This document shows positions 1 to 64,000 of a stretch of 64,000 nucleotides of DNA, one piece after another. Under the pieces are notes generated by a model. The model was given only the letters and a program-made list of their open reading frames with translations, was not told the origin of the DNA and did no database searches. The stretch is from positions 1 through 64,000 of the forward strand of contig CANLEQ010000001.1 of the NCBI GenBank assembly GCA_947489705.1, read 5' to 3'. This stretch comes from an uncultured Paracoccaceae bacterium. Its GTDB lineage: Bacteria; Pseudomonadota; Alphaproteobacteria; Rhodobacterales; Rhodobacteraceae. The translations under genes and the position numbers were made by a program. Numbering within the stretch: position 1 is the stretch's first letter; every line of letters begins with the position of its first letter.

Positions 1-141
1 TGATCTCCTTGTTCTTGGAGACCAGCAGACGTCAGACCGTAGCTTCCGTCACTGTCCGATTTTCCGGGAGCAGCTCAGGTTTCGTGCTCAATGCGACCAA
101 GGTCGCACCAGTGAGCTATGCACTGATCTTTCCAACCCGTC

Positions 142-1255
142 ATGCGAGCCGCGAATGCGTTGTACCATCGACTTCTCAAAGGCGTCCGTGCCCTCGCGGC
201 TGTTTTGGGAGGCATTCCGGACGCGGATAGGTACCGACCTGCCGCGATCTTTCGTGGCGTCGCCAGGTCAGCGAAACCAGACGATGCCATTGCGATCGAA
301 GGCTCGCCGCCGATGCCGATCGCCTCGTTTCCAGGTCCGTTCCACCTGGCGCGGCTTCTCGAAACGGTTACTTCGGCACTTCTCGAGGCGACAGTGATCA
401 ATATCAACCCGCCGGACGGTGTGCCTGCGGAACGCTGGCATCATTCGATGGCACGAATCGCGAAGAAGAGGCCATACCTCTTGACTAACCATCTTGCCGC
501 AATCAGGGCAGGCTATCTCGAACCGGGTACATCCTGTGCTGTTGGCTTTCCGACAGGCGCAGGTAAATCGATCACCTCTCAACTGAAGATCCACGTAGCT
601 CTCCTGCGAAACCTGAAGGTGGTTTTCCTCGCGCCGACCCATGCGCTGGTCGATCAGACGGCCCGGGATCTGCGGGCCGCCTTTCCGAATGATTATGCCC
701 TTAACCTTCGCAGATCTCTTTAGGAAGACCTATGGCGACCTGGCATCGGATGAAGAGAAAGCGAGGTACGCGGTCCCCAAAGGTGAGGCGACTCTGCGAC
801 AATGGATGGACGGCGCGCCACTGAAAGAAATCCAGCAGACAATATCGCCGGCTTCGGCGGAGTTCTCGCCTGACGCACGCAAGTTTGTCATTCGCATGAT
901 CCCCGACCTAGCGCACGTAATGGGTTTGCCTTCTCGTATGATGCAGCTATTCACGCTAGGAGGATCTGAGCCGAATACGGTTGAAGATGCTGGCCCCCTC
1001 CTCCTCGCTCATGCCTGCGTTCGACGAGGGCTTCGAGATGCAGAGATGGCAGCATTTTCGATGTCGGTGGGAGGTTTACCTCGGAGCGCGACCCATCGCG
1101 CGTTCGAGGAGGTGCGCCCGCATGTGGCTGCATCGGAAAGCGGCGAGACGCTCGAAAAGCTCAAGGAAGGGGTGCGCGCGGGGAAGAACCTTAAAGAAGC
1201 TGTCGAGGCGTTCTCAAATATTGACTTGGGTCGGTTCGGCAACCCTCACTTGTGA
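142..1255 (+). pseudogene. Remnant of a DEAD/DEAH-type helicase
   Basis: Two open segments in different frames look like the two ends of one large helicase. The first (142-723, 193 codons) carries a Walker A motif, GFPTGAGKS, followed by a motif Ia-like VVFLAPTHALVDQ, then runs out of frame. The second is open in the +2 frame to 1255, from about residue TFADLFRKTYGDLAS near 700. It has the helical, charged look of a helicase C-terminal region. Motifs II to VI are missing between them, so an internal deletion with a frameshift near 690-705 is the simplest reading. The segment has more A+T than the neighbouring core genes, which fits a decayed mobile or defence gene. A sequencing error alone would not restore the missing motifs. 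The family assignment beyond superfamily 2 helicase is inference. Confidence 0.55.
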
Positions 1256-1485
1256 CAACGGAGCTGAGAGAGCGTCGAGCAGGTGCAGCGAACGACCCCG
1301 CCCAAACTTCGTCCATAGGATCACTGATGGGCAGTGGGCTTGCCGATGCACGACATCGGTCGACAGCGATGTGCGGTCGAGGCTCTATTGCGGAGAAAAC
1401 AATAACGAGGTCCGCGGAGCTACTCTCGCAACCTAGGATCTAAATATCTGAAAATAAACTATTCTTGTTAGTGGCGGGTGCCCAC

Positions 1486-1527
1486 GATACGAAAAACAAT
1501 GCGCGCGGCGAAAAACTATCCGCGCGC
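1486..1527 (-). terminator. Rho-independent terminator after gyrB
   Basis: Reading on the minus strand, an 8-bp perfect stem GCGCGCGG/CCGCGCGC (1501-1508 with 1520-1527) is followed by ATTGTTTTTCG. It begins about 10 bases past the gyrB stop, so it is placed to end the gyrB transcript. Confidence 0.65.
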
Positions 1528-1537
1528 CTACACGGCG

Positions 1538-3967
<2,430 letters not shown>

Positions 3968-4072
3968 CTACGCTGACATGTCCTAGTGTTTTTTCACGGC
4001 AATGTCACGCGATACGCACAATATTTGGTGTCGCGACGCCACGATTGCGAGGGGCGGCGCGAAGCCTGCGCC

Positions 4073-5155
4073 TCAGTGGGGCACCACGCGGCTCTCGCCG
4101 TCCTCCTCGAGCACCTCGAAACGCTGCGCCCTGTCTCCCATCGGCGCGAAAAGCTCGGCCCCGGTGCCGGTCATCCAGGCCTGCACCCCGAGCGCGCAGA
4201 TCTCGTCATAGAGCGCGGCCCGCCGTCCCGCATCGAGATGCGCGGCGACCTCGTCGAGCAGAACGACAGGCACGCGGCCCTCCGCGACCTCCAGGGCCCG
4301 CGCATTGGCGAGGATCAGCGAGATCAGCAGCGCCTTCTGCTCGCCGGTCGAGCATTGCGCCGCGGGCACATTCTTGTCGCGATAGGTCGCGGCGAGATCC
4401 GCCCGGTGCGGCCCCACGAGCGTGCGCCCCGCCGCCATGTCGCGCGCGCGTCCGCGGGCGAGCGCCGTGTCGGAGAAGTCCGGCTCGTCGGGCGGGTCCG
4501 CGATGCGGAGATCCGAGATCGGGAACGCCGTCGCCGCCCCTTCCTGAGCGGCCTGAACCCGCGCCAGCGCGGCCGCGCGTCCCGCGACGATCTCCGCGCC
4601 CGCGCTCGCCATGCGCGCCTCGAGGGCGCCGTACCACGCGGCGTCGCGGATCTGATCCCTGAGCAGCCTGTTGCGCTCGCGCATGGCCTTCTCGTAGGCC
4701 ATCACGGCCTCGCCATGGCCCGGCAGGAAGCTCATCGTCATGCGGTCGAGGAACCTGCGGCGCCCCTCCGCCCCCTCGATCCAGAGGCGGTCCATCGACG
4801 GCACCAGCCACAGCATCGGCAGATGGCGGCCGAGCACGATCTGCGGCTGGGCCTTGCCGTCGATCCGGACCGCCCTGCCCTGGCCGCCCTCGGCCCGGAT
4901 ATCGATCTCGTGCGTCTCGCCCTCCGAGACGAGCTCGGCACCGACCCGCCACCCCAGCGATTGCGGGCGGCGCATCATCTCGTCCACGGTCGCACGACGC
5001 AGCCCGCGACCAGGCGAGAGCATCGACACCGCCTCGATGAGGTTGGTCTTGCCCGCCCCGTTCGGCCCGAACACCGCCACGGGACGCCCGTCGAGCGCCA
5101 GCGCCGCCTGCCGGTGCGACCGGAAATGCGAAAGTTCGAGGCGCGTCAGATACAT
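4073..5155 (-). CDS. recF: DNA replication and repair protein RecF
   Basis: SMC-like ATPase that helps RecO and RecR load RecA at single-strand gaps behind stalled forks. The 360-residue protein has Walker A GPNGAGKTN near residue 31, an ABC-type signature region STGEQKALL near residue 265, and a Walker B/D-loop LLDEVAAHLDAGRR near residue 300. The N-terminus MYLTRLELSHFRSH is typical of the family. It lies 90 bp downstream of dnaN on the same strand. A G/C-rich hairpin and a copy of the dispersed AAATACTC repeat fill that gap, so dnaN-to-recF readthrough may be partial. Confidence 0.97.
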   Translation of the reverse strand: MYLTRLELSHFRSHRQAALALDGRPVAVFGPNGAGKTNLIEAVSMLSPGRGLRRATVDEMMRRPQSLGWRVGAELVSEGETHEIDIRAEGGQGRAVRIDGKAQPQIVLGRHLPMLWLVPSMDRLWIEGAEGRRRFLDRMTMSFLPGHGEAVMAYEKAMRERNRLLRDQIRDAAWYGALEARMASAGAEIVAGRAAALARVQAAQEGAATAFPISDLRIADPPDEPDFSDTALARGRARDMAAGRTLVGPHRADLAATYRDKNVPAAQCSTGEQKALLISLILANARALEVAEGRVPVVLLDEVAAHLDAGRRAALYDEICALGVQAWMTGTGAELFAPMGDRAQRFEVLEEDGESRVVPH

Positions 5156-5171
5156 CCGCGCGACCTTTCCC

Positions 5172-5193
5172 CTTCATCTATCAAGAAATACTC
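5172..5193 (+). repeat. Dispersed intergenic repeat, copy 1
   Basis: CTTCATCTATC, three variable bases, then AAATACTC. Two other copies of this element occur at 51809-51832 and 56975-56998 (the last inverted). This copy lies 17 bp upstream of recF and directly abuts a hairpin. Confidence 0.55.
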
Positions 5194-5236
5194 CGGGGGG
5201 GCCGAGCGTAGCGAGGCGGGGGCTGGCCCCCCGGAG
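5191..5236 (-). terminator. Hairpin between dnaN and recF
   Basis: A 10-bp perfect stem CTCCGGGGGG (5191-5200) pairs with CCCCCCGGAG (5227-5236), with a bulged G just inside. On the minus strand it is followed by TATTTCTTG. It sits directly after the dnaN stop and could be a terminator or attenuator; the U tract is weak. Confidence 0.45.
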
Positions 5237-5245
5237 CGCTCCGCT

Positions 5246-6364
5246 TCATACCCGCATCGGCATGACCACATAGACTGCGGACATATCGCCGCCTTCGCGC
5301 ATCAGCGTCGGGTCGCTGGAGGAGTTGAACAGAAAGACCGCGTTCTCCCGGTCCACCTGGTTCGCGATCTCCAGCAGGTATTTCGCGTTGAAGCCGATCT
5401 CCAGGGGCTCGTCCGAATAGGCCACGACGAGTTCCTCCTCGGCGTTGCCGGCATCGGGCGCGTTGACCGACAGGACCAGCTTGTCGTCCTCGATCTGCAT
5501 CTTCACCGCGCGCGAGCGTTCCGAACTGACCGTCGCGACCCGGTCGACGGCCCGCGCGAAATCGGCGGCGTCGACCTCGAGCTTGCGGGTATTTCCCTGC
5601 GGGATGACGCGGGTGTAATCTGGAAACGTCCCGTCGATGACCTTCGAGGTCAACGTGATCTCGGGCGTCGCGAAGCGGATCTTCGTCTCGGAGACCGACA
5701 CGGCGATCTCCGTCTCGTCGTCGTCGAGCAGCTTGCGCAGCTCGCCCACCGCCTTGCGGGGCACGATGACGCCGGGCATGCCCTCGGCCTGCGCCGGCAG
5801 GTCCGTGTCGATCCGGGCAAGACGGTGCCCGTCCGTCGCCACGCAGCGCAGAACCTGGCCCTCCTCGCCCTCGGCCACGTGCATGTAGACCCCGTTGAGG
5901 TAATAGCGCGTCTCCTCGGTCGAGATCGCGAATTTCGACTTGTCGAAGAGCCGGCGCAATACCGGCGCGGACGCGCTGAACTCGGCCGCGTATTCGCTCG
6001 TGGCCATGACCGGGAAATCCTGGCGCGGCAGCGTCGCGAGCGCGAAATGCGACCGTCCGGCCTCGACGCTGAGCCGCCCCGAGGCGCCGTCGTCGGTAAG
6101 GCTGACCAGTGCGCCGTCGGGCAGCTTGCGCACGATCTCGTGGAAGGTGACGGCATTGACGGTGGTCGCACCCGCGCGCTCCACCTTGGCCGGCGCGCGG
6201 TCGACCACCTCGATATCGAGGTCCGTCGCCCGGAACATGGCCTCGTCGCCCTCGGCCTCGATCAGGACGTTCGCCAGGATCGGGATGGTGTTGCGACGCT
6301 CGACCACCGATTGCGCCCGGGCCACGGCCCTGAGAAGCGCGCCACGCTCGATGCTGATTTTCAT
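5246..6364 (-). CDS. dnaN: DNA polymerase III beta sliding clamp
   Basis: Ring-shaped processivity clamp that tethers DNA polymerase III and other enzymes to DNA. The start chosen at 6364 gives MKISIERGALLRAV, the standard N-terminus, and a normal 372-residue length; an open frame continues upstream to 6421 but adds a non-homologous leader. The three repeated clamp domains are covered in full. The C-terminus ends SAVYVVMPMRV, matching the usual MPMR(L/V) tail of the third domain. It lies between dnaA (97 bp upstream) and recF on the same strand, the usual alphaproteobacterial dnaA-dnaN-recF arrangement. Confidence 0.98.
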   Translation of the reverse strand: MKISIERGALLRAVARAQSVVERRNTIPILANVLIEAEGDEAMFRATDLDIEVVDRAPAKVERAGATTVNAVTFHEIVRKLPDGALVSLTDDGASGRLSVEAGRSHFALATLPRQDFPVMATSEYAAEFSASAPVLRRLFDKSKFAISTEETRYYLNGVYMHVAEGEEGQVLRCVATDGHRLARIDTDLPAQAEGMPGVIVPRKAVGELRKLLDDDETEIAVSVSETKIRFATPEITLTSKVIDGTFPDYTRVIPQGNTRKLEVDAADFARAVDRVATVSSERSRAVKMQIEDDKLVLSVNAPDAGNAEEELVVAYSDEPLEIGFNAKYLLEIANQVDRENAVFLFNSSSDPTLMREGGDMSAVYVVMPMRV

Positions 6365-6460
6365 GTCACACTCCAACATATCTCGGGGCGGCAACGCTAT
6401 CCGGTTCCGCCGGCGATGCAACTGGCATCATCCGCGAAATGCAGTCATGTTGCGATTAGG

Positions 6461-7849
6461 TCAAGCCGGCGCCTCGTGCCCGCCCAGCGCGCGGCGAAGC
6501 ATCGAGATGTCCTCCTCGATCTGGCGGTCGTCGACGCGAAGCTGGTCGATCTTGCGGATGCCGTGCATGATCGTGGTGTGGTCGCGCCCGCCGAACCGCC
6601 GCGCGATGTCGGGCAGCGACCGGTCGGTCATGTTCTTAGACAGGTACATCGCGATCTGACGCGGCCGCGCATAGATTCGGTTGCGCTTGGGGCCCAGCAG
6701 GTCCGACAGCTTGATGTTGAAGTGATCGGCCACCTTGCGCTGGATCTCGTCCACGGTGATGCGCGTGTCGCTGGCCCGCAGAAGGTCGCGCAGGCATTCC
6801 TGCGCGAGATCCACGTCGATCTCGCGATGCATGAACGATCCGTGCGCGAAGAGCCGCGTCAGCGCCCCTTCGAGCACGCGGACATTGCCGGTGATGCGAT
6901 GCGCCAGAAGCTCCAGCACGCCGTCGCCGATCACCACGCCCGAGAATTGCTGCGCGAAATACTGGCATTTGGATTGCAGGATGCCGAGCCGCAGCTCGTA
7001 GGAGGTCGGATGCAAATCCACCACCAGCCCCGATTGCAGGCGGCTGACGATGCGGTGCTCCATCCCCTCGATGTCGCCGGGCGCGCAATCGGCCGACAGG
7101 ATCACCTGCTTGCGCAGATCGACCAGCGCGTTGAACGTGTGGAAGAATTCCTCCTGCGTGCTGTCCTTGCCAGCGATGAACTGGATGTCGTCGACGATCA
7201 GCACGTCGACCGAGCGGAAGAGTTCCTTGAAGCCCATCATGTCGCGATCGCGCAGGGCCTGCACGAAGCGGTACATGAACTTCTCGGCCGAGAGATAGAG
7301 GACGCGCTTCTCGGGGCTGCGCTCCTTCAACTCCCAGGCGATCGCGTGCATCAGGTGCGTCTTGCCGAGGCCCACCCCGCCATAGAGGAAGAGCGGGTTG
7401 AACGAGACGGCCCCCCCTTCGGCCACGCGCCGCGCGGCGGCATGGGCGAGCTCGTTCGGCTTGCCGACCACGAAGCTCGAGAAGGTGAACTTCTCGTCGA
7501 GCTTGGCGCCGGTCTGGGCGAAGCTCGGCAGCGAGACGGCCGCCTCGCGCGGCGCGGGCTCGGGCGCCGCCTCCCGTGCGGGCTGCGGATCATGCGCGTC
7601 GTTGGCGCTGTCGCGCACCCGGAACGCGAGGCGCCGGACGGATTCGCCGCCGGCATTCACTTCGGTCAGGATCGACTCGCGAAAGTAGCGGTCGACCCAG
7701 TTGCCCATGAACACGGACGGCACCAGGAACGTCAGCACGCCGTCGGAGAGATCGGAAAATTCCAGGGGCTCGATCCAGGCCGAAAAGTTGTTCTGTCCGA
7801 CACTGGCCCGCAACTGCTCCCGAACCTTGCCCCACGTTTCGCGCGTCAT
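6461..7849 (-). CDS. dnaA: Chromosomal replication initiator protein DnaA
   Basis: AAA+ ATPase that binds DnaA boxes and melts the chromosomal origin. I chose ATG 7849 (MTRETWGKVREQL, 462 residues); a TTG two codons upstream at 7855 is also possible. Domain I is at the N-terminus (QNNFSAWIEPLEF), followed by a short A/P-rich linker. The AAA+ core has Walker A LYGGVGLGKTHL and Walker B VDVLIVDDIQFIAGK. The C-terminal domain IV carries the DNA-binding signature GGRDHTTIMHGIRKI. A 563-bp leader to rpsT precedes it and contains five GANTC sites, which suggests methylation-linked control as known for Caulobacter dnaA; that link is inference here. Confidence 0.97.
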   Translation of the reverse strand: MTRETWGKVREQLRASVGQNNFSAWIEPLEFSDLSDGVLTFLVPSVFMGNWVDRYFRESILTEVNAGGESVRRLAFRVRDSANDAHDPQPAREAAPEPAPREAAVSLPSFAQTGAKLDEKFTFSSFVVGKPNELAHAAARRVAEGGAVSFNPLFLYGGVGLGKTHLMHAIAWELKERSPEKRVLYLSAEKFMYRFVQALRDRDMMGFKELFRSVDVLIVDDIQFIAGKDSTQEEFFHTFNALVDLRKQVILSADCAPGDIEGMEHRIVSRLQSGLVVDLHPTSYELRLGILQSKCQYFAQQFSGVVIGDGVLELLAHRITGNVRVLEGALTRLFAHGSFMHREIDVDLAQECLRDLLRASDTRITVDEIQRKVADHFNIKLSDLLGPKRNRIYARPRQIAMYLSKNMTDRSLPDIARRFGGRDHTTIMHGIRKIDQLRVDDRQIEEDISMLRRALGGHEAPA

Positions 7850-8353
7850 TTTCAAGTACCCTGTCCTATCTCACTGCCCCTCCAGCGGAGGGGCGCCCAT
7901 ATGCGCGATCGTGATCCGGACGGGCACAGGATACCCTGCAACCGAATCCGGTGGATCGGTCGAGGACACCCTCGGGCATCGATTGCGCAATAGGACACCT
8001 GCCCCGAACGGAGACGTCGGGCATCGGTGAACCGGCGCTAAATGTCTTGGACATGCCTGTCGACTGGCGAGAACCGAAACCGAGACGGTTCCGGTCACGC
8101 CTGCGACAGAAGGTTTTCCGGAGTGGAGTTTATCGCTCTTGTTCCTTGCTCCGGACGGCTTTCGCCACCCCATGCCCCCCCAGATCGTGAATCGCATGGT
8201 CAAGGTAGCAAGGTGCTTCAGGCCCCCGCAACTGATCAATCGGGATTGACTCACAGATAGTCGATCCCGAATCCTTTACCCCTTTGAAACGGCGTAAATT
8301 CTACCTGAGAGCGAATCTTGAGCAGGGATCTCGCGCATATTTGACGCCAAGAA
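7850..8353. other. dnaA leader/intergenic region without a gene
   Basis: This stretch between dnaA and the rpsT terminator has no credible coding frame. It holds five GANTC sites (7944, 8189, 8248, 8269, 8313) and a 27-bp inverted repeat at 8242-8268. I found no perfect DnaA box (TTATCCACA) and no strongly AT-rich tract, so it does not look like oriC. The dnaA promoter is presumably here, but I cannot assign its -35 and -10 with confidence. Confidence 0.6.
8242..8268. repeat. Inverted repeat in dnaA leader
   Basis: GGGATTGACT (8242-8251) and AGTCGATCCC (8259-8268) form a 10-bp stem with one T-G pair and a 7-base loop. A GANTC site (8248) overlaps the left arm and another (8269) abuts the right arm. 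It could be an operator or an RNA hairpin in the dnaA leader. Confidence 0.45.
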
Positions 8354-8354
8354 C

Positions 8355-8378
8355 AAAAAAGGCACGCCGAAGCGTGCC
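8355..8378 (-). terminator. Rho-independent terminator of rpsT
   Basis: On the minus strand GGCACGC, loop TTCG, GCGTGCC is followed by six T residues (plus-strand positions 8361-8378 for the hairpin and 8355-8360 for the tract). A perfect 7-bp stem with a stable UUCG tetraloop, 35 bp past the rpsT stop. Confidence 0.9.
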
Positions 8379-8412
8379 CCTTTCGAAATGCCCTCAAAGC
8401 GAGCGTTCGGGA

Positions 8413-8676
8413 TCAGCCGAGCGCCTTAACGCGGGACGACAACCGCGACATTTTGCGCGACGCGGTGTTCTGGTGATAGACCCCCTTGGTGACGCCGCGC
8501 ATCAGCTCGGGCTGGGCCTGGCGCAGGGCCGTCGTGGCCGCATCCTTGTCGCCGGAGGCGATCGCCTCCTCGACGCGACGCAGGAACGTGCGGATGCGCG
8601 ACCGGCGTGCCTTGTTGATCTCGTAGCGGGTCTGGTTCTGGCGCGCGCGCTTCTTGGATTGGATCGTATTGGCCAT
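8413..8676 (-). CDS. rpsT: 30S ribosomal protein S20
   Basis: Small basic protein that binds 16S rRNA early in 30S subunit assembly. The 87-residue product begins [15 protein letters not shown], the hallmark S20 start, and is rich in Lys and Arg throughout. An AAGGACAC ribosome-binding sequence sits just before the ATG. It stands upstream of dnaA on the same strand, as in many Rhodobacterales, but a strong terminator and a long leader separate the two, so they are probably transcribed independently. Confidence 0.97.
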
Positions 8677-8782
8677 GGATGTGTCCTTCGGGTCGTAAGC
8701 AATGTTGGCGCGCGCAACGACCCGAACCCGGGTTTGAAGCTACCGGGCAATCCGACCTAGAGCGGGTCTCACACGCATGTAG

Positions 8783-8802
8783 CGATGCCCCTTAAGGCAT
8801 CG
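8783..8802. terminator. Weak hairpin after the enoyl-CoA hydratase gene
   Basis: CGATGCC (8783-8789) pairs with GGCATCG (8796-8802) around a 6-base loop, between the hydratase stop and rpsT. It has no T tract, so a terminator role is only possible. Confidence 0.3.
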
Positions 8803-8830
8803 AGGCGGCGTCGTAAAGGGCCGGCCGCGC

Positions 8831-9607
8831 CTAGCGGTCGCGAAACTGCGCCTCGCGCTTGTCGAGAAAGGCCTGCATGCCCTCGCTCTGGTCTTCCGTC
8901 GCGAAGAGCGCCTGGAAGAGCCGCCGCTCGTGCAGGAGGCCCTCCTCCAGCGTCGTCTCATAGCTGCGGTTGACCGATTCCTTGACCGCCATCGTGGCGA
9001 TCATCGATTTCTCGGTGATCTTCTGGGCCGCGGCCATCGCTTCGTCCATGAGCTTCTTGGCGGGCACCACGCGGCTCACCAGGCCCGACCGCTCGGCCTC
9101 CTCGGCATCCATGAACCGGCCGGTCAGGTTCATCTCCATCGCCTTGGACTTGCCGACGAACCGCGTGAGCCGCTGCGTCCCGCCGATCCCCGCGACGATG
9201 CCGAGGTTGATCTCGGGCTGGCCGAACTTGGCGGTGTCGGCCGCGATGATGAAGTCGCACATCATGGCGAGTTCGCACCCGCCGCCCAGCGCGTATCCCG
9301 CGACGGCCGCGATGATCGGCTTGCGGCAATTCTTGATCCTGGCGATTTCGGGCCCGAAGAGGTCCGAGCCGAAGACGTCGACGAAGCTCTTCTCCGACAT
9401 CTCCTTGATGTCGGCCCCGGCGGCGAAGGCCTTCTCCGATCCGGTGATGACGACGCAGCGGACCTTCTCGTTGGCCTCCGCCTCGCCCAGCGCCTGTCCG
9501 AGTTCGCCGAGCAGGGTCGCGTTCAACGCATTCATCGCGTCCGGTCTGTTCAGGCGGATCAGCGCCACGTGGTCGTCGATCTCGACGATGATGCTCTTGA
9601 AGGCCAT
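8831..9607 (-). CDS. Enoyl-CoA hydratase (crotonase family)
   Basis: Likely hydrates trans-2-enoyl-CoA in fatty-acid beta-oxidation or short-chain acyl-CoA breakdown. The 258-residue length is standard for a monofunctional crotonase. The oxyanion-hole region AFAAGADIKEM is near residue 63 and GGGCELAMMCDF near residue 108. The second catalytic-Glu region, PEINLGIVAGIGGTQRL, follows near residue 136. Both expected glutamates (in CEL and PEI) are present. It sits 63 bp from mutM on the same strand, an arrangement common in this order. Substrate chain length cannot be told from sequence alone. Confidence 0.92.
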   Translation of the reverse strand: MAFKSIIVEIDDHVALIRLNRPDAMNALNATLLGELGQALGEAEANEKVRCVVITGSEKAFAAGADIKEMSEKSFVDVFGSDLFGPEIARIKNCRKPIIAAVAGYALGGGCELAMMCDFIIAADTAKFGQPEINLGIVAGIGGTQRLTRFVGKSKAMEMNLTGRFMDAEEAERSGLVSRVVPAKKLMDEAMAAAQKITEKSMIATMAVKESVNRSYETTLEEGLLHERRLFQALFATEDQSEGMQAFLDKREAQFRDR

Positions 9608-9670
9608 TTGAGAATGCTTTCGCTGTTGCGTCAGAGCCGAAGCCTTACCAGCCGCACAGCACCTTTCAAG

Positions 9671-10522
9671 CTATCTTTGGCAGGCCGCGCAATGAAAGGT
9701 CGACCGCCCCGATTGCGCGAAACGCCGCACGATTCCCCCGCATCCCTCGGTCGGACAAGGCGCGCCCTCGCGGTCGTAGACGCGGAAGCCGTGCTGGAAA
9801 TATCCCAGCGCCCCATCGGCTTGCCGGTAATCGCGCAGGGACGAACCACCCGCCGCGATGGCGTCGTGCAGGACGTCTTGGATTACCGGAACGAGGCGCC
9901 GCACCCGCTCGGACGCGATGCGCCCCGCCTTGCGCCGGGGCGAAATTCCCGCGCGGTGCAGCGCTTCGCAGACATAGATATTGCCGAGCCCCGCGACGAT
10001 TCTCTGGTCGAGCAGCGCCGATTTGACCGAAATGTTTCGCGCGCGAAACGCTGCGACGAGGTGATCCTCGTCGAAGCCGTTGCCCAGGGGCTCGGGTCCG
10101 AGGCGCGCCAGCAGCCAGTGCGCGTCGAGCCGCTCCGTCGCGACGAGGTCCATCGCCCCGAACCGCCGCGGGTCGTTGAACACGATCCGCGCGCCCGTCT
10201 CCATGTGGAAGACGACGTGGTCGTGCCTGGCAAGCGGCGCCGTCTCGTGGTGGAAGACGCCCAGTTGCGTCTCCTCGACGGTCATGCGACCGGACATGCC
10301 GAGATGCACGATCAGCGTCTCGCCCCGGTCGAGATGCAGCAGGAGGTATTTCGAGCGGCGACCCAGCGTCTCGATCCGCGCGCCGGCAAGGCGGGCCCCC
10401 ATGTCCGGGGGGAACGGCCAGCGCAGGTCGGGACGGCGGATCTCGGCCCGCACGATCACCCGGCCCGCCATCGCGGGTTCCAGTCCGCGGCGGACTGTCT
10501 CAACTTCGGGCAATTCGGGCAT
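9671..10522 (-). CDS. mutM: Formamidopyrimidine-DNA glycosylase
   Basis: Bifunctional glycosylase/AP lyase that removes 8-oxoguanine and ring-opened purines. The start [14 protein letters not shown] gives the catalytic Pro-Glu after Met removal, and the conserved Lys of GRRSKYLLL is present. A C-terminal zinc finger has its cysteines in PCPTEGC and CAAC, ending in CQR. At 283 residues it is full length. It is transcribed divergently from ubiE across an 82-bp gap. Part of the gene (10034-10049) contains a perfect 16-bp palindrome shared with bchM. A second oxidative-damage glycosylase, mutY, lies near the far end of the window. Confidence 0.97.
10034..10049. repeat. 16-bp palindrome inside mutM
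   Basis: GTTTCGCGCGCGAAAC, a perfect palindrome. The identical 16-mer occurs in bchM at 50802-50817. Function unknown. Confidence 0.5.
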
Positions 10523-10604
10523 GATTGCTTTCTCTGGCCGGGCGCTCGTTATATCGAGGCACCGGCGCTATATGACAAGACGCGCGACAGGAAGGACCAA
10601 GCCC

Positions 10605-11357
10605 ATGGACGAGCCCGGCGACACGACCACGCATTTCGGCTATCAGACGGTGCGCGAAACGGAAAAGGCCGGCCGGGTCCACGGGGTGTTCTCGTCGGTG
10701 GCCTCGCGCTACGACGTGATGAACGACGTGATGTCGATGGGCATCCACCGCCTCTGGAAGGATGCGATGATGGACTGGCTCGCGCCGCGTCCGGGCCAGC
10801 GCCTTCTCGACGTGGCGGGCGGGACCGGCGATGTCGCGTTCCGGTTCCTGTCGCGCGCGCCGCAGGCCTCGGCCGTGGTGCTCGACCTGACCGAGCCCAT
10901 GCTGATCGAGGGCCGCAAGCGGGCCGAGGCCGAGCGGATGGGCGGACGGCTCGACTGGATCGTCGGCGACGCGATGGCGCTGCCCTTCGCGGATCGATCG
11001 TTCGACACCTACACGATCAGTTTCGGCATCCGCAACGTCACGCGGATCGCCGATGCCCTGTCGGAGGCCTACCGCGTGCTCAGGCCCGGCGGGCGGCTGA
11101 TGGTGCTGGAATTCTCGCAGATTCCCAACGACATGATGCAGCGGGCCTACGATCTCTATTCGTTCAACGTCATTCCGCGCATGGGCCAGATGATCGCGGG
11201 CGACCGCGACAGCTATCAGTACCTCGTGGAATCGATCCGCCGCTTTCCGGATCAGGAAACCTTCGCCGGGATGATCCGCGGCGCCGGTTTCGATCAGGTC
11301 CGGTACCGAAACCTGTCGATGGGCATCGCGGCACTTCATTCCGGCTGGAAGATCTGA
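10605..11357 (+). CDS. ubiE: Ubiquinone biosynthesis C-methyltransferase UbiE
   Basis: SAM-dependent C-methyltransferase acting on the demethoxy-quinol intermediate of ubiquinone (and demethylmenaquinone where present). The ATG at 10605 gives 250 residues, the family norm; the open frame runs on upstream without homology. The family signatures are visible: [24 protein letters not shown] at the N-terminus (motif spans about residues 31-54), the SAM-binding [13 protein letters not shown], and [12 protein letters not shown]. It is followed one base later by ubiB, so the two form a quinone-synthesis operon. Confidence 0.97.
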
Positions 11358-11358
11358 T

Positions 11359-12888
11359 TTGCGCGGACCGCACAACATCTGGCGGCTCGTCCGCACCGGC
11401 GCGACATTGGAGCGGACCGGGGCAATGACCGTGGTGCTCGACGCGTTCCAGGCGCCGGCCTCGCTGAGGCTGACGGCGCGGGTGCTCGGCTGGCCCTTCA
11501 AATGGCTCGGCCATAGCGGCGACGAACGGCAGCCGCCGGCAACGCGCGCGCTGACCGCGCTGGGGCCCGCCTATATCAAGTTCGGCCAGGTCCTTTCGAC
11601 GCGTCCGGATGTGGTCGGCGACGAAGTCGCGGGCCAGCTGCGCGTGCTTCAGGACAAACTGCCGCCCTTCAGTCGCGAGGAAGCGTTGCAAACCATCGCG
11701 GCCGAGCTCGAGGTCGACCCCGACATCCTGTTCTCCGACTTCTCCGAACCCGTCGCCGCCGCCTCGATCGCGCAGGTCCACAAGGCGACGCTGCGCGGCA
11801 CCGGCGAGGATGTCGCGGTCAAGGTCCTGCGCCCCGGGATCGAGCGCGCTTTCCGCAAGGATGTCGAAGCCTTCTACCTCGCCGCACGGGTGGTCGATCT
11901 TCTGGCGCCGCAGGCACGCCGCCTGAAACCGATGGACGTCATCGAACATTTCGCGGGCGTCGTGCGCGGCGAGCTCGATCTGCGGATGGAAAGCTCCTCG
12001 GCGGCCGAATTCGCGGCCAATACCGCGACTGACGAGGGATTCCGCGTCCCGCGGATCGAATGGGGCGCCTCGTCGCGCCGCGTCATGACCCTCGGATGGG
12101 TGGAGGGGATATCGGCCAACGACATCGCCGCGATCGAGGCGGCGGGCCACGACCGGCGGGTGCTGGGCGAACGGGTGCTGCAGCTCTTTCTCAAGCACGC
12201 GCTGCGCGACGGGTTCTTCCACGCTGACATGCATCAGGGCAACCTCAAGATCGGCGCCAACGGCGATATCATCGCGCTCGATTTCGGCATCATGGGGCGG
12301 CTCGACGAATATACCCGCAGGGTCTATGCCGAGATCCTCTACGGCTTCATCCGCAAGGATTACCGTCGCGTCGCCGAAGTGCATTTCGAGGCGGGCTACG
12401 TGCCCGCGGACCGCGATGTCGACGATTTCGCCCGGGCGCTGCGCTCCGTGGGCGAGCCGATCTTCGGCATGGACGCCTCGCGCATCTCGATGGGGCGGCT
12501 GCTGAGCTATCTCTTCGAAGTGACCGAGCGATTCGGGATGGAAACGCGGACCGAGCTCATCCTGCTGCAGCGCACCATGGTCGTCGTGGAGGGCGTCTCG
12601 CGGTCCCTCAACCCGCAGATCAACATCTGGGAAGTCGCGCAGCCGATCGTCGAGGATTACATCCGCGACAATGTGGGGCCGAAGGCCATGCTGCGCGATC
12701 TGAGCCGCACGGCGATCATCCTGTCCCGGTTCGGCCCGAAGCTTCCGGCGATGGCCGAGACGATGCTGATGGCGCAATCGCAGCCCAGCACCGTCTACCA
12801 GCCCAAGAAATGGCCGTGGATCCTGCTCGGCTCCGGGGTCGGCGCCTTCGTCGTCGCCTTCCTCGTGCTACTGGCCGAGATCCTCTAG
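11359..12888 (+). CDS. ubiB: Ubiquinone biosynthesis protein UbiB (atypical kinase)
   Basis: Membrane-associated ADCK/UbiB-family ATPase needed for ubiquinone synthesis, probably handling lipid intermediates rather than hydroxylating them. The frame starts with TTG one base after the ubiE stop. The family KxGQ motif appears as YIKFGQVLSTRPD, the kinase-like lysine as VAVKVLRPGI, the catalytic loop as HADMHQGNLKI, and the metal-binding segment as ALDFGIMGR. The C-terminus has a hydrophobic hairpin (WILLGSGVGAFVVAFLVLL). At 509 residues it is of normal length. Its last 21 bases overlap the end of the convergent APH-family gene. Confidence 0.95.
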   Translation: MRGPHNIWRLVRTGATLERTGAMTVVLDAFQAPASLRLTARVLGWPFKWLGHSGDERQPPATRALTALGPAYIKFGQVLSTRPDVVGDEVAGQLRVLQDKLPPFSREEALQTIAAELEVDPDILFSDFSEPVAAASIAQVHKATLRGTGEDVAVKVLRPGIERAFRKDVEAFYLAARVVDLLAPQARRLKPMDVIEHFAGVVRGELDLRMESSSAAEFAANTATDEGFRVPRIEWGASSRRVMTLGWVEGISANDIAAIEAAGHDRRVLGERVLQLFLKHALRDGFFHADMHQGNLKIGANGDIIALDFGIMGRLDEYTRRVYAEILYGFIRKDYRRVAEVHFEAGYVPADRDVDDFARALRSVGEPIFGMDASRISMGRLLSYLFEVTERFGMETRTELILLQRTMVVVEGVSRSLNPQINIWEVAQPIVEDYIRDNVGPKAMLRDLSRTAIILSRFGPKLPAMAETMLMAQSQPSTVYQPKKWPWILLGSGVGAFVVAFLVLLAEIL

Positions 12889-13734
12889 CAGCGACAGCTC
12901 CGCCGCGAGCCCGGCCGCGTAATCGCCGGATCCGTCGGCGATCCGCCACGCGGCATAGCACGCGAAACGCCATGTGAGCCACGGGCGCCACAGCCGATAG
13001 GCCTCCGCGATCCCGGGACGTCCGTAGGCGGCCAGCGCGTCTGCGAGATGCGCCTCGTCCAGCGGCGGTGCACCGCAACTCAGGCGCATGGAGGGCGAGA
13101 GGGCGCAGGCGATGTCGAAGACCGGATCGCCATGGGCGGGGCATTGCCAGTCGACGAATGACACGCACCCCGCATGGACGAGCGCATTGGCCGGAACGGG
13201 GTCGCCGTGGAGAAAGACGCTTTCGGCCGCGCGCGCCGGCGGCCGGTGCGCCGGGCGACCGCGCGCCAGACGGCGTACCAAGTCGCCGGGGGCGGCGCGC
13301 ATCATGTCATGCCCCTCTTGCGCGAACCTGCCCGCGTCGAGGCACAGCGCGCGAAGACCCTCGGGGGCGGGGATGTCATGCAGGACGCGCAGGGCCCGGA
13401 GCACCTCGGCCGGGTCCGTCGCCGGCTCTCCCGGCAGGGCCTCGAGGATCAGGACCGTTCCCCAGGGGCTCGACACATGGGCAAGGAGCGCCGGGGCGAG
13501 GGACCGCCCGGAAAGATGGCGCAGCGCCGCGATCTCGGCCGCGGCATCGTTGGGATAGAGCGGCGTGGCGCCCGCGGGGCGGTGAAGTTTCACGATGCGG
13601 GATGGCGCACCCGGTCCGGAGACGCGCCAGACGTGATTGCTGCGCCCTCCGGCGAGCCTGCTCCATGCCGCCCCCGGCGACAGGTGCCCCTCGCGCACGA
13701 GCCAGTCGTTCAACGCCGCTTGGTCCTCGATCAC
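12868..13734 (-). CDS. Aminoglycoside/choline phosphotransferase-family kinase
   Basis: Small-molecule kinase of the APH fold; the substrate is unknown. The N-lobe has a nucleotide-binding turn GGRSNHVWRV and a lysine in IVKLHRP. The catalytic loop is FLHGDPVPANAL and the metal-binding segment is FVDWQCPAHGDP. I prefer the GTG start at 13734 (288 residues, VIEDQAALNDWL) because GAGCGGGG stands just before it; a TTG at 13764 would add ten residues. It is convergent with ubiB and overlaps its 3' end by 21 bp. It could be a thiamine or choline kinase, but nothing in the neighbourhood decides this. Confidence 0.75.
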   Translation of the reverse strand: MIEDQAALNDWLVREGHLSPGAAWSRLAGGRSNHVWRVSGPGAPSRIVKLHRPAGATPLYPNDAAAEIAALRHLSGRSLAPALLAHVSSPWGTVLILEALPGEPATDPAEVLRALRVLHDIPAPEGLRALCLDAGRFAQEGHDMMRAAPGDLVRRLARGRPAHRPPARAAESVFLHGDPVPANALVHAGCVSFVDWQCPAHGDPVFDIACALSPSMRLSCGAPPLDEAHLADALAAYGRPGIAEAYRLWRPWLTWRFACYAAWRIADGSGDYAAGLAAELSLLEDLGQ

Positions 13735-13805
13735 CCCGTGCCCCGCTCGCCCCGGATCGCGCAAGGGCTATCGCGGCGGGCGCGGCGTGCCTAGAGGTCG
13801 CGCGC

Positions 13806-14474
13806 TCAGCCGGCCTCGCGCACGGCCGAAACCGACATTGCCGGGATCTCGATCCCGCCCCCGAAAACGAGCGACGGTCCGTCGGCCCCCGCGCGGACTT
13901 CGGTCACGCGCGCATAGGCCGATGTCTCCTGCGTGGCGACGAGGTCCTGGCCCTCGAAGCTCTCGACCGAGAAGGAATAGACCCCGAGCGGTGCGGCGCC
14001 GCCCCGTGTCCGCGTCCCCGCCCATTGGGTCGGCGAGCCGATCGCGTCGATCTGGCGGCGGTCGATCTCGATGCCCTGCGCATCGCGTACGACGAGTTCG
14101 TGACGCGACCCCGCGATCGGCGCCTGCGGGTCGAGCGTGATCGGCTGTCCGGTATAGCGCACGTCCATGGGGGCGCGGACCTCGCGGCCGATCCAGTTCG
14201 ACATCGCCGTGAACTCGTCGCTGCCATTGCCGCTCACCATCGCCTGGAGCAGCTCGTTGGTCTTAACGGATTGCTCGACATTGGAGAATGTCGCAAGCTG
14301 GACCGCGAATTCCTCGGATTTCATCGGGTTGAGCGGGTCCTGATTCTGGATCTGCGCCGTCATCATCTTGAGAAACGTGTCGAAATCCGACGAAATGCCG
14401 GGCTTGTCCTGCGCCGCCGAGGCCGGAGAGGCATTCTCGCGCGCGATCGTCATGGGGGCTTGGGAAATGTCCAT
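13806..14474 (-). CDS. flgD: Flagellar hook assembly (capping) protein FlgD
   Basis: Scaffold that caps the growing hook and lets FlgE polymerise. The N-terminal region has the family core FLKMMTAQIQNQDPLNPMKSEEF at about residues 34-56, followed by QLATFSNVEQSVKTN. A beta-rich FlgD Ig/Tudor-like half follows. It is 222 residues long. It lies 13 bp downstream of fliK on the same strand, so hook capping and hook-length control are co-transcribed. The hook gene flgE is not in this window. Confidence 0.95.
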   Translation of the reverse strand: MDISQAPMTIARENASPASAAQDKPGISSDFDTFLKMMTAQIQNQDPLNPMKSEEFAVQLATFSNVEQSVKTNELLQAMVSGNGSDEFTAMSNWIGREVRAPMDVRYTGQPITLDPQAPIAGSRHELVVRDAQGIEIDRRQIDAIGSPTQWAGTRTRGGAAPLGVYSFSVESFEGQDLVATQETSAYARVTEVRAGADGPSLVFGGGIEIPAMSVSAVREAG

Positions 14475-14487
14475 TTCTCGCCGTCTC

Positions 14488-16056
14488 CTAAATCTTCATG
14501 TCGAGGCGATCGAGACCCGTCCGGGTCCGGATCGGTTCGGTCGTGGCGGTCTCGATCGCGGCGGGTCCGGCAATCGGTTCGGCCTCGCCGGGGCCCGCAT
14601 TCTCCACCGCGCGCGACTGCCCGCGATCGTTCCGGCCGAACGAGATGTCGACCTCGCCCATATCGAGCTCGCGGAACGCGGTTTCCAGCATGTCGCCGTT
14701 GCGCCGCAGCAGGCTCATCGTGTCGTCGCGGTCGGCCATCACGACGATCTGGATGCCCGAATCCGTGCGGTGGAGGGCGATCTTGACGCGCCCGAGCTCT
14801 TCGGGCGACAGCGAAACCTCGACGAGGCCGTTCTGGCGTCCGCGCACGGCTTCGGCGATCTGGCTGATCTGCGGGGTCGGGCGCTCCATCGCGATGCCGG
14901 CCGGGGCGATCTGCACGGCGGGGCCCGTCGCCCGCGAGGATCCCGCATCGCCTCCGAAGGCCGGCTCCGCCGACGCGGGCCCATCGACGCCGGACGTCGC
15001 GGCCGCATCGAGCGTGGCGGCGAACGGTGCCGAAGCGGCGGCCTGCGGCATGGCGGCGGCAGCGGGCATCGGCGGCGCGTTCTGCCCGGACGCGGGCGCA
15101 CCGGCCACGTTCCTGTCGCCGAGGAACCGGGTCTGCGATCCGTCGATCGGCGCTTGATCGCCCGGCGCGATCGCGACCGTGTCGCCCGCGGCGCGGCCGG
15201 AGGCGGGCGCGCCGCCGCCGTCCTGAACCGCGAGGCGCGCGGCGATCGCGGGGCCGATCGCACTCGGGGCCGAGGCGATCTGCGCGATCTGCGCAGTCTC
15301 GGGCGCGCGGCGGACCACGATCTCGGCCTGGCCGGCCTCGGGTGATGCCGGGCGCGCCGACATGTCGCTGGCGCGAGCCTCGGACACCGGCGCGAGCGGC
15401 GGGGCCGCGTCGCCACGCCCGGCTTCGCCGGTCGCACGCGCAGCACCTGCCACGATATCCTGTGTCGGTCCGGACATTGCGGCGGCCATCGCCAGCGGCG
15501 ATGCGGACGCCCTATCGGACCCACGCGCGATCGGCTCCGCCGATTGGTCCGCCGATGCCGGGCCTTTCGCCGGATCCGTCGCGCGCGAGGCAAATCCGGA
15601 CAATTCACCCTCGGCTCCGGCGGCGCGTTCACCCTCCGCGACATGGGCATTCGCCGTCGCGGCGGCCAGGACATCGTCGGCCGCCGTCAGCGCGGCGAGG
15701 ATTTGCGCGATCGCGTCGTCCTCGAATTCGGACGAATCGTGATCCGCCGCGTCGGAATCGACCGATTGAGCGGTCTCGGACGACGCGTCGTCTTCGGCCG
15801 CCCCGTCGCCCGTCTCGGCATCATCGGCCGGCCTTGCGCCTGGATCCGGTTCCGCATCGGGCTTTTTCGTCTCGGCCGGATCAGGCGCGGCCGCTTCCGT
15901 CTCGGCGGGCCGCCCGGCCGGAGCCTCCCTCGATTCGGCGCGGTTCAGATCCTCGACCAGCGCCGCGAACCGGCCGTCTGCCTGCGATTTCGTCGCGGGC
16001 ACGGCCGCGCGATGCGGAATGTCGGACAGGGGTATCGAATATCCGATCTGTGTCAT
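14488..16056 (-). CDS. fliK: Flagellar hook-length control protein FliK
   Basis: Secreted molecular ruler that switches the export gate from hook to filament substrates through FlhB. The start at 16056 (MTQIGYSIPLSDIPH, 522 residues) removes a non-homologous upstream extension of the open frame. The first two thirds are low-complexity, rich in Ala, Asp, Glu and Pro, as usual for FliK. The conserved C-terminal domain has VEVSLSPEELGRVKIALH, then a helical segment LLRRNGDMLETAFRELDMGEVDISF. It is divergent from the flgJ-like gene across a 102-bp gap that holds a TTAC-N7-TTAC box. Confidence 0.93.
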   Translation of the reverse strand: MTQIGYSIPLSDIPHRAAVPATKSQADGRFAALVEDLNRAESREAPAGRPAETEAAAPDPAETKKPDAEPDPGARPADDAETGDGAAEDDASSETAQSVDSDAADHDSSEFEDDAIAQILAALTAADDVLAAATANAHVAEGERAAGAEGELSGFASRATDPAKGPASADQSAEPIARGSDRASASPLAMAAAMSGPTQDIVAGAARATGEAGRGDAAPPLAPVSEARASDMSARPASPEAGQAEIVVRRAPETAQIAQIASAPSAIGPAIAARLAVQDGGGAPASGRAAGDTVAIAPGDQAPIDGSQTRFLGDRNVAGAPASGQNAPPMPAAAAMPQAAASAPFAATLDAAATSGVDGPASAEPAFGGDAGSSRATGPAVQIAPAGIAMERPTPQISQIAEAVRGRQNGLVEVSLSPEELGRVKIALHRTDSGIQIVVMADRDDTMSLLRRNGDMLETAFRELDMGEVDISFGRNDRGQSRAVENAGPGEAEPIAGPAAIETATTEPIRTRTGLDRLDMKI

Positions 16057-16100
16057 GGGGTCGCCTTCTCCGAGTCGCCCCGCAGAATTCCGCAATTTGA

Positions 16101-16115
16101 TTACCGTTTCTTTAC
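16101..16115. promoter_or_regulatory. CtrA-like box between fliK and flgJ-like gene
   Basis: TTAC (16101-16104), seven bases, TTAC (16112-16115), giving an 11-bp repeat. It resembles the CtrA pattern TTAA-N7-TTAA with one change per half. A GANTC site lies at 16150. Assignment is inference. Confidence 0.4.
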
Positions 16116-16158
16116 CGGGGCCGCGTTTTCTGCACTGCGAGACGCAAAGGATTCGCCG

Positions 16159-16446
16159 ATGATAGACCCGATTGCCCCATCCGCCCGGCCGCAGGGCCTC
16201 AGCGTCGAGCGCCGCGACGAACTGCGCGCAGCGGCCGAACGGCTGGAGGCGTCCTTCCTGACCGAGATGCTGAAAGAGGCGGGGCTCGGGGCGCGCGAGG
16301 GCGCGTTCGGCGGTGGTATCGGAGAGGACCAGTTCATGTCGCTCATGCGGGCGGAGCATGCGGACCTTATCGTCGAACAGGGCGGTATCGGACTGGCCGA
16401 GACCTTGTTCAAGAGCCTGGTGCAACGCGAGGAACGAAATGCTTGA
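16159..16446 (+). CDS. FlgJ-like rod-binding protein (chaperone domain only)
   Basis: 95-residue protein matching the N-terminal rod-capping half of FlgJ, without the peptidoglycan hydrolase domain. The core is AAERLEASFLTEMLKEAGLG, then GIGEDQFMSLMRAEHADLIVEQGGIGLAE, ending close to the family's usual boundary. Single-domain FlgJ proteins are normal in alphaproteobacteria. It overlaps the next gene by 8 bp (ATG at 16439, stop at 16444-16446), so the two are translationally coupled. It is divergent from fliK. Confidence 0.85.
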   Translation: MIDPIAPSARPQGLSVERRDELRAAAERLEASFLTEMLKEAGLGAREGAFGGGIGEDQFMSLMRAEHADLIVEQGGIGLAETLFKSLVQREERNA

Positions 16447-16777
16447 TTGGCATCTGACGAAGTTGATGAAGCTTCTGGAGCGCGAGCGGGCGCATCTTCT
16501 GCGCGGTGATCTCGCCGCCGCGGCGGAGCTCTCGGACGGGAAGGAACGGCTTCTGGAGAAGCTGGACATATCGGGGCTCGACGCGCCGCGGCTGCGGCGG
16601 CTGACGACCTCGGCCTCGCGCAACGAGCGGCTGATCGCCGCCGCCCGCGAGGGCGTCTCGGCCGCACGCCAGCGCCTCCAGCAGATCCGGCAGGGCCCCG
16701 GGGTCAGGACCTACATGGCCAACGGAACGCGGGAGACGATCCGTCCGCCGCAGACGAGCCTGCACAAACGCGCATAG
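16439..16777 (+). CDS. FlgN-like flagellar export chaperone
   Basis: 112-residue helical protein: MLDWHLTKLMKLLERERAHLLRGDL at the start, then KERLLEKLD and NERLIAAAREGVSAARQRL. This Leu/Glu heptad layout and the C-terminal TYMANGTRE resemble FlgN, which chaperones the hook-filament junction proteins FlgK and FlgL. Sequence identity with the enterobacterial protein is low, so the name rests on size, helix pattern and place. It overlaps the flgJ-like gene and is the last flagellar gene before the transporter module. Its expected clients flgK and flgL are not in the window. Confidence 0.65.
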   Translation: MLDWHLTKLMKLLERERAHLLRGDLAAAAELSDGKERLLEKLDISGLDAPRLRRLTTSASRNERLIAAAREGVSAARQRLQQIRQGPGVRTYMANGTRETIRPPQTSLHKRA

Positions 16778-16856
16778 CCCTGACCTCACATTTGCGGCAA
16801 ACCGATTGCGTAGGCCCGCCCCTTCCGGCTTTATCGCGCCGAAGGGAGGGCGCGAT

Positions 16857-17465
16857 TTGCTGGACGCTCGCATCAGGCCGTGGATCGACCCGCCGCTGAA
16901 CCGGATCGGCCGGCAGGTCGCGCGGATCGGCATCGGCGCGAACACGATCACCCTGCTGGGTCTCGTCCTCGGCCTCGCGGGCGCGTTCTGCATCACCCGG
17001 GGCCTCTTTGCCGCGGCGCTCGGTCTGGTCCTGCTGTCGCGTCTCGCCGATGGGCTCGACGGTGCGGTCGCGCGCGCGACACGGCGGACGGATTTCGGCG
17101 GGTATCTCGACATCACGGCGGATTTCGTATTCTACGCGTCGATCCCGCTCGCCTTCGCGCTCCACGCGCCGGAGGCCAACGCGCTGGCCGCCGCCTTCCT
17201 CCTTGCCAGCTTCTACGTCAACGGCACCAGCTTTCTGGGATTCGCGATCCTGGCCGAAAAACACGGGCTCAGCACCGATGCCCAGGGACAGAAATCGCTC
17301 TATTTCTCGAACGGGTTGCTGGAAGGAACCGAGACGATCGTCTTTTTCGTTCTTCTCTGCCTGGTCCCGACCCAGTTCCCGGCCATGTCGTGGATCTTCG
17401 GCGGTCTGTGCTTTGCCACCGCATTCCTGCGGATCGCCGCCGCGCGGCGGGTATTCCCGTTCTGA
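16857..17465 (+). CDS. CDP-alcohol phosphatidyltransferase family protein (YnjF-like)
   Basis: Integral membrane enzyme that transfers a phosphatidyl group from CDP-diacylglycerol to an alcohol. The active-site pattern D-x2-D-G-x2-A-R-x8-G-x3-D-x3-D is complete, starting at ADGLDGAVARAT and ending in YLDITAD. About five hydrophobic segments follow. I chose the TTG at 16857 because GAAGGGAGGG stands six bases before it, giving 202 residues, close to E. coli YnjF. It precedes genes like ynjB, ynjC and ynjD, the same partners as in E. coli, so it probably belongs to that module. Its alcohol substrate is unknown. Confidence 0.82.
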   Translation: MLDARIRPWIDPPLNRIGRQVARIGIGANTITLLGLVLGLAGAFCITRGLFAAALGLVLLSRLADGLDGAVARATRRTDFGGYLDITADFVFYASIPLAFALHAPEANALAAAFLLASFYVNGTSFLGFAILAEKHGLSTDAQGQKSLYFSNGLLEGTETIVFFVLLCLVPTQFPAMSWIFGGLCFATAFLRIAAARRVFPF

Positions 17466-17484
17466 TGACAAGAAAGGTTTCGAT

Positions 17485-18672
17485 GTGAAATCCCCCCTGA
17501 TCGCTCTCTCCCTCTGCCTGCCGCTCGCGGCCGCGGCGCAACCCGCGCCCTCGGATTGGCAGGCCGTGCTGGCCGAGGCCGACGGACAGACCGTCTACTG
17601 GTACGCTTGGGGCGGATCGACGGCGACGAACGACTACATCGCCTGGATCGGCGAGCAGGTCGCCGCGCACGGCGTCACGCTCGAACACGTCAAGCTGACC
17701 GACACCGCCGATGCCGTGACCCGCGTCCTGAGCGAGCGCGAGGCGGGCGAGACCGAGGACGGGGCCGTCGATCTCATCTGGATCAACGGCGAGAACTTCG
17801 TGGCCATGAAGGAGGCGGACCTGCTCTTCGGGCCCTTCGCGACCGATCTGCCGAACTACGATCTGGTGGCCGACGATCCGGTCGTCACGACGGATTTCGC
17901 GACGCCGGTCGAGGGCATGGAAAGCCCCTGGGCCAAGGCGCAGTTCGTCTTCATGTACGACAGCGCCGATACCGAGGCACCCTCGGACATGGATGCCCTG
18001 CTGGACTGGACGGCCGACAATCCGGGCCGGTTCACCTATCCCCAGCCGCCCGACTTTCTTGGAACGACCTTCCTCAAGCAGGTGCTGCTAAGCCAGGTCG
18101 AGGATCCTTCGGTCCTGTCGCAACCGGTGGAAGACGTCGATTTCGAGGCGGTGACAGCCCCGCTCTGGGAGTATCTCGACGCGCTGCAGCCGAACCTCTG
18201 GCGCGGCGGCGATGCCTATCCCGACAGCGGACCGGCGCAGTTCCAGCTTCTGACCGACGAGGAGATCGACATCGCGCCGAGCCTCTCGCCCGGCGAGGCC
18301 TCCACCGCGATCGCCAATCTGCAATTGCCGGACACGATCCGCACCTTCGTGCCGGCGGGCGGCACGATCGGCAATGCGAGCTTTCTGGCGATCCCGTTCA
18401 ACTCGGGCTCCAAGGCCGGCGCGATGGTCGTGGCCAACACGATCCTGTCCCCCGAGGCGCAGCTTCGGGGCCAGGATCCGGACGTTCTGGGCTACGGGAC
18501 CGTGCTCGACCTCGACGCGCTGAGCCCAGACACGCGCCAGGCATTCGAGGATCTCGACCAGGGCATCGCCACCCTCTCGCCCGACGCGCTGGGTCAGGCC
18601 CTGCCCGAGCCGCATACGAGCTGGTCGGATGCGATCGAGGCCGAGTGGATCGAGCGTTACGGCGCGCAGTGA
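17485..18672 (+). CDS. ABC transporter substrate-binding protein (YnjB-like)
   Basis: Periplasmic solute-binding protein of 395 residues. A signal peptide (SPLIALSLCLPLAAAAQ) precedes a mature start near PAPSDWQAV. The body has YWYAWGGSTATNDYIAWI near residue 37 and DLIWINGENFVAMKE near residue 92, both typical of the YnjB group. The start is GTG at 17485. Its stop lies just before the permease gene, and the ATPase follows, giving an SBP-permease-ATPase operon. The ligand of YnjBCD-type systems is not settled, and nothing here identifies it. Confidence 0.85.
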   Translation: MKSPLIALSLCLPLAAAAQPAPSDWQAVLAEADGQTVYWYAWGGSTATNDYIAWIGEQVAAHGVTLEHVKLTDTADAVTRVLSEREAGETEDGAVDLIWINGENFVAMKEADLLFGPFATDLPNYDLVADDPVVTTDFATPVEGMESPWAKAQFVFMYDSADTEAPSDMDALLDWTADNPGRFTYPQPPDFLGTTFLKQVLLSQVEDPSVLSQPVEDVDFEAVTAPLWEYLDALQPNLWRGGDAYPDSGPAQFQLLTDEEIDIAPSLSPGEASTAIANLQLPDTIRTFVPAGGTIGNASFLAIPFNSGSKAGAMVVANTILSPEAQLRGQDPDVLGYGTVLDLDALSPDTRQAFEDLDQGIATLSPDALGQALPEPHTSWSDAIEAEWIERYGAQ

Positions 18673-18694
18673 CGCCAGGGCCCGCGCGCGCGTC

Positions 18695-20380
18695 GTGCCG
18701 ATCATCCTGCGGCTTCTTCCGTCGCTGACGCTGCTCGCGATGCTCGGCCCCGTGGCGGCGGGGCTCGCGGGCGCGGTGCTCCCGGCCTTCGGACATCTTC
18801 CCGCGGCGGGCTTTGACGGTCCGTCGCTCGTCGCGTGGGAACGTCTCTTCGGGTGGGCGGGCATCGGCGAGGCCACGCGGCTGTCGCTGACGACCGGATT
18901 TCTCGCGACGCTGGGATCGCTCGCGATCGTGACGCTGATCACGGCGGGCTGGTGGAACACGCGCGTCTTCGGCTGGCTCGAACGGGCGCTGTCGCCGCTT
19001 CTGTCGGTGCCGCACGCGGCGGCGGCCTTCGGGATCGCGTTCCTCATCGCGCCGTCGGGCTGGATCATGCGCCTGGTCTCGCCGGAACTGACGGGCCTCT
19101 CGCGGCCGCCCGACATTCTCGTCGTGGGCGATCCCTGGGGCCTGTCGATGACCGCGGGGCTCATCGCCAAGGAGGTGCCGTTCCTCTTGCTGATGACATT
19201 GGCGGCGCTGGGCCAGGTCCGCGCGCGGGCCGCGCTCGAGTTGGCGCGGAGCATGGGATACGGGCGCGTCGCGGCCTGGCTCAAGGCGGTCTTTCCGCAG
19301 GTCTACGCGCAGATCCGGCTGCCGGTCTATGTCGTGCTCGCCTATTCGATGTCGGTGGTCGACGTGGCGCTGATCCTCGGGCCGTCGACGCCGGCCACGC
19401 TGTCGGTGCAGATCGTGCGGTGGATGTCCGATCCCGACCTCGCGATGCGCCTGGTGGCGAGCGCGGGCGCGATCCTGCAGCTCGGGCTGGTCGTGGGGGC
19501 GCTGGCGCTCTGGCGGCTGGCCGAATGGCTCGTCGGGTTATGGGGCACGGGCTGGGCCGGCGGCGGCGGGCGCGGCCGCCCGCTCGATGCGTCGCGGCCG
19601 GTCGCGCTGGGGCTCGCGGGTCTCTCGGCCTGCGCCACGCTGGCGGGGCTCGCGGCACTCGGCATCTGGTCCGTCGCCGGGCTCTGGCGCTTTCCCGACG
19701 CCCTGCCCGACGCGCTGAGCCTGCGCAGCTGGACGCGGCATGCCGCGGGTCTGGGCGATGCGATCGGCGACACCGCTCTGGTCGCGCTGAGCGCCACGGC
19801 GATGGCGCTCCTGCTGACGATCGGGTGCCTCGAGGCAGAGTTCCGGCGCGGCCGGACAATCGGGCGATTCGCGCTCTGGCTGCTCTACCTGCCCTTGATC
19901 GTGCCGCAGACGGCGTTTCTTCCGGGGCTCCAGACCTTCCTGCTGCGGCTCGGGGCGGATCGGGGAACATTGCCCGTCATCGCAGCCCACCTGGTGTTCG
20001 TCCTGCCCTACGTGTTCCTGTCGCTCGGCGATCCGTGGCGCGCCTGGGACCGGCGTCAGGCGGTGGCGGCCGCGGCGCTCGGGGCGTCGCCGGGACGCGT
20101 GCTTCTGGCCGTCCGTCTGCCCATGTTGCTGCGTCCGCTGCTGGTGGCCGGCGCCATCGGCATCGCGGTCAGCGTGGGGCAATATCTGCCCACGCTGCTG
20201 ATCGGCGGCGGCCGGGTCGCCACGCTCACGACCGAGGCCGTGGCGCTTTCCTCGGGCGGCGACCGACGGGCGATCGGTGTCTTCGGCCTGGCACAGACGC
20301 TCGCCGCCCTCCTGCCCTTCACCCTCGCGGCGCTGCTTCCCGCACTTCTGTGGCGCAACCGGCGGGGCCTCCATGGCTGA
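18695..20380 (+). CDS. ABC transporter permease (YnjC-like, duplicated domain)
   Basis: Membrane subunit with two fused permease halves and about twelve hydrophobic segments. Both halves carry an EAA-type loop that docks the ATPase: ALELARSMGYGRVAAWLKAVFPQ in the first (about 23 residues spanning 19230-19300) and VAAAALGASPGRVLLAVRLP in the second. From the GTG at 18695 the protein has 561 residues; an ATG at 18629 would overlap ynjB by 44 bases and add an Arg-rich tail, so I prefer the later start. It overlaps the ATPase gene by 8 bp. Confidence 0.85.
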   Translation: MPIILRLLPSLTLLAMLGPVAAGLAGAVLPAFGHLPAAGFDGPSLVAWERLFGWAGIGEATRLSLTTGFLATLGSLAIVTLITAGWWNTRVFGWLERALSPLLSVPHAAAAFGIAFLIAPSGWIMRLVSPELTGLSRPPDILVVGDPWGLSMTAGLIAKEVPFLLLMTLAALGQVRARAALELARSMGYGRVAAWLKAVFPQVYAQIRLPVYVVLAYSMSVVDVALILGPSTPATLSVQIVRWMSDPDLAMRLVASAGAILQLGLVVGALALWRLAEWLVGLWGTGWAGGGGRGRPLDASRPVALGLAGLSACATLAGLAALGIWSVAGLWRFPDALPDALSLRSWTRHAAGLGDAIGDTALVALSATAMALLLTIGCLEAEFRRGRTIGRFALWLLYLPLIVPQTAFLPGLQTFLLRLGADRGTLPVIAAHLVFVLPYVFLSLGDPWRAWDRRQAVAAAALGASPGRVLLAVRLPMLLRPLLVAGAIGIAVSVGQYLPTLLIGGGRVATLTTEAVALSSGGDRRAIGVFGLAQTLAALLPFTLAALLPALLWRNRRGLHG

Positions 20381-21011
20381 GGGCCTGACACTGGAGGAGG
20401 TGGCGATTCGCCTCGACGGCCGGCGTCTCGTCTCGGTCGACCGGCACGTCCCGCCGGGCGAGGTCCTGTCGATCATGGGGCCGTCCGGGGTCGGCAAGTC
20501 GACGCTGCTGGCGTTCCTCACGGGGACGCTCGCGCCTGCATTCGAGGCGACGGGGCGCGTCCTGCTCGACGGTCGCGACCTGACCCCGCTGCCCCCCGAT
20601 CGACGGCAGCTCGGGATTCTCTTTCAGGACGACCTCCTGTTCCCGCATCTGAGCGTCGCGGGAAATCTCGGCTTCGGGCTTCGGGGCGGCACAAGGGCCG
20701 AACGGCGCGCGACCATCGCCCGTGCGCTCGGCGAGGTCGGGCTGGCCGGGCTCGGACCGCGCGATCCCGCGACGCTTTCGGGCGGCCAGCGCGCGCGCGT
20801 GGCGCTCATGCGCACCCTTTTGGCCCGCCCGCGCGCGCTGCTGCTCGACGAGGCGTTCTCGCGGCTCGATGCGCAGCGTCGGGCGCGCACGCGCGAGATG
20901 GTGTTCGGGACGGCCCGCGCCCGCGCCCTGCCGGTCGTGATGGTCACGCATGACCACGCCGACGCCGAGGCCGCGGGCGGGCCGATCGTCCGGCTAACCC
21001 CGGACAATTAG
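20373..21011 (+). CDS. ABC transporter ATP-binding protein (YnjD-like)
   Basis: Nucleotide-binding subunit that powers the permease. The 212-residue protein has Walker A GPSGVGKST near residue 33 and a Q-loop LFQDDLLFPHL. The signature is LSGGQRARVAL, with Walker B LLLDEAFSRLD and an H-loop VTHDHADAEA. Its ATG overlaps the end of the permease gene by 8 bp. It ends 186 bp before fliC, closing the transporter module that interrupts the flagellar genes. Confidence 0.9.
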   Translation: MAEGLTLEEVAIRLDGRRLVSVDRHVPPGEVLSIMGPSGVGKSTLLAFLTGTLAPAFEATGRVLLDGRDLTPLPPDRRQLGILFQDDLLFPHLSVAGNLGFGLRGGTRAERRATIARALGEVGLAGLGPRDPATLSGGQRARVALMRTLLARPRALLLDEAFSRLDAQRRARTREMVFGTARARALPVVMVTHDHADAEAAGGPIVRLTPDN

Positions 21012-21042
21012 GCTAAAATCCTCCGAAAGTCGAAAACCGGCC

Positions 21043-21057
21043 TTAGGACTTCGTTAG
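21043..21057. promoter_or_regulatory. CtrA-like box upstream of fliC
   Basis: TTAG (21043-21046), seven bases, TTAGCC (from 21054). Same 11-bp period as the boxes at the other flagellar promoters. It lies 141 bp before the flagellin ATG. Confidence 0.35.
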
Positions 21058-21197
21058 CCCATCGGCGCGATAAGGAACGTGTTCAGAAGAACAGACACCT
21101 CGAACGTGTCGCTTGTCAGAATGACATTCCTGGATGGCCGCGAAGGTCTCCGTACATATGGGCGCAAAAGCGCCGACACACGACAAGGAATACACTT

Positions 21198-22475
21198 ATG
21201 ACCAGCATTCTGACCAACAACGGCGCGATGGTCGCCCTGCAGACCCTCAAGTCGATCAACAACGACCTCGGCACCGTTCAGGAGCAGATCTCCACCGGCA
21301 AGAAGGTCGGCACTGCTTCCGACAACGCCGCCGTCTGGGCGATCTCCAAGACCATGGAAGCCGACGTCACGGGCTTCAAGAAGATCTCCGAAGGCCTGGC
21401 CGTCGGCAAATCGACCGTCGCCGTCGCCCGCGACGCTTCGGAAACCGTCACCGACCTGCTGACGCAGATGAAGGACAAGATCGTTCAGGCGCAAGGCGAA
21501 GGCGTCGACATCAGCTCGAAGGAGAAGATCCAGGCAGACATCACCGCCCTCACCAAGCAGATCGGCTCGGTCGTCAGCGCGGCCCAGTTCAACGGCCGCA
21601 ACCTCGTCGACGGCAGCACCAACAGCCCGATGAATGTCCTGTCCTCGCTGGACCGCGACATCGACGGCAACGTCAAAGCTGCCAATATCGGCGTCAACAC
21701 CGCAGACCTCACCACGACCCAGCAAGCCATGGGTACGGATGCTGCGACCCTGGCCAGCTACGGCGCAGTTGCGGGTACGCCGATTGCCGGTGGCGCGGCC
21801 GCCACGGGTACCGTGTCCTTCGTGGCCGATTCGGCGGCAGAGGGCGTCTCCTACAAGCTTACGCTGCAAGGTGGCGCTGCCAACGACTTCGGAACGACGG
21901 CGGTGGACTTCGAGTACGTCGCTGCGAAGGGAGAAACTGAAGCTGACGTAGGAAAGGCGCTGCAGGAAAAGATCTCTGCATACCTGACCGAGAACAACGT
22001 CACCGACGTTGCCGTTGCCGCTAATGCGACGACCGGCGAGCTCACCTTCACCAACACCGGGGCCGCTGCCGCCGACAACCTGACGGTCGCACTCGCCGTC
22101 ACCACGGGCGGTACCGCCGCCGGTGGACTGGCTGCTCTCGGAGAGATCGACGTCACCGCAGCTGCCGCCGACCCGCTCGACCCCACGAGCAAGACCGGCG
22201 CCGAAAAGGCGATGGCTGCCATCGAAGGTCTGATCCAGAAGTCGATCGACGCCGCGTCGTCGTTCGGTACGTCGGAGAACCAGATCGAGACGCAGGCCAA
22301 CTTCGTCAGCAAGCTCAGCGACACGCTGACCGCCGGCATCGGCTCGATGGTCGACGCCGACATGGAAGAGGCCTCCGCTCGCCTCAAGGCGCTGCAGACG
22401 CAGCAGCAGCTGGGCATCCAGTCGCTGTCGATCGCCAACCAGGCGCCCGGCGCGATCATGTCGCTCTTCCGCTAA
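21198..22475 (+). CDS. fliC: Flagellin
   Basis: Structural subunit of the flagellar filament, exported through the flagellar type III system. The 425-residue protein has the conserved N-terminal helical D0/D1 region (ILTNNGAMVALQTLKSIN, then QEQISTGKKVGTASDNAA). The matching C-terminal D1/D0 region is ALQTQQQLGIQSLSIANQAPGAIMSLFR. Between about residues 175 and 330 lies an Ala/Thr/Gly-rich surface domain with somewhat different codon use. Only one flagellin gene is visible. It is followed by a strong terminator and then flaF and flbT, which in related bacteria control flagellin synthesis after transcription. Confidence 0.96.
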   Translation: MTSILTNNGAMVALQTLKSINNDLGTVQEQISTGKKVGTASDNAAVWAISKTMEADVTGFKKISEGLAVGKSTVAVARDASETVTDLLTQMKDKIVQAQGEGVDISSKEKIQADITALTKQIGSVVSAAQFNGRNLVDGSTNSPMNVLSSLDRDIDGNVKAANIGVNTADLTTTQQAMGTDAATLASYGAVAGTPIAGGAAATGTVSFVADSAAEGVSYKLTLQGGAANDFGTTAVDFEYVAAKGETEADVGKALQEKISAYLTENNVTDVAVAANATTGELTFTNTGAAAADNLTVALAVTTGGTAAGGLAALGEIDVTAAAADPLDPTSKTGAEKAMAAIEGLIQKSIDAASSFGTSENQIETQANFVSKLSDTLTAGIGSMVDADMEEASARLKALQTQQQLGIQSLSIANQAPGAIMSLFR

Positions 22476-22483
22476 TAGCTCCC

Positions 22484-22520
22484 GGCCCGGGCGCACCGCA
22501 TGACGCGGTGCGCCCGGGCC
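22484..22520 (+). terminator. Strong hairpin after fliC
   Basis: A 16-bp perfect stem, GGCCCGGGCGCACCGC (22484-22499) with GCGGTGCGCCCGGGCC (22505-22520), around a 5-base loop, just after the flagellin stop. No long T tract, but the stem is strong enough to terminate or to stabilise the fliC mRNA 3' end. Confidence 0.75.
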
Positions 22521-22575
22521 CCCCTCGTCTCCCATCACGTGGCCCCGACCACGCCCGTCTAAAAAAGGACAAGAC

Positions 22576-22938
22576 GTGAACACATCCCTGATGGCAAAAA
22601 ATGCCTATGCTTCCAGTGCAGCCCCCGTCCGCACGGCGTCCGCTCAGGAATACGATGCCTTCGCCAAGATCACGGCCATGCTCAAATCCGCGGGCTCCTT
22701 CGCCGAACGCGTCACAGCACTTCACAAGAACCGCCAATTGTGGGGCATCCTGGCCGACGACGTTTCGGGTGACGCGAATGCGCTTCCCGACGAACTGCGA
22801 GCCCAGATCCTGTCGCTCGCCCGCTTCACCGACCAGCACACCAACAAGGTCCTGAAGGACAAGGGTCCGGTCGACATCCTGATCGAGATCAACACCTCCA
22901 TCATGCGCGGCCTGCGCCAGCAGGGCACTGCGAGATGA
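22576..22938 (+). CDS. flaF: Flagellar biosynthesis regulator FlaF
   Basis: 120-residue alphaproteobacterial regulator that promotes flagellin translation and secretion, acting against FlbT. It has the family's EYDAFAKITAMLKSA and LHKNRQLWGILADDV segments, then LPDELRAQILSLARFTDQHTNKVL. In the usual FlaF layout the conserved Trp lies in this middle helix, as here. Its stop overlaps the ATG of flbT by 4 bp (ATGA), so the pair is translationally coupled downstream of fliC. Confidence 0.93.
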   Translation: MNTSLMAKNAYASSAAPVRTASAQEYDAFAKITAMLKSAGSFAERVTALHKNRQLWGILADDVSGDANALPDELRAQILSLARFTDQHTNKVLKDKGPVDILIEINTSIMRGLRQQGTAR

Positions 22939-23339
22939 GCGGCCTGGTCCTCAAGCTCGGCCCCAACGAACGCGTCCTGATCAACGGCGCGGTCATCGAG
23001 AACGGGAACCGGCGCAGCCGCCTCAACATCAAGACGCCGGGCGCCAACATCCTGCGCCTTCGCGACGCCATCCACCCCGCCCAGGCCCGCACGCCGGTTC
23101 GCCGGTTGTGCTATATCGCGCAGCTCATCCTGTCGGGAGACAAGACCCTTTCGGATGCGCGCGACGAACTGATGGCTGGCATCGATCAGCTCGTCGATGT
23201 CCTCAAGGACAGCGACAGCCGGATCGCGCTCGCCGACGCCAAGGCCGCGATCCAGCAGGGTCAGGCGTATTACATCATGAAATCCCTGCGCAAGCTCCTC
23301 CCCCTGGAAGAGCGCCTTCTGGGAGTGGCCGCAGAATGA
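22935..23339 (+). CDS. flbT: Flagellin mRNA translational repressor FlbT
   Basis: 134-residue alphaproteobacterial protein that in Caulobacter binds the flagellin mRNA leader and lowers its translation until the hook is built. It begins MSGLVLKLGPNERVLINGAVIENG, the usual FlbT start (24 residues from 22935), then has RRLCYIAQLILSGD and QGQAYYIMKSLRKLLPLEE. It overlaps flaF by 4 bp at its start and the DUF1217 gene by 4 bp at its end, so the three genes are coupled. Confidence 0.94.
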   Translation: MSGLVLKLGPNERVLINGAVIENGNRRSRLNIKTPGANILRLRDAIHPAQARTPVRRLCYIAQLILSGDKTLSDARDELMAGIDQLVDVLKDSDSRIALADAKAAIQQGQAYYIMKSLRKLLPLEERLLGVAAE

Positions 23340-24139
23340 GCTTCCAGCCCGTTGTTCCCTTTTCCGGTCCGGCGGGCTGGGCTTTCCTGCAAAGGACGCG
23401 GGAAAGCCAGCAGGAGACGTTCCAGCAAAGCGCGGTGCTGCAGCGCAACACCGACGCGTTCCGCGAACGGATCGCCGGCATTTCCTCGGCCGAGGAACTG
23501 GTCGCCGACCGGCAGCTCCTGCAGGTGGCGCTCGGGGCGTTCGGCCTCGACGAGGATCTCGACAGCCGCGCGCTGATCGAGAAGATCCTGACCTCGGATA
23601 CGACCTCCAAGACCTCGCTCGCCTCGCGTTTCGCCGACAGCCGATACGAGGCGATGTCGAAGGCCTTCGGCTTCGGCGACCCGTTCGGCCCGAAGGTCGC
23701 CGAGAGCGGCTTCGCCGACAGGATCATCGCCGCCTACAACGAGCGTCAGTTCGAGATCGCGGTGGGCGAGGAATCGACCGACATGCGCCTCGCGATGGGG
23801 TTCGCGCGCGATCTCGCGCAGATCACCGACAAGCCGCAGACCGACGATTCCGCCTGGTATTCGGTCATGGCGAACAAGCCGCTCAGGACGGTCTTCGAGA
23901 AGGCGATGGGGCTGCCCTCGTCGATCGGCACGCTGGATCTCGATCAGCAGCTCAAGAATTTCAGGGATCGCGCCGAGAGCGTCTTCGGCGTGTCCGAAGT
24001 CGCCGACTTCAACGAACCCGAGGTTCAGGACAAGGTGCGCCGCCTCTTTCTGATCCGCGCGCAGATGGAAAGCGATTCCTTCGGCAATTCCTCGGCCGCC
24101 ACCGCCCTCACATTGCTGTCGGCGGGTCCGCGCTTCTGA
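23336..24139 (+). CDS. DUF1217-type flagellar protein
   Basis: 267-residue soluble protein found in alphaproteobacterial flagellar clusters; its biochemical role is unknown. It is mostly helical, with segments RTRESQQETFQQSAVLQRN, ALGAFGLDEDLDSRALIEKIL and NEPEVQDKVRRLFLIRAQ. There is no signal peptide or membrane segment. The ATG overlaps the flbT stop (ATGA), so it is produced together with FlaF and FlbT. It is convergent with fliI, with 23 bp between the stops. The DUF1217 label comes from recognised sequence features, not from a search. Confidence 0.75.
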   Translation: MSFQPVVPFSGPAGWAFLQRTRESQQETFQQSAVLQRNTDAFRERIAGISSAEELVADRQLLQVALGAFGLDEDLDSRALIEKILTSDTTSKTSLASRFADSRYEAMSKAFGFGDPFGPKVAESGFADRIIAAYNERQFEIAVGEESTDMRLAMGFARDLAQITDKPQTDDSAWYSVMANKPLRTVFEKAMGLPSSIGTLDLDQQLKNFRDRAESVFGVSEVADFNEPEVQDKVRRLFLIRAQMESDSFGNSSAATALTLLSAGPRF

Positions 24140-24162
24140 TCGCGTGGACCCTCCGGGCCCGC

Positions 24163-25491
24163 TCACCGCTGCTCGGACTTGCGCGACAGGCACTTGGCCA
24201 ACGCCACGAAACTCTGGCGGACATCCTTGGTCTCGGATTGCGAGATGAACTTGTCGAGCAGCGGCCAGGCCTGGATGGCCGCGTCGATCGTCTTGTCGCT
24301 GCCCTTTGCATAGAGGCCCGCCTGGATCATCATCTCGGCCCGTTCGTAGGCGCCGATCAGGCGCCGCCCCTCCGCGATCAAGGTATTCTCCTGATCGTTC
24401 GCCGCCTGCGGCAGCGCCCGGCTCACCGATCGCAGAAGGTCGATCGCGGGGAACCTGCCCCGTTCGGCGATCTCGCGGGCGAGCACCACGTGACCGTCGA
24501 GCACACCGCGCAACGTATCGGCGACCGGCCCCTCCATGTCGGATCCCGCGACCAGCACGGTGAAGATCGCCGTGATGTCGCCGGCCTCGCCCACGCCGGG
24601 CCCGGCCCGTTCGCAAAGGCCGGTGATCAGCGGCACCAGCGATGGCGGATGCCCCTGGAGCGACGGCTGCTCGCCCTGGGTCAGGGCGATCTCGCGATGG
24701 GCGTCGGCGTAGCGCGTGACCGAATCGGTCAGCAGCAGCACCTGCTTGCCCTGGTCGCGGAAATGTTCCGCGATGCTCATGGCCGCAGGCGCGCATCGGC
24801 GGCGCAGCGAGGCGGACTGATCCGACGTCGCGGCGACGACGACGCAGCGTGCCATCCCCTCGGGGCCCAGCACGTGATCGGTGAATTCGCGCAGCTCCCG
24901 CCCCCGCTCGCCGACGAGGGCGATGACGATGATGTCGGCCTGCACGTTCTGCGCCAGCCCGGCCATCAGGGTCGACTTGCCGACGCCCGATCCGGCGAAA
25001 AGGCCGATGCGCTGACCGCGGACGAGCGGCAGGAAGGTGTTGAAGACGCAAAACCCGGTCGACAACCGCGCGCCCAGCGACCGCCGGGCCGCGGCATCGG
25101 GTGCCGCGCCGTCGATCGTTCGGGCCGCGACGCCGGGCAGGAGCGGCCGGCCGTCGAGCGGCCGACCGAGCGGATCGACGACCCGGCCCACCCACGAATC
25201 GTCGGGGCTGAGCGTGGCGGGCCCCAGATGCACGACCCGGTCGCCGATTCCCAGGCCGCGCGAGGTCGCGTCGGTCAGGACCGTGATTCCCTGCTCGTCG
25301 ATGCCGATGACCTCGCCGCCGATGGGCCCCGATGCACTGTCGAGCCGCACCAGATCGCCGATCGTCACCGATTTCGCGAGGTCGGCCACGCGCACCGCGC
25401 CGCCGACGATGGCCGAAACCCGGCCCATCGCCCGCGACATCCTCACGCGTTCGACGCCCGCCGCGACATTCTCGAAACCGCCCTGTGCCAT
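24163..25491 (-). CDS. fliI: Flagellum-specific ATP synthase FliI
   Basis: Hexameric F1-like ATPase that supplies substrates to the flagellar type III export gate. The 442-residue protein has Walker A AGSGVGKST near residue 164, then IALVGERGREL and a Walker B-type VLLLTDSVTRYADAHREIAL. The C-terminal GRFPAIDLLRSVSR is typical. It stands alone on the minus strand, divergent from flgB, rather than beside fliH and fliJ-like genes. Its promoter shares an 85-bp gap with the flgB operon. Confidence 0.96.
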   Translation of the reverse strand: MAQGGFENVAAGVERVRMSRAMGRVSAIVGGAVRVADLAKSVTIGDLVRLDSASGPIGGEVIGIDEQGITVLTDATSRGLGIGDRVVHLGPATLSPDDSWVGRVVDPLGRPLDGRPLLPGVAARTIDGAAPDAAARRSLGARLSTGFCVFNTFLPLVRGQRIGLFAGSGVGKSTLMAGLAQNVQADIIVIALVGERGRELREFTDHVLGPEGMARCVVVAATSDQSASLRRRCAPAAMSIAEHFRDQGKQVLLLTDSVTRYADAHREIALTQGEQPSLQGHPPSLVPLITGLCERAGPGVGEAGDITAIFTVLVAGSDMEGPVADTLRGVLDGHVVLAREIAERGRFPAIDLLRSVSRALPQAANDQENTLIAEGRRLIGAYERAEMMIQAGLYAKGSDKTIDAAIQAWPLLDKFISQSETKDVRQSFVALAKCLSRKSEQR

Positions 25492-25538
25492 CGTTCGATC
25501 CCTTCTGAACTCCGAAACCGTTTATAAAGGAATCGCCG

Positions 25539-25553
25539 TTAAACCTTCGTTGC
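25539..25553. promoter_or_regulatory. CtrA-like box between fliI and flgB
   Basis: TTAA (25539-25542), seven bases, TTGC (25550-25553). A GANTC site (25530) lies beside it. The first half matches the CtrA half-site; the second is degenerate. Confidence 0.35.
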
Positions 25554-25576
25554 AGATGAACGGAGGATCCGGGACC

Positions 25577-25960
25577 TTGATACAAACTGGCCTGATGCAG
25601 ATGGTACACGACGCCGCCAGCCACGCGGCCACCCGCCAATCTCATATCGCCCGCAACATAGCCAACGCCGACACGCCTGGCTACCGCGCCACGGATCTCA
25701 AGAGCTTTGCCGAAAGCCTCGACGAGATGAACACGACCTTCAAGGCGACCCGTGAGACGCATCTGGACCCGGCATCCGGAGGCTCCGGCCGGTTCGACGT
25801 GATCGAGCGGGCGTTCGAAACCTCGCCCAATGGCAACAACGTCTCCCTGGAACACGAGATGATGCAGTCGACCCAGGCCCAGCAGCAGCACGAGATGGCG
25901 CTGTCGATCTATTCCAGCGCGCGCGACATCCTGCGCTCGGCCCTCGGCCGCAACAACTGA
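25577..25960 (+). CDS. flgB: Flagellar basal-body rod protein FlgB
   Basis: Proximal rod subunit. I chose the TTG at 25577 because GGAGG (25562-25566) stands ten bases before it, giving (M)IQTGLMQMVHDAASHAATRQ and 127 residues; an ATG at 25556 has no such site. The rod/hook signature NIANADTPGYRATD is present. It heads an operon flgB-flgC-fliE-fliQ-flgF-flgG-flgA-flgH and a FliL-like gene, all on the plus strand with short gaps, and is divergent from fliI. Confidence 0.92.
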   Translation: MIQTGLMQMVHDAASHAATRQSHIARNIANADTPGYRATDLKSFAESLDEMNTTFKATRETHLDPASGGSGRFDVIERAFETSPNGNNVSLEHEMMQSTQAQQQHEMALSIYSSARDILRSALGRNN

Positions 25961-25974
25961 GGGAGGCCCGGCTC

Positions 25975-26355
25975 ATGACGGACATACTCGGATCGCTCGC
26001 GATCTCCTCCTCGGGAATGCAGGCGCAGGCCGAAAGGCTGCGCCACACGTCCGAGAACATCGCCAATGCCGACACGCCCGGCTACCGCCGCAAGACCGTG
26101 TCGTTCGACACGATCATGAACTCGGGCGGCGTCGAGACCGGACGCGTCAACCTCTCCCAGGCCGAGCTTCCGAAGATCTACGATCCCACCCACCCGATGG
26201 CCGACGATACCGGCAATTACGACGGCTCGAACGTCGACCTGATCGTGGAGATCGCGGATGCCCGCGAGGCCCAACGCTCCTACGAGGCCAATCTCAAGAT
26301 GTTCGACCAGGCCCGGAAGATGAACCAGGGCCTGCTCGACCTGCTCCGCCGCTAA
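25975..26355 (+). CDS. flgC: Flagellar basal-body rod protein FlgC
   Basis: Proximal rod subunit of 126 residues. The N-terminal signature is HTSENIANADTPGYRRKTV, and the C-terminal helix is NVDLIVEIADAREAQRSYEANLKMFDQ (about residues 83-109), the pattern shared by rod proteins that pack against FlgB. It follows flgB by 14 bp and precedes fliE. Confidence 0.95.
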   Translation: MTDILGSLAISSSGMQAQAERLRHTSENIANADTPGYRRKTVSFDTIMNSGGVETGRVNLSQAELPKIYDPTHPMADDTGNYDGSNVDLIVEIADAREAQRSYEANLKMFDQARKMNQGLLDLLRR

Positions 26356-26389
26356 AGACACGACGACCCTACATTCCAGGAGGTCCAGA

Positions 26390-26668
26390 ATGGACATCAA
26401 TGCTGCTCTCGCCGCCCAGCGATATACGGCCTCGCGCCCTGCCACCGCCCCCGATCCCACGGTCGAGGCCGCCGCCTCCACCGCCTCGGATTTCCTGACG
26501 ACGTTGCAGAACGCCGAGGAAACCGCGAAATCGGCCCTCGCCGGCGAAGCCGACACCCATGCCCTCGTTCAGGCCATGGCCGAGACCAAGTTCGCCGTCG
26601 ATACCGCCGTCGTGGTGCGCAACAAGGTCGTCGAGGCGTATCAGGAAATCCTGCGCATGCCGGTCTGA
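26390..26668 (+). CDS. fliE: Flagellar hook-basal body protein FliE
   Basis: 92-residue adaptor between the MS ring and the rod. The helical core is ASDFLTTLQNAEETAKSALAGEADTHALVQAMAE (residues about 31-64), followed by the conserved VVVRNKVVEAYQEILRMPV end. A clear ribosome-binding site, AGGAGG, precedes the ATG. It lies between flgC and fliQ, a common alphaproteobacterial order. Confidence 0.94.
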   Translation: MDINAALAAQRYTASRPATAPDPTVEAAASTASDFLTTLQNAEETAKSALAGEADTHALVQAMAETKFAVDTAVVVRNKVVEAYQEILRMPV

Positions 26669-26674
26669 CCGGCG

Positions 26675-26941
26675 ATGAACGAAACAATCTTCTACGACAC
26701 GCTTCGTCAGGGCCTGTGGGTATCGGTCACCATCTCGACCCCGATCCTCGCCGTCGCGCTGGTCGCGGGCCTCACCATCGGCCTCTTCCAGGCGCTGACA
26801 TCCGTACAGGAGATGACGCTGACCTTCGTGCCGAAGCTTCTGGCGATCGTCGGCGTCTTCTGGATCACCATGGGCTTCATGACGAAGACCCTCGTGTCTT
26901 TCTTCGACGGCACGATCGTGCCGCTCATCGCCGGAGGCTGA
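26675..26941 (+). CDS. fliQ: Flagellar export gate protein FliQ
   Basis: 88-residue protein with two membrane helices (VSVTISTPILAVALVAGLTIGLF and the second near residues 52-80). It is part of the FliP-FliQ-FliR export gate. The family motif LTSVQEMTLTFVPK is present. It starts 6 bp after fliE. FliR and FliP are encoded elsewhere in this region. Confidence 0.95.
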   Translation: MNETIFYDTLRQGLWVSVTISTPILAVALVAGLTIGLFQALTSVQEMTLTFVPKLLAIVGVFWITMGFMTKTLVSFFDGTIVPLIAGG

Positions 26942-26944
26942 GCC

Positions 26945-27661
26945 ATGGAAAACGCAGGCTACACGTCCCTGACCCGCCAGTCGGGCCTGATGCGCGAGAT
27001 GCAGATGATCGCGCACAACATCGCCAACAGCTCCACCCAGGGCTACCGCTCGGAAAACCTCGTCTTCTCCGAGCACGTCAGACGGCTCGAGGGCGGCGAC
27101 GCGCCGTCCCTGTCGATGGCCAAGGGCGACACGCGCTTCAGCTCGAACCTGCAGGGCGCGATCGAGGCCACCGGCGGGCAGTTCGACTTCGCGATCGAGG
27201 GCGAGGGATATTTCCTCGTCGAGACCCCCGACGGAGAGGCGCTGACGCGCGCCGGCAACTTCACCCCCTCGGCCGAGGGCGAGCTGGTGACGCCCGACGG
27301 GCTGCGCGTGCTTGATGCCGGCGGCGCCCCGATCTTCGTGCCGCCCGATGCCCGGATCGCGGTCGCGTCCGACGGCACGATCAGCGCGGATGACCGCCCC
27401 GTGGCCCAGATGGGCCTCTGGCGGCCCGGCGACCCCGCGGATCTGCAGCGGCGCGAAGGCGTGCTCTTCGACCTCACGGCCCCGCCCGAACCGGTCGAGA
27501 ACGGCGTCATCCTGCAAGGCCATCTCGAAGGGTCGAACGTCGATGCCGTCAGCCAGATCGCGCGCATGATCGAAGTGCAGCGCGCCTACGAAATGGGCCA
27601 GTCCCTCCTCGAAAAGGAGGACGGCCGCATCCGCAACGTCCTCACCACACTCGGACGCTAA
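26945..27661 (+). CDS. flgF: Flagellar basal-body rod protein FlgF
   Basis: 238-residue proximal rod subunit. It has the rod signature MIAHNIANSSTQGYRSENL near residue 23, a central beta domain with FDFAIEGEGYFLVETPDGEALTRAGNF (about residues 80-106), and a C-terminal helix IARMIEVQRAYEMGQSLLEKED. It begins 3 bp after fliQ and is followed by flgG. A paralogous relation to FlgG is visible in both signatures. Confidence 0.95.
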   Translation: MENAGYTSLTRQSGLMREMQMIAHNIANSSTQGYRSENLVFSEHVRRLEGGDAPSLSMAKGDTRFSSNLQGAIEATGGQFDFAIEGEGYFLVETPDGEALTRAGNFTPSAEGELVTPDGLRVLDAGGAPIFVPPDARIAVASDGTISADDRPVAQMGLWRPGDPADLQRREGVLFDLTAPPEPVENGVILQGHLEGSNVDAVSQIARMIEVQRAYEMGQSLLEKEDGRIRNVLTTLGR

Positions 27662-27673
27662 AGGAGCTATTCC

Positions 27674-28459
27674 ATGCGTGCCCTTTCCATCGCCGCCACC
27701 GGCATGTCCGCACAGCAGACGCGGGTCGAGGTGATCTCCAACAACCTCGCCAACATGAACACCACCGCCTACAACGCCCGCCGCGCGGAATTCGCCGACC
27801 TGCACTACCAGCAGGTCAGCCGCCCCGGCACGATCTCGTCGACCACCGGGACGCAGCTTCCCACAGGCGTCCAGCTGGGGCTTGGGGTCCGCTCCTCCGC
27901 GGTCAGCATGAACGTCGCCCAGGGCGCGCTGACCGAGACCGGCGGCGATCTCGACGTGGCGATCGAAGGCGACGGCTTTCTCGAGGTGACGCTGCCGAGC
28001 GGCGATCCGGCCTATACCCGCGACGGCGCCCTCAAGCGCACGGCCGACGGCCTGATCGTGACCTCGGACGGCCATCCGGTCGCGCCCGACATCGCGATTC
28101 CCGCCGATGCGCAGTCGATCTCGATCAATGCCGAGGGCGAGGTCTACGCCTATTTCCGCGACCAGGTGCAGCCGCAGCTTCTGGGCCAGTTCAGCATGGC
28201 GACCTTCACCAACGTGAAGGGCCTCGAGGCGATCGGCTCGAACCTCTTCACCGAAAGCGCGGCCTCGGGGCCCGCGCTCATCGGCGATCCCGGAACCGAC
28301 GGGCTCGGCACGTTCCGCCAGGGCTATCTCGAGAACAGTTCCGTGGATGCCGTGCGCCAGATCACCCAGCTGATCGAGGCGCAGCGGGGCTACGAGCTCA
28401 ATTCCAAGGTGATCACGGCGGCCGACCAGATGCTCGGCGCGACGACGCAGATCCGATGA
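27674..28459 (+). CDS. flgG: Flagellar distal rod protein FlgG
   Basis: 261-residue distal rod subunit, the normal FlgG length. It starts MRALSIAATGMSAQQTRVEV, carries ISNNLANMNTTAYNARRAEFAD, a central DLDVAIEGDGFLEVTLPSG, and ends SKVITAADQMLGATTQIR, the family tail. The flgA start codon overlaps its stop by 4 bp. Confidence 0.97.
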   Translation: MRALSIAATGMSAQQTRVEVISNNLANMNTTAYNARRAEFADLHYQQVSRPGTISSTTGTQLPTGVQLGLGVRSSAVSMNVAQGALTETGGDLDVAIEGDGFLEVTLPSGDPAYTRDGALKRTADGLIVTSDGHPVAPDIAIPADAQSISINAEGEVYAYFRDQVQPQLLGQFSMATFTNVKGLEAIGSNLFTESAASGPALIGDPGTDGLGTFRQGYLENSSVDAVRQITQLIEAQRGYELNSKVITAADQMLGATTQIR

Positions 28460-28881
28460 TCCGCCTCATCGCAGTCTCCCTCCTCCTCGCGGGACCCGCC
28501 GCGGCGGACATGCTCGTGGCCGCGCATACGATCCGCGCCAAGACCGTCCTCGGCCCCGAGGATCTGGCCCTTACGACGGGCGAGATGCCGGGAACGCTGG
28601 ACGATCCCGACTCCCTCATCGGCCAGGAAGCGCGCGTCACGCTCTATGCGGGACGTCCGATCCGCGCGGGCGATGTCGGCCCTCCGGCCATCGTCGAGCG
28701 CAACCAGGTCGTCACGATGATCTTCGAGACCGCGGGCATCACGATCAGCACCGAGGCCCGCGTCCTCGACCGCGCGGGCATCGGCGACCGCGTGCGCGCA
28801 ATGAACCTCGCCTCACGCAACACCGTCTTCGGCACAGTCATGGAAGACGGCAGCATCTACGTCAACGGAGAACAGCCATGA
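28456..28881 (+). CDS. flgA: Flagellar P-ring assembly chaperone FlgA
   Basis: 141-residue periplasmic chaperone for the P ring. A signal peptide (MIRLIAVSLLLAGPAAA) ends near residue 17. The SAF-type domain shows HTIRAKTVLGPEDLAL, ARVTLYAGRPIRAGDV and a C-terminal GDRVRAMNLASRNTVFGTV. It is short compared with the two-domain enterobacterial form, as usual in this group. It overlaps flgG and flgH by 4 bp each. Its client flgI is not in the window. Confidence 0.93.
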   Translation: MIRLIAVSLLLAGPAAADMLVAAHTIRAKTVLGPEDLALTTGEMPGTLDDPDSLIGQEARVTLYAGRPIRAGDVGPPAIVERNQVVTMIFETAGITISTEARVLDRAGIGDRVRAMNLASRNTVFGTVMEDGSIYVNGEQP

Positions 28882-29612
28882 TCCGATACGCCCTGATTAC
28901 GCTTTGCGTGGGTGCGATGACCCTTCCCGCCTGCGGCCGGCTCAAGGATGTCGGCCAGGCGCCCGAGCTGACCCCGGTCGAGAGCAGCGCCGAAGTCACC
29001 GCCATGCGCAGCCCCGGCCTGCCGCGGTTCCTTGAGCCCGAGCGCACGGTGGACCAGGCCTCGCTCTGGACCGGCCAGCGCGGCTCGCTGCTCGGCAATC
29101 GCCGGGCCGAGACGCGGGGCGACATCGTCACCGTGGTCATCGAGATCGACGACAGCGCCGAGTTCCAGAACACGTCCGAGCGGTCGCGGTCCGGCTCGGA
29201 GAACATGGGCGTGCCGCAATTCTTCGGCATCCCGCAGCGCATCGACAAGTCCCTGCCCGAAGGCGCGAGCATGGCCGACGCCGTCTCCGCCAATTCCAGC
29301 AGCGCCAGCGCCGGCGACGGGTCTGTCCGCCGCAACGAGCAGCTGACCCTGCGCGTCGCGGCCACCGTGACCGACGTGCTCAGCAACGGTGCGCTCGCCA
29401 TCGAGGGTCGCCAGGAAGTGCGCGTGAACTTCGAGGTCCGCGAACTCATCGTCACCGGCTTCGTCCGTCCCGAGGACATTTCGCGCCAGAACCAGGTCAA
29501 TTACGACAAGATCGCCGCGGCACGGATCTCCTATGGCGGCCGTGGCCAGATCACCGACGTCCAGCAGCCGCGCTACGGCCAGCAGGTCGCCGACATCCTG
29601 CTGCCGTTCTGA
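28878..29612 (+). CDS. flgH: Flagellar L-ring protein FlgH
   Basis: Outer-membrane lipoprotein that forms the L ring bushing. The signal peptide ends in a lipobox LPAC with Cys near residue 18. The body has SLWTGQRGSLLGNRRAETRGDIVTVVI (about residues 64-90), GDGSVRRNEQLTLRVAATVTDVLSNGALAIEG, and the C-terminal GRGQITDVQQPRYGQQVADILLPF. At 244 residues it is complete. It overlaps flgA by 4 bp. Confidence 0.96.
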   Translation: MIRYALITLCVGAMTLPACGRLKDVGQAPELTPVESSAEVTAMRSPGLPRFLEPERTVDQASLWTGQRGSLLGNRRAETRGDIVTVVIEIDDSAEFQNTSERSRSGSENMGVPQFFGIPQRIDKSLPEGASMADAVSANSSSASAGDGSVRRNEQLTLRVAATVTDVLSNGALAIEGRQEVRVNFEVRELIVTGFVRPEDISRQNQVNYDKIAAARISYGGRGQITDVQQPRYGQQVADILLPF

Positions 29613-29624
29613 GGAGGTCCTGAC

Positions 29625-30149
29625 ATGCTGATGAAGCTCATTCCCCTCGCCCTCGCCCTCGCGGGTCTCGGCGCCGGCGTCGGCGCGGGCATCGCGCTCA
29701 AGCCCGACGCGGAGCCCGCCCTCGCATCGGCCGAGCCCGGCCCCTGCGGCGAGGATCCCAACGCCGCGCACGAATCCGCGGATGCCGGTCACGACACGGG
29801 ATCCGACCACGGTTCGAGCTCGGATTCGGAATTCATCACGCTCGACGATCAGTTCGTGATCCCGGTCGTCGAGGGCGACAAGGTCAAGTCGCTCGTGGTG
29901 ATGAGCCTCACGCTCGAAGTGGGCGAAGGTCTGCGCAAGAGCGTCAGCGACCGGATGCCCAAGCTGCGCGACGGGTTCCTGCGCGTCATGCTCGATCACG
30001 CCAATGTCGGCGGGTTCGACGGCGCCTTCACCGCCAACGGCTCGATGGAATCGCTGCGCCGCGGCTTCGTCGAGACCGCACGGGCGCAATTCCCGACCGG
30101 GATCCGCGATGTCCTCGTGCTCGACATCAACCGGCAGGACATGGGCTGA
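29625..30149 (+). CDS. FliL-like basal body-associated protein
   Basis: 174-residue protein with one N-terminal membrane anchor (LIPLALALAGLGAGVGAGIAL), an Asp/His/Ser-rich linker, and a FliL-like periplasmic domain (EFITLDDQFVIPVVEGDKVKSLVVMSLTLEV). The final segment is shorter and different from canonical FliL. A GAGGTCC ribosome-binding site precedes the ATG. It closes the flgB operon and is followed by a strong terminator. A second, more canonical FliL lies at 38785-39282, so the two probably have different roles at the motor. Confidence 0.75.
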   Translation: MLMKLIPLALALAGLGAGVGAGIALKPDAEPALASAEPGPCGEDPNAAHESADAGHDTGSDHGSSSDSEFITLDDQFVIPVVEGDKVKSLVVMSLTLEVGEGLRKSVSDRMPKLRDGFLRVMLDHANVGGFDGAFTANGSMESLRRGFVETARAQFPTGIRDVLVLDINRQDMG

Positions 30150-30181
30150 CCCCCTTCCCCGGGGCACCCGAGATCAAAAAG

Positions 30182-30214
30182 AAGGCCCGCCTCTTTGCGC
30201 GAGAGGCGGGCCTT
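30182..30214. terminator. Bidirectional terminator between the two flagellar operons
   Basis: AAGGCCCGCCTCT (30182-30194) pairs perfectly with AGAGGCGGGCCTT (30202-30214) around a 7-base loop. A tract of A residues lies on the left and T residues on the right, so it can end both the plus-strand flgB operon and the minus-strand flhA-flhB operon. Confidence 0.92.
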
Positions 30215-30256
30215 TTCGCATCCTGGCCGCGTGCCGAGCGCCGCCCGGCGCGGGCT

Positions 30257-30607
30257 TCAGCGGCCCCTGGCAGGGGCCTTCGACAGCTTGTCGAGCACGT
30301 CTGAGCGTCCGAACGCCTTGCGGGCCAGCCGCAGCGCCTCCTCGTGGGTCACCCGCAGGGCGGCCAGCTGGGCGAGCTTGCGGCGCAGCTGATCCTCGGT
30401 CCAGCCCATCCAGGCGACATCCGCCCCGCTCAGCCGCGCCGCGTCGAGCGCTCCGTCGGCCACGCGGCCGTCGCGCGCCGTGCGCAGACGCGCGATGTCG
30501 GCTTCGAGCCGCCCCATATGGGCCATGATCTTCTCGACCTTGGCAAGCTCGCGGTCCCGGACCAGACCGGCCAGCCCCACCATCTCGTTCAATCGATCGT
30601 TCTTCAT
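30257..30607 (-). CDS. FliJ-like coiled-coil flagellar protein
   Basis: 116-residue helical protein without a signal peptide. Heptad-rich stretches LAKVEKIMAHMGRLEADIARLRTA and WTEDQLRRKLAQLAALRVTHEEALRLARKAFGR cover most of it. Length and helix layout suit FliJ, the export-stalk protein that works with FliI and FlhA, but identity is too low to be sure. It overlaps flhB by 4 bp and is the last gene of the fliL-motA-flhA-fliR-flhB operon. No other fliJ candidate is in the window. Confidence 0.55.
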   Translation of the reverse strand: MKNDRLNEMVGLAGLVRDRELAKVEKIMAHMGRLEADIARLRTARDGRVADGALDAARLSGADVAWMGWTEDQLRRKLAQLAALRVTHEEALRLARKAFGRSDVLDKLSKAPARGR

Positions 30608-31686
30608 CGCTCGGCCGCCTTTCTGCGCATCTCTTCGGCGAACCGGATCGCCACCGCCACCGGGCCGAAATGCTCGGCTCGGATCTCCTCGCCGATCTCG
30701 ACGGTCGCGTGCATCGCCCGCGTGGTGGGCGGATCGCTGTGGATCGGAACGCCCGCCGCCTCGGCCGCCTCGCGGATCCGCCGCGCGACCTCGTCGACGC
30801 CCTTGGCCACGCAGACCGGCGCCCCCGGCGCGTCGCGCGACCATTTGAGCGCGACGGCGTAATGCGTGGGGTTGACCAGCACGACGGAAGCTTCGGGAAC
30901 CGCGGCCAGCATCGAGTTCATCGCGATCTCGTAGCCGCGCTGGCGGCGTTGCTGCTTGGCATGGGGGTCGCCCTCGCTCTGCTTGTGCTCGTCCTTCATG
31001 TCCTGGTGGGACATGCGGTTCTTGCGCATATGCTCGGCGCGCTGCCAGAAGAAGTCGATGCCGCCGATGCAGATCGAGATCAGCAGGACGAGCCCCATGA
31101 ACGAGACCGCGAGCTCCAGGAGCAATCCCACGACCGGCCCCGGCGACAGCGCCACAGAGGCCAGGATCACCGGCATCCTCGCACTCAGGAACCAGATCAG
31201 GATGACGGCATAGATCAGCAGCTTGACGGTCGATTTGCCGAATTCGAACAGGCCGTTGCGCCCGAACTTGTTCTTGAAGTTCGACAGGATCGAGATGCGG
31301 TTGAGCTTGGGCTGCAGCTTGCTGCCCGTGACCGTCAGCGCCTGCTGCGCCACCACCGACACGAGCGCCATGACCAGCGGCAGGAACGCCCAGGGCGCCA
31401 TCGACCCGCCCACGTCGAGCAGCAGTGTCCCGAGCAACGTCGCGCCGCCGCCGCGGTCGATTTCGGCGGCGAGCGGCACGGATTGCACCAGCATGGTCGA
31501 CAAGGTGGCCCCCATCGAGCTGAGCGAATACGCCCCCGCGCCGAAGGCCGCCAGCAGCAGGCCCGCATAGCTTCCGGTCGTGATGAGATCCGCCGATCGC
31601 GGGACCTCGCCCTTCTTGCGGGCATCGTCGAGCTTCTTCTGGCTGGCCTCGTGCTGCTTGTCGTCGTCGTCCTGCTCGTCGCTCAT
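30604..31686 (-). CDS. flhB: Flagellar export switch protein FlhB
   Basis: Membrane protein of 360 residues that sets substrate specificity of the export gate. Four membrane helices occupy about residues 35-215. The cytoplasmic domain has the self-cleavage motif in VVLVNPTHYAVALKW near residue 270. The N-terminus has the usual charged EASQKKLDDARKKGEVPRS. It overlaps fliR at its start by 4 bp and the FliJ-like gene at its end by 4 bp. Confidence 0.97.
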   Translation of the reverse strand: MSDEQDDDDKQHEASQKKLDDARKKGEVPRSADLITTGSYAGLLLAAFGAGAYSLSSMGATLSTMLVQSVPLAAEIDRGGGATLLGTLLLDVGGSMAPWAFLPLVMALVSVVAQQALTVTGSKLQPKLNRISILSNFKNKFGRNGLFEFGKSTVKLLIYAVILIWFLSARMPVILASVALSPGPVVGLLLELAVSFMGLVLLISICIGGIDFFWQRAEHMRKNRMSHQDMKDEHKQSEGDPHAKQQRRQRGYEIAMNSMLAAVPEASVVLVNPTHYAVALKWSRDAPGAPVCVAKGVDEVARRIREAAEAAGVPIHSDPPTTRAMHATVEIGEEIRAEHFGPVAVAIRFAEEMRRKAAER

Positions 31687-32456
31687 CGGGCGGCCCCCGT
31701 CGGATCGGCAAGGAACGCGTCCATCACCGAAAGCCAGACCTGCAGGACGAACGGCGTGGAGAGCGCGAGGACGATCAGACCGCCGGCGGTGATCGCCGGC
31801 GCCCCGACGAACGACACCATGAGCTGCGGCATCGCCCGGTTGATGACGCCGAGCGCCAGGTTGTAGATGAGGGACATGATCACGAACGGCGCCGCGAGCG
31901 TGAACCCCAGCGCAAACGCCTTGGCCGTCCGCTCGACCCCCCAGGACAGGAAATCCGAAGCCTCCGGCCAGCGCCCCGGCGGCAGCAGCTCGTAGGAATA
32001 GATGATGAGCTGCGCGACCTTGACGTGCAGCCCCGACATCACGGCGAGCGTCAGCCCGGCCAGGACCATCACATGGCCGATCGCCGGTTGCGGATCGATG
32101 GCCTGCCCGCCGAGGATCTGCGCCAGCGACACGCTCTGCGCCGCGATCGAACCCGCGATCGACAGCGCCATCACGAAGAGCCGCAGCGTCGCGCCGAGGG
32201 CGAGCCCGATCACCACCTCGGTCCCCCCTTCGGCAAAGAGGTTGTCGAGCGGCACATCAGGCAGGATCGGCACGATCGCCGGCGCGGTGACGAGGGTGAA
32301 GGCCAGCGCAAGGACCAGCTTGACCCGTGTCGGCACCATCCGCTCTCCGAACCCCGGCAGCAGCGCCATCACCGCGCCCACCCGTAGAAAGACGTAGAAT
32401 CCGGCCGTGAAATTCACCCCGACGAGTTCCGTCAGCGCGGTCAGGCCCTGGATCAT
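31683..32456 (-). CDS. fliR: Flagellar export gate protein FliR
   Basis: 257-residue membrane protein of the FliPQR gate. The start at 32456 gives MIQGLTALTELVGVNF. It has about six hydrophobic segments and the conserved MALLPGFGERMVPTRVKLVLALA and AGSIAAQSVSLAQI regions. It overlaps flhA by 4 bp upstream and flhB by 4 bp downstream, so FlhA, FliR and FlhB are made from one coupled message. Confidence 0.96.
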   Translation of the reverse strand: MIQGLTALTELVGVNFTAGFYVFLRVGAVMALLPGFGERMVPTRVKLVLALAFTLVTAPAIVPILPDVPLDNLFAEGGTEVVIGLALGATLRLFVMALSIAGSIAAQSVSLAQILGGQAIDPQPAIGHVMVLAGLTLAVMSGLHVKVAQLIIYSYELLPPGRWPEASDFLSWGVERTAKAFALGFTLAAPFVIMSLIYNLALGVINRAMPQLMVSFVGAPAITAGGLIVLALSTPFVLQVWLSVMDAFLADPTGAAR

Positions 32457-34534
32457 GCGGCCACGACGCCGACGAGCGCCGGCTGCGAATCGGTTCCGAG
32501 CTCCTCGAAGCTCAGGACGGGGTTGGCGATGCCGCGCGCCGACAGGACCATCCGGAGGAACCGGCGCCGGCGCGACGACGTGACGACAGCCGCGAAGACG
32601 CCCTCGCTCGACACCTCGCCCAGCCGCTCGGCCGCGTTCCTCGCAAGCCGGTTGAAATCGTCGGGCGGCAGCGCGACGTTCATGCCGGTCTCGTCGCCGT
32701 CGAGGTGATGCGCCGCGAAGACCTGCTCCCATTCGGGCGCGAGCTGCACGAGCGGGATGGTGCCGTCGTCGCGCTTGAGTTCGGCCACCATCTGGAAGCC
32801 CAGCCTCTGGCGCACGGCCTCGCAGATGCCTTCGGTGGTCGCGTTGCCCCCCCGGCTGGCCGCGATCGTCTCGAGGATCAGCGGCAGGTTGCGGATCGAC
32901 ACGCGCTCTTCGAGCAGAAGACGCAGCACCGCCAGCAGAAGCTCCATCGGCACCTTGTCGGGGATCAGGCTGTCGACCAGCTTGCGGTTGGCCTGCGCGC
33001 GGTTGGCGTCGCTCAGTTCCACGAATTCGTCCAGCAGCCGGCGCAGCGCCTTCAGCGTCAGCAGCCGCGGGAAATCCCGCTTGATGACTTCGAGCAGATG
33101 CGTCGCGAGAACCTCGGGCGCCGTCACGATGGTCACGCCGGACATGGCGAGGTCGTCCTGGTTGCCCGCGTCGAGCCACCGGGCCGGGGCCCCGTAGACC
33201 GGTTCGCTCACGTCGCTGCCGGCGGGCAGATCCGGGATACCGTCCGAAAGCAGCGCCAGGACCTGATTGGGGCGCAGGCGGTCGCGCACCCGCTCCACGC
33301 CCTGGATGCGGATGATGTAGGTTCCGTCGGACAGCGACGCGTCGTCGGTCAGCCGGATCTCGGGCAGGATCAGGCCGTAGCGTGCGGCGACATGCTGGCG
33401 CATGTTGCCGATCCGCGCGTCGAGCCCGCTCGCCGGGTCGAGCACCATCGGCACGAGGTCGGCCGCGAATTCGAGGTGAATATCGTCGAGATCGAGGATG
33501 TCGCCCATGCGCGGCTTCGCGGGGCCGGCCTCGTCGGAGGGCGTGGCGAGGGCCGTCTCCTCGGCGGGGGGCCGCTTCGACGCGCGCCAGCCCGCATAGC
33601 CGAGCGCCATCGCGCCCAGCATGAAGGGCACGAACGGCAAACCCGGCACCAGCGCGAAGAGCCCCATCAGGACCGCGACCGTGATCAGCGCCGAGGGATG
33701 CTTGCTGAGCTGGCTGAACATGGCCAGATCGGTCGATCCCGTCGACCCGCCGCGTGCGAGCAGCAGCGCCGAGGCGATCGAGATGATGACCGCGGGGATC
33801 TGCGTGACCAGCCCGTCGCCCACGGTCAGGATCGCGTAGGTCTCGAACGCGGTGCCGATCGGCATGCCGTGGATGGTGATCCCGATGATCAGCCCCATGA
33901 CGAGGTTCAGCATCGTGATCATCAGGCCGGCGACGGCATCGCCCTTGACGAATTTCGACGCCCCGTCGAGCGATCCGAAGAACGTGGTCTCCTGCTGCTC
34001 GGTCTCGCGGCGGTGCTTGGCCTCGGCATGGTCGATGGCCCCCGCGCTCATGTCGGCGTCGATGGCGAGCTGCTTGCCGGGCATCGCGTCGAGCGCGAAC
34101 CGCGCGCCCACCTCGGCCATCCGCGCGGCGCCCTTGGTGATGACGATGAAGTTGACGATCAGCAGCACGCCGAAGACCACAAGCCCGATGAGAAGGCTGC
34201 CGCCCATCACGAAGAGCGCGAAGCCCTCGATCACCTGCCCCGCGGCCCCGATGCCGGTATGGCCCTCGCCGATGATGAGCTTGGTCGACGACACGTTGAG
34301 CGACAGCCGCAGCATCAGCGAGGCCAGCAGGATCGTCGGGAACGCCGAGAAGTCGAGCGGCCGCTCGATGAAGAGCGTGGTGGTGAACATCAGGATGGCG
34401 ATGCCGAACGATGCGGCAAGGCCCACGTCCAGCACCCAGGACGGCACGGGCAGGATCATCATGACGATGACCGCCATCAGTGCCAGCGCGAGCAGGATCG
34501 TGGGCTGGAACAGGGTCTGCAGCGAGATTTTCAT
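32453..34534 (-). CDS. flhA: Flagellar export gate protein FlhA
   Basis: 693-residue export gate subunit with about eight membrane helices in the first half and a large cytoplasmic ring-forming half. The start at 34534 (MKISLQTLFQPTILLALALM) is the normal one. The conserved FHIPEP-type loop region is seen as LMLRLSLNVSSTKLIIGEGHTG and VITKGAARMAEVGARFALDAMPGKQLAIDAD (about residues 140-170). It is preceded by a 45-codon ORF whose stop overlaps its ATG (ATGA). Confidence 0.97.
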   Translation of the reverse strand: MKISLQTLFQPTILLALALMAVIVMMILPVPSWVLDVGLAASFGIAILMFTTTLFIERPLDFSAFPTILLASLMLRLSLNVSSTKLIIGEGHTGIGAAGQVIEGFALFVMGGSLLIGLVVFGVLLIVNFIVITKGAARMAEVGARFALDAMPGKQLAIDADMSAGAIDHAEAKHRRETEQQETTFFGSLDGASKFVKGDAVAGLMITMLNLVMGLIIGITIHGMPIGTAFETYAILTVGDGLVTQIPAVIISIASALLLARGGSTGSTDLAMFSQLSKHPSALITVAVLMGLFALVPGLPFVPFMLGAMALGYAGWRASKRPPAEETALATPSDEAGPAKPRMGDILDLDDIHLEFAADLVPMVLDPASGLDARIGNMRQHVAARYGLILPEIRLTDDASLSDGTYIIRIQGVERVRDRLRPNQVLALLSDGIPDLPAGSDVSEPVYGAPARWLDAGNQDDLAMSGVTIVTAPEVLATHLLEVIKRDFPRLLTLKALRRLLDEFVELSDANRAQANRKLVDSLIPDKVPMELLLAVLRLLLEERVSIRNLPLILETIAASRGGNATTEGICEAVRQRLGFQMVAELKRDDGTIPLVQLAPEWEQVFAAHHLDGDETGMNVALPPDDFNRLARNAAERLGEVSSEGVFAAVVTSSRRRRFLRMVLSARGIANPVLSFEELGTDSQPALVGVVAA

Positions 34535-34668
34535 GCCCGCGCCCCCGGAGCGGATCCGGCCGGCGCGGACAGCACCTCTCCAAAGCCCGGGGCGGCCGAC
34601 CGGCACCGCCGGTCGCGGCCCGCAGCGGGGCCTGCCGCAACGGCCAGGGGCTTCGCGTTCACGCGCAT
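34531..34668 (-). CDS. Small ORF translationally coupled to flhA
   Basis: 45 codons, beginning MRVNAKPLAVAAGPAAGRD and rich in Ala, Arg and Gly. An AAGGAG ribosome-binding site stands seven bases before the ATG, better than the site directly in front of flhA, and its TGA overlaps the flhA ATG. I recognise no family. It might be a coupling leader that sets flhA translation, or a small flagellar protein; the internal GFGEVLSAPA segment faintly recalls export substrates. No signal peptide or membrane helix is evident. Confidence 0.5.
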   Translation of the reverse strand: MRVNAKPLAVAAGPAAGRDRRCRSAAPGFGEVLSAPAGSAPGARA

Positions 34669-34720
34669 GGACAGCTCCTTCTGAAGCTCGGGATTTCGTC
34701 CGTTTGCTACGCCCAAGCCC

Positions 34721-34735
34721 TTACCAAAGCGTTGC
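34721..34735. promoter_or_regulatory. CtrA-like box upstream of the flhA small ORF
   Basis: TTAC (34721-34724), seven bases, TTGC (34732-34735), with a GANTC site at 34737. It lies in the 78-bp gap before the small ORF and flhA and suggests an internal promoter there. Confidence 0.35.
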
Positions 34736-34746
34736 CGAATCAGGGC

Positions 34747-36768
34747 TCATTCGGACAAAAGTTGATCGAGCTCGGCGCGCAGATCCGCCGTGCCCGAGAT
34801 CAGGTCCATCGCCCTCGACACTTCGGGGCTCGGCCCCGGCAACAGCGCCGGCGGCGCATCGTCGGAGCCGGTTTCGTCCTGCGGGGCCGGCTCCTCGGCG
34901 ACCAGGCGCGACCGCACGGCCTCGACCTCGTCGCCCTCGAGCCCCGCAAGATAGGACCTCGCGACATCGGCCTTGCCGGCATCCGAGGCGATCTCGGCGC
35001 GCAGGATCCGCTCGGGGGGCGTGGGAATGTCGCGCGACGCGTCGATCACCGTCTCGGCCTGTTTCCACAGGCTCTGCTCCCGCAATCTGCGCGCGATGCC
35101 GAGCCGGATCTCCGGATCCTCGATGGGCCGCTCGACGAGCGGCACGGCCAGCCGCAGGAACTCCGCGTCGCCCTCGCTCTCGAGGACCTGCGCGAAGAGC
35201 TCGCGCTCGACCTCCTCGAACGGCCCGCGCGAGACGCGGCGCAGCCGGTCGAGCTCGGCGAAGGCCGCGGGGATGGCCGGCCGCGCGGCGATCGCCCGCA
35301 GCGTCGCGCGTTCGAGCTCGGCTCGCGCGGGATCCGCCGTCTCGAAGCTGAGCGCCAAGGCCTGATCGGTGGTCTCGACCGGCACCGCCTCGCCGCGCTC
35401 CAGCATCGAGGAGATGAGGAACGTCATCGCCTCGGCCGCGCGCGGCAACCGCTCCTCGACCACCGCCTCGAGACCGGCCTGGGAGGCCGCATTGCCCTCG
35501 CCCTCCCCGATCTTGGCCGCGACGAACGCGTCCTCGGACGACGAGACCGCGGGCTCGCGGCTGTAATCGTTGCGGACGGTGCGGGCTTCCTCGTCGAGGC
35601 CCGCATCGACGAACCGCTCGGCCAGATGCGGCCCCACATACCCGCGCAGCGGCATCGGAAGATCGAGGAAGCGGCGGATCGCGATGCGCGGATCCTCCAT
35701 CACCGGGCCATCCTCGGCCAGAAAGGCGAGCAGCGCCGCGTTGCTGTCGCAATCGATCTGCGAGGCGAACGCCGCGCTGCCGAGGCCCGCATCCATCGCC
35801 CGGGCGATCTCGATCAGGACCTGCCGGTCGGGCGTGTCCGACGGGCTGTCGGCCAGAACGGCGCGCGCTTCCGCCCCGAAGGTCAGGAACAGATACGCCC
35901 GCGCGACGTCGGCATAGGTCTCGCCGCTCTTGCGGTCGACCTCGCTCATCAGCTCGGGCATGAGGCCGCGCAGCCGCGCGAACGGATCGGCCTCGTCCCC
36001 CCATGCCGCAAAGTCGAACTTCGACGCGGGAAGGCAGCCGTCATGCTCGTCGGGCAGCGCGGCGCCAGGCCAGTCGCGGTCGATCTGCGTCTCCACGCGC
36101 ATGTTGGGATAGGGCGAATCGCCCAGATCGGGCACGAGCGGCGCCTCCTCCTCCCGCGCGACCGGTGCCGGCGGCGTCTCCGGCGCCCGTCCCGGCCGCA
36201 CCGGCACGTCGACGAGCCCCTGCGACGCGCCCCGGGCGAGCTGTTCGGTCATGGTCTTTCTGGCGGCCGTCAGGATCTCCGTGTTCTGGCGGCTCGCCTC
36301 GGCCGGATCGAGCGCCCGGCTGAGCGGTCCCGGCAAAAGCGCCGGCGGCTCCGGGAGCCGCAACGGATTGTCGGGGAAGAGCGCCGCACGCTCGGGCGCC
36401 GGGGCCGGGGCGCCGTCCGCCTCGCTGACGTCGATCACCACGCTGCCCGCGGCATTCTGGAAGGTGTCGATGTCGCACGCACAGCCGAGGGTCACGACCA
36501 GATCGCCGTTCCCGCCCGCCTCGATCCGGGCGACCCGCTCGCGCGAGATCCGGGTGAAGGCCTGGCTAAGGTCGTAGCCCGCCGCACCAGGCGCGGAGAG
36601 ACGGACGGTCGCCGCCTCCCTGTCGACGCTCCAGTCGGCACCCCGCGGAAGATCGACGGCGATGCGCGTGAAATCGCCATGTTCGCCGGTGCGCACCAGC
36701 GTCGATTGGGCATGTGCGGTCCCGAGCGGCAGACCGAGCGCCAGAAGGCTTGCGGCAAGCAGTTTCAT
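34747..36768 (-). CDS. Large periplasmic protein of the motor operon, function unknown
   Basis: 673-residue protein with a signal peptide (MKLLAASLLALGLPLGTAHA). The first 120 residues after it look like a small beta-rich domain (TLVRTGEHGDFTRIAVDLPRG, then VARIEAGGNGDLVVTLG), reminiscent of an AMIN-type domain. A Pro/Ala-rich linker follows. The rest is helical and acidic, with repeating A-x-x-L patterns that suggest TPR-like or other solenoid repeats, such as RLGIARRLREQSLWKQAETVI. The start overlaps motA's stop by 4 bp. Context implies a role around the motor or rod, but I recognise no characterised family. Confidence 0.7.
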   Translation of the reverse strand: MKLLAASLLALGLPLGTAHAQSTLVRTGEHGDFTRIAVDLPRGADWSVDREAATVRLSAPGAAGYDLSQAFTRISRERVARIEAGGNGDLVVTLGCACDIDTFQNAAGSVVIDVSEADGAPAPAPERAALFPDNPLRLPEPPALLPGPLSRALDPAEASRQNTEILTAARKTMTEQLARGASQGLVDVPVRPGRAPETPPAPVAREEEAPLVPDLGDSPYPNMRVETQIDRDWPGAALPDEHDGCLPASKFDFAAWGDEADPFARLRGLMPELMSEVDRKSGETYADVARAYLFLTFGAEARAVLADSPSDTPDRQVLIEIARAMDAGLGSAAFASQIDCDSNAALLAFLAEDGPVMEDPRIAIRRFLDLPMPLRGYVGPHLAERFVDAGLDEEARTVRNDYSREPAVSSSEDAFVAAKIGEGEGNAASQAGLEAVVEERLPRAAEAMTFLISSMLERGEAVPVETTDQALALSFETADPARAELERATLRAIAARPAIPAAFAELDRLRRVSRGPFEEVERELFAQVLESEGDAEFLRLAVPLVERPIEDPEIRLGIARRLREQSLWKQAETVIDASRDIPTPPERILRAEIASDAGKADVARSYLAGLEGDEVEAVRSRLVAEEPAPQDETGSDDAPPALLPGPSPEVSRAMDLISGTADLRAELDQLLSE

Positions 36769-37628
36769 GCGGCTCTTGCCTCCTTCAGCGCCTCTTCGAG
36801 CTCGTTGAAGCGGGGGCGGACATGGCCGGGGGCGTTCTGCCGCCCGACCTCGATACAGATGTTGGGGCTGTGATTGTGCATGTTCGCGACGAGGACCTCG
36901 CGGATCAGCTGGTAGAAATGCCCGTCCTCCTCGGCCACCGTCTTGAGCTTGGCCGCGATGGGTCCGACGAACCCGTAGGCGAGGAACACCCCGAGGAACG
37001 TCCCCACCAACGCGCCGCCGATCAGCTGGCCCAGCACTTCGGGGGGCTGATCGATCGAGCCCATCGTCTTGATGATGCCCAGCACGGCCGCCACGATCCC
37101 GAGGGCGGGCAGACCGTCCGCGACCGTCTGAAGCGCGTGGCTCGGGCCCAGCGAGTGATGGAAATGCGCGTCGAGCCGCTTTTCCAGCACTTCCTCGACC
37201 TGGTGCGGATCGTCGTAGTTCATCGAGGCGGACCGCAACGTGTCGCAGATGATCTCGACCGCCTCGTGATCGCCCTGGATCCGCGGATAGCGGCTGAAGA
37301 TCTCCGACGTGTCCGGCGCCTCGATATGTACCTCAAGATCGAGCGGTCCGGATTTGGCCATGCGGATCAACTCGAAGAGCAGGCACAGAAGGTCGCGGTA
37401 ATCGTCGCCGTGCCATTTCGGCCCCTTGAAGACGCGCCCCATATCCTTGAGCGTGTGCTTCATCGCGCTGGCGTCGTTCGACAGGATGAACGCGCCCGCC
37501 GCCGCCCCCAGGATCATCATCATCTCGAAGGGAAGCGCCTTGAGGATGATGCCCATCTTGCCGCCTGCCGCGAGATAGCCTCCGAAGACCATTCCCAGCA
37601 CGACGATGATTCCAACGATTCCGATCAT
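36765..37628 (-). CDS. motA: Flagellar motor stator protein MotA
   Basis: Proton-channel stator subunit that pushes on the rotor. The 287-residue protein has four membrane helices: two at the N-terminus (IVGIIVVLGMVFGGYLAAGG, MMILGAAAGAFILSN) and two near residues 165-215 (ALGIVAAVLGIIKTM, LIGGALVGTFLGVFLAYGFVGP). A cytoplasmic loop lies between the pairs. It lies between the motE-like gene and the periplasmic protein gene. Its partner motB is not in this window. Confidence 0.96.
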   Translation of the reverse strand: MIGIVGIIVVLGMVFGGYLAAGGKMGIILKALPFEMMMILGAAAGAFILSNDASAMKHTLKDMGRVFKGPKWHGDDYRDLLCLLFELIRMAKSGPLDLEVHIEAPDTSEIFSRYPRIQGDHEAVEIICDTLRSASMNYDDPHQVEEVLEKRLDAHFHHSLGPSHALQTVADGLPALGIVAAVLGIIKTMGSIDQPPEVLGQLIGGALVGTFLGVFLAYGFVGPIAAKLKTVAEEDGHFYQLIREVLVANMHNHSPNICIEVGRQNAPGHVRPRFNELEEALKEARAA

Positions 37629-37658
37629 GTTCTTTTTTCCGATATACTGTTACGCGGC

Positions 37659-38264
37659 TCAGCCGTCGTTGCCCGGCTTCGCATTGCGGCCGGCGATCAT
37701 CACACTGATGGAATAGGCGGTTTGCGGGTCGAGCCCGGCCATGACCTCGGCCGCGGCCTCCGGGCGCATGCGGCTTAGGAAACCCGCGGCGAAGGCCGGC
37801 GCCATCTCGGAAAAGAGGCGCGCGGCCTCCGCGGGCTTCATGCTCTCGTAGACCGAGGTGAGCCGCGCGAGGTCGCTCTCGGAGGCCTCCTCGGCCAGCT
37901 TGAGCATCTTCGCCAGATCGTCCTCCGCCGCCGCGAGGTCGTCCATCTGCGCGCGGATGCGCGTCTCGACTTCGCCCAGACGGGTCTCGCGGTCGGCCAG
38001 GCGGTCCTCCCTCTCGTCGAGTTGCGCCTCGCGTTCCTTGAGCGCCTCGAGAATCACGGCGACCTCGTCCTGCCCGGCGGGTTCGGTCTCGGACGTCGCG
38101 GTCGAGGCGGTGGCCGCGATCGCCCCGAGCTCGCGGACGATGGCATTGCCGGTGCCGTCGCCGAGCCGGACGAGGCCCGACGCGGTCAGAAGCCCCGCGA
38201 GAAGCGGCAGGGCCCCGATACCGGCACGGCGGAGGCGACGGGTCATCTTGCGGCGTGCCATCAC
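37659..38264 (-). CDS. MotE/MgtE-N-type flagellar motor protein
   Basis: 201-residue protein with one N-terminal hydrophobic segment (GIGALPLLAGLLTASGLVRLG) and a long coiled coil (EALKEREAQLDEREDRLADRETRLGEVE, about residues 72-99). The C-terminal MgtE-N-like domain reads VYESMKPAEAARLFSEMAPAFAAGFLSRM. This layout matches MotE, the periplasmic chaperone first described in rhizobia that protects motor protein MotC. No motC is evident; the large periplasmic protein downstream could be its partner (inference). It overlaps the upstream gene by 4 bp. Confidence 0.75.
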   Translation of the reverse strand: MMARRKMTRRLRRAGIGALPLLAGLLTASGLVRLGDGTGNAIVRELGAIAATASTATSETEPAGQDEVAVILEALKEREAQLDEREDRLADRETRLGEVETRIRAQMDDLAAAEDDLAKMLKLAEEASESDLARLTSVYESMKPAEAARLFSEMAPAFAAGFLSRMRPEAAAEVMAGLDPQTAYSISVMIAGRNAKPGNDG

Positions 38265-38773
38265 ACGGCTTCCTTCGCGGCTTGATCGAGGGAGAAGAAC
38301 GACTGCACCTGCGGGGCGGCCTGCCGCGCGGGGGCCGGGAGCGGCGCCGCGGCGGGGGTCGCCGGTGCGGGCGCGGCTTCGGCCTGCGGCTCCGGCGCGG
38401 GTTCCGATTCGGGCTCGGCAGCGTCCACAGGCTCGGGCGCGGAGTCCGCCCCGGGGGCGGCGGGCATTTCGGGCGCGGCGGGGGCGGGTTCCGGCAGATC
38501 GTGAAGCGATGCCAGATGCAGCTCGAGCTTGCGCGAGACCGCATCTGCCCGCGCCGTCAGGTCGCGCAGCTCGGCACCCGAGTTGGTCGACGCCTTGCGC
38601 GCCCGTTCCAGCGCCTTCGAAAGATCGTCGACCTGGGCCGACAGGACGGCCACGGCGCCGCCCACGCCCTTTTCGAGGTCGGTGAACCGGGTCAGCCGCC
38701 GCGACAGGACGAAACAGTAGAACGCAACGCCCAGGGCGCCCGAGATCAGCAAGATATCGGCGATTACATCCAT
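38261..38773 (-). CDS. Membrane-anchored coiled-coil protein of the motor operon
   Basis: 170-residue protein with one N-terminal membrane helix (IADILLISGALGVAFYCFVL) followed by RRLTRF, which puts the rest in the cytoplasm by the positive-inside rule. A coiled coil spans about residues 30-95 (GGAVAVLSAQVDDLSKALERAR). A Pro/Ala/Glu-rich tail ends it. It may belong to the DUF6468 group seen in alphaproteobacterial flagellar loci, but I cannot confirm that. It sits between fliL and the motE-like gene, so a role at the motor is likely. Confidence 0.6.
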   Translation of the reverse strand: MDVIADILLISGALGVAFYCFVLSRRLTRFTDLEKGVGGAVAVLSAQVDDLSKALERARKASTNSGAELRDLTARADAVSRKLELHLASLHDLPEPAPAAPEMPAAPGADSAPEPVDAAEPESEPAPEPQAEAAPAPATPAAAPLPAPARQAAPQVQSFFSLDQAAKEAV

Positions 38774-38784
38774 TTTAGATTTCC

Positions 38785-39282
38785 TCAGCTCAATACGAAT
38801 TCCATGACCAGCAGGTCGCGCACGCGTCCCTCGCCCACGACGAGCTGGATCCGCCGCAGCATCTGCGATCGAAGTTGCAAAAGCGCCTGGGGCTGCTCGA
38901 GAAGGGAGGGCTCGACCGCACGTAGGTAGGAGTTCAGCACATCCACGACCCGCGGCTTCACCGCCTCGACCGAGGATTGCTGTCCATCCGCCACCTCGAG
39001 TTCGCCGCGAAAGCGAAGATGCTTCGATCCCGATCCCGGCGACAGAGACACGGTGATCGGGTCGAGCGGCAGGAACGCCACGTGCGGAAGCGCCTCCGGC
39101 GTCGCATGCTCGGATTCCTCCGCCGTGTCGTGCGACGCGTCCCCGCCAAGAATCATTCCGGACTGTACGGCGTAGAAGCCTCCGCCGGCCGCGGCGGCGG
39201 CAAGCACCACCCCGATGATCAGGCCCTTCTTTCCGGATTTCCCCGAGACTTCCGTCTCCGGGCTCTGTTCTGCTTCTGCCAT
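38785..39282 (-). CDS. fliL: Flagellar basal body-associated protein FliL
   Basis: 165-residue stator-associated protein. The start at 39282 (MAEAEQSPETEVSG) has GGGAAGG before it. One membrane helix (GLIIGVVLAAAAAGGGFYAVQ) leads to a periplasmic SPFH-like domain with VAFLPLDPITVSLSPG and a C-terminal RRIQLVVGEGRVRDLLVMEFVLS. This is the canonical FliL of the two in the window. It heads the minus-strand motor/export operon and is divergent from fliF. Confidence 0.92.
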   Translation of the reverse strand: MAEAEQSPETEVSGKSGKKGLIIGVVLAAAAAGGGFYAVQSGMILGGDASHDTAEESEHATPEALPHVAFLPLDPITVSLSPGSGSKHLRFRGELEVADGQQSSVEAVKPRVVDVLNSYLRAVEPSLLEQPQALLQLRSQMLRRIQLVVGEGRVRDLLVMEFVLS

Positions 39283-39337
39283 CGAACGACCTTCCCCGTG
39301 CATTCTTTCTGGTCGGGTGCAGATAACCTCACTTTGA

Positions 39338-39352
39338 CTAACCGATTGTTAA
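39338..39352. promoter_or_regulatory. CtrA-like box between fliL and fliF
   Basis: CTAA (39338-39341), seven bases, TTAA (39349-39352). On the minus strand this reads TTAA-N7-TTAG, one base from the CtrA consensus TTAA-N7-TTAA. It sits in the divergent promoter region and is the best of the five such boxes. Confidence 0.5.
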
Positions 39353-39415
39353 GTCCGACCGATCAGATTGTGCCTCGAGACAGGGCAGAAGCCCGAGGAT
39401 GACAGGAGGTCGGTC

Positions 39416-41020
39416 TTGCAACAGGTTATTTCGGTCTGGTCGAACCTGACGATGCAAAAGAGAATCGTCGCAGGATTGGCCGCCGTGGCGATGATCCTGG
39501 CCGTTATCGGCATAACGCGGCTGGCGACGCAGCCGGGAATGTCGCTGCTCTATGCGGATCTTGAAAGCGGGACCGCCGGCGAGATCGTCTCCTCGCTCGA
39601 GGCGCGCGGCGTCGCGTATTCGATTCGCGGCAACTCGATCTTCGTCGAGACGACCGAGCGCGATCAGCTGCGCATGATGCTCGCCAGCGAAGGATTGCCC
39701 GCCAATGCGACGCAGGGCTACGAACTTCTCGACAACATGAGCGGGTTCGGCACCACCAGCCAGATGTTCGACGCGGCATATTGGCGCGCCAAGGAAGGCG
39801 AGCTTGCGCGCACGATCGTCGCCAGCCCCCAGATCCAGAGCGCCCGCGTCCATATCGCCAATCCCGTCTCCAAGCCGTTCCAGCGCGACACCACGCCCAC
39901 CGCCTCGGTCACGATCACGCCTGCCCAGGGCAGCCTCGGAACCGCGCAGGCGCGCGCGCTGCGCTATCTCGTGGCCTCCGCGGTCAGCGGCCTCGCCCCC
40001 GACGACGTCTCGGTGATCGACGCCAATGACGGCGTCATTCTCGCAGGCTCCGAGGCCGCCCCGACGAACGGCGACGCGGCCAACCGGGCCGCCGCGCTCA
40101 AGCGCAACGTCCAGCGTCTGCTCGAGGCGCGGGTGGGCTACGGAAACGCCATCGTCGAGGTCAACGTCGAGACCGTGACCGAACGCGAGCAGATCACCGA
40201 GCGTCGCATCGACCCCGAGAGCCGTGTCGCCATCAGCCAGGAGACGACCGAAAGCAGCAACAGCGAAAGCGGCACCTCCGGCGACGTGACCGTGGCCAGC
40301 AACCTGCCCGACGGCGATGCCGAGGCCGGGCCGAACGAATCGCGAGCGAACCAGTCCGAGACGCGCGAGCGGGTGAATTTCGAAGTGTCCGAGATCCAGC
40401 GCGAGGTATTGCGCAGCCCCGGCGCCATCGACCGCATCACGACCGCCGTCCTGGTCGACGGCATGTCGGTGCCCGGCGACGACGGCACGCCCGTCTGGCA
40501 GCCCCGCCCCGCCGAGGAGATGGCCGCCCTGCGCGAGCTGGTCGCGGCCGCCGTCGGCTTCAACGACGAACGTGGCGACACCCTGTCGCTCCAGACAATG
40601 CAGTTCGAGGCGCTTCCGCTCGAAGGGTCCGAGCCCGGCAGCGGCTTCAATCCCGGCATGAACCTCGATGCCATGCGCCTCGCGCAGCTCGGCATCCTCG
40701 CGGTCATCACGCTGCTGATCGGGGTGTTCGTGCTGCGCCCCATCCTGATGCAGAAGTCCGTCGCCGCCCGCGATGCACTGCCGCCGATGGCCGACGACGA
40801 GCGCGTCCTGTCGGGAGAGATCGACCCCGACGATCCGCTCGACGGCTTCGAGCCGCTGCCGGTGCTCGAAGGGCCCAGCGACATGGATATGGGCATGGAC
40901 CTCGAGCCCGCCGGCGACAGCGCGGTCGAGCGGCTGCGCAACCTGATCGATGAACGCAAGGACGAATCCCTCCAGATCCTGCGCAGCTGGATGGAAGAAG
41001 ACGAAGAGGAGAAAGCCTGA
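39416..41020 (+). CDS. fliF: Flagellar MS-ring protein FliF
   Basis: 534-residue inner-membrane ring protein, the base of the flagellum. The start is TTG at 39416, six bases after a perfect AGGAGG; upstream ATG options have no such site. Two membrane helices flank the periplasmic ring-building domains: MQKRIVAGLAAVAMILAVIGITRLA near residue 14 (25 residues) and LAQLGILAVITLLIGVFVLRP near residue 430. The N-terminal MSLLYADLESGTAGEIVSSLEARGV block is conserved. The C-terminal tail that normally binds FliG is acidic. It heads the fliF-fliH-fliN-fliP operon; fliG is not in the window. Confidence 0.96.
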   Translation: MQQVISVWSNLTMQKRIVAGLAAVAMILAVIGITRLATQPGMSLLYADLESGTAGEIVSSLEARGVAYSIRGNSIFVETTERDQLRMMLASEGLPANATQGYELLDNMSGFGTTSQMFDAAYWRAKEGELARTIVASPQIQSARVHIANPVSKPFQRDTTPTASVTITPAQGSLGTAQARALRYLVASAVSGLAPDDVSVIDANDGVILAGSEAAPTNGDAANRAAALKRNVQRLLEARVGYGNAIVEVNVETVTEREQITERRIDPESRVAISQETTESSNSESGTSGDVTVASNLPDGDAEAGPNESRANQSETRERVNFEVSEIQREVLRSPGAIDRITTAVLVDGMSVPGDDGTPVWQPRPAEEMAALRELVAAAVGFNDERGDTLSLQTMQFEALPLEGSEPGSGFNPGMNLDAMRLAQLGILAVITLLIGVFVLRPILMQKSVAARDALPPMADDERVLSGEIDPDDPLDGFEPLPVLEGPSDMDMGMDLEPAGDSAVERLRNLIDERKDESLQILRSWMEEDEEEKA

Positions 41021-41616
41021 TGCTGGGTCGCGCCGTACAACTCGAGGATTTCGACACCGCCCTGTCCTTCGAGCCCGCAATCGTCGAGGGCGAAGCCCCC
41101 GATATCGACCGCGTCGCCGTGTTCGACGAAGGCTACGCGGCGGGATGGGAGGCCGCCCGCAAGGCGCAGGACGAAGAGGCCGAGGCCGTCCGGATCGCCG
41201 CCCATTCGCACCTTCAGGACCTGTCCTTCACCTTCCAGGAGGCCCGCGCCCACGTGATGCGCGCGCTGCACCCGATGCTGCGCGCCGTCATGGAAACCGC
41301 GGTCCCCGAGGCCATGCGCGCCACGCTCGGCCACCGGCTCGCCGCCGAGATCGGGTCATTGGCTGAAGAGGTCGGCGAAGCGCCGGTCGCGCTCGCCGTC
41401 GCCCCCGCCGATGCCCCCCATCTCGCGGGGATCCTCGACGAGGTGACCGCCCTCCCGGTCACGCTGCGCGAGGATCCCGGGCTCGCGGCGGGACAGATGC
41501 ACCTGCATCTCGGCCGGGCCGCACGCGAGATCGACCTGACCGAGCTGAAACGGGTCGTCAACAACGCCCTCTCCGCACTCGATACCATCAACGAGGAACA
41601 TATCGCCCATGGATGA
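41020..41616 (+). CDS. fliH: Flagellar assembly protein FliH-like
   Basis: 198-residue likely negative regulator of the FliI ATPase. It has the FliH layout: a Glu/Ala-rich N-terminal region (FDEGYAAGWEAARKAQDEEAEAVR, 24 residues), a helical middle and a C-terminal globular part (GQMHLHLGRAAREIDLTELKRVVNNAL). Identity to well-studied FliH is low, so placement supports the call. It overlaps fliF by one base and fliN by 8 bp. Confidence 0.75.
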   Translation: MLGRAVQLEDFDTALSFEPAIVEGEAPDIDRVAVFDEGYAAGWEAARKAQDEEAEAVRIAAHSHLQDLSFTFQEARAHVMRALHPMLRAVMETAVPEAMRATLGHRLAAEIGSLAEEVGEAPVALAVAPADAPHLAGILDEVTALPVTLREDPGLAAGQMHLHLGRAAREIDLTELKRVVNNALSALDTINEEHIAHG

Positions 41617-41914
41617 CCAGATGCAGCCGACCGAAATGGTGGCGCCGACTTCGGATACGGCCCAGCACCCCTTCGCCCAGGTCCCGGTCGAGATCACGAT
41701 CTCGGTCGGCAAGGCCCGCACGCGGCTCAGCGACCTTCTGCGGATGGGCCGGGACGCGATCCTGCCGCTCGACACGCAGGTCAACGACCCCGTCGAGCTC
41801 TACATGGGCGACCGTCTCATCGCGCGCGGCGAGTTGCAGGAGCTCGAGGGCAGCCAGACCGGCCAGCTCGCGGTCCGCCTGACCGAAGTCGCCGACCTCA
41901 AGACCGGGCTCTGA
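41609..41914 (+). CDS. fliN: Flagellar motor switch protein FliN
   Basis: 101-residue C-ring component. It is one SpoA domain: QVPVEITISVGKARTRLSDLLRMGRDAILPL, then VNDPVELYMGDRLIARGELQELEG and a C-terminal GQLAVRLTEVADL. It overlaps the fliH-like gene by 8 bp and ends 3 bp before fliP. The other switch proteins fliG and fliM are not in the window. Confidence 0.95.
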   Translation: MDDQMQPTEMVAPTSDTAQHPFAQVPVEITISVGKARTRLSDLLRMGRDAILPLDTQVNDPVELYMGDRLIARGELQELEGSQTGQLAVRLTEVADLKTGL

Positions 41915-41917
41915 CCC

Positions 41918-42649
41918 ATGCGCCACATCGTGGCCCTGCTGTGCCTTGCCGTCTTAACCATGATCGTCGCCTCCGCGCCCGCCCTGGCGCAGGAGGTGTC
42001 GATCGACATGGGCGACGGCTCTCTAGCGGGACGGTCGGTCCAGCTCCTGGTCCTGATCACGTTGCTGAGCCTCGTGCCCGGCCTCGCGATCATGATCACG
42101 TGCTTTCCGTTCATCGTGACGGTCCTGTCGATCCTGCGGCAGGGGATCGGCCTGCAGCAATCGCCGCCCAACATGCTGATCATCACGCTGGCGCTCTTCC
42201 TGACCTACTTCGTGATGGAGCCGGTCTTTCTCACGGCCTGGAGCGAGGGCGTGACCCCTTTGGTAGAGGGCACGCTCACGGTCGAAGAGGCTCTGCCCCG
42301 CGCTCTCGATCCGTTCCGCGATTTCATGGCGGCGCGCATCGATCCGCGCACCTACGAGGCGCTGAGCACGCTGCGCCCCGAGGACGCGGCCGATCTCAGC
42401 CCGCAATCGCCGCTCTCGATGATGGTGCCGTCGTTCCTGCTGAGCGAGATCGAACGCGCATTCCAGATCGGCTTCCTGATCTTCCTGCCGTTCCTGATCA
42501 TCGACCTCGTCGTCGCGGCCGTGCTGATGTCGATGGGGATGATGATGGTGCCGCCGGCCATCGTGTCGCTGCCGTTCAAGCTGGCGTTCTTCGCCGTGGC
42601 CGACGGCTGGACCCTGATCTCCACTGCCCTCGTCACGAGCTACTTCTAG
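41918..42649 (+). CDS. fliP: Flagellar export gate protein FliP
   Basis: 243-residue core of the FliPQR export gate. A cleavable signal peptide (HIVALLCLAVLTMIVASAPALA) is typical of FliP, as are the following membrane segments and family motifs MITCFPFIVTVLSILRQGIGLQQSPPN (about residues 58-84). The C-terminal block has AFQIGFLIFLPFLIIDLVVAAVLMSMGMMMVPP. It is the last flagellar gene and is convergent with cycA across a strong hairpin. Confidence 0.97.
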   Translation: MRHIVALLCLAVLTMIVASAPALAQEVSIDMGDGSLAGRSVQLLVLITLLSLVPGLAIMITCFPFIVTVLSILRQGIGLQQSPPNMLIITLALFLTYFVMEPVFLTAWSEGVTPLVEGTLTVEEALPRALDPFRDFMAARIDPRTYEALSTLRPEDAADLSPQSPLSMMVPSFLLSEIERAFQIGFLIFLPFLIIDLVVAAVLMSMGMMMVPPAIVSLPFKLAFFAVADGWTLISTALVTSYF

Positions 42650-42657
42650 AAAGGCCA

Positions 42658-42682
42658 AGGCCGCGCGGGAAACGCGCGGCCT
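42658..42682. terminator. Hairpin between fliP and cycA
   Basis: AGGCCGCGCG (42658-42667) pairs perfectly with CGCGCGGCCT (42673-42682) around GGAAA. It separates the convergent ends of the flagellar region and the photosynthesis cluster. No long T tract on either side. Confidence 0.65.
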
Positions 42683-42695
42683 CGCGCGACGGGTG

Positions 42696-43154
42696 TCAGC
42701 TTCCGCCGGAGCCTTCGGCGTCGGGCCCGATATCCGCGAGGAAGGCCGCGAGGTTCAGGGCATCCTCCTCGCTCCGCACGCGATAGGTCATCTTGCCGCG
42801 CGCCCGGTCGTTGTCGAGATATTCCTGCAGGAAGCCCGTCGGGTCCTGAACATAGGCCACGAAGCTCTCCTCGTCCCAGACGAGGCCCTGCTCGCCCGCT
42901 TCGACAATGCTCTCGCCGTAGCGGAAATCCTCCGTTCCGGCTTGCCGTCCGATCACACCGTAGAGGTTCGGCCCCTGCCGTCCGTTCCGACCGGCCAGCG
43001 TCTCGCCTTCCTCGTTGGTGACGACGTGGCACGTGGCGCATTGCCGGAACGCGTCTTCGCCTGCGGCGGCATCGCCGGACATTTCGTGCTCGGCCGCGAA
43101 AGCCGGCAGGGCGACAACCGCGAAGGCCGCAAGGATGAAATTGATAGGCTTCAT
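42696..43154 (-). CDS. cycA: Cytochrome c2-type class I cytochrome
   Basis: Small soluble periplasmic haem protein that can shuttle electrons between the cytochrome bc1 complex and the photosynthetic reaction centre. The start at 43154 gives MKPINFILAAFAVVALPAFA as a signal peptide. The haem-binding site is CATCH near residue 38, and the distal methionine ligand is likely in ARGKMTYRV. The mature protein is about 132 residues. It is the last gene of the photosynthesis superoperon, next to hemA, as in other Roseobacter clusters. A purely respiratory role cannot be excluded. Confidence 0.88.
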   Translation of the reverse strand: MKPINFILAAFAVVALPAFAAEHEMSGDAAAGEDAFRQCATCHVVTNEEGETLAGRNGRQGPNLYGVIGRQAGTEDFRYGESIVEAGEQGLVWDEESFVAYVQDPTGFLQEYLDNDRARGKMTYRVRSEEDALNLAAFLADIGPDAEGSGGS

Positions 43155-43243
43155 TTTTTCTCTCCCAGAGATCGTGGAATCGTTCGCACAACCCGACATT
43201 ATGACAATAGTCCCTCCGCGCCCCCTGACAAGCGTCGAACCCG

Positions 43244-44455
43244 TCACGCCACCTGCCGCGACAGGGCGCACTGGCTCCAGAGGCCGTTCAGCGCAGCGAC
43301 CAGATGGTCGATATCCGCATCGCTATGGAGCGGCCCCGGCGTGAAGCGCAGCCGCTCCGTGCCCTTCGGGACGGTGGGATAGTTGATCGGCTGCACGTAG
43401 ATGCCCCAGTCGTTCATCAGGACGTCGCTGATCATCCGGCACTTGACCGGATCGCCGATCATCACGGGAATGATGTGGCTGGGATTGGGAAGATGCGGGA
43501 TCCCGAGCGCGTCGAGCTTGCCGCGCAGCTTCTCGACCTGGCGCTTCTGCGCCTCGCGTTCCGTCCGGCTCTGTTTCAGATGCGCGATCGACGTCCGCGC
43601 GGCCGCGGCCACGGCGGGCGGCAGGGCGGTCGTGAAGATGAACCCGCTCGAGAACGACCGGATGAAATCGCACAGCGCCTTCGTGCCCGTGATGTACCCC
43701 CCGAAACAGCCGAATGCCTTGCCGAGCGTGCCTTCGATGATGTCGATGCGGTCCATCAGGCCCTCGCGTTCGGCGACGCCGCCGCCGCGGGGCCCGTACA
43801 TGCCGACCGCATGGACCTCGTCGAGATAGGTCATCGCGCCGTGCCGCTCGGCGACTTCGATGATCTCGGCCAAAGGCGCGATGTCGCCGTCCATCGAATA
43901 GACGCTCTCGAAGGCGACGATCTTAGGCCGGTCGCCGCAGGCCGCGAGCTTCCGGTCGAGATCCCTGGGATCGTTGTGCTTCCAGATCACCTTGTCGGCC
44001 CGCGAATGGCGGATCCCCTCGATCATCGAGGCGTGGTTGAGCGCATCCGACAGGATCACCGCGTTCGGGATGCGGGCCCCCAGGGTGCCGAGCGCGGCCC
44101 AGTTCGACACGTAGCCCGACGAGAAGAGCAGCGCGTCGTCCTTGCCGTGCAGATCCGCAAGCTCGGCCTCGAGGGCGATGTGGTGATGCGCCGTGCCCGA
44201 GATGTTGCGCGTGCCCCCGGCCCCCGTGCCGCAGGCCCGCGTCGTATCGACCATCGCGGCCACCACGTCGGGATGCTGGCTCATCCCCAGATAGTCGTTC
44301 GAACACCAGACCGTCACGTCGCGCCGCCCTTCGGGGCCGTGGTTCGTGACCCTCGGAAACTCGCCGCAGCGCCGTTCGAGATCGGCGAAGATTCGATAAT
44401 TGCCCTCGTTCTTGAGCGCGTCGATCTGGTCCTGGAAGAGGGTGTCAAAATCCAT
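43244..44455 (-). CDS. hemA: 5-aminolevulinate synthase
   Basis: PLP enzyme that condenses glycine and succinyl-CoA to 5-aminolevulinate, the first step of tetrapyrrole synthesis (Shemin path). The 403-residue protein has [35 protein letters not shown] and the PLP-lysine segment [14 protein letters not shown]. Its place inside the photosynthesis cluster suggests it is the copy that supplies bacteriochlorophyll; a second housekeeping copy may exist elsewhere. It overlaps puhE by 11 bp. Confidence 0.97.
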
Positions 44456-45245
44456 GGGTTTTCTCGCTTTGCGGCAGGTCGTCCTTGAGGGTCGGCGCGG
44501 GGATCATCCACCGCCAGAGTTTCGCGTCGGGCAGCGGCAGCACCATCAGCCAATGCTCCAGCAACGCCAGCCCGGTCAGCGTCGCCAGAAGGGCGAACTG
44601 GACGTCGCCGGTGAACATCAGCCGCTCGATCCAGCAAAAGACAGCCAGCGTCAGAACGAGGATCGAGACGGGAAAGAGCCAGCCGACCGGCCCTTGCCGG
44701 AAATAGCTCGGCAGATGGGCGAGGGGTGCCGGCAGGAATTCCGTGTTGATGCGCGGCACGCCCAGGAAGATGTTGAGCTTGGCCGAGATGCGCGCGACGA
44801 ACAGCACCCCATAGGTCCAGAAGGCGAGCGTGTTGGCCGATCCCCAGACCGCCAATCCCAGAAAGACGAGCCCGAGCGCCAGGAGAGTCTCGTGCCAGGC
44901 CACGGTCCGCCACGCCGCGCGGAACCGCTGACCCTCGGTCAGGCAGAACGGCAACGGTCCGCGATTGGGCCCGGTGACGATACCGGTGAGGAACGCAAGC
45001 TCGATCCAGCCCCAGATGGCCAGCGCCGAGAGGAACCCGCCGTAGAACGCCGCCGGCCCCTCCGCGTCGCGGGTCAGGATCGCCGCCACGATACCCGCAC
45101 CGAGCAGCGGCAGGCCCGCGAGCGCCACGCGGACATGCGCCCGGCCGCTCCGCCCATCGGCGCGCTTGACCGCCCACAGGATCGCGCCGGTGGAAAACCA
45201 CCAGACGAAAAGCGCGAACAGCGCGGCGATCCAGGGATTGGTCAA
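44445..45245 (-). CDS. puhE: Photosynthetic complex assembly protein PuhE
   Basis: 266-residue membrane protein with about seven hydrophobic segments, of the DUF3623/PuhE family linked to reaction centre and LH1 assembly in Rhodobacter. It starts with TTG at 45245 ([20 protein letters not shown]), preceded by AGGAGAG. Family blocks include [24 protein letters not shown] and [22 protein letters not shown]. It lies between acsF and hemA, the order known from Roseobacter clusters. Confidence 0.92.
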
Positions 45246-45312
45246 GCGTCTCTCCTCTCCGGTGGCCGGTCCCGTCGCGCCCGGGGTGTGCCCGGGGCGG
45301 CGGCCCGCCGTG

Positions 45313-46440
45313 TCAGTAGGCGGGCTCCATCCGCACGTTCTCGGGCACCTCGTTGCGTTTCACGGGCAGCGTGTAGAGGCTCGCGAAGGCCCAGGCGGCG
45401 GAGGCCCCCGCCGACACACGCCCGAGCAGTCCGCCGACGCCGCCGCGCTTCTTGGCTGCATCCATCGCGATGGCGGCGCGGTTCATCCGCTCGCAGCCGC
45501 GGCGGAACCGCGGATGCTCGATATCGAGCTCGACCGGAAAGACCTGCCGCGCGATCGCGTTGGTCTTGGCGAAGACCTCCATGTCGTACCAGTCGATATC
45601 GACGCCCAGCGCCTCGTGGAATTTCGGCCGCGCATGGTCGCGCACCCACATCGTCGAATAGACCGCCGTCAGGAAGAACCGGATCCAGAGCCGGTTGGGC
45701 AGGCTCTGGGTCAGCTTCGGGTCCGTCCGCATCAGCAGCGCGAAGGCCTCGCCGTGGCTGAACTCGTCGTTGCACCATTCCTTGAACCACTTGAAGATCG
45801 GGTGGAACCGGTGCTCAGGGTTCGCCTCCAGATGGCGATAGATCGTGATGTACCGGGCATAGCCGATCTTCTCGCTGAGATAGGTCGCGTAATAGATGAA
45901 TTTCGGCCGGAAATAGGTGTATTTCTTCTCCCGCGTGAGAAAGCCCAGATTGACCGCGACCCCCGCCTCGCGCAGCGCGTCGTTGATGAAGCCGGCATGC
46001 CGCGCCTCGTCGCGGCTCATGAAGCTGAAGAGCTCGCAGATATCGGGATTGTTGCCGCGCCGCTTCATCTCCTTGTAAAGGACGCAGCCCGAGAATTCCG
46101 CCGTGCAGGACGAGACCAGGAAATCGAGGAATTCGGCCTTGAGCTCGGGCTCCATCCCCTCCCAGTCGATCGCGTCCCAATCCTCGGTCTTGCGGAAATG
46201 GCCCTTGTTGGGGTCGGACTTCATCTGGGCGATGAGCTTGTCCCAATCTTCGCGCACGGGGCTCACATCCACGGCGTCGAGCTCGTCGAAATTCGTGGTA
46301 TAGAAGCGCGGCGTGAGGAGCGTGTTCTGCATCGCGAGATCGGTGGCGGCCTGACTGTCGAATTTCGACTGCGCCTGCTGGATCGCCAGCCCTTCCTCGA
46401 CCGTGGTCGCATCGGCGGTATGGGTCGCGTGGGCGTTCAT
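45313..46440 (-). CDS. acsF: Mg-protoporphyrin IX monomethyl ester oxidative cyclase (aerobic)
   Basis: Di-iron enzyme that forms ring E of bacteriochlorophyll using O2. The 375-residue protein has the ferritin-like iron-binding repeats: CTAEFSGCVLYKEMKRR, SFMSRDEARHAGFIND, EANPEHRFHPIFKWFKEW and CNDEFSHGEAFALL. Together these supply the expected Glu and His ligands. It overlaps the small gene upstream by 4 bp. Having AcsF in the cluster fits synthesis under oxygen; the anaerobic alternative bchE is not seen in the window. Confidence 0.97.
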   Translation of the reverse strand: MNAHATHTADATTVEEGLAIQQAQSKFDSQAATDLAMQNTLLTPRFYTTNFDELDAVDVSPVREDWDKLIAQMKSDPNKGHFRKTEDWDAIDWEGMEPELKAEFLDFLVSSCTAEFSGCVLYKEMKRRGNNPDICELFSFMSRDEARHAGFINDALREAGVAVNLGFLTREKKYTYFRPKFIYYATYLSEKIGYARYITIYRHLEANPEHRFHPIFKWFKEWCNDEFSHGEAFALLMRTDPKLTQSLPNRLWIRFFLTAVYSTMWVRDHARPKFHEALGVDIDWYDMEVFAKTNAIARQVFPVELDIEHPRFRRGCERMNRAAIAMDAAKKRGGVGGLLGRVSAGASAAWAFASLYTLPVKRNEVPENVRMEPAY

Positions 46441-46733
46441 GGCTTCACCTCGTCGGAAAAGGAAAACTCGCAGAGTTCCATGAACTCCAGATCGCCCGTC
46501 AGCCGGGTCCAGAGCCGCCCCAGCGTCGAGGCCCGCGTGATCGTGGCCATGCGCGCCTCGCGCACCTCCTCGCCCCAGCCCGCCATTATGGGCGCGCCGT
46601 GGACCAGGACGCTGTCGCCGGGGCCGATGACGCTCCCGTCGTCGAGCCTCACATGCGCGCTCAGCTCCTCGAACTTGTGGACGACCTCGACCGTGCAGGG
46701 CGCGGTTTCCGTGTGACGTGTCAGAAGTCCCAT
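46437..46733 (-). CDS. Small conserved protein of the photosynthesis cluster
   Basis: 98-residue soluble protein between puhC and acsF. It has a beta-rich start (CTVEVVHKFEELSAHVRLDDGSVIGPGDSVLVHG, about residues 13-46) and a short helical end. No cofactor motif or membrane segment is visible. A similar small ORF stands in this place in other Roseobacter photosynthesis clusters, so it is probably real and conserved, but I know no function. It overlaps acsF by 4 bp, so it may be needed in proportion to the cyclase. Confidence 0.75.
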   Translation of the reverse strand: MGLLTRHTETAPCTVEVVHKFEELSAHVRLDDGSVIGPGDSVLVHGAPIMAGWGEEVREARMATITRASTLGRLWTRLTGDLEFMELCEFSFSDEVKP

Positions 46734-46744
46734 GATGCAGCCTC

Positions 46745-47230
46745 TCAATTCTCGAAAAGTGCGTACCAGTATCGCGTATTGCCGGCCCCGAACGACGTCA
46801 GCTCGGTACTCCACCCCGTCGCGGGGTCCGACAGGACCAGCCGGCCGTTCGCCAAGCGTGACAGCGTGACGGGCGGATTGCCAGCGATGTCGTGCACGAC
46901 CCGCTTGCGCTGCAGCGCATCGTTGACGACCGCGATGAAGGCGCCGTTGTCGGTGTCGAGAAGGACGGTGCCGTCGGGCGCCACCGCGCTGACGGCGACG
47001 CCGTCGCCTTCGAGCACGAAGGTGCGCGCATCCACGACCTCGGCGACCGCCGGGCGACCCGACGGCGTACGGTCCGTGACCGACGCGTAGGTGGCAAGCC
47101 CGAGCGAGGCGAGCACCAGCGCCAGCATCGCGAACAACGCGCCCCTCGGGATCATGTCGCGGTCGCGCCGCTCCATCTCGCGGCGTTCGGCATCGTAGTA
47201 GAGGCCGCTTTCGATCCGGTTCGTCGCCAT
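46745..47230 (-). CDS. puhC: Photosynthetic complex assembly protein PuhC
   Basis: 161-residue assembly factor for reaction centre/LH1. The start at 47230 has a strong GGAAGGAGG before it. One membrane helix (GALFAMLALVLASLGLATYASV) near residue 29 leads to a periplasmic domain with RTFVLEGDGVAVSAVAPDGTVL. It follows puhB by 14 bp in the standard puhABC order. Confidence 0.92.
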   Translation of the reverse strand: MATNRIESGLYYDAERREMERRDRDMIPRGALFAMLALVLASLGLATYASVTDRTPSGRPAVAEVVDARTFVLEGDGVAVSAVAPDGTVLLDTDNGAFIAVVNDALQRKRVVHDIAGNPPVTLSRLANGRLVLSDPATGWSTELTSFGAGNTRYWYALFEN

Positions 47231-47244
47231 GACGGTCCTCCTTC

Positions 47245-47880
47245 CTATTCCGCGGCCAGGGCCATGGGTCGCGGACTGATTTCGGGCTGGCAGATGCTGG
47301 TCTCGACCGCCTCCGACAGGATCCGCGCGACGCGCTCGGCATCGGGGATGCACCGCATCGCGGGCTGCACCTGCTTCATGTGCCAGGGCCGGATATGCGG
47401 CCAGAGCACGAAATAGCTCAGCCTCGCCTCGCCCATCGTGGTGAACACGATCGTCCCCGTCCGCCCCGGCGAGGGCGCCATGTCGGCGCTGGCGATCCGC
47501 GCGAAGGGCAGGTTCAGCGTGATGGTCAGCGCGGCGCCGATCCGCATCGCCACCCGGCGGTTGGTGATGGTGTAGAGCGTCGCACGCGCCTGGATCATCG
47601 CGATCACCACGATGATGCCGCAGCTCACCGCCCCGAGAAGCAGGAACGGGATCGCCAGCGGCAGCGCCCCGGCCCATCCCATCGTGCCCGCCGAGGCCGC
47701 GACGCGCGCGCAGGCCAACAGCACGAAATATCCCGCGATCCAGGTAAGCCCCATCGACGCGCGGGCGAGCGCGAAGGTCGCGGGCCGCCCCTGCCAGAGG
47801 ATCTCCTCGCCCTGCGGCAGGGCCTCGGGCAGCCCCGGGACGGGTTCGAAGGCCAGATCGGGATCGTCGTCATGTGCCAT
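47245..47880 (-). CDS. puhB: Photosynthetic complex assembly protein PuhB
   Basis: 211-residue membrane protein required for normal reaction centre assembly. It has a cytoplasmic start with LPQGEEILWQGRPA, the mark of PH-like (bPH) membrane domains. Two to three hydrophobic segments follow, then ATLYTITNRRVAMRIGAALTITLNLPF. It sits between puhA and puhC. Confidence 0.93.
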   Translation of the reverse strand: MAHDDDPDLAFEPVPGLPEALPQGEEILWQGRPATFALARASMGLTWIAGYFVLLACARVAASAGTMGWAGALPLAIPFLLLGAVSCGIIVVIAMIQARATLYTITNRRVAMRIGAALTITLNLPFARIASADMAPSPGRTGTIVFTTMGEARLSYFVLWPHIRPWHMKQVQPAMRCIPDAERVARILSEAVETSICQPEISPRPMALAAE

Positions 47881-47917
47881 GGTCGGGTCTCCTCCGCCGG
47901 GGTCCGGCGCGTCCAGG

Positions 47918-48673
47918 TCAGTCGTAAAGCGAGCCGCCGCCGAAGAAGCTCGAGATCCGGTCCTCCTCGAGGCACGAGATCTGTCCGGGCGTGCGGATAT
48001 CGGGGATCTGCGCCATGCGCGGCGAGGTCAGCGTCTTGATGTCGACCCAGCGCGGCTTCACCCGGACGAGGAACATCGGCATCAGCTTCTTGCCGCCGCC
48101 GAATTCCGGCTCGAGCTCGAATTCGATATAGCGGATCAGCTGCTCCACCTCGTCGATCCAGAGATCCGTGACCGTGCCCACGACCTTGTCGTCCTTGCAC
48201 ACGACCGGCAGGCCCCGCGGATCGCGCCCGGCGCTGACGAAGAAGCCGTCGCGATGGCTCATCGGGCGGATCTTGGGCACGCCCTGGCCATTGAGCTCGG
48301 GATGGTCGCGGCGCGGAACCCAGGCCGCCGGCCCGACCCCGTCGAGCAGCGGATCGCCGGTCGGCTTGTGCGGAAAGCCCTCGCCGACCGCGGTGCGCGC
48401 CATGGCGAGGTTCTCGCGACGGTGGCTCGCCTCGTTCTCGCGCGAGGGCATGACCACCTCGCCCTGCCCGTGCGGCAGGTCGAAGACCTTGGGCGACGGC
48501 ACCGGGAACGGTCCCTGGTTGGGGGAATATTCACCGTCCTCCGTCTCCAGCGGATAGCCCTCGCGCATGTTCTCCGTCTGGAGGTAGTAGATCAGCAGCG
48601 CGAAGAAGCCCCAGAAGAGCCAGATCGCGAGGCTGGCAAGATCGAAATTTCCGAAAAACGTGACACCGACCAT
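47918..48673 (-). CDS. puhA: Photosynthetic reaction centre H subunit
   Basis: H subunit that caps the cytoplasmic side of the type II reaction centre and tunes proton entry to QB. The 251-residue protein has one membrane helix (LASLAIWLFWGFFALLIYYLQTENMREGYPLE starts near residue 12) followed by the typical TENMREGYP motif and a beta-rich PRC-barrel domain (VVGTVTDLWIDEVEQLIRYIEFEL near residue 165). It proves the organism builds a type II reaction centre, although pufL and pufM are not in the window. Confidence 0.97.
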   Translation of the reverse strand: MVGVTFFGNFDLASLAIWLFWGFFALLIYYLQTENMREGYPLETEDGEYSPNQGPFPVPSPKVFDLPHGQGEVVMPSRENEASHRRENLAMARTAVGEGFPHKPTGDPLLDGVGPAAWVPRRDHPELNGQGVPKIRPMSHRDGFFVSAGRDPRGLPVVCKDDKVVGTVTDLWIDEVEQLIRYIEFELEPEFGGGKKLMPMFLVRVKPRWVDIKTLTSPRMAQIPDIRTPGQISCLEEDRISSFFGGGSLYD

Positions 48674-48685
48674 GATGTGTTCCTC

Positions 48686-50113
48686 TCAGGTTGGGAAATC
48701 GGCCAGGCCGATCTTGCCGTCCGGGGATGCCGGTCGGACGGGGGTGACGAAGGACAGCCGCACCAGCGGCCCGAGCACGACGAGCGTGCCGAAGAGAAGC
48801 GCGATCTCGAGATGATAGACGGTCGTGTATCCGAGCGCCGGAGAGTTCAGCACCTCGCCCAGCGCGCCCGAAAGCGCCAGATGCGAGACCCCGTCGCGGA
48901 TCGCCCCGCCGAGCGCGATCGAGAGCCCCGCCGCACTGGCCTGCGCCGCGCCCCAGGCCCCGAGCGCCAGCCCGCGCCCCGCGATACCGCGCGCGGGCAG
49001 CGTCATCGCCGCGGTCAGCGTCGAGACGGCGAAAAGCCCGCCGCCGAGCCCGATCGCGAAGGCCCCGACGAAGAAGAGCGCGTGCGATCCCATCGGCGCC
49101 GCGAAGACCACCGCCGAGAATGCCGTGACGCCGATCAGGATGCCGCGCGCCGCCATGCGGAACGGGTCGAGCCCGCCCCCCAGCCACCGCGCCGCCAGCC
49201 CGAAGCCCAGCAGGGCCCCCGCCGCCCAGAGCGCCGAGAGCCACGTCGTCGCCGCCACGCCGAGCCCCATGATCTCGCCGCCATAGGGTTCCAGCAGCAC
49301 GTCCTGCATGTTGAAGGCGACCGTCCCGAGGAACACGACCGCCAGGAGCCGCCCGGCATCGCCGCCGCTCGCGAAATCGGCCCAGGCATCGCGGAATTTG
49401 GGCCGCGGGCTCGCGCGTTCCGCGGCGCTCATCGCGCGGGCCGGTTCCTGCTGCCAGAGCGCCACGACGTTCAAAAGCAGTGTCGCAAGCGCCGCGCCCT
49501 GCACCACCCGAATAAGCCTGAGCGGCGTGAAATCGCTGAGCAGCCAGCCCAGGATCAGCGCACTGACCCCCATGCCGACAAGGAACATGACGTAAAGCAG
49601 CGCCACAACCCGCGGGCGCGTCTCGTCGCAGGCCCGGTCGCTGGCGAGGGCCAGGCCCGCCGTCTGCGTCATGTGCAGACCGAGCCCGGTCATCAGGAAC
49701 GCGAGCGCCGCCAGCACCTCGCCCGCGAAGGGTACGTCGTGAACGGTATCCCCGCCCAGCACCAGCAGCGAGAAGGGCATCAGGGCTAGACCGCCCATCT
49801 GCCACAGCGACCCGAACCACAGATAGGGGATGCGTTTCCAGCCGATGGCGCTGCGATAGGTGTCGCTGCGGAACCCCAGGAGCGCCCTGAACGGCGCGAT
49901 CAGCACCGGCAGCGCGATCATCGCGGCGACCAGCGTGGCGGCCAGCGACAGCTCGACGATCATCACCCGGTTGAGCGTGCCCAGAAGCAGGACGCTCGCC
50001 ATACCCACGCTCACCTGAAAGAGCGACAGCCGCAGCAGCTGCCCCAGCGGCAGGCCCGCGCTCGCCGCGTCGGAGAACGGCAGGAACCGGAGGGAGAGGC
50101 GCGCGATGCTCAT
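48686..50113 (-). CDS. lhaA: LH1 assembly protein LhaA (PucC family)
   Basis: 475-residue membrane protein of the BCD/PucC major-facilitator family that aids assembly of LH1 and delivery of bacteriochlorophyll. The start is at 50113. About twelve membrane helices are visible, along with family stretches FRALLGFRSDTYRSAIGWKRIPYLWFGSLWQMGG (starts near residue 74) and MTGLGLHMTQTAGLALASD. It overlaps bchM by 4 bp and lies 12 bp before puhA. Confidence 0.93.
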   Translation of the reverse strand: MSIARLSLRFLPFSDAASAGLPLGQLLRLSLFQVSVGMASVLLLGTLNRVMIVELSLAATLVAAMIALPVLIAPFRALLGFRSDTYRSAIGWKRIPYLWFGSLWQMGGLALMPFSLLVLGGDTVHDVPFAGEVLAALAFLMTGLGLHMTQTAGLALASDRACDETRPRVVALLYVMFLVGMGVSALILGWLLSDFTPLRLIRVVQGAALATLLLNVVALWQQEPARAMSAAERASPRPKFRDAWADFASGGDAGRLLAVVFLGTVAFNMQDVLLEPYGGEIMGLGVAATTWLSALWAAGALLGFGLAARWLGGGLDPFRMAARGILIGVTAFSAVVFAAPMGSHALFFVGAFAIGLGGGLFAVSTLTAAMTLPARGIAGRGLALGAWGAAQASAAGLSIALGGAIRDGVSHLALSGALGEVLNSPALGYTTVYHLEIALLFGTLVVLGPLVRLSFVTPVRPASPDGKIGLADFPT

Positions 50114-50858
50114 GCGACGTATTCCAGGCAGGCGGAGATGTAGAAGCTCGAATGGACCCGTTCGACCTCCGTCAGGCGGCCGTGGGCACCCGCGTCCCGG
50201 GCGGCGCGGACCAGCCGCGCGGTGCGCTGCGGCACCATCACCGGCGCGCGGTCGGCCCGCGGAAAGAGCCGCCCGGCCCCCCACATTCCCATCAAAAGCG
50301 GCGTACGCGGCGGTACGGTCAGGACGATCTTGCCGCCGGTCCGCGCCCCGAGCCTGGCCAGCGCCTGACCGATGTGATCGGCGTCGTAATAGATGAGGCT
50401 GTCCATCGCCACGACGTGGTCGAACGCGCCGAGGCCGTCGTCGAGCATGTCGCCCGCGCGGAACGTCACCCGGTCGCGATGCTCCGCCGGCAACCGGCGA
50501 CGGGCGAGATCGATCAGGGCGGGCGAGATGTCGATGCCCACCACCTCGGCCCCGCACGCGGCGAGCGCGGCGCTCATCTGACCCGCGCCGCAGCCCGCGT
50601 CGAGCACCCGCGCACCGGTCAGGTCCTGCGGAAGGCACGAAAGCATCACGTCGCGCATCCGGTCGCGGCCCGCGCGCACCGTCTGGCGAATGCGGCTGAC
50701 CGGCGCGTCGCTGGTCAGCCGTTCCCAGACCTGCGTCGCCGTCCGGTCGAAATAGGTCTCGACCCGCGCGCGTGTGGCCTCGTAGCGATCGGGCGCGGAA
50801 TGTTTCGCGCGCGAAACATTTTCCGGTACCTTCATCGCGAGGGGAGCGGCGCCGCGCA

Positions 50859-50859
<1 letters not shown>
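50110..50859 (-). CDS. bchM: Mg-protoporphyrin IX methyltransferase
   Basis: SAM-dependent O-methyltransferase that makes Mg-protoporphyrin IX monomethyl ester, the substrate of AcsF. The 249-residue protein has the SAM motif ARVLDAGCGAGQMSAAL near residue 80 and VVGIDISPALIDLARRRLP. The start at 50859 overlaps the bchL stop (ATGA); a Met nine residues in is another option. Near its 5' end lies a perfect palindrome that also fits the PpsR pattern TGT-N12-ACA. Confidence 0.95.
50799..50820. repeat. 22-bp perfect palindrome in bchM, TGT-N12-ACA type
   Basis: AATGTTTCGCG followed by its exact reverse complement. The inner 18 bases (50801-50818) fit TGT-N12-ACA. The inner 16 bases also occur in mutM at 10034-10049. 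Could be a PpsR-type site inside the operon or an unrelated palindrome family. Confidence 0.5.
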
Positions 50860-55429
<4,570 letters not shown>

Positions 55430-55440
<11 letters not shown>

Positions 55441-56959
55441 AATGGGCCTTTGCCTCATAGAGCGTATCGACGCTGATCTCGCGGACGCCGCGTTCCGCGG
55501 CGAAGGTCTCGGTGTTGCGGCGGGCCTTGCCGCGCACGAAGAACGGGATCTTCTTCAGCTCCCGTTCGGCCTCGGCGAGCCAGGTCACGACGTCGGTGCC
55601 TGCCGGTGCCGTGGCCCGGGGGGCGGCTTCTTCGGGCTGCGCGACGGCCTTGCCGCCGTGATGCGACGGGCCGGCGGCGTCGTGGAACTCGAAATCCTCG
55701 CGGAACATGTGCAGCAGGTGCTCTTCGAGGCCCATGACGAGCGGGTGCACCCAGGTATCAAAAAGGACGTTCGCGCCCTCGAACCCCATCACGGGCGAAT
55801 AGCGCGCGGGGAAATCCTGCACGTGGACCGGCGCCGAGATGACCGCGCAGGGGATGCCCAGACGCTTGCCGATGTGACGCTCCATCTGGGTGCCGAGGAT
55901 CATCTCGGGGGCGAGCGCCTCGATCGCGCGTTCGACCTCCAGGTAATCGTCGGTGACGAGCGGCGTGAGCCCGTATTCCTTGGCCGCGGCGCGCAGCGGG
56001 CGGGCGAGTTCGCGGTTGTAGCAGCCCATGCCGCAGACCTCGAACCCCATCTCGTCGCGGGCGACGCGGGCGGCGGCGATGACATGCGTGGCGTCGCCGA
56101 AGAGGAACACCCGCTTGCCCGTCAGGTAGGTGCTGTCGACGCTGGAGGCGTACCACGGCAGGCGCAGCCCCGCCTCGGAGGGGCGCTGCGCCTCGGGCAC
56201 GAGGGCGCGGACCTCGTTCACGAAATCGCGGGTGGCGCCGACGCCCAAGGGAACGGTCCCGGTGAAGGGCTGGCCCAGATTCTTTTCGCACCAGCGGGCC
56301 GCCGCCTCGGCCGTTTCGGGGTAGAGCAGGACGTTGAAATGCGCGGCTCCGAGACGTGCGATGTCCGCGGGCGACGATCCCATCGGCGCGGTCACGTTCA
56401 CCTCGATCCCCATATCGGCGAGAAGCCCGGTGATCTCGGCCACGTCGTCGCGGTGGCGGAACCCCAGACCGGTGGGCCCGAGGATGTTGCAGGTCGGGCG
56501 GGCCGTCCGGTCCATCGGCGCCGCGAGCCTGCGCACGATCTGGTAGAACGTCTCGTCCGCCCCGAAATTCTCGCGCCGCTGATAGGAGGGCAGCTCCAGC
56601 GGAATGACCGGGATGCCGCCGAGATCCATCGTTTCGGCCATGCCGCCGGGATCGTCCTGGATCAGTTCGGCCGTGCAGGAGGCGCCGACGATGATCGCCT
56701 CCGGCCGGAACCGCGCGACCGCATCCTCGCAGGCGCGGCGGAAGAGATCGGCAGTATCGGCGCCGAGGTCACGGGCCTGGAACGTGGTGTAGGTCACGGG
56801 CGGGCGCCGGTCGCGCCGTTCGATCATGGTGAAGAGCAGGTCGGCATAGGTGTCGCCCTGCGGCGCGTGCAGCACGTAATGCAGGCCCGTCATGCCGGTG
56901 GCGACGCGCATGGCGCCGACATGCGGCGGGCCCTCGTATGTCCAGACGGCGAGCTTCAT
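55430..56959 (-). CDS. bchB: Light-independent protochlorophyllide reductase subunit B
   Basis: Catalytic partner of BchN in the dark-operative reductase. The start at 56959 gives [19 protein letters not shown] and 509 residues. The unusual cluster ligand Asp36 is present in APQGDTYAD. Cysteines in [11 protein letters not shown] and the C-terminal domain ([23 protein letters not shown]) match the family. It is followed by bchH with an 11-bp overlap. The leader holds an inverted copy of the dispersed repeat. Confidence 0.97.
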
Positions 56960-56974
56960 GGCCGGCCCCGCGCC

Positions 56975-56998
56975 GTGAGTATTTGGGGACAGATGAAG
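56975..56998 (-). repeat. Dispersed intergenic repeat, copy 3 (inverted)
   Basis: On the plus strand GAGTATTT, three variable bases, GACAGATGAAG. It lies in the 46-bp bchN-bchB gap, in the opposite orientation to copies 1 and 2. Confidence 0.55.
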
Positions 56999-57005
56999 CG
57001 GGGGC

Positions 57006-58819
<1,814 letters not shown>

Positions 58820-58899
58820 CATTCTCGCATCGGTGGCATGCGTGAGGCACAACGGCCCGCAGGCGCGCCGTTGCCGGATCACCTTGCACAGGCAGCGCC

Positions 58900-58917
58900 T
58901 GTCAATTGGTTTTGACA
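58900..58917. promoter_or_regulatory. PpsR/CrtJ-type operator, ppaA side
   Basis: TGTCAATTGGTTTTGACA, a perfect TGT-N12-ACA with extended dyad TGTCAA/TTGACA. It overlaps the -35 of the likely ppaA promoter, so repressor binding would block RNA polymerase. Confidence 0.85.
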
Positions 58918-58939
58918 AACAGGCCTTTGCCGCTAGACA
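58912..58939 (+). promoter_or_regulatory. Likely ppaA promoter
   Basis: A perfect TTGACA (58912-58917), 16 bases, then TAGACA (58934-58939). Transcription would start near 58946, leaving a leader of about 43 bases before the ppaA GTG. The -10 is imperfect. Confidence 0.55.
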
Positions 58940-58988
58940 TGTGGAAAGCGGTCGCATTCCGTGGCCGCCCCTTTCGGGGGTGAATGGC

Positions 58989-59756
58989 GTGCAGGATCCA
59001 TCACAGCACCCGTTGCAAGGCGGCAGCGATCGCGGCGTCAACGCGCTGGCGCGGCGGGCCCTTTCGGTTCTGGTCCAGCGGCGGAGCGGCGACCGTCACC
59101 TCTCGGAGGTCTTCGTGCACAAGTTGCGCCGGGCCGCGGGATTCGCCGACCCGCAGCCGCGTCGCCTTCTGGTCCGCGAGATGGAGGAGGCGGGCATCGG
59201 CCGCGACGAGATCTGCGATCTCTACATTCCCGAGGCCGCGCGGCGGATGGGCGACGATTGGTGCGACGACAAGATGAGCTTCGCCGACGTCTCGATCGGG
59301 ACCGCGCGGCTGCAATCCATGCTCCGCGACCTTGCGTCCGTCGCCCCCGAGGCGCATGACAGCGCCGGCAGCAGCCTGATCGTTCTGGTGCTCGCCAGCG
59401 AGGATCACACATTGGGTGCCATGGTCATGACGGGACAGCTGCGCCGCATCGGCGTCTCCGTGCGGCTGATGCTGGGCCGGCCCGTCGCCGAGGTCGCGGC
59501 CGCGGCGACGACCAACGATTACGACGGGATCCTGATCTCCGTGGCGCAGTCCGACGACCTCAGGCACGTGTCCGAAACTATCTCGGGCCTGCGCGGGACG
59601 ACGCGCGGGCGCACGCCGCTCATCGTCGGGGGCGGGTTGCTCGCCGACGGGGCCGAAGAGGCCAAGCGGCGGACGGGGGCGGATCACGCGACCAACGATC
59701 TGCGGCTGGCGCTGGAGCTTTGCGGTTGCGATCTCGGGCGGCCGGAGCCCGCATGA
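58989..59756 (+). CDS. ppaA: PpaA/AerR-family cobalamin-binding antirepressor
   Basis: Photoreceptor-like regulator that in Rhodobacter binds cobalamin and counters PpsR/CrtJ. I chose the GTG at 58989 because GGGGGTGA stands just before it (255 residues); an upstream frame runs through the PpsR site and is unlikely. The family block DDWCDDKMSFADVSIGTARLQ is clear. The B12-binding SCHIC domain has E138-D-H140-T-L-G143 (an ExHxxG version of DxHxxG) and a downstream VGGGLL loop. It lies 31 bp before ppsR on the same strand, so antirepressor and repressor share a promoter that PpsR itself probably controls. Confidence 0.9.
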   Translation: MQDPSQHPLQGGSDRGVNALARRALSVLVQRRSGDRHLSEVFVHKLRRAAGFADPQPRRLLVREMEEAGIGRDEICDLYIPEAARRMGDDWCDDKMSFADVSIGTARLQSMLRDLASVAPEAHDSAGSSLIVLVLASEDHTLGAMVMTGQLRRIGVSVRLMLGRPVAEVAAAATTNDYDGILISVAQSDDLRHVSETISGLRGTTRGRTPLIVGGGLLADGAEEAKRRTGADHATNDLRLALELCGCDLGRPEPA

Positions 59757-59787
59757 GGCGCGTCGTTGACATCGCGGAACCGCGCCG

Positions 59788-61206
59788 ATGAGCTCGCGCG
59801 GCGCCGGCCACTGGTCGTCGGGGGCGATTCCGCTCATCGGGCCCGACATCCTTGCCCCGATCCTGGCATCGGCCTCGGACATCACGATGGCGATCAGCGA
59901 CATGGGCCAGATCCTGTCGGTACTGGTCAATCCCGAGCAGGACGGGTTCGGCACGTTCCACGACTGGCAGGGACACGACATCCGCGAGGTCCTGACCTCG
60001 GAATCCGTCCGCAAGCTCGAGGCACGGCTGGAGGATTTCGCGCGCGGGGTCGAGAGCACCCGGTCGCTGGAGCTCAATCACCGCGCGTCGAGCGGCCTGG
60101 AATTCCCCATCCGCTACACCCTGCACCGGATCGGCCAGGACGGCACGATCCTGATGCTCGGGCGCGACCTGCGTCCGGTCGCGGAGATCCAGCAGCAGCT
60201 GGTCGAGGCGCAACTCGCGCTGGAGCGCGATTACGAGACCAACCGCGAGATCGGCACGCGGCTGCGCGTGCTGCTCGACATCACGCGCGACGCGGCCGTG
60301 TTCGTGTCGCTCGGGACCGGCCGTATCGTCGAGCTGAACGCCGGCGCGGCGCAGCTCATGGGCGGATCGGTCGACGGCCTCAAGGGGGTCGCGATCGAGG
60401 ACGAGCTTCGCGGGCCGGGCACGCTCGGGGCGATCGAGGCCGCGACGGCGGCCGGGCGGACGGAGGGCGGCGGCACAGCGGATCTCGTCGCGCGCCGGAC
60501 GGGCCTGGCGCTCAGGGCGCGGGTCGCGCTCTTCCGGGCGTCGGGTGCGCGTATGCTGGTCTGCCGGCTCGACCGGGCGGACGAGGTCGGGCGCGATCCC
60601 GGAACGCTGGGCGACACGCTGGCGCGGCTGCACGACAGCTGCGCCGACGGCATCGTCTTCACCGACCGGGCGGGACAGATCCTGTCGGTCAATGACGGGT
60701 TCCTGGATCTCGCCGATCTCGACAGCGCGGGCCTCGCCAAGGGGCGCAGCCTGGCGGATTTCCTGGCGCGGGGGACCGTGGATCTCAGGATCATGTCCGA
60801 CAACGCTGTGCGCAACGGCCAGATGAAGCTCTATTCCACCAGGATCGCGACGGCCGTGGGGGCGGAACGGGCGATCGAGGCTTCGGTCACCTATCTCGCC
60901 GACGGCCATCACCCCGCGATCGGGTACGTCCTGCGCGATGCCGGACGGCAGGATGCGGCGCGCGGCGCGGGCGCCGGCGGCATGGATGACGAGACGATGC
61001 AGTCGATCCGCGCGCTCGTCGGCACCGCCTCGCTCAAGGAGCTGGTGGGAGAGACCAGCGACGTGATCGAGAAGATGTGCATCGAGACGGCGGTGGAGCT
61101 CACCTCCAACAACCGTGTCGCGGCGGCCGAAATGCTGGGACTTTCGCGCCAGAGCCTCTATGTGAAGTTGCGGAAATACGGGCTTCTGGCCCGGAACGAC
61201 GACTGA
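59788..61206 (+). CDS. ppsR: Transcriptional repressor of photosynthesis genes PpsR/CrtJ
   Basis: Redox- and light-responsive repressor of bch, crt and puc-type genes. The 472-residue protein has an N-terminal PAS-like domain, a Q-rich linker (EIQQQLVEAQLALERDYETNREIG, around residues 135-158), two further PAS domains, and a C-terminal FIS-type helix-turn-helix (NNRVAAAEMLGLSRQSLYVKLRKYGLL from about residue 440). Cys259 and Cys431 stand where the redox cysteines of R. sphaeroides PpsR (251 and 424) would be. Two matching operators are in the adjacent bchF-ppaA gap. Confidence 0.95.
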   Translation: MSSRGAGHWSSGAIPLIGPDILAPILASASDITMAISDMGQILSVLVNPEQDGFGTFHDWQGHDIREVLTSESVRKLEARLEDFARGVESTRSLELNHRASSGLEFPIRYTLHRIGQDGTILMLGRDLRPVAEIQQQLVEAQLALERDYETNREIGTRLRVLLDITRDAAVFVSLGTGRIVELNAGAAQLMGGSVDGLKGVAIEDELRGPGTLGAIEAATAAGRTEGGGTADLVARRTGLALRARVALFRASGARMLVCRLDRADEVGRDPGTLGDTLARLHDSCADGIVFTDRAGQILSVNDGFLDLADLDSAGLAKGRSLADFLARGTVDLRIMSDNAVRNGQMKLYSTRIATAVGAERAIEASVTYLADGHHPAIGYVLRDAGRQDAARGAGAGGMDDETMQSIRALVGTASLKELVGETSDVIEKMCIETAVELTSNNRVAAAEMLGLSRQSLYVKLRKYGLLARNDD

Positions 61207-61223
61207 TCTCCGAGAGGATTCCC

Positions 61224-62258
61224 ATGCCGACATCCGCAAACCGCGTCGTGCTGGCCGCACGCCCGCAGGGACCCGCCACGCTCGACGACCTGCGCCACGA
61301 GAGCTTTGAGTTGCCCGAGCCCGGCCCCGGCGAGGTCGTGCTGCGCACGATCTGGCTGTCGCTCGACCCCTATATGCGCGGGCGCATGGACGACACGAAA
61401 TCCTATGCCACCCCCCTCGCGCCGGGCGAGACGATGACGGGCCAGACCGTAGGCGAGGTCGTCGCGTCGAACCATGCGGGCTTCGCGCCCGGCGACATCG
61501 CCACGGGGATGACCGGCTGGGCGGATCACGCGGTGATCGCGGGCGACGACCTGCGCAAGCTCGATCCCGGGCAGGCGCCGGTCCAGACCGCGCTTGGCAT
61601 ATTGGGGATGCCGGGCCTCACGGCCTGGACCGGTCTTGCGCACATCCTTGGGGCCGAGCGGGGCCAGACGATCGCGATTTCGGCCGCGACCGGCGCGGTC
61701 GGGTCGGTCGCGGGGCAACTGGCGCGCGCGCGGGGCCTCAGGGTCATCGGCGTGGCGGGCGGGGCCGAGAAATGCGCCTTCGCCACCTCCACGCTCGGCT
61801 ACGACACCTGCATCGACCATCACGCGCAACCCGATGACGGCGCGATGGAGGTGGCCCTGCGCGAGGCAGCACCCGAGGGCATCAACCTCTATTTCGAGAA
61901 TGTGGGCGGCAAGACGCTCTCGGGTATCGTGCCCAACATGAACGACCACGGGCGCATCGCCATCTGCGGCATGGTGGCTTGGTATGGCGGGCAGCATCTC
62001 GACGAGGCGATGCCGACGCCGCTTCTCTGGCGCAACCTGCTGACCCGCAAGCTCCGGGCCGAGGGGTTCATCGTCGCCGATCATTGGCACCGGTTTCCCG
62101 ATTTCCTGGCCGAGGTCGCGCCGATGGTGAAGGACGGCACGCTGCATTACCGCGAGAGCGTGAGCGAGGGGCTGGAGACGGCGCCGCAGGCGTTCCTCGA
62201 CATGCTGAAGGGCGGCAATTTCGGCAAGACACTGGTCCGCGTCGGCGCCGATCCCTAG
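61224..62258 (+). CDS. NADP-dependent oxidoreductase (MDR family, leukotriene B4 dehydrogenase-like)
   Basis: Zinc-free medium-chain reductase of 344 residues, of the type that reduces alpha,beta-unsaturated ketones or aldehydes. Family marks are LSLDPYMRGRMDDTKSY near residue 45, the nucleotide-binding ISAATGAVGSVAGQLARARG near residue 152, and YFENVGGKTLSGIVPNMNDHGRIAICGMVAWY (from about residue 222). Its substrate is unknown. It follows ppsR by 17 bp but belongs to no known photosynthesis step. Its stop overlaps that of the convergent mutY by 4 bp. Confidence 0.9.
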   Translation: MPTSANRVVLAARPQGPATLDDLRHESFELPEPGPGEVVLRTIWLSLDPYMRGRMDDTKSYATPLAPGETMTGQTVGEVVASNHAGFAPGDIATGMTGWADHAVIAGDDLRKLDPGQAPVQTALGILGMPGLTAWTGLAHILGAERGQTIAISAATGAVGSVAGQLARARGLRVIGVAGGAEKCAFATSTLGYDTCIDHHAQPDDGAMEVALREAAPEGINLYFENVGGKTLSGIVPNMNDHGRIAICGMVAWYGGQHLDEAMPTPLLWRNLLTRKLRAEGFIVADHWHRFPDFLAEVAPMVKDGTLHYRESVSEGLETAPQAFLDMLKGGNFGKTLVRVGADP

Positions 62259-63304
62259 GCGTCGGGTCCGGACACGAGATCGAACGCCTTGCGCATCACG
62301 GTCGGCAGGTCCGCGGGGCGGAACCGGTCGGACGCCACGAAATGGCCCCGGTCGGGCGCGATGTGCCCGACCAGCGCCGACCGGAGCGCCAGCCGAAGGT
62401 GGAAATGCGTGAAGGTGTGGCGCACCTCGCCCGCATCGCGCCACTCGGCCGCGACGGGCGGGTCATGGGCGGGCACCTCTTCGGCCCAATCGCTGCCCGG
62501 CCAGCCGAGCATGCCGCCCAGAAGCCCCCGGTCCGGCCGCGTCTCGAGCAGCCAGGCGCCGTCGTGCCGCCGCGCGAGATAGGCCACGCCGCGCCGCACG
62601 GGCTTGGCGGATTTGGGGGTCTTTCGCGGCAGCTCCGCCGCAATTCCCCGTTCGCGCGCCTTGCATGGATCCCGCCACGGACAGATCCCGCAGGCCGGCC
62701 GGCGCGGGGTGCAGATCGTGGCGCCCAGATCCATCACGGCCTGCGCATAATCGCCGGGGCGCTCGGACGGCGTCAGACGCGCGGCATGCGCGGTGAGCTC
62801 GGCCTTGGCCGCGGGCAGCGGGGTTTCGACCGCGTGAAGCCGCGCCATCACCCGTTCCACGTTGCCGTCGACGACCGTCTCGGGGCGGTCGAACGCGATG
62901 GCCGCGACGGCGGCGGCGGTATAGGGGCCGATGCCCGGAAGGGCCAGGAGCGCCTCGCGCGTGTCGGGGAAGGTTCCGTCATGCTCCGCCGCGACGACGC
63001 GCGCGCATTTCAGCAGGTTTCGCGCGCGGGCGTAATAGCCAAGGCCCGCCCAGGCGGCCATCACGGCATCGTCGGGGGATGCGGCCAGGTCCTCGACCCG
63101 CGGCCAGCGGTCGGTGAAGGTCTCGAAATAGGCGCGTACCGCCGCGACGGTCGTCTGCTGCAGCATGACCTCGGAAAGCCAGACGCGGTAGGGGTCGGGC
63201 CGGCGGCCCGCGCGGCGGTCGGCGGGCGGCACGCGCCACGGCATGGCCCGCGCATGCACGTCGTACCAGTCGAGCAGCGTCCGGCTCAGGGCATCGTCAC
63301 GCAA
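62255..63304 (-). CDS. mutY: A/G-specific adenine glycosylase
   Basis: Removes adenine mispaired with 8-oxoguanine, completing the GO repair system with MutM. The start is TTG at 63304, preceded by GGGGGAGG. The 349-residue protein has the helix-hairpin-helix LPGIGPYTAAAVAAIAFDRP with catalytic Asp in VVDGNVERVMAR. The [4Fe-4S] loop is C-x6-C-x2-C-x5-C (ICTPRRPACGICPWRDPC). A C-terminal NUDIX-like domain follows. It is divergent from the DUF721 gene. Confidence 0.96.
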   Translation of the reverse strand: MRDDALSRTLLDWYDVHARAMPWRVPPADRRAGRRPDPYRVWLSEVMLQQTTVAAVRAYFETFTDRWPRVEDLAASPDDAVMAAWAGLGYYARARNLLKCARVVAAEHDGTFPDTREALLALPGIGPYTAAAVAAIAFDRPETVVDGNVERVMARLHAVETPLPAAKAELTAHAARLTPSERPGDYAQAVMDLGATICTPRRPACGICPWRDPCKARERGIAAELPRKTPKSAKPVRRGVAYLARRHDGAWLLETRPDRGLLGGMLGWPGSDWAEEVPAHDPPVAAEWRDAGEVRHTFTHFHLRLALRSALVGHIAPDRGHFVASDRFRPADLPTVMRKAFDLVSGPDA

Positions 63305-63366
63305 AATTTAGCCTCCCCCTCGCAAAACGGCTGGCCTGGTGGTGCCCGCGCCCATAGACAGGGCCC

Positions 63367-63885
63367 ATGGCCCAGAAACCGCCCCGACGATCCTTTGGCA
63401 AAGGCTTTCAGCGCACCTCGACCCTGGTGGAGCGTCAGATCCGCAAGGCCGGCGAGACGCGTGGTTTCGCCACCAGCCGGCTGCTGACCCACTGGGCCGA
63501 GATCGTCGGGCCCGACATGGCCTCCATCGCGCGGCCCGTCAATGTCAGCTATGCCCGGTCGGGGATGGGCGCGACCCTGACGGTGCTGACCACCGGGGCG
63601 CAGGCGCCGATGCTCGAGATGCAGAAGGACAAGCTGCGCGAGCGGGTCAATGCCTGCTACGGCTATCAGGCGATCTCGAAGATCCGCATCACCCAGACCG
63701 CGCCCTCGGGCTTTGCCGAAGGCGCCGCGCAATTCGGCGCCGCGCCGAAACCACGGGAAACCCGCCCCGATCCGGCCGCGACGGAGGCCGCGCGCCAGAG
63801 CGCCGCCCCCGTTTCCGATCCCGACCTTCGCGCCGCGCTGGAACGGCTCGGTGCGAACGTGCTCGGACCGCAGAAATCTCCTTGA
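63367..63885 (+). CDS. DUF721 (DciA-like) protein
   Basis: 172-residue protein with the DUF721 core: LVERQIRKAGETRGFATSRLLTHWAEIVGPDMASIARPV (from about residue 20), then ATLTVLTTGAQAPMLEMQKDKLRERVN. DciA-type DUF721 proteins help load replicative helicase DnaB in bacteria that lack DnaC. The C-terminal Pro/Ala/Arg-rich tail is variable. It stands between mutY and a DsbA-like gene, as in many Rhodobacteraceae, where smc usually follows. Confidence 0.82.
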   Translation: MAQKPPRRSFGKGFQRTSTLVERQIRKAGETRGFATSRLLTHWAEIVGPDMASIARPVNVSYARSGMGATLTVLTTGAQAPMLEMQKDKLRERVNACYGYQAISKIRITQTAPSGFAEGAAQFGAAPKPRETRPDPAATEAARQSAAPVSDPDLRAALERLGANVLGPQKSP

Positions 63886-63892
63886 GGAACAC

Positions 63893-64000
63893 ATGATGAA
63901 GAAATTCGCCCCCCTTGCCATCGCCGTGGCCGCCCTCGCCGCGGGCGGATGGTATTTTTCCACGACCCCGACTGGCGCGCCGGGCCTGACCGCGATCTCC
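63893..64000 (+). CDS. Start of a secreted protein, probably DsbA/thioredoxin type (partial)
   Basis: Only 36 codons are inside the window: MMKKFAPLAIAVAALAAGG and on to the edge. The hydrophobic segment LAIAVAALAAGGWYF is a signal peptide or anchor. The thiol-oxidoreductase label comes from the usual gene order mutY-DUF721-DsbA family-smc in this group; no catalytic CxxC is reached here. GAGGAAC precedes the ATG. Confidence 0.5.
   Translation, partial: MMKKFAPLAIAVAALAAGGWYFSTTPTGAPGLTAIS

Follow-up and report, generated by a model that had tools for sequence, protein, structure and literature searches.

We identified a 45-codon open reading frame (ORF) directly upstream of flhA in the window, the whole 64,000-nucleotide stretch analysed here, which is probably a translationally coupled leader in the slot of a lost sltF gene, a frame whose translation matters and whose peptide does not. 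This reading draws on comparison of flhA loci among relatives: sltF, where present, ends close to the flhA start, a coupled leader recurs where sltF is missing, stop/start contexts typical of coupling are enriched at flhA, intermediates between the two states are found, and the flhA start is predicted to be harder to open than the leader start. The features discussed are collected in Table 1.

Table 1. Positions of the flagellar features considered in the window.
Feature	Position	Strand	Basis or remark
Putative leader ORF, coupled to flhA	34531..34668	minus	ATG, 45 codons, TGA
AAGGAG ribosome site of leader	34675..34680	minus	within hairpin 3' arm
ATGA overlap, leader stop / flhA start	34531..34534	minus	
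flhA	32453..34534	minus	Pfam FHIPEP
fliR	31683..32456	minus	starts in ATGA overlap with flhA
flhB	30604..31686	minus	starts in ATGA overlap with fliR
673-aa gene, taken as CP4 of the fla1 cluster	34747..36768	minus	gene order, not sequence comparison
Predicted stem burying flhA G-rich ribosome site and start codon	34532..34572	minus	predicted fold, z = -2.91
Conserved promoter box CAACGCTTTGGTAAGG, CtrA-like	34719..34734	minus	motif score
AGAA-loop hairpin AGCUUC-AGAA-GGAGCU over leader ribosome site	34673..34688	minus	recurrence, covariation
AGAA-loop hairpin GGGC-AGAA-GCCC before fliF	39383..39394	plus	
AGAA hairpin GUCCA-GAA-UGGAC holding fliE start codon	26383..26395	plus	
AGAA-loop hairpin 1, flagellin leader	21080..21093	plus	
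AGAA-loop hairpin 2, flagellin leader	21114..21126	plus	
AAAA-loop hairpin GGCGC-AAAA-GCGCC, flagellin leader	21161..21174	plus	read from sequence; AAAA is the second-ranking loop
flbT, candidate hairpin reader	22944..23321	plus	domain match, E 1.2e-36

On the minus strand, the 673-aa gene is followed by a 78-base gap, the 45-codon ORF, flhA, fliR, and flhB. The ORF is read from 34668 down to 34531 (MRVNAKPLAV...PGARA, then TGA), its AAGGAG site stands six bases from the ATG, and it ends in an ATGA overlap with flhA; the ORF, its ribosome site, and the overlap had been described in the earlier note. The claim that flhA has no equally good ribosome site was right in one respect only. The best anti-Shine-Dalgarno (anti-SD) pairing energy is in fact stronger before flhA (-8.6 kcal/mol) than before the leader ATG (-7.6 kcal/mol; -9.1 kcal/mol for a GTG at leader codon 3). 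A predicted stem, however, takes in the G-rich site of flhA together with part of its start codon; the 66-nt fold of -34.9 kcal/mol was equalled in stability by two of 200 shuffles. Relatives have their in-frame starts clustered at the conserved N-terminus of FlhA, and an extension of the protein from an upstream in-frame GTG was rejected for this reason. The order of the genes matches motA, CP4, (sltF), flhA, fliR, and flhB of the fla1 cluster of Phaeobacter inhibens (PMC12363192), and the 673-aa gene is therefore taken as CP4.

Elsewhere in the window, the product of 37659-38264, a flagellar protein of the CP set, weakly matched the NCBIfam model of the collar protein FlbB (31.9 bits, well under the cut-off of 110). 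Photosynthesis-type genes lie beside the flagellar cluster at 42696-57136, a segment that holds a DUF3623 gene (44445-45245), a rubrerythrin-domain gene (45313-46440), a NifH-family gene (50859-51980), and a CobN/Mg-chelatase gene (51904-55458). Presumably, the names AcsF, PuhE, BchL, and BchH apply to these photosynthesis-type genes.

The product of sltF is a lytic transglycosylase. From 110 flhA loci, 105 distinct ones were compared, and an SltF-like gene precedes flhA in 75 of them (70 recognised by motif and 5 by tblastn), which leaves 30 loci without SltF. Relative to the flhA start, which was chosen by rule, SltF ends between -8 and +13 bases in 64 of the 70 loci, and the two genes overlap by 4 or 1 bases in 14 of the 70. 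A quick FlhA tree requires eight changes of the sltF label, at least six of them forced by well supported branches; sltF was lost several times independently while flhA was kept. Within the genus, SltF is retained before the orthologous flhA in three of 12 genomes (L003, L006, and L011), and an SltF query matches five of 14, namely these three together with G008 and G013, in both of which the match lies directly before a second, distant flhA. The query found no match in the window genome (E 1e-5). Relocation of SltF within that genome was also rejected, as eight of its ten SLT-domain matches, those that were fetched, score at most 37 bits to SltF, compared with at least 79.7 bits between SltFs. 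In G022, the flhA match on contig 3 (2540040-2542114) comes in two overlapping pieces, as if frameshifted or misassembled.

With regard to INTERMEDIATES, intermediates between sltF and a leader are found in L003 and L009. The SltF of L003 (minus strand, 3573-4139) ends in ATGA at flhA, has no match to Pfam SLT any more, and is without an eight-residue stretch including TETG, which we take to hold the catalytic glutamate; it is possibly a dead enzyme retained for coupling. The frame at locus L009, decayed and 151 codons long, has a good ribosome site, also ends in ATGA at flhA, and shows no similarity to SltF. The sister of L009 on the FlhA tree, L008, has a leader of 21 codons, and the leader start regions of L008 and L010 align with the start of L009 (z 4.9 and 4.5, respectively), suggesting that the slot, and probably also the start, was inherited. 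The window leader start compares with the sltF-slot starts of L003 and L009 at z 3.0 and 2.9, and its end with the ends of L003, L006, L011, and L009 at z -0.5, -1.6, 2.4, and -0.3. Leader tails gave no convincing alignment with sltF ends, so that a derivation is not detectable there; if leaders are viewed as internal deletions of sltF, the start side is supported in L008 and L010 and the tail is not.

A coupled leader was defined as an ATG-initiated ORF of at least 15 codons with an anti-SD energy of -4 kcal/mol or lower, whose end falls from -6 to +16 relative to the flhA start. Such leaders are present in 20 of the 24 testable sltF-less loci, compared with a mean of 2.41 and a maximum of 7 in 200 rounds of shuffled gaps. 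These 24 were taken from the 30 sltF-less loci by leaving out L009 (decayed and long), L021 (46-base gap), and L014, L085, L100, and L103 (no CP4 end known); the misses are L076, L079 (31 codons, energy -3.5), L083, and L111, and no leader is found in L021 and L014 either. An NTGA or TRATG context occurs at the flhA start in 22 of the 30 sltF-less loci versus 15 of the 54 sltF loci with a positive gap. Opening energies were compared at 16 loci (15 of the 20 positives and L079), with the mRNA assumed to begin 32 bases upstream of the leader ORF. Opening costs more at flhA than at the leader start in 13 of them (medians 18.0 versus 13.4 kcal/mol, p = 0.006) and less in the other three.

These comparisons bear on one alternative, that the ORF arose by chance and flhA initiates independently on its own G-rich site. 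The pairing energy of that site is in its favour, as is the G+C-rich genome, in which a coupled ORF appears in 12.5% of shuffles of this gap (rate 0.125). The window gap alone is accordingly not significant, and significance attaches to the leader class, not to the window locus by itself. Chance would nevertheless have to account for the excess of leaders over the shuffled mean, for the enriched NTGA/TRATG contexts, and for an flhA start that is buried in a predicted stem and generally harder to open than its leader start, and we consider it unlikely.

Leaders listed in 17 loci (the 16 above and L078, whose leader is not coupled) range from 21 to 59 codons, and the peptide matches listed between them cover 4-13 residues, with no E value better than 0.018. 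In L002, the nearest relative, the leader has 31 codons and shares 11 identities with the window leader over 27 aligned residues. The earlier note had asked whether length and sequence are conserved in related genomes and whether the frame is disrupted in close ones; neither length nor sequence is retained, but a coupled frame is. The additional suggestion of that note, a small flagellar protein, is not supported. The G+C content of the leader by codon position (0.82/0.76/0.82, versus 0.69/0.44/0.93 for the flhA ORF) carries no codon-position signature, a Pfam and NCBIfam search of the peptide gave no match, and its only match in its own genome is itself. A real protein, perhaps a reduced SltF, would fit the good start signals and the weak similarity of the start region to the sltF-slot starts of L003 and L009, but we set it aside as very improbable in view of the absent peptide conservation, coding signature, and family match. 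Slightly less probable again is a sensing upstream ORF acting by attenuation or peptide stalling, which the stem at the end of so short an ORF might suggest, but peptide sequence and length vary freely, making a stalling sequence unlikely, and no terminator-like site was found in a search of 34200-35000.

Translational coupling from the leader to flhA is thus the reading that we prefer, and it is well supported by comparison. Ribosomes on the leader would open the stem at the flhA start and re-start on flhA, and re-starting would continue on fliR and then flhB through the same ATGA overlaps. The proposal that reading the ORF may be required to translate flhA gains from the recurrence of this arrangement and from the position of the flhA start in a predicted stem. 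Several observations count against a coupled leader, including the four misses, the lack of a leader in L021 and L014, strong own flhA sites in L078 and L033 (-11.8 and -11.2 kcal/mol), the pairing energies in the window, the three loci with the opposite order of opening, leader tails that do not derive detectably from sltF, and the ordinary stability of the hairpin described below.

Neither the loss of sltF nor an AGAA-loop hairpin over the leader ribosome site was mentioned in the earlier note. As an isolated fold, the window hairpin is no more stable than shuffles (z = -0.13), and the evidence for it is comparative. In the flhA operon, hairpins were counted within 150 bases after the CP4 stop in the 67 of 105 loci with a recognised CP4 end. 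An AGAA-loop hairpin of at least 4 bp is present in 32 of these 67, with 35 of 97 AGAA occurrences paired, compared with 2.5% of all tetramers. Similar hairpins are found upstream of fliF (16 of 30 loci; 16 of 43 occurrences versus 2.2% of all tetramers) and upstream of flagellin genes (17 of 30 loci; 20 of 42 occurrences versus 3.6%), and AGAA ranks first of the 256 loops in all three leader families. In 16 of 27 fliE loci, the start codon itself lies within the hairpin. Control regions rarely contain the element (flhA coding 1/105, fliF coding 0/30, flgC 1/28, fliL 2/30, and flaF 2/29).

The leaders of fliI (25491-25975 region; L174-L200), a gene of the same cluster, are without an AGAA hairpin (0 of 28, 2 of the 30 loci having no start in range), so fliI was rejected as an additional hairpin gene and the element does not stand at every flagellar promoter. 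The fliF ribosome site (39401-39411) can form a small hairpin, GAC-AGGAG-GTC, and AGGA comes second among the hairpin loops of fliF leaders (12 of 30). Distant flagellin genes in G008, G013, and G019, which belong to second systems (L112, L113, and L219-L222), have leaders with AGAA hairpins of at least 6 bp.

Covariation was assessed by shuffling stem partners among all distinct AGAA occurrences (2000 rounds), with kinship uncorrected here as in the hairpin counts. With a loop of five bases, the flhA operon yields 23 four-base stems that are fully paired, no two of them alike (shuffled mean 2.5, maximum 8). For fliF, the same register yields 7 fully paired stems (mean 1.5, maximum 7), and 86 positions are paired (mean 64.7, maximum 82). 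When the loop is set at four bases, covariation is not significant in the flhA operon (6 versus 2.1, maximum 9) or in fliF (3 versus 1.4, maximum 7). It is not clearly significant in either register for flagellin (6 versus 1.7, maximum 6; 6 versus 3.4, maximum 9), where the stems vary little. The pattern applies to 17 of 27 fliE loci, and in these, codon 2 has a wobble base that tracks the base across the stem (9 G-C, 7 A-T, and 1 A-C; p = 0.0004, kinship uncorrected).

A hairpin of at least 4 bp lies over the start region of 12 of the 17 leaders; two of the five others have none listed. At this stem length, 14 of 41 loci with sltF and 18 of 26 without it have a hairpin, and at 3 bp, 33 of 41 and 23 of 26 do. 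Being common to both kinds of locus, the element predates the loss of sltF. Rfam gave no match to the window at gathering thresholds and, on closer inspection, no credible match to the flhA leader, the flagellin leader, or any of nine others.

A conserved box, CAACGCTTTGGTAAGG, stands upstream at 34734-34719 and scores 11.7 bits against a 16-bp motif (consensus TTACCATTTGTAAACC) that was derived from 67 related upstream regions with no prior pattern. The earlier note had placed a CtrA-like box just upstream of the ORF; a conserved box is indeed present, and its CtrA identity is one of resemblance only, to what we take to be the CtrA consensus, its left half being degenerate in the window. From box end to hairpin loop the distance is 23-72 nt in 30 loci, which puts the hairpin near the expected mRNA 5' end. 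This fits the five fla2 promoters of Rhodobacter sphaeroides, where transcription start and start codon are reported 12-33 bases apart (PMC6180460).

A regulator that reads the AGAA hairpin over the leader ribosome site would be able to set the whole export-gate operon. FlbT is the leading candidate, a step that we hold much less certain than the coupling. It has been proposed to bind the fliC leader, acting as a repressor in Caulobacter and as an activator in Brucella, by a mechanism that the passages concerned leave unresolved (PMC4347634), and its repression is described as exerted together with FljJ (PMC7591256). An element shared by the leader and the flagellin mRNAs is what a role of FlbT would explain.

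A FlbT match was obtained in 38 of 115 genomes drawn from the Alphaproteobacteria (37 above the cut-off), and 64 of the 115 have a flagellin. Removal of too short, start-less, and identical sequences from 107 flagellin leaders left 97, from 59 genomes, of which 58 are outside the home family and nearly every one represents a different family; from one set of 19 stretches only L214, L216, and L217 entered, and L172 was not used. Hairpins with ARAA loops are present in the flagellin leaders of 19 of 31 genomes with FlbT versus 4 of 28 without (p = 0.0004, kinship uncorrected). The commonest loops in the 51 leaders of FlbT genomes are AGAA (15) and AAAA (11), the next reaching 4, and those in the 46 leaders of FlbT-less genomes are AGGA (9) and AAAA (5), with AGAA at 3. 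Compared with dinucleotide shuffles, ARAA hairpins occur in 23 of the 51 leaders with FlbT (mean 1.8, maximum 7) and in 6 of the 46 from FlbT-less genomes (mean 1.3, maximum 5). Hairpins whose NRAA loop begins with a base other than A are likewise raised with FlbT (13 versus 4.6, maximum 11) and not raised without it (4 versus 3.4). The four FlbT-less genomes with a hairpin are G064, G081, G091, and G134; G081 has a partial FlbT match where a contig ends, and the completeness of G134 is 84%.

From this co-occurrence, we infer that FlbT may read the hairpin. In the fullest form of this idea, which we offer tentatively and think more likely wrong than right, ARAA-loop hairpins would be the FlbT recognition element in Alphaproteobacteria; here FlbT, alone or with a partner, would read early flagellar mRNAs as well, opening or closing the leader, setting the FlhA-FliR-FlhB gate, and tying flagellin supply to export capacity. 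The competing explanation, a hairpin that stabilises the mRNA 5' end or is the site of another factor, has to our mind about an even chance of being correct. It would suit the position near the expected mRNA 5' end, the freely varying stems, the 12 of 31 FlbT genomes with no ARAA hairpin in the leaders examined, and the excess of ARAA hairpins over shuffles in FlbT-less genomes too. The motility of a Phaeobacter flbT mutant (PMC12363192) points the same way, and under FlbT control would fit a repressor or fine-tuner rather than an essential activator. A plain stabiliser, however, should need no single loop, yet AGAA leads in three leader families; the element also occurs at the fliE start, inside an operon; and ARAA hairpins accompany FlbT across the genomes compared.

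CsrA prefers GGA in hairpin loops. The element described here is alike in being a short hairpin with a fixed loop and a varying stem near a ribosome site, and differs in its ARAA loop from the GGA that CsrA reads in mRNA (PMC4894983); no kinship is claimed. FlbT control of flagellin mRNA, as covered in the passages of PMC4347634 and PMC7591256, has in common with our proposal an RNA-binding regulator of flagellar mRNA leaders, and flbT is present in the window cluster; the hairpin element and the early-gene targets are proposed here only. Short upstream frames whose translation serves a downstream gene are described for cbrX-cbrA of Pseudomonas putida (PMC6591292) and for bicistronic designs (PMC5995908). 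The leader would be a frame of the same kind; unlike them, it fills the slot of a lost gene, is found in several lineages in which it either arose or was retained, and begins within a hairpin common to other flagellar mRNAs. The fla1 cluster has the same gene order; of the five clusters taken as representative, two are reported to contain sltF, and one sltF insertion mutant is reported as immotile. For clusters without sltF, the excerpted passages of that paper mention neither a leader ORF nor a hairpin, and they make no mention of the polarity of the sltF insertion (PMC12363192). An open literature search at the level of titles and abstract beginnings, with the original FlbT papers outside its scope, found neither the hairpin nor the leader named. 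Coupled leaders and hairpin-reading regulators are known as such, and the leader in a lost-gene slot and the set of hairpins appear to be new.

An ARAA hairpin with a fixed loop and a freely varying stem, which goes with FlbT across alphaproteobacterial families, offers a concrete site to mutate. The leader suggests that an operon can lose a gene and yet keep the ribosome traffic that the gene supplied. Because sltF was lost repeatedly while flhA stayed, the immotility of the Phaeobacter sltF mutant may reflect lost flhA expression and not the missing enzyme.
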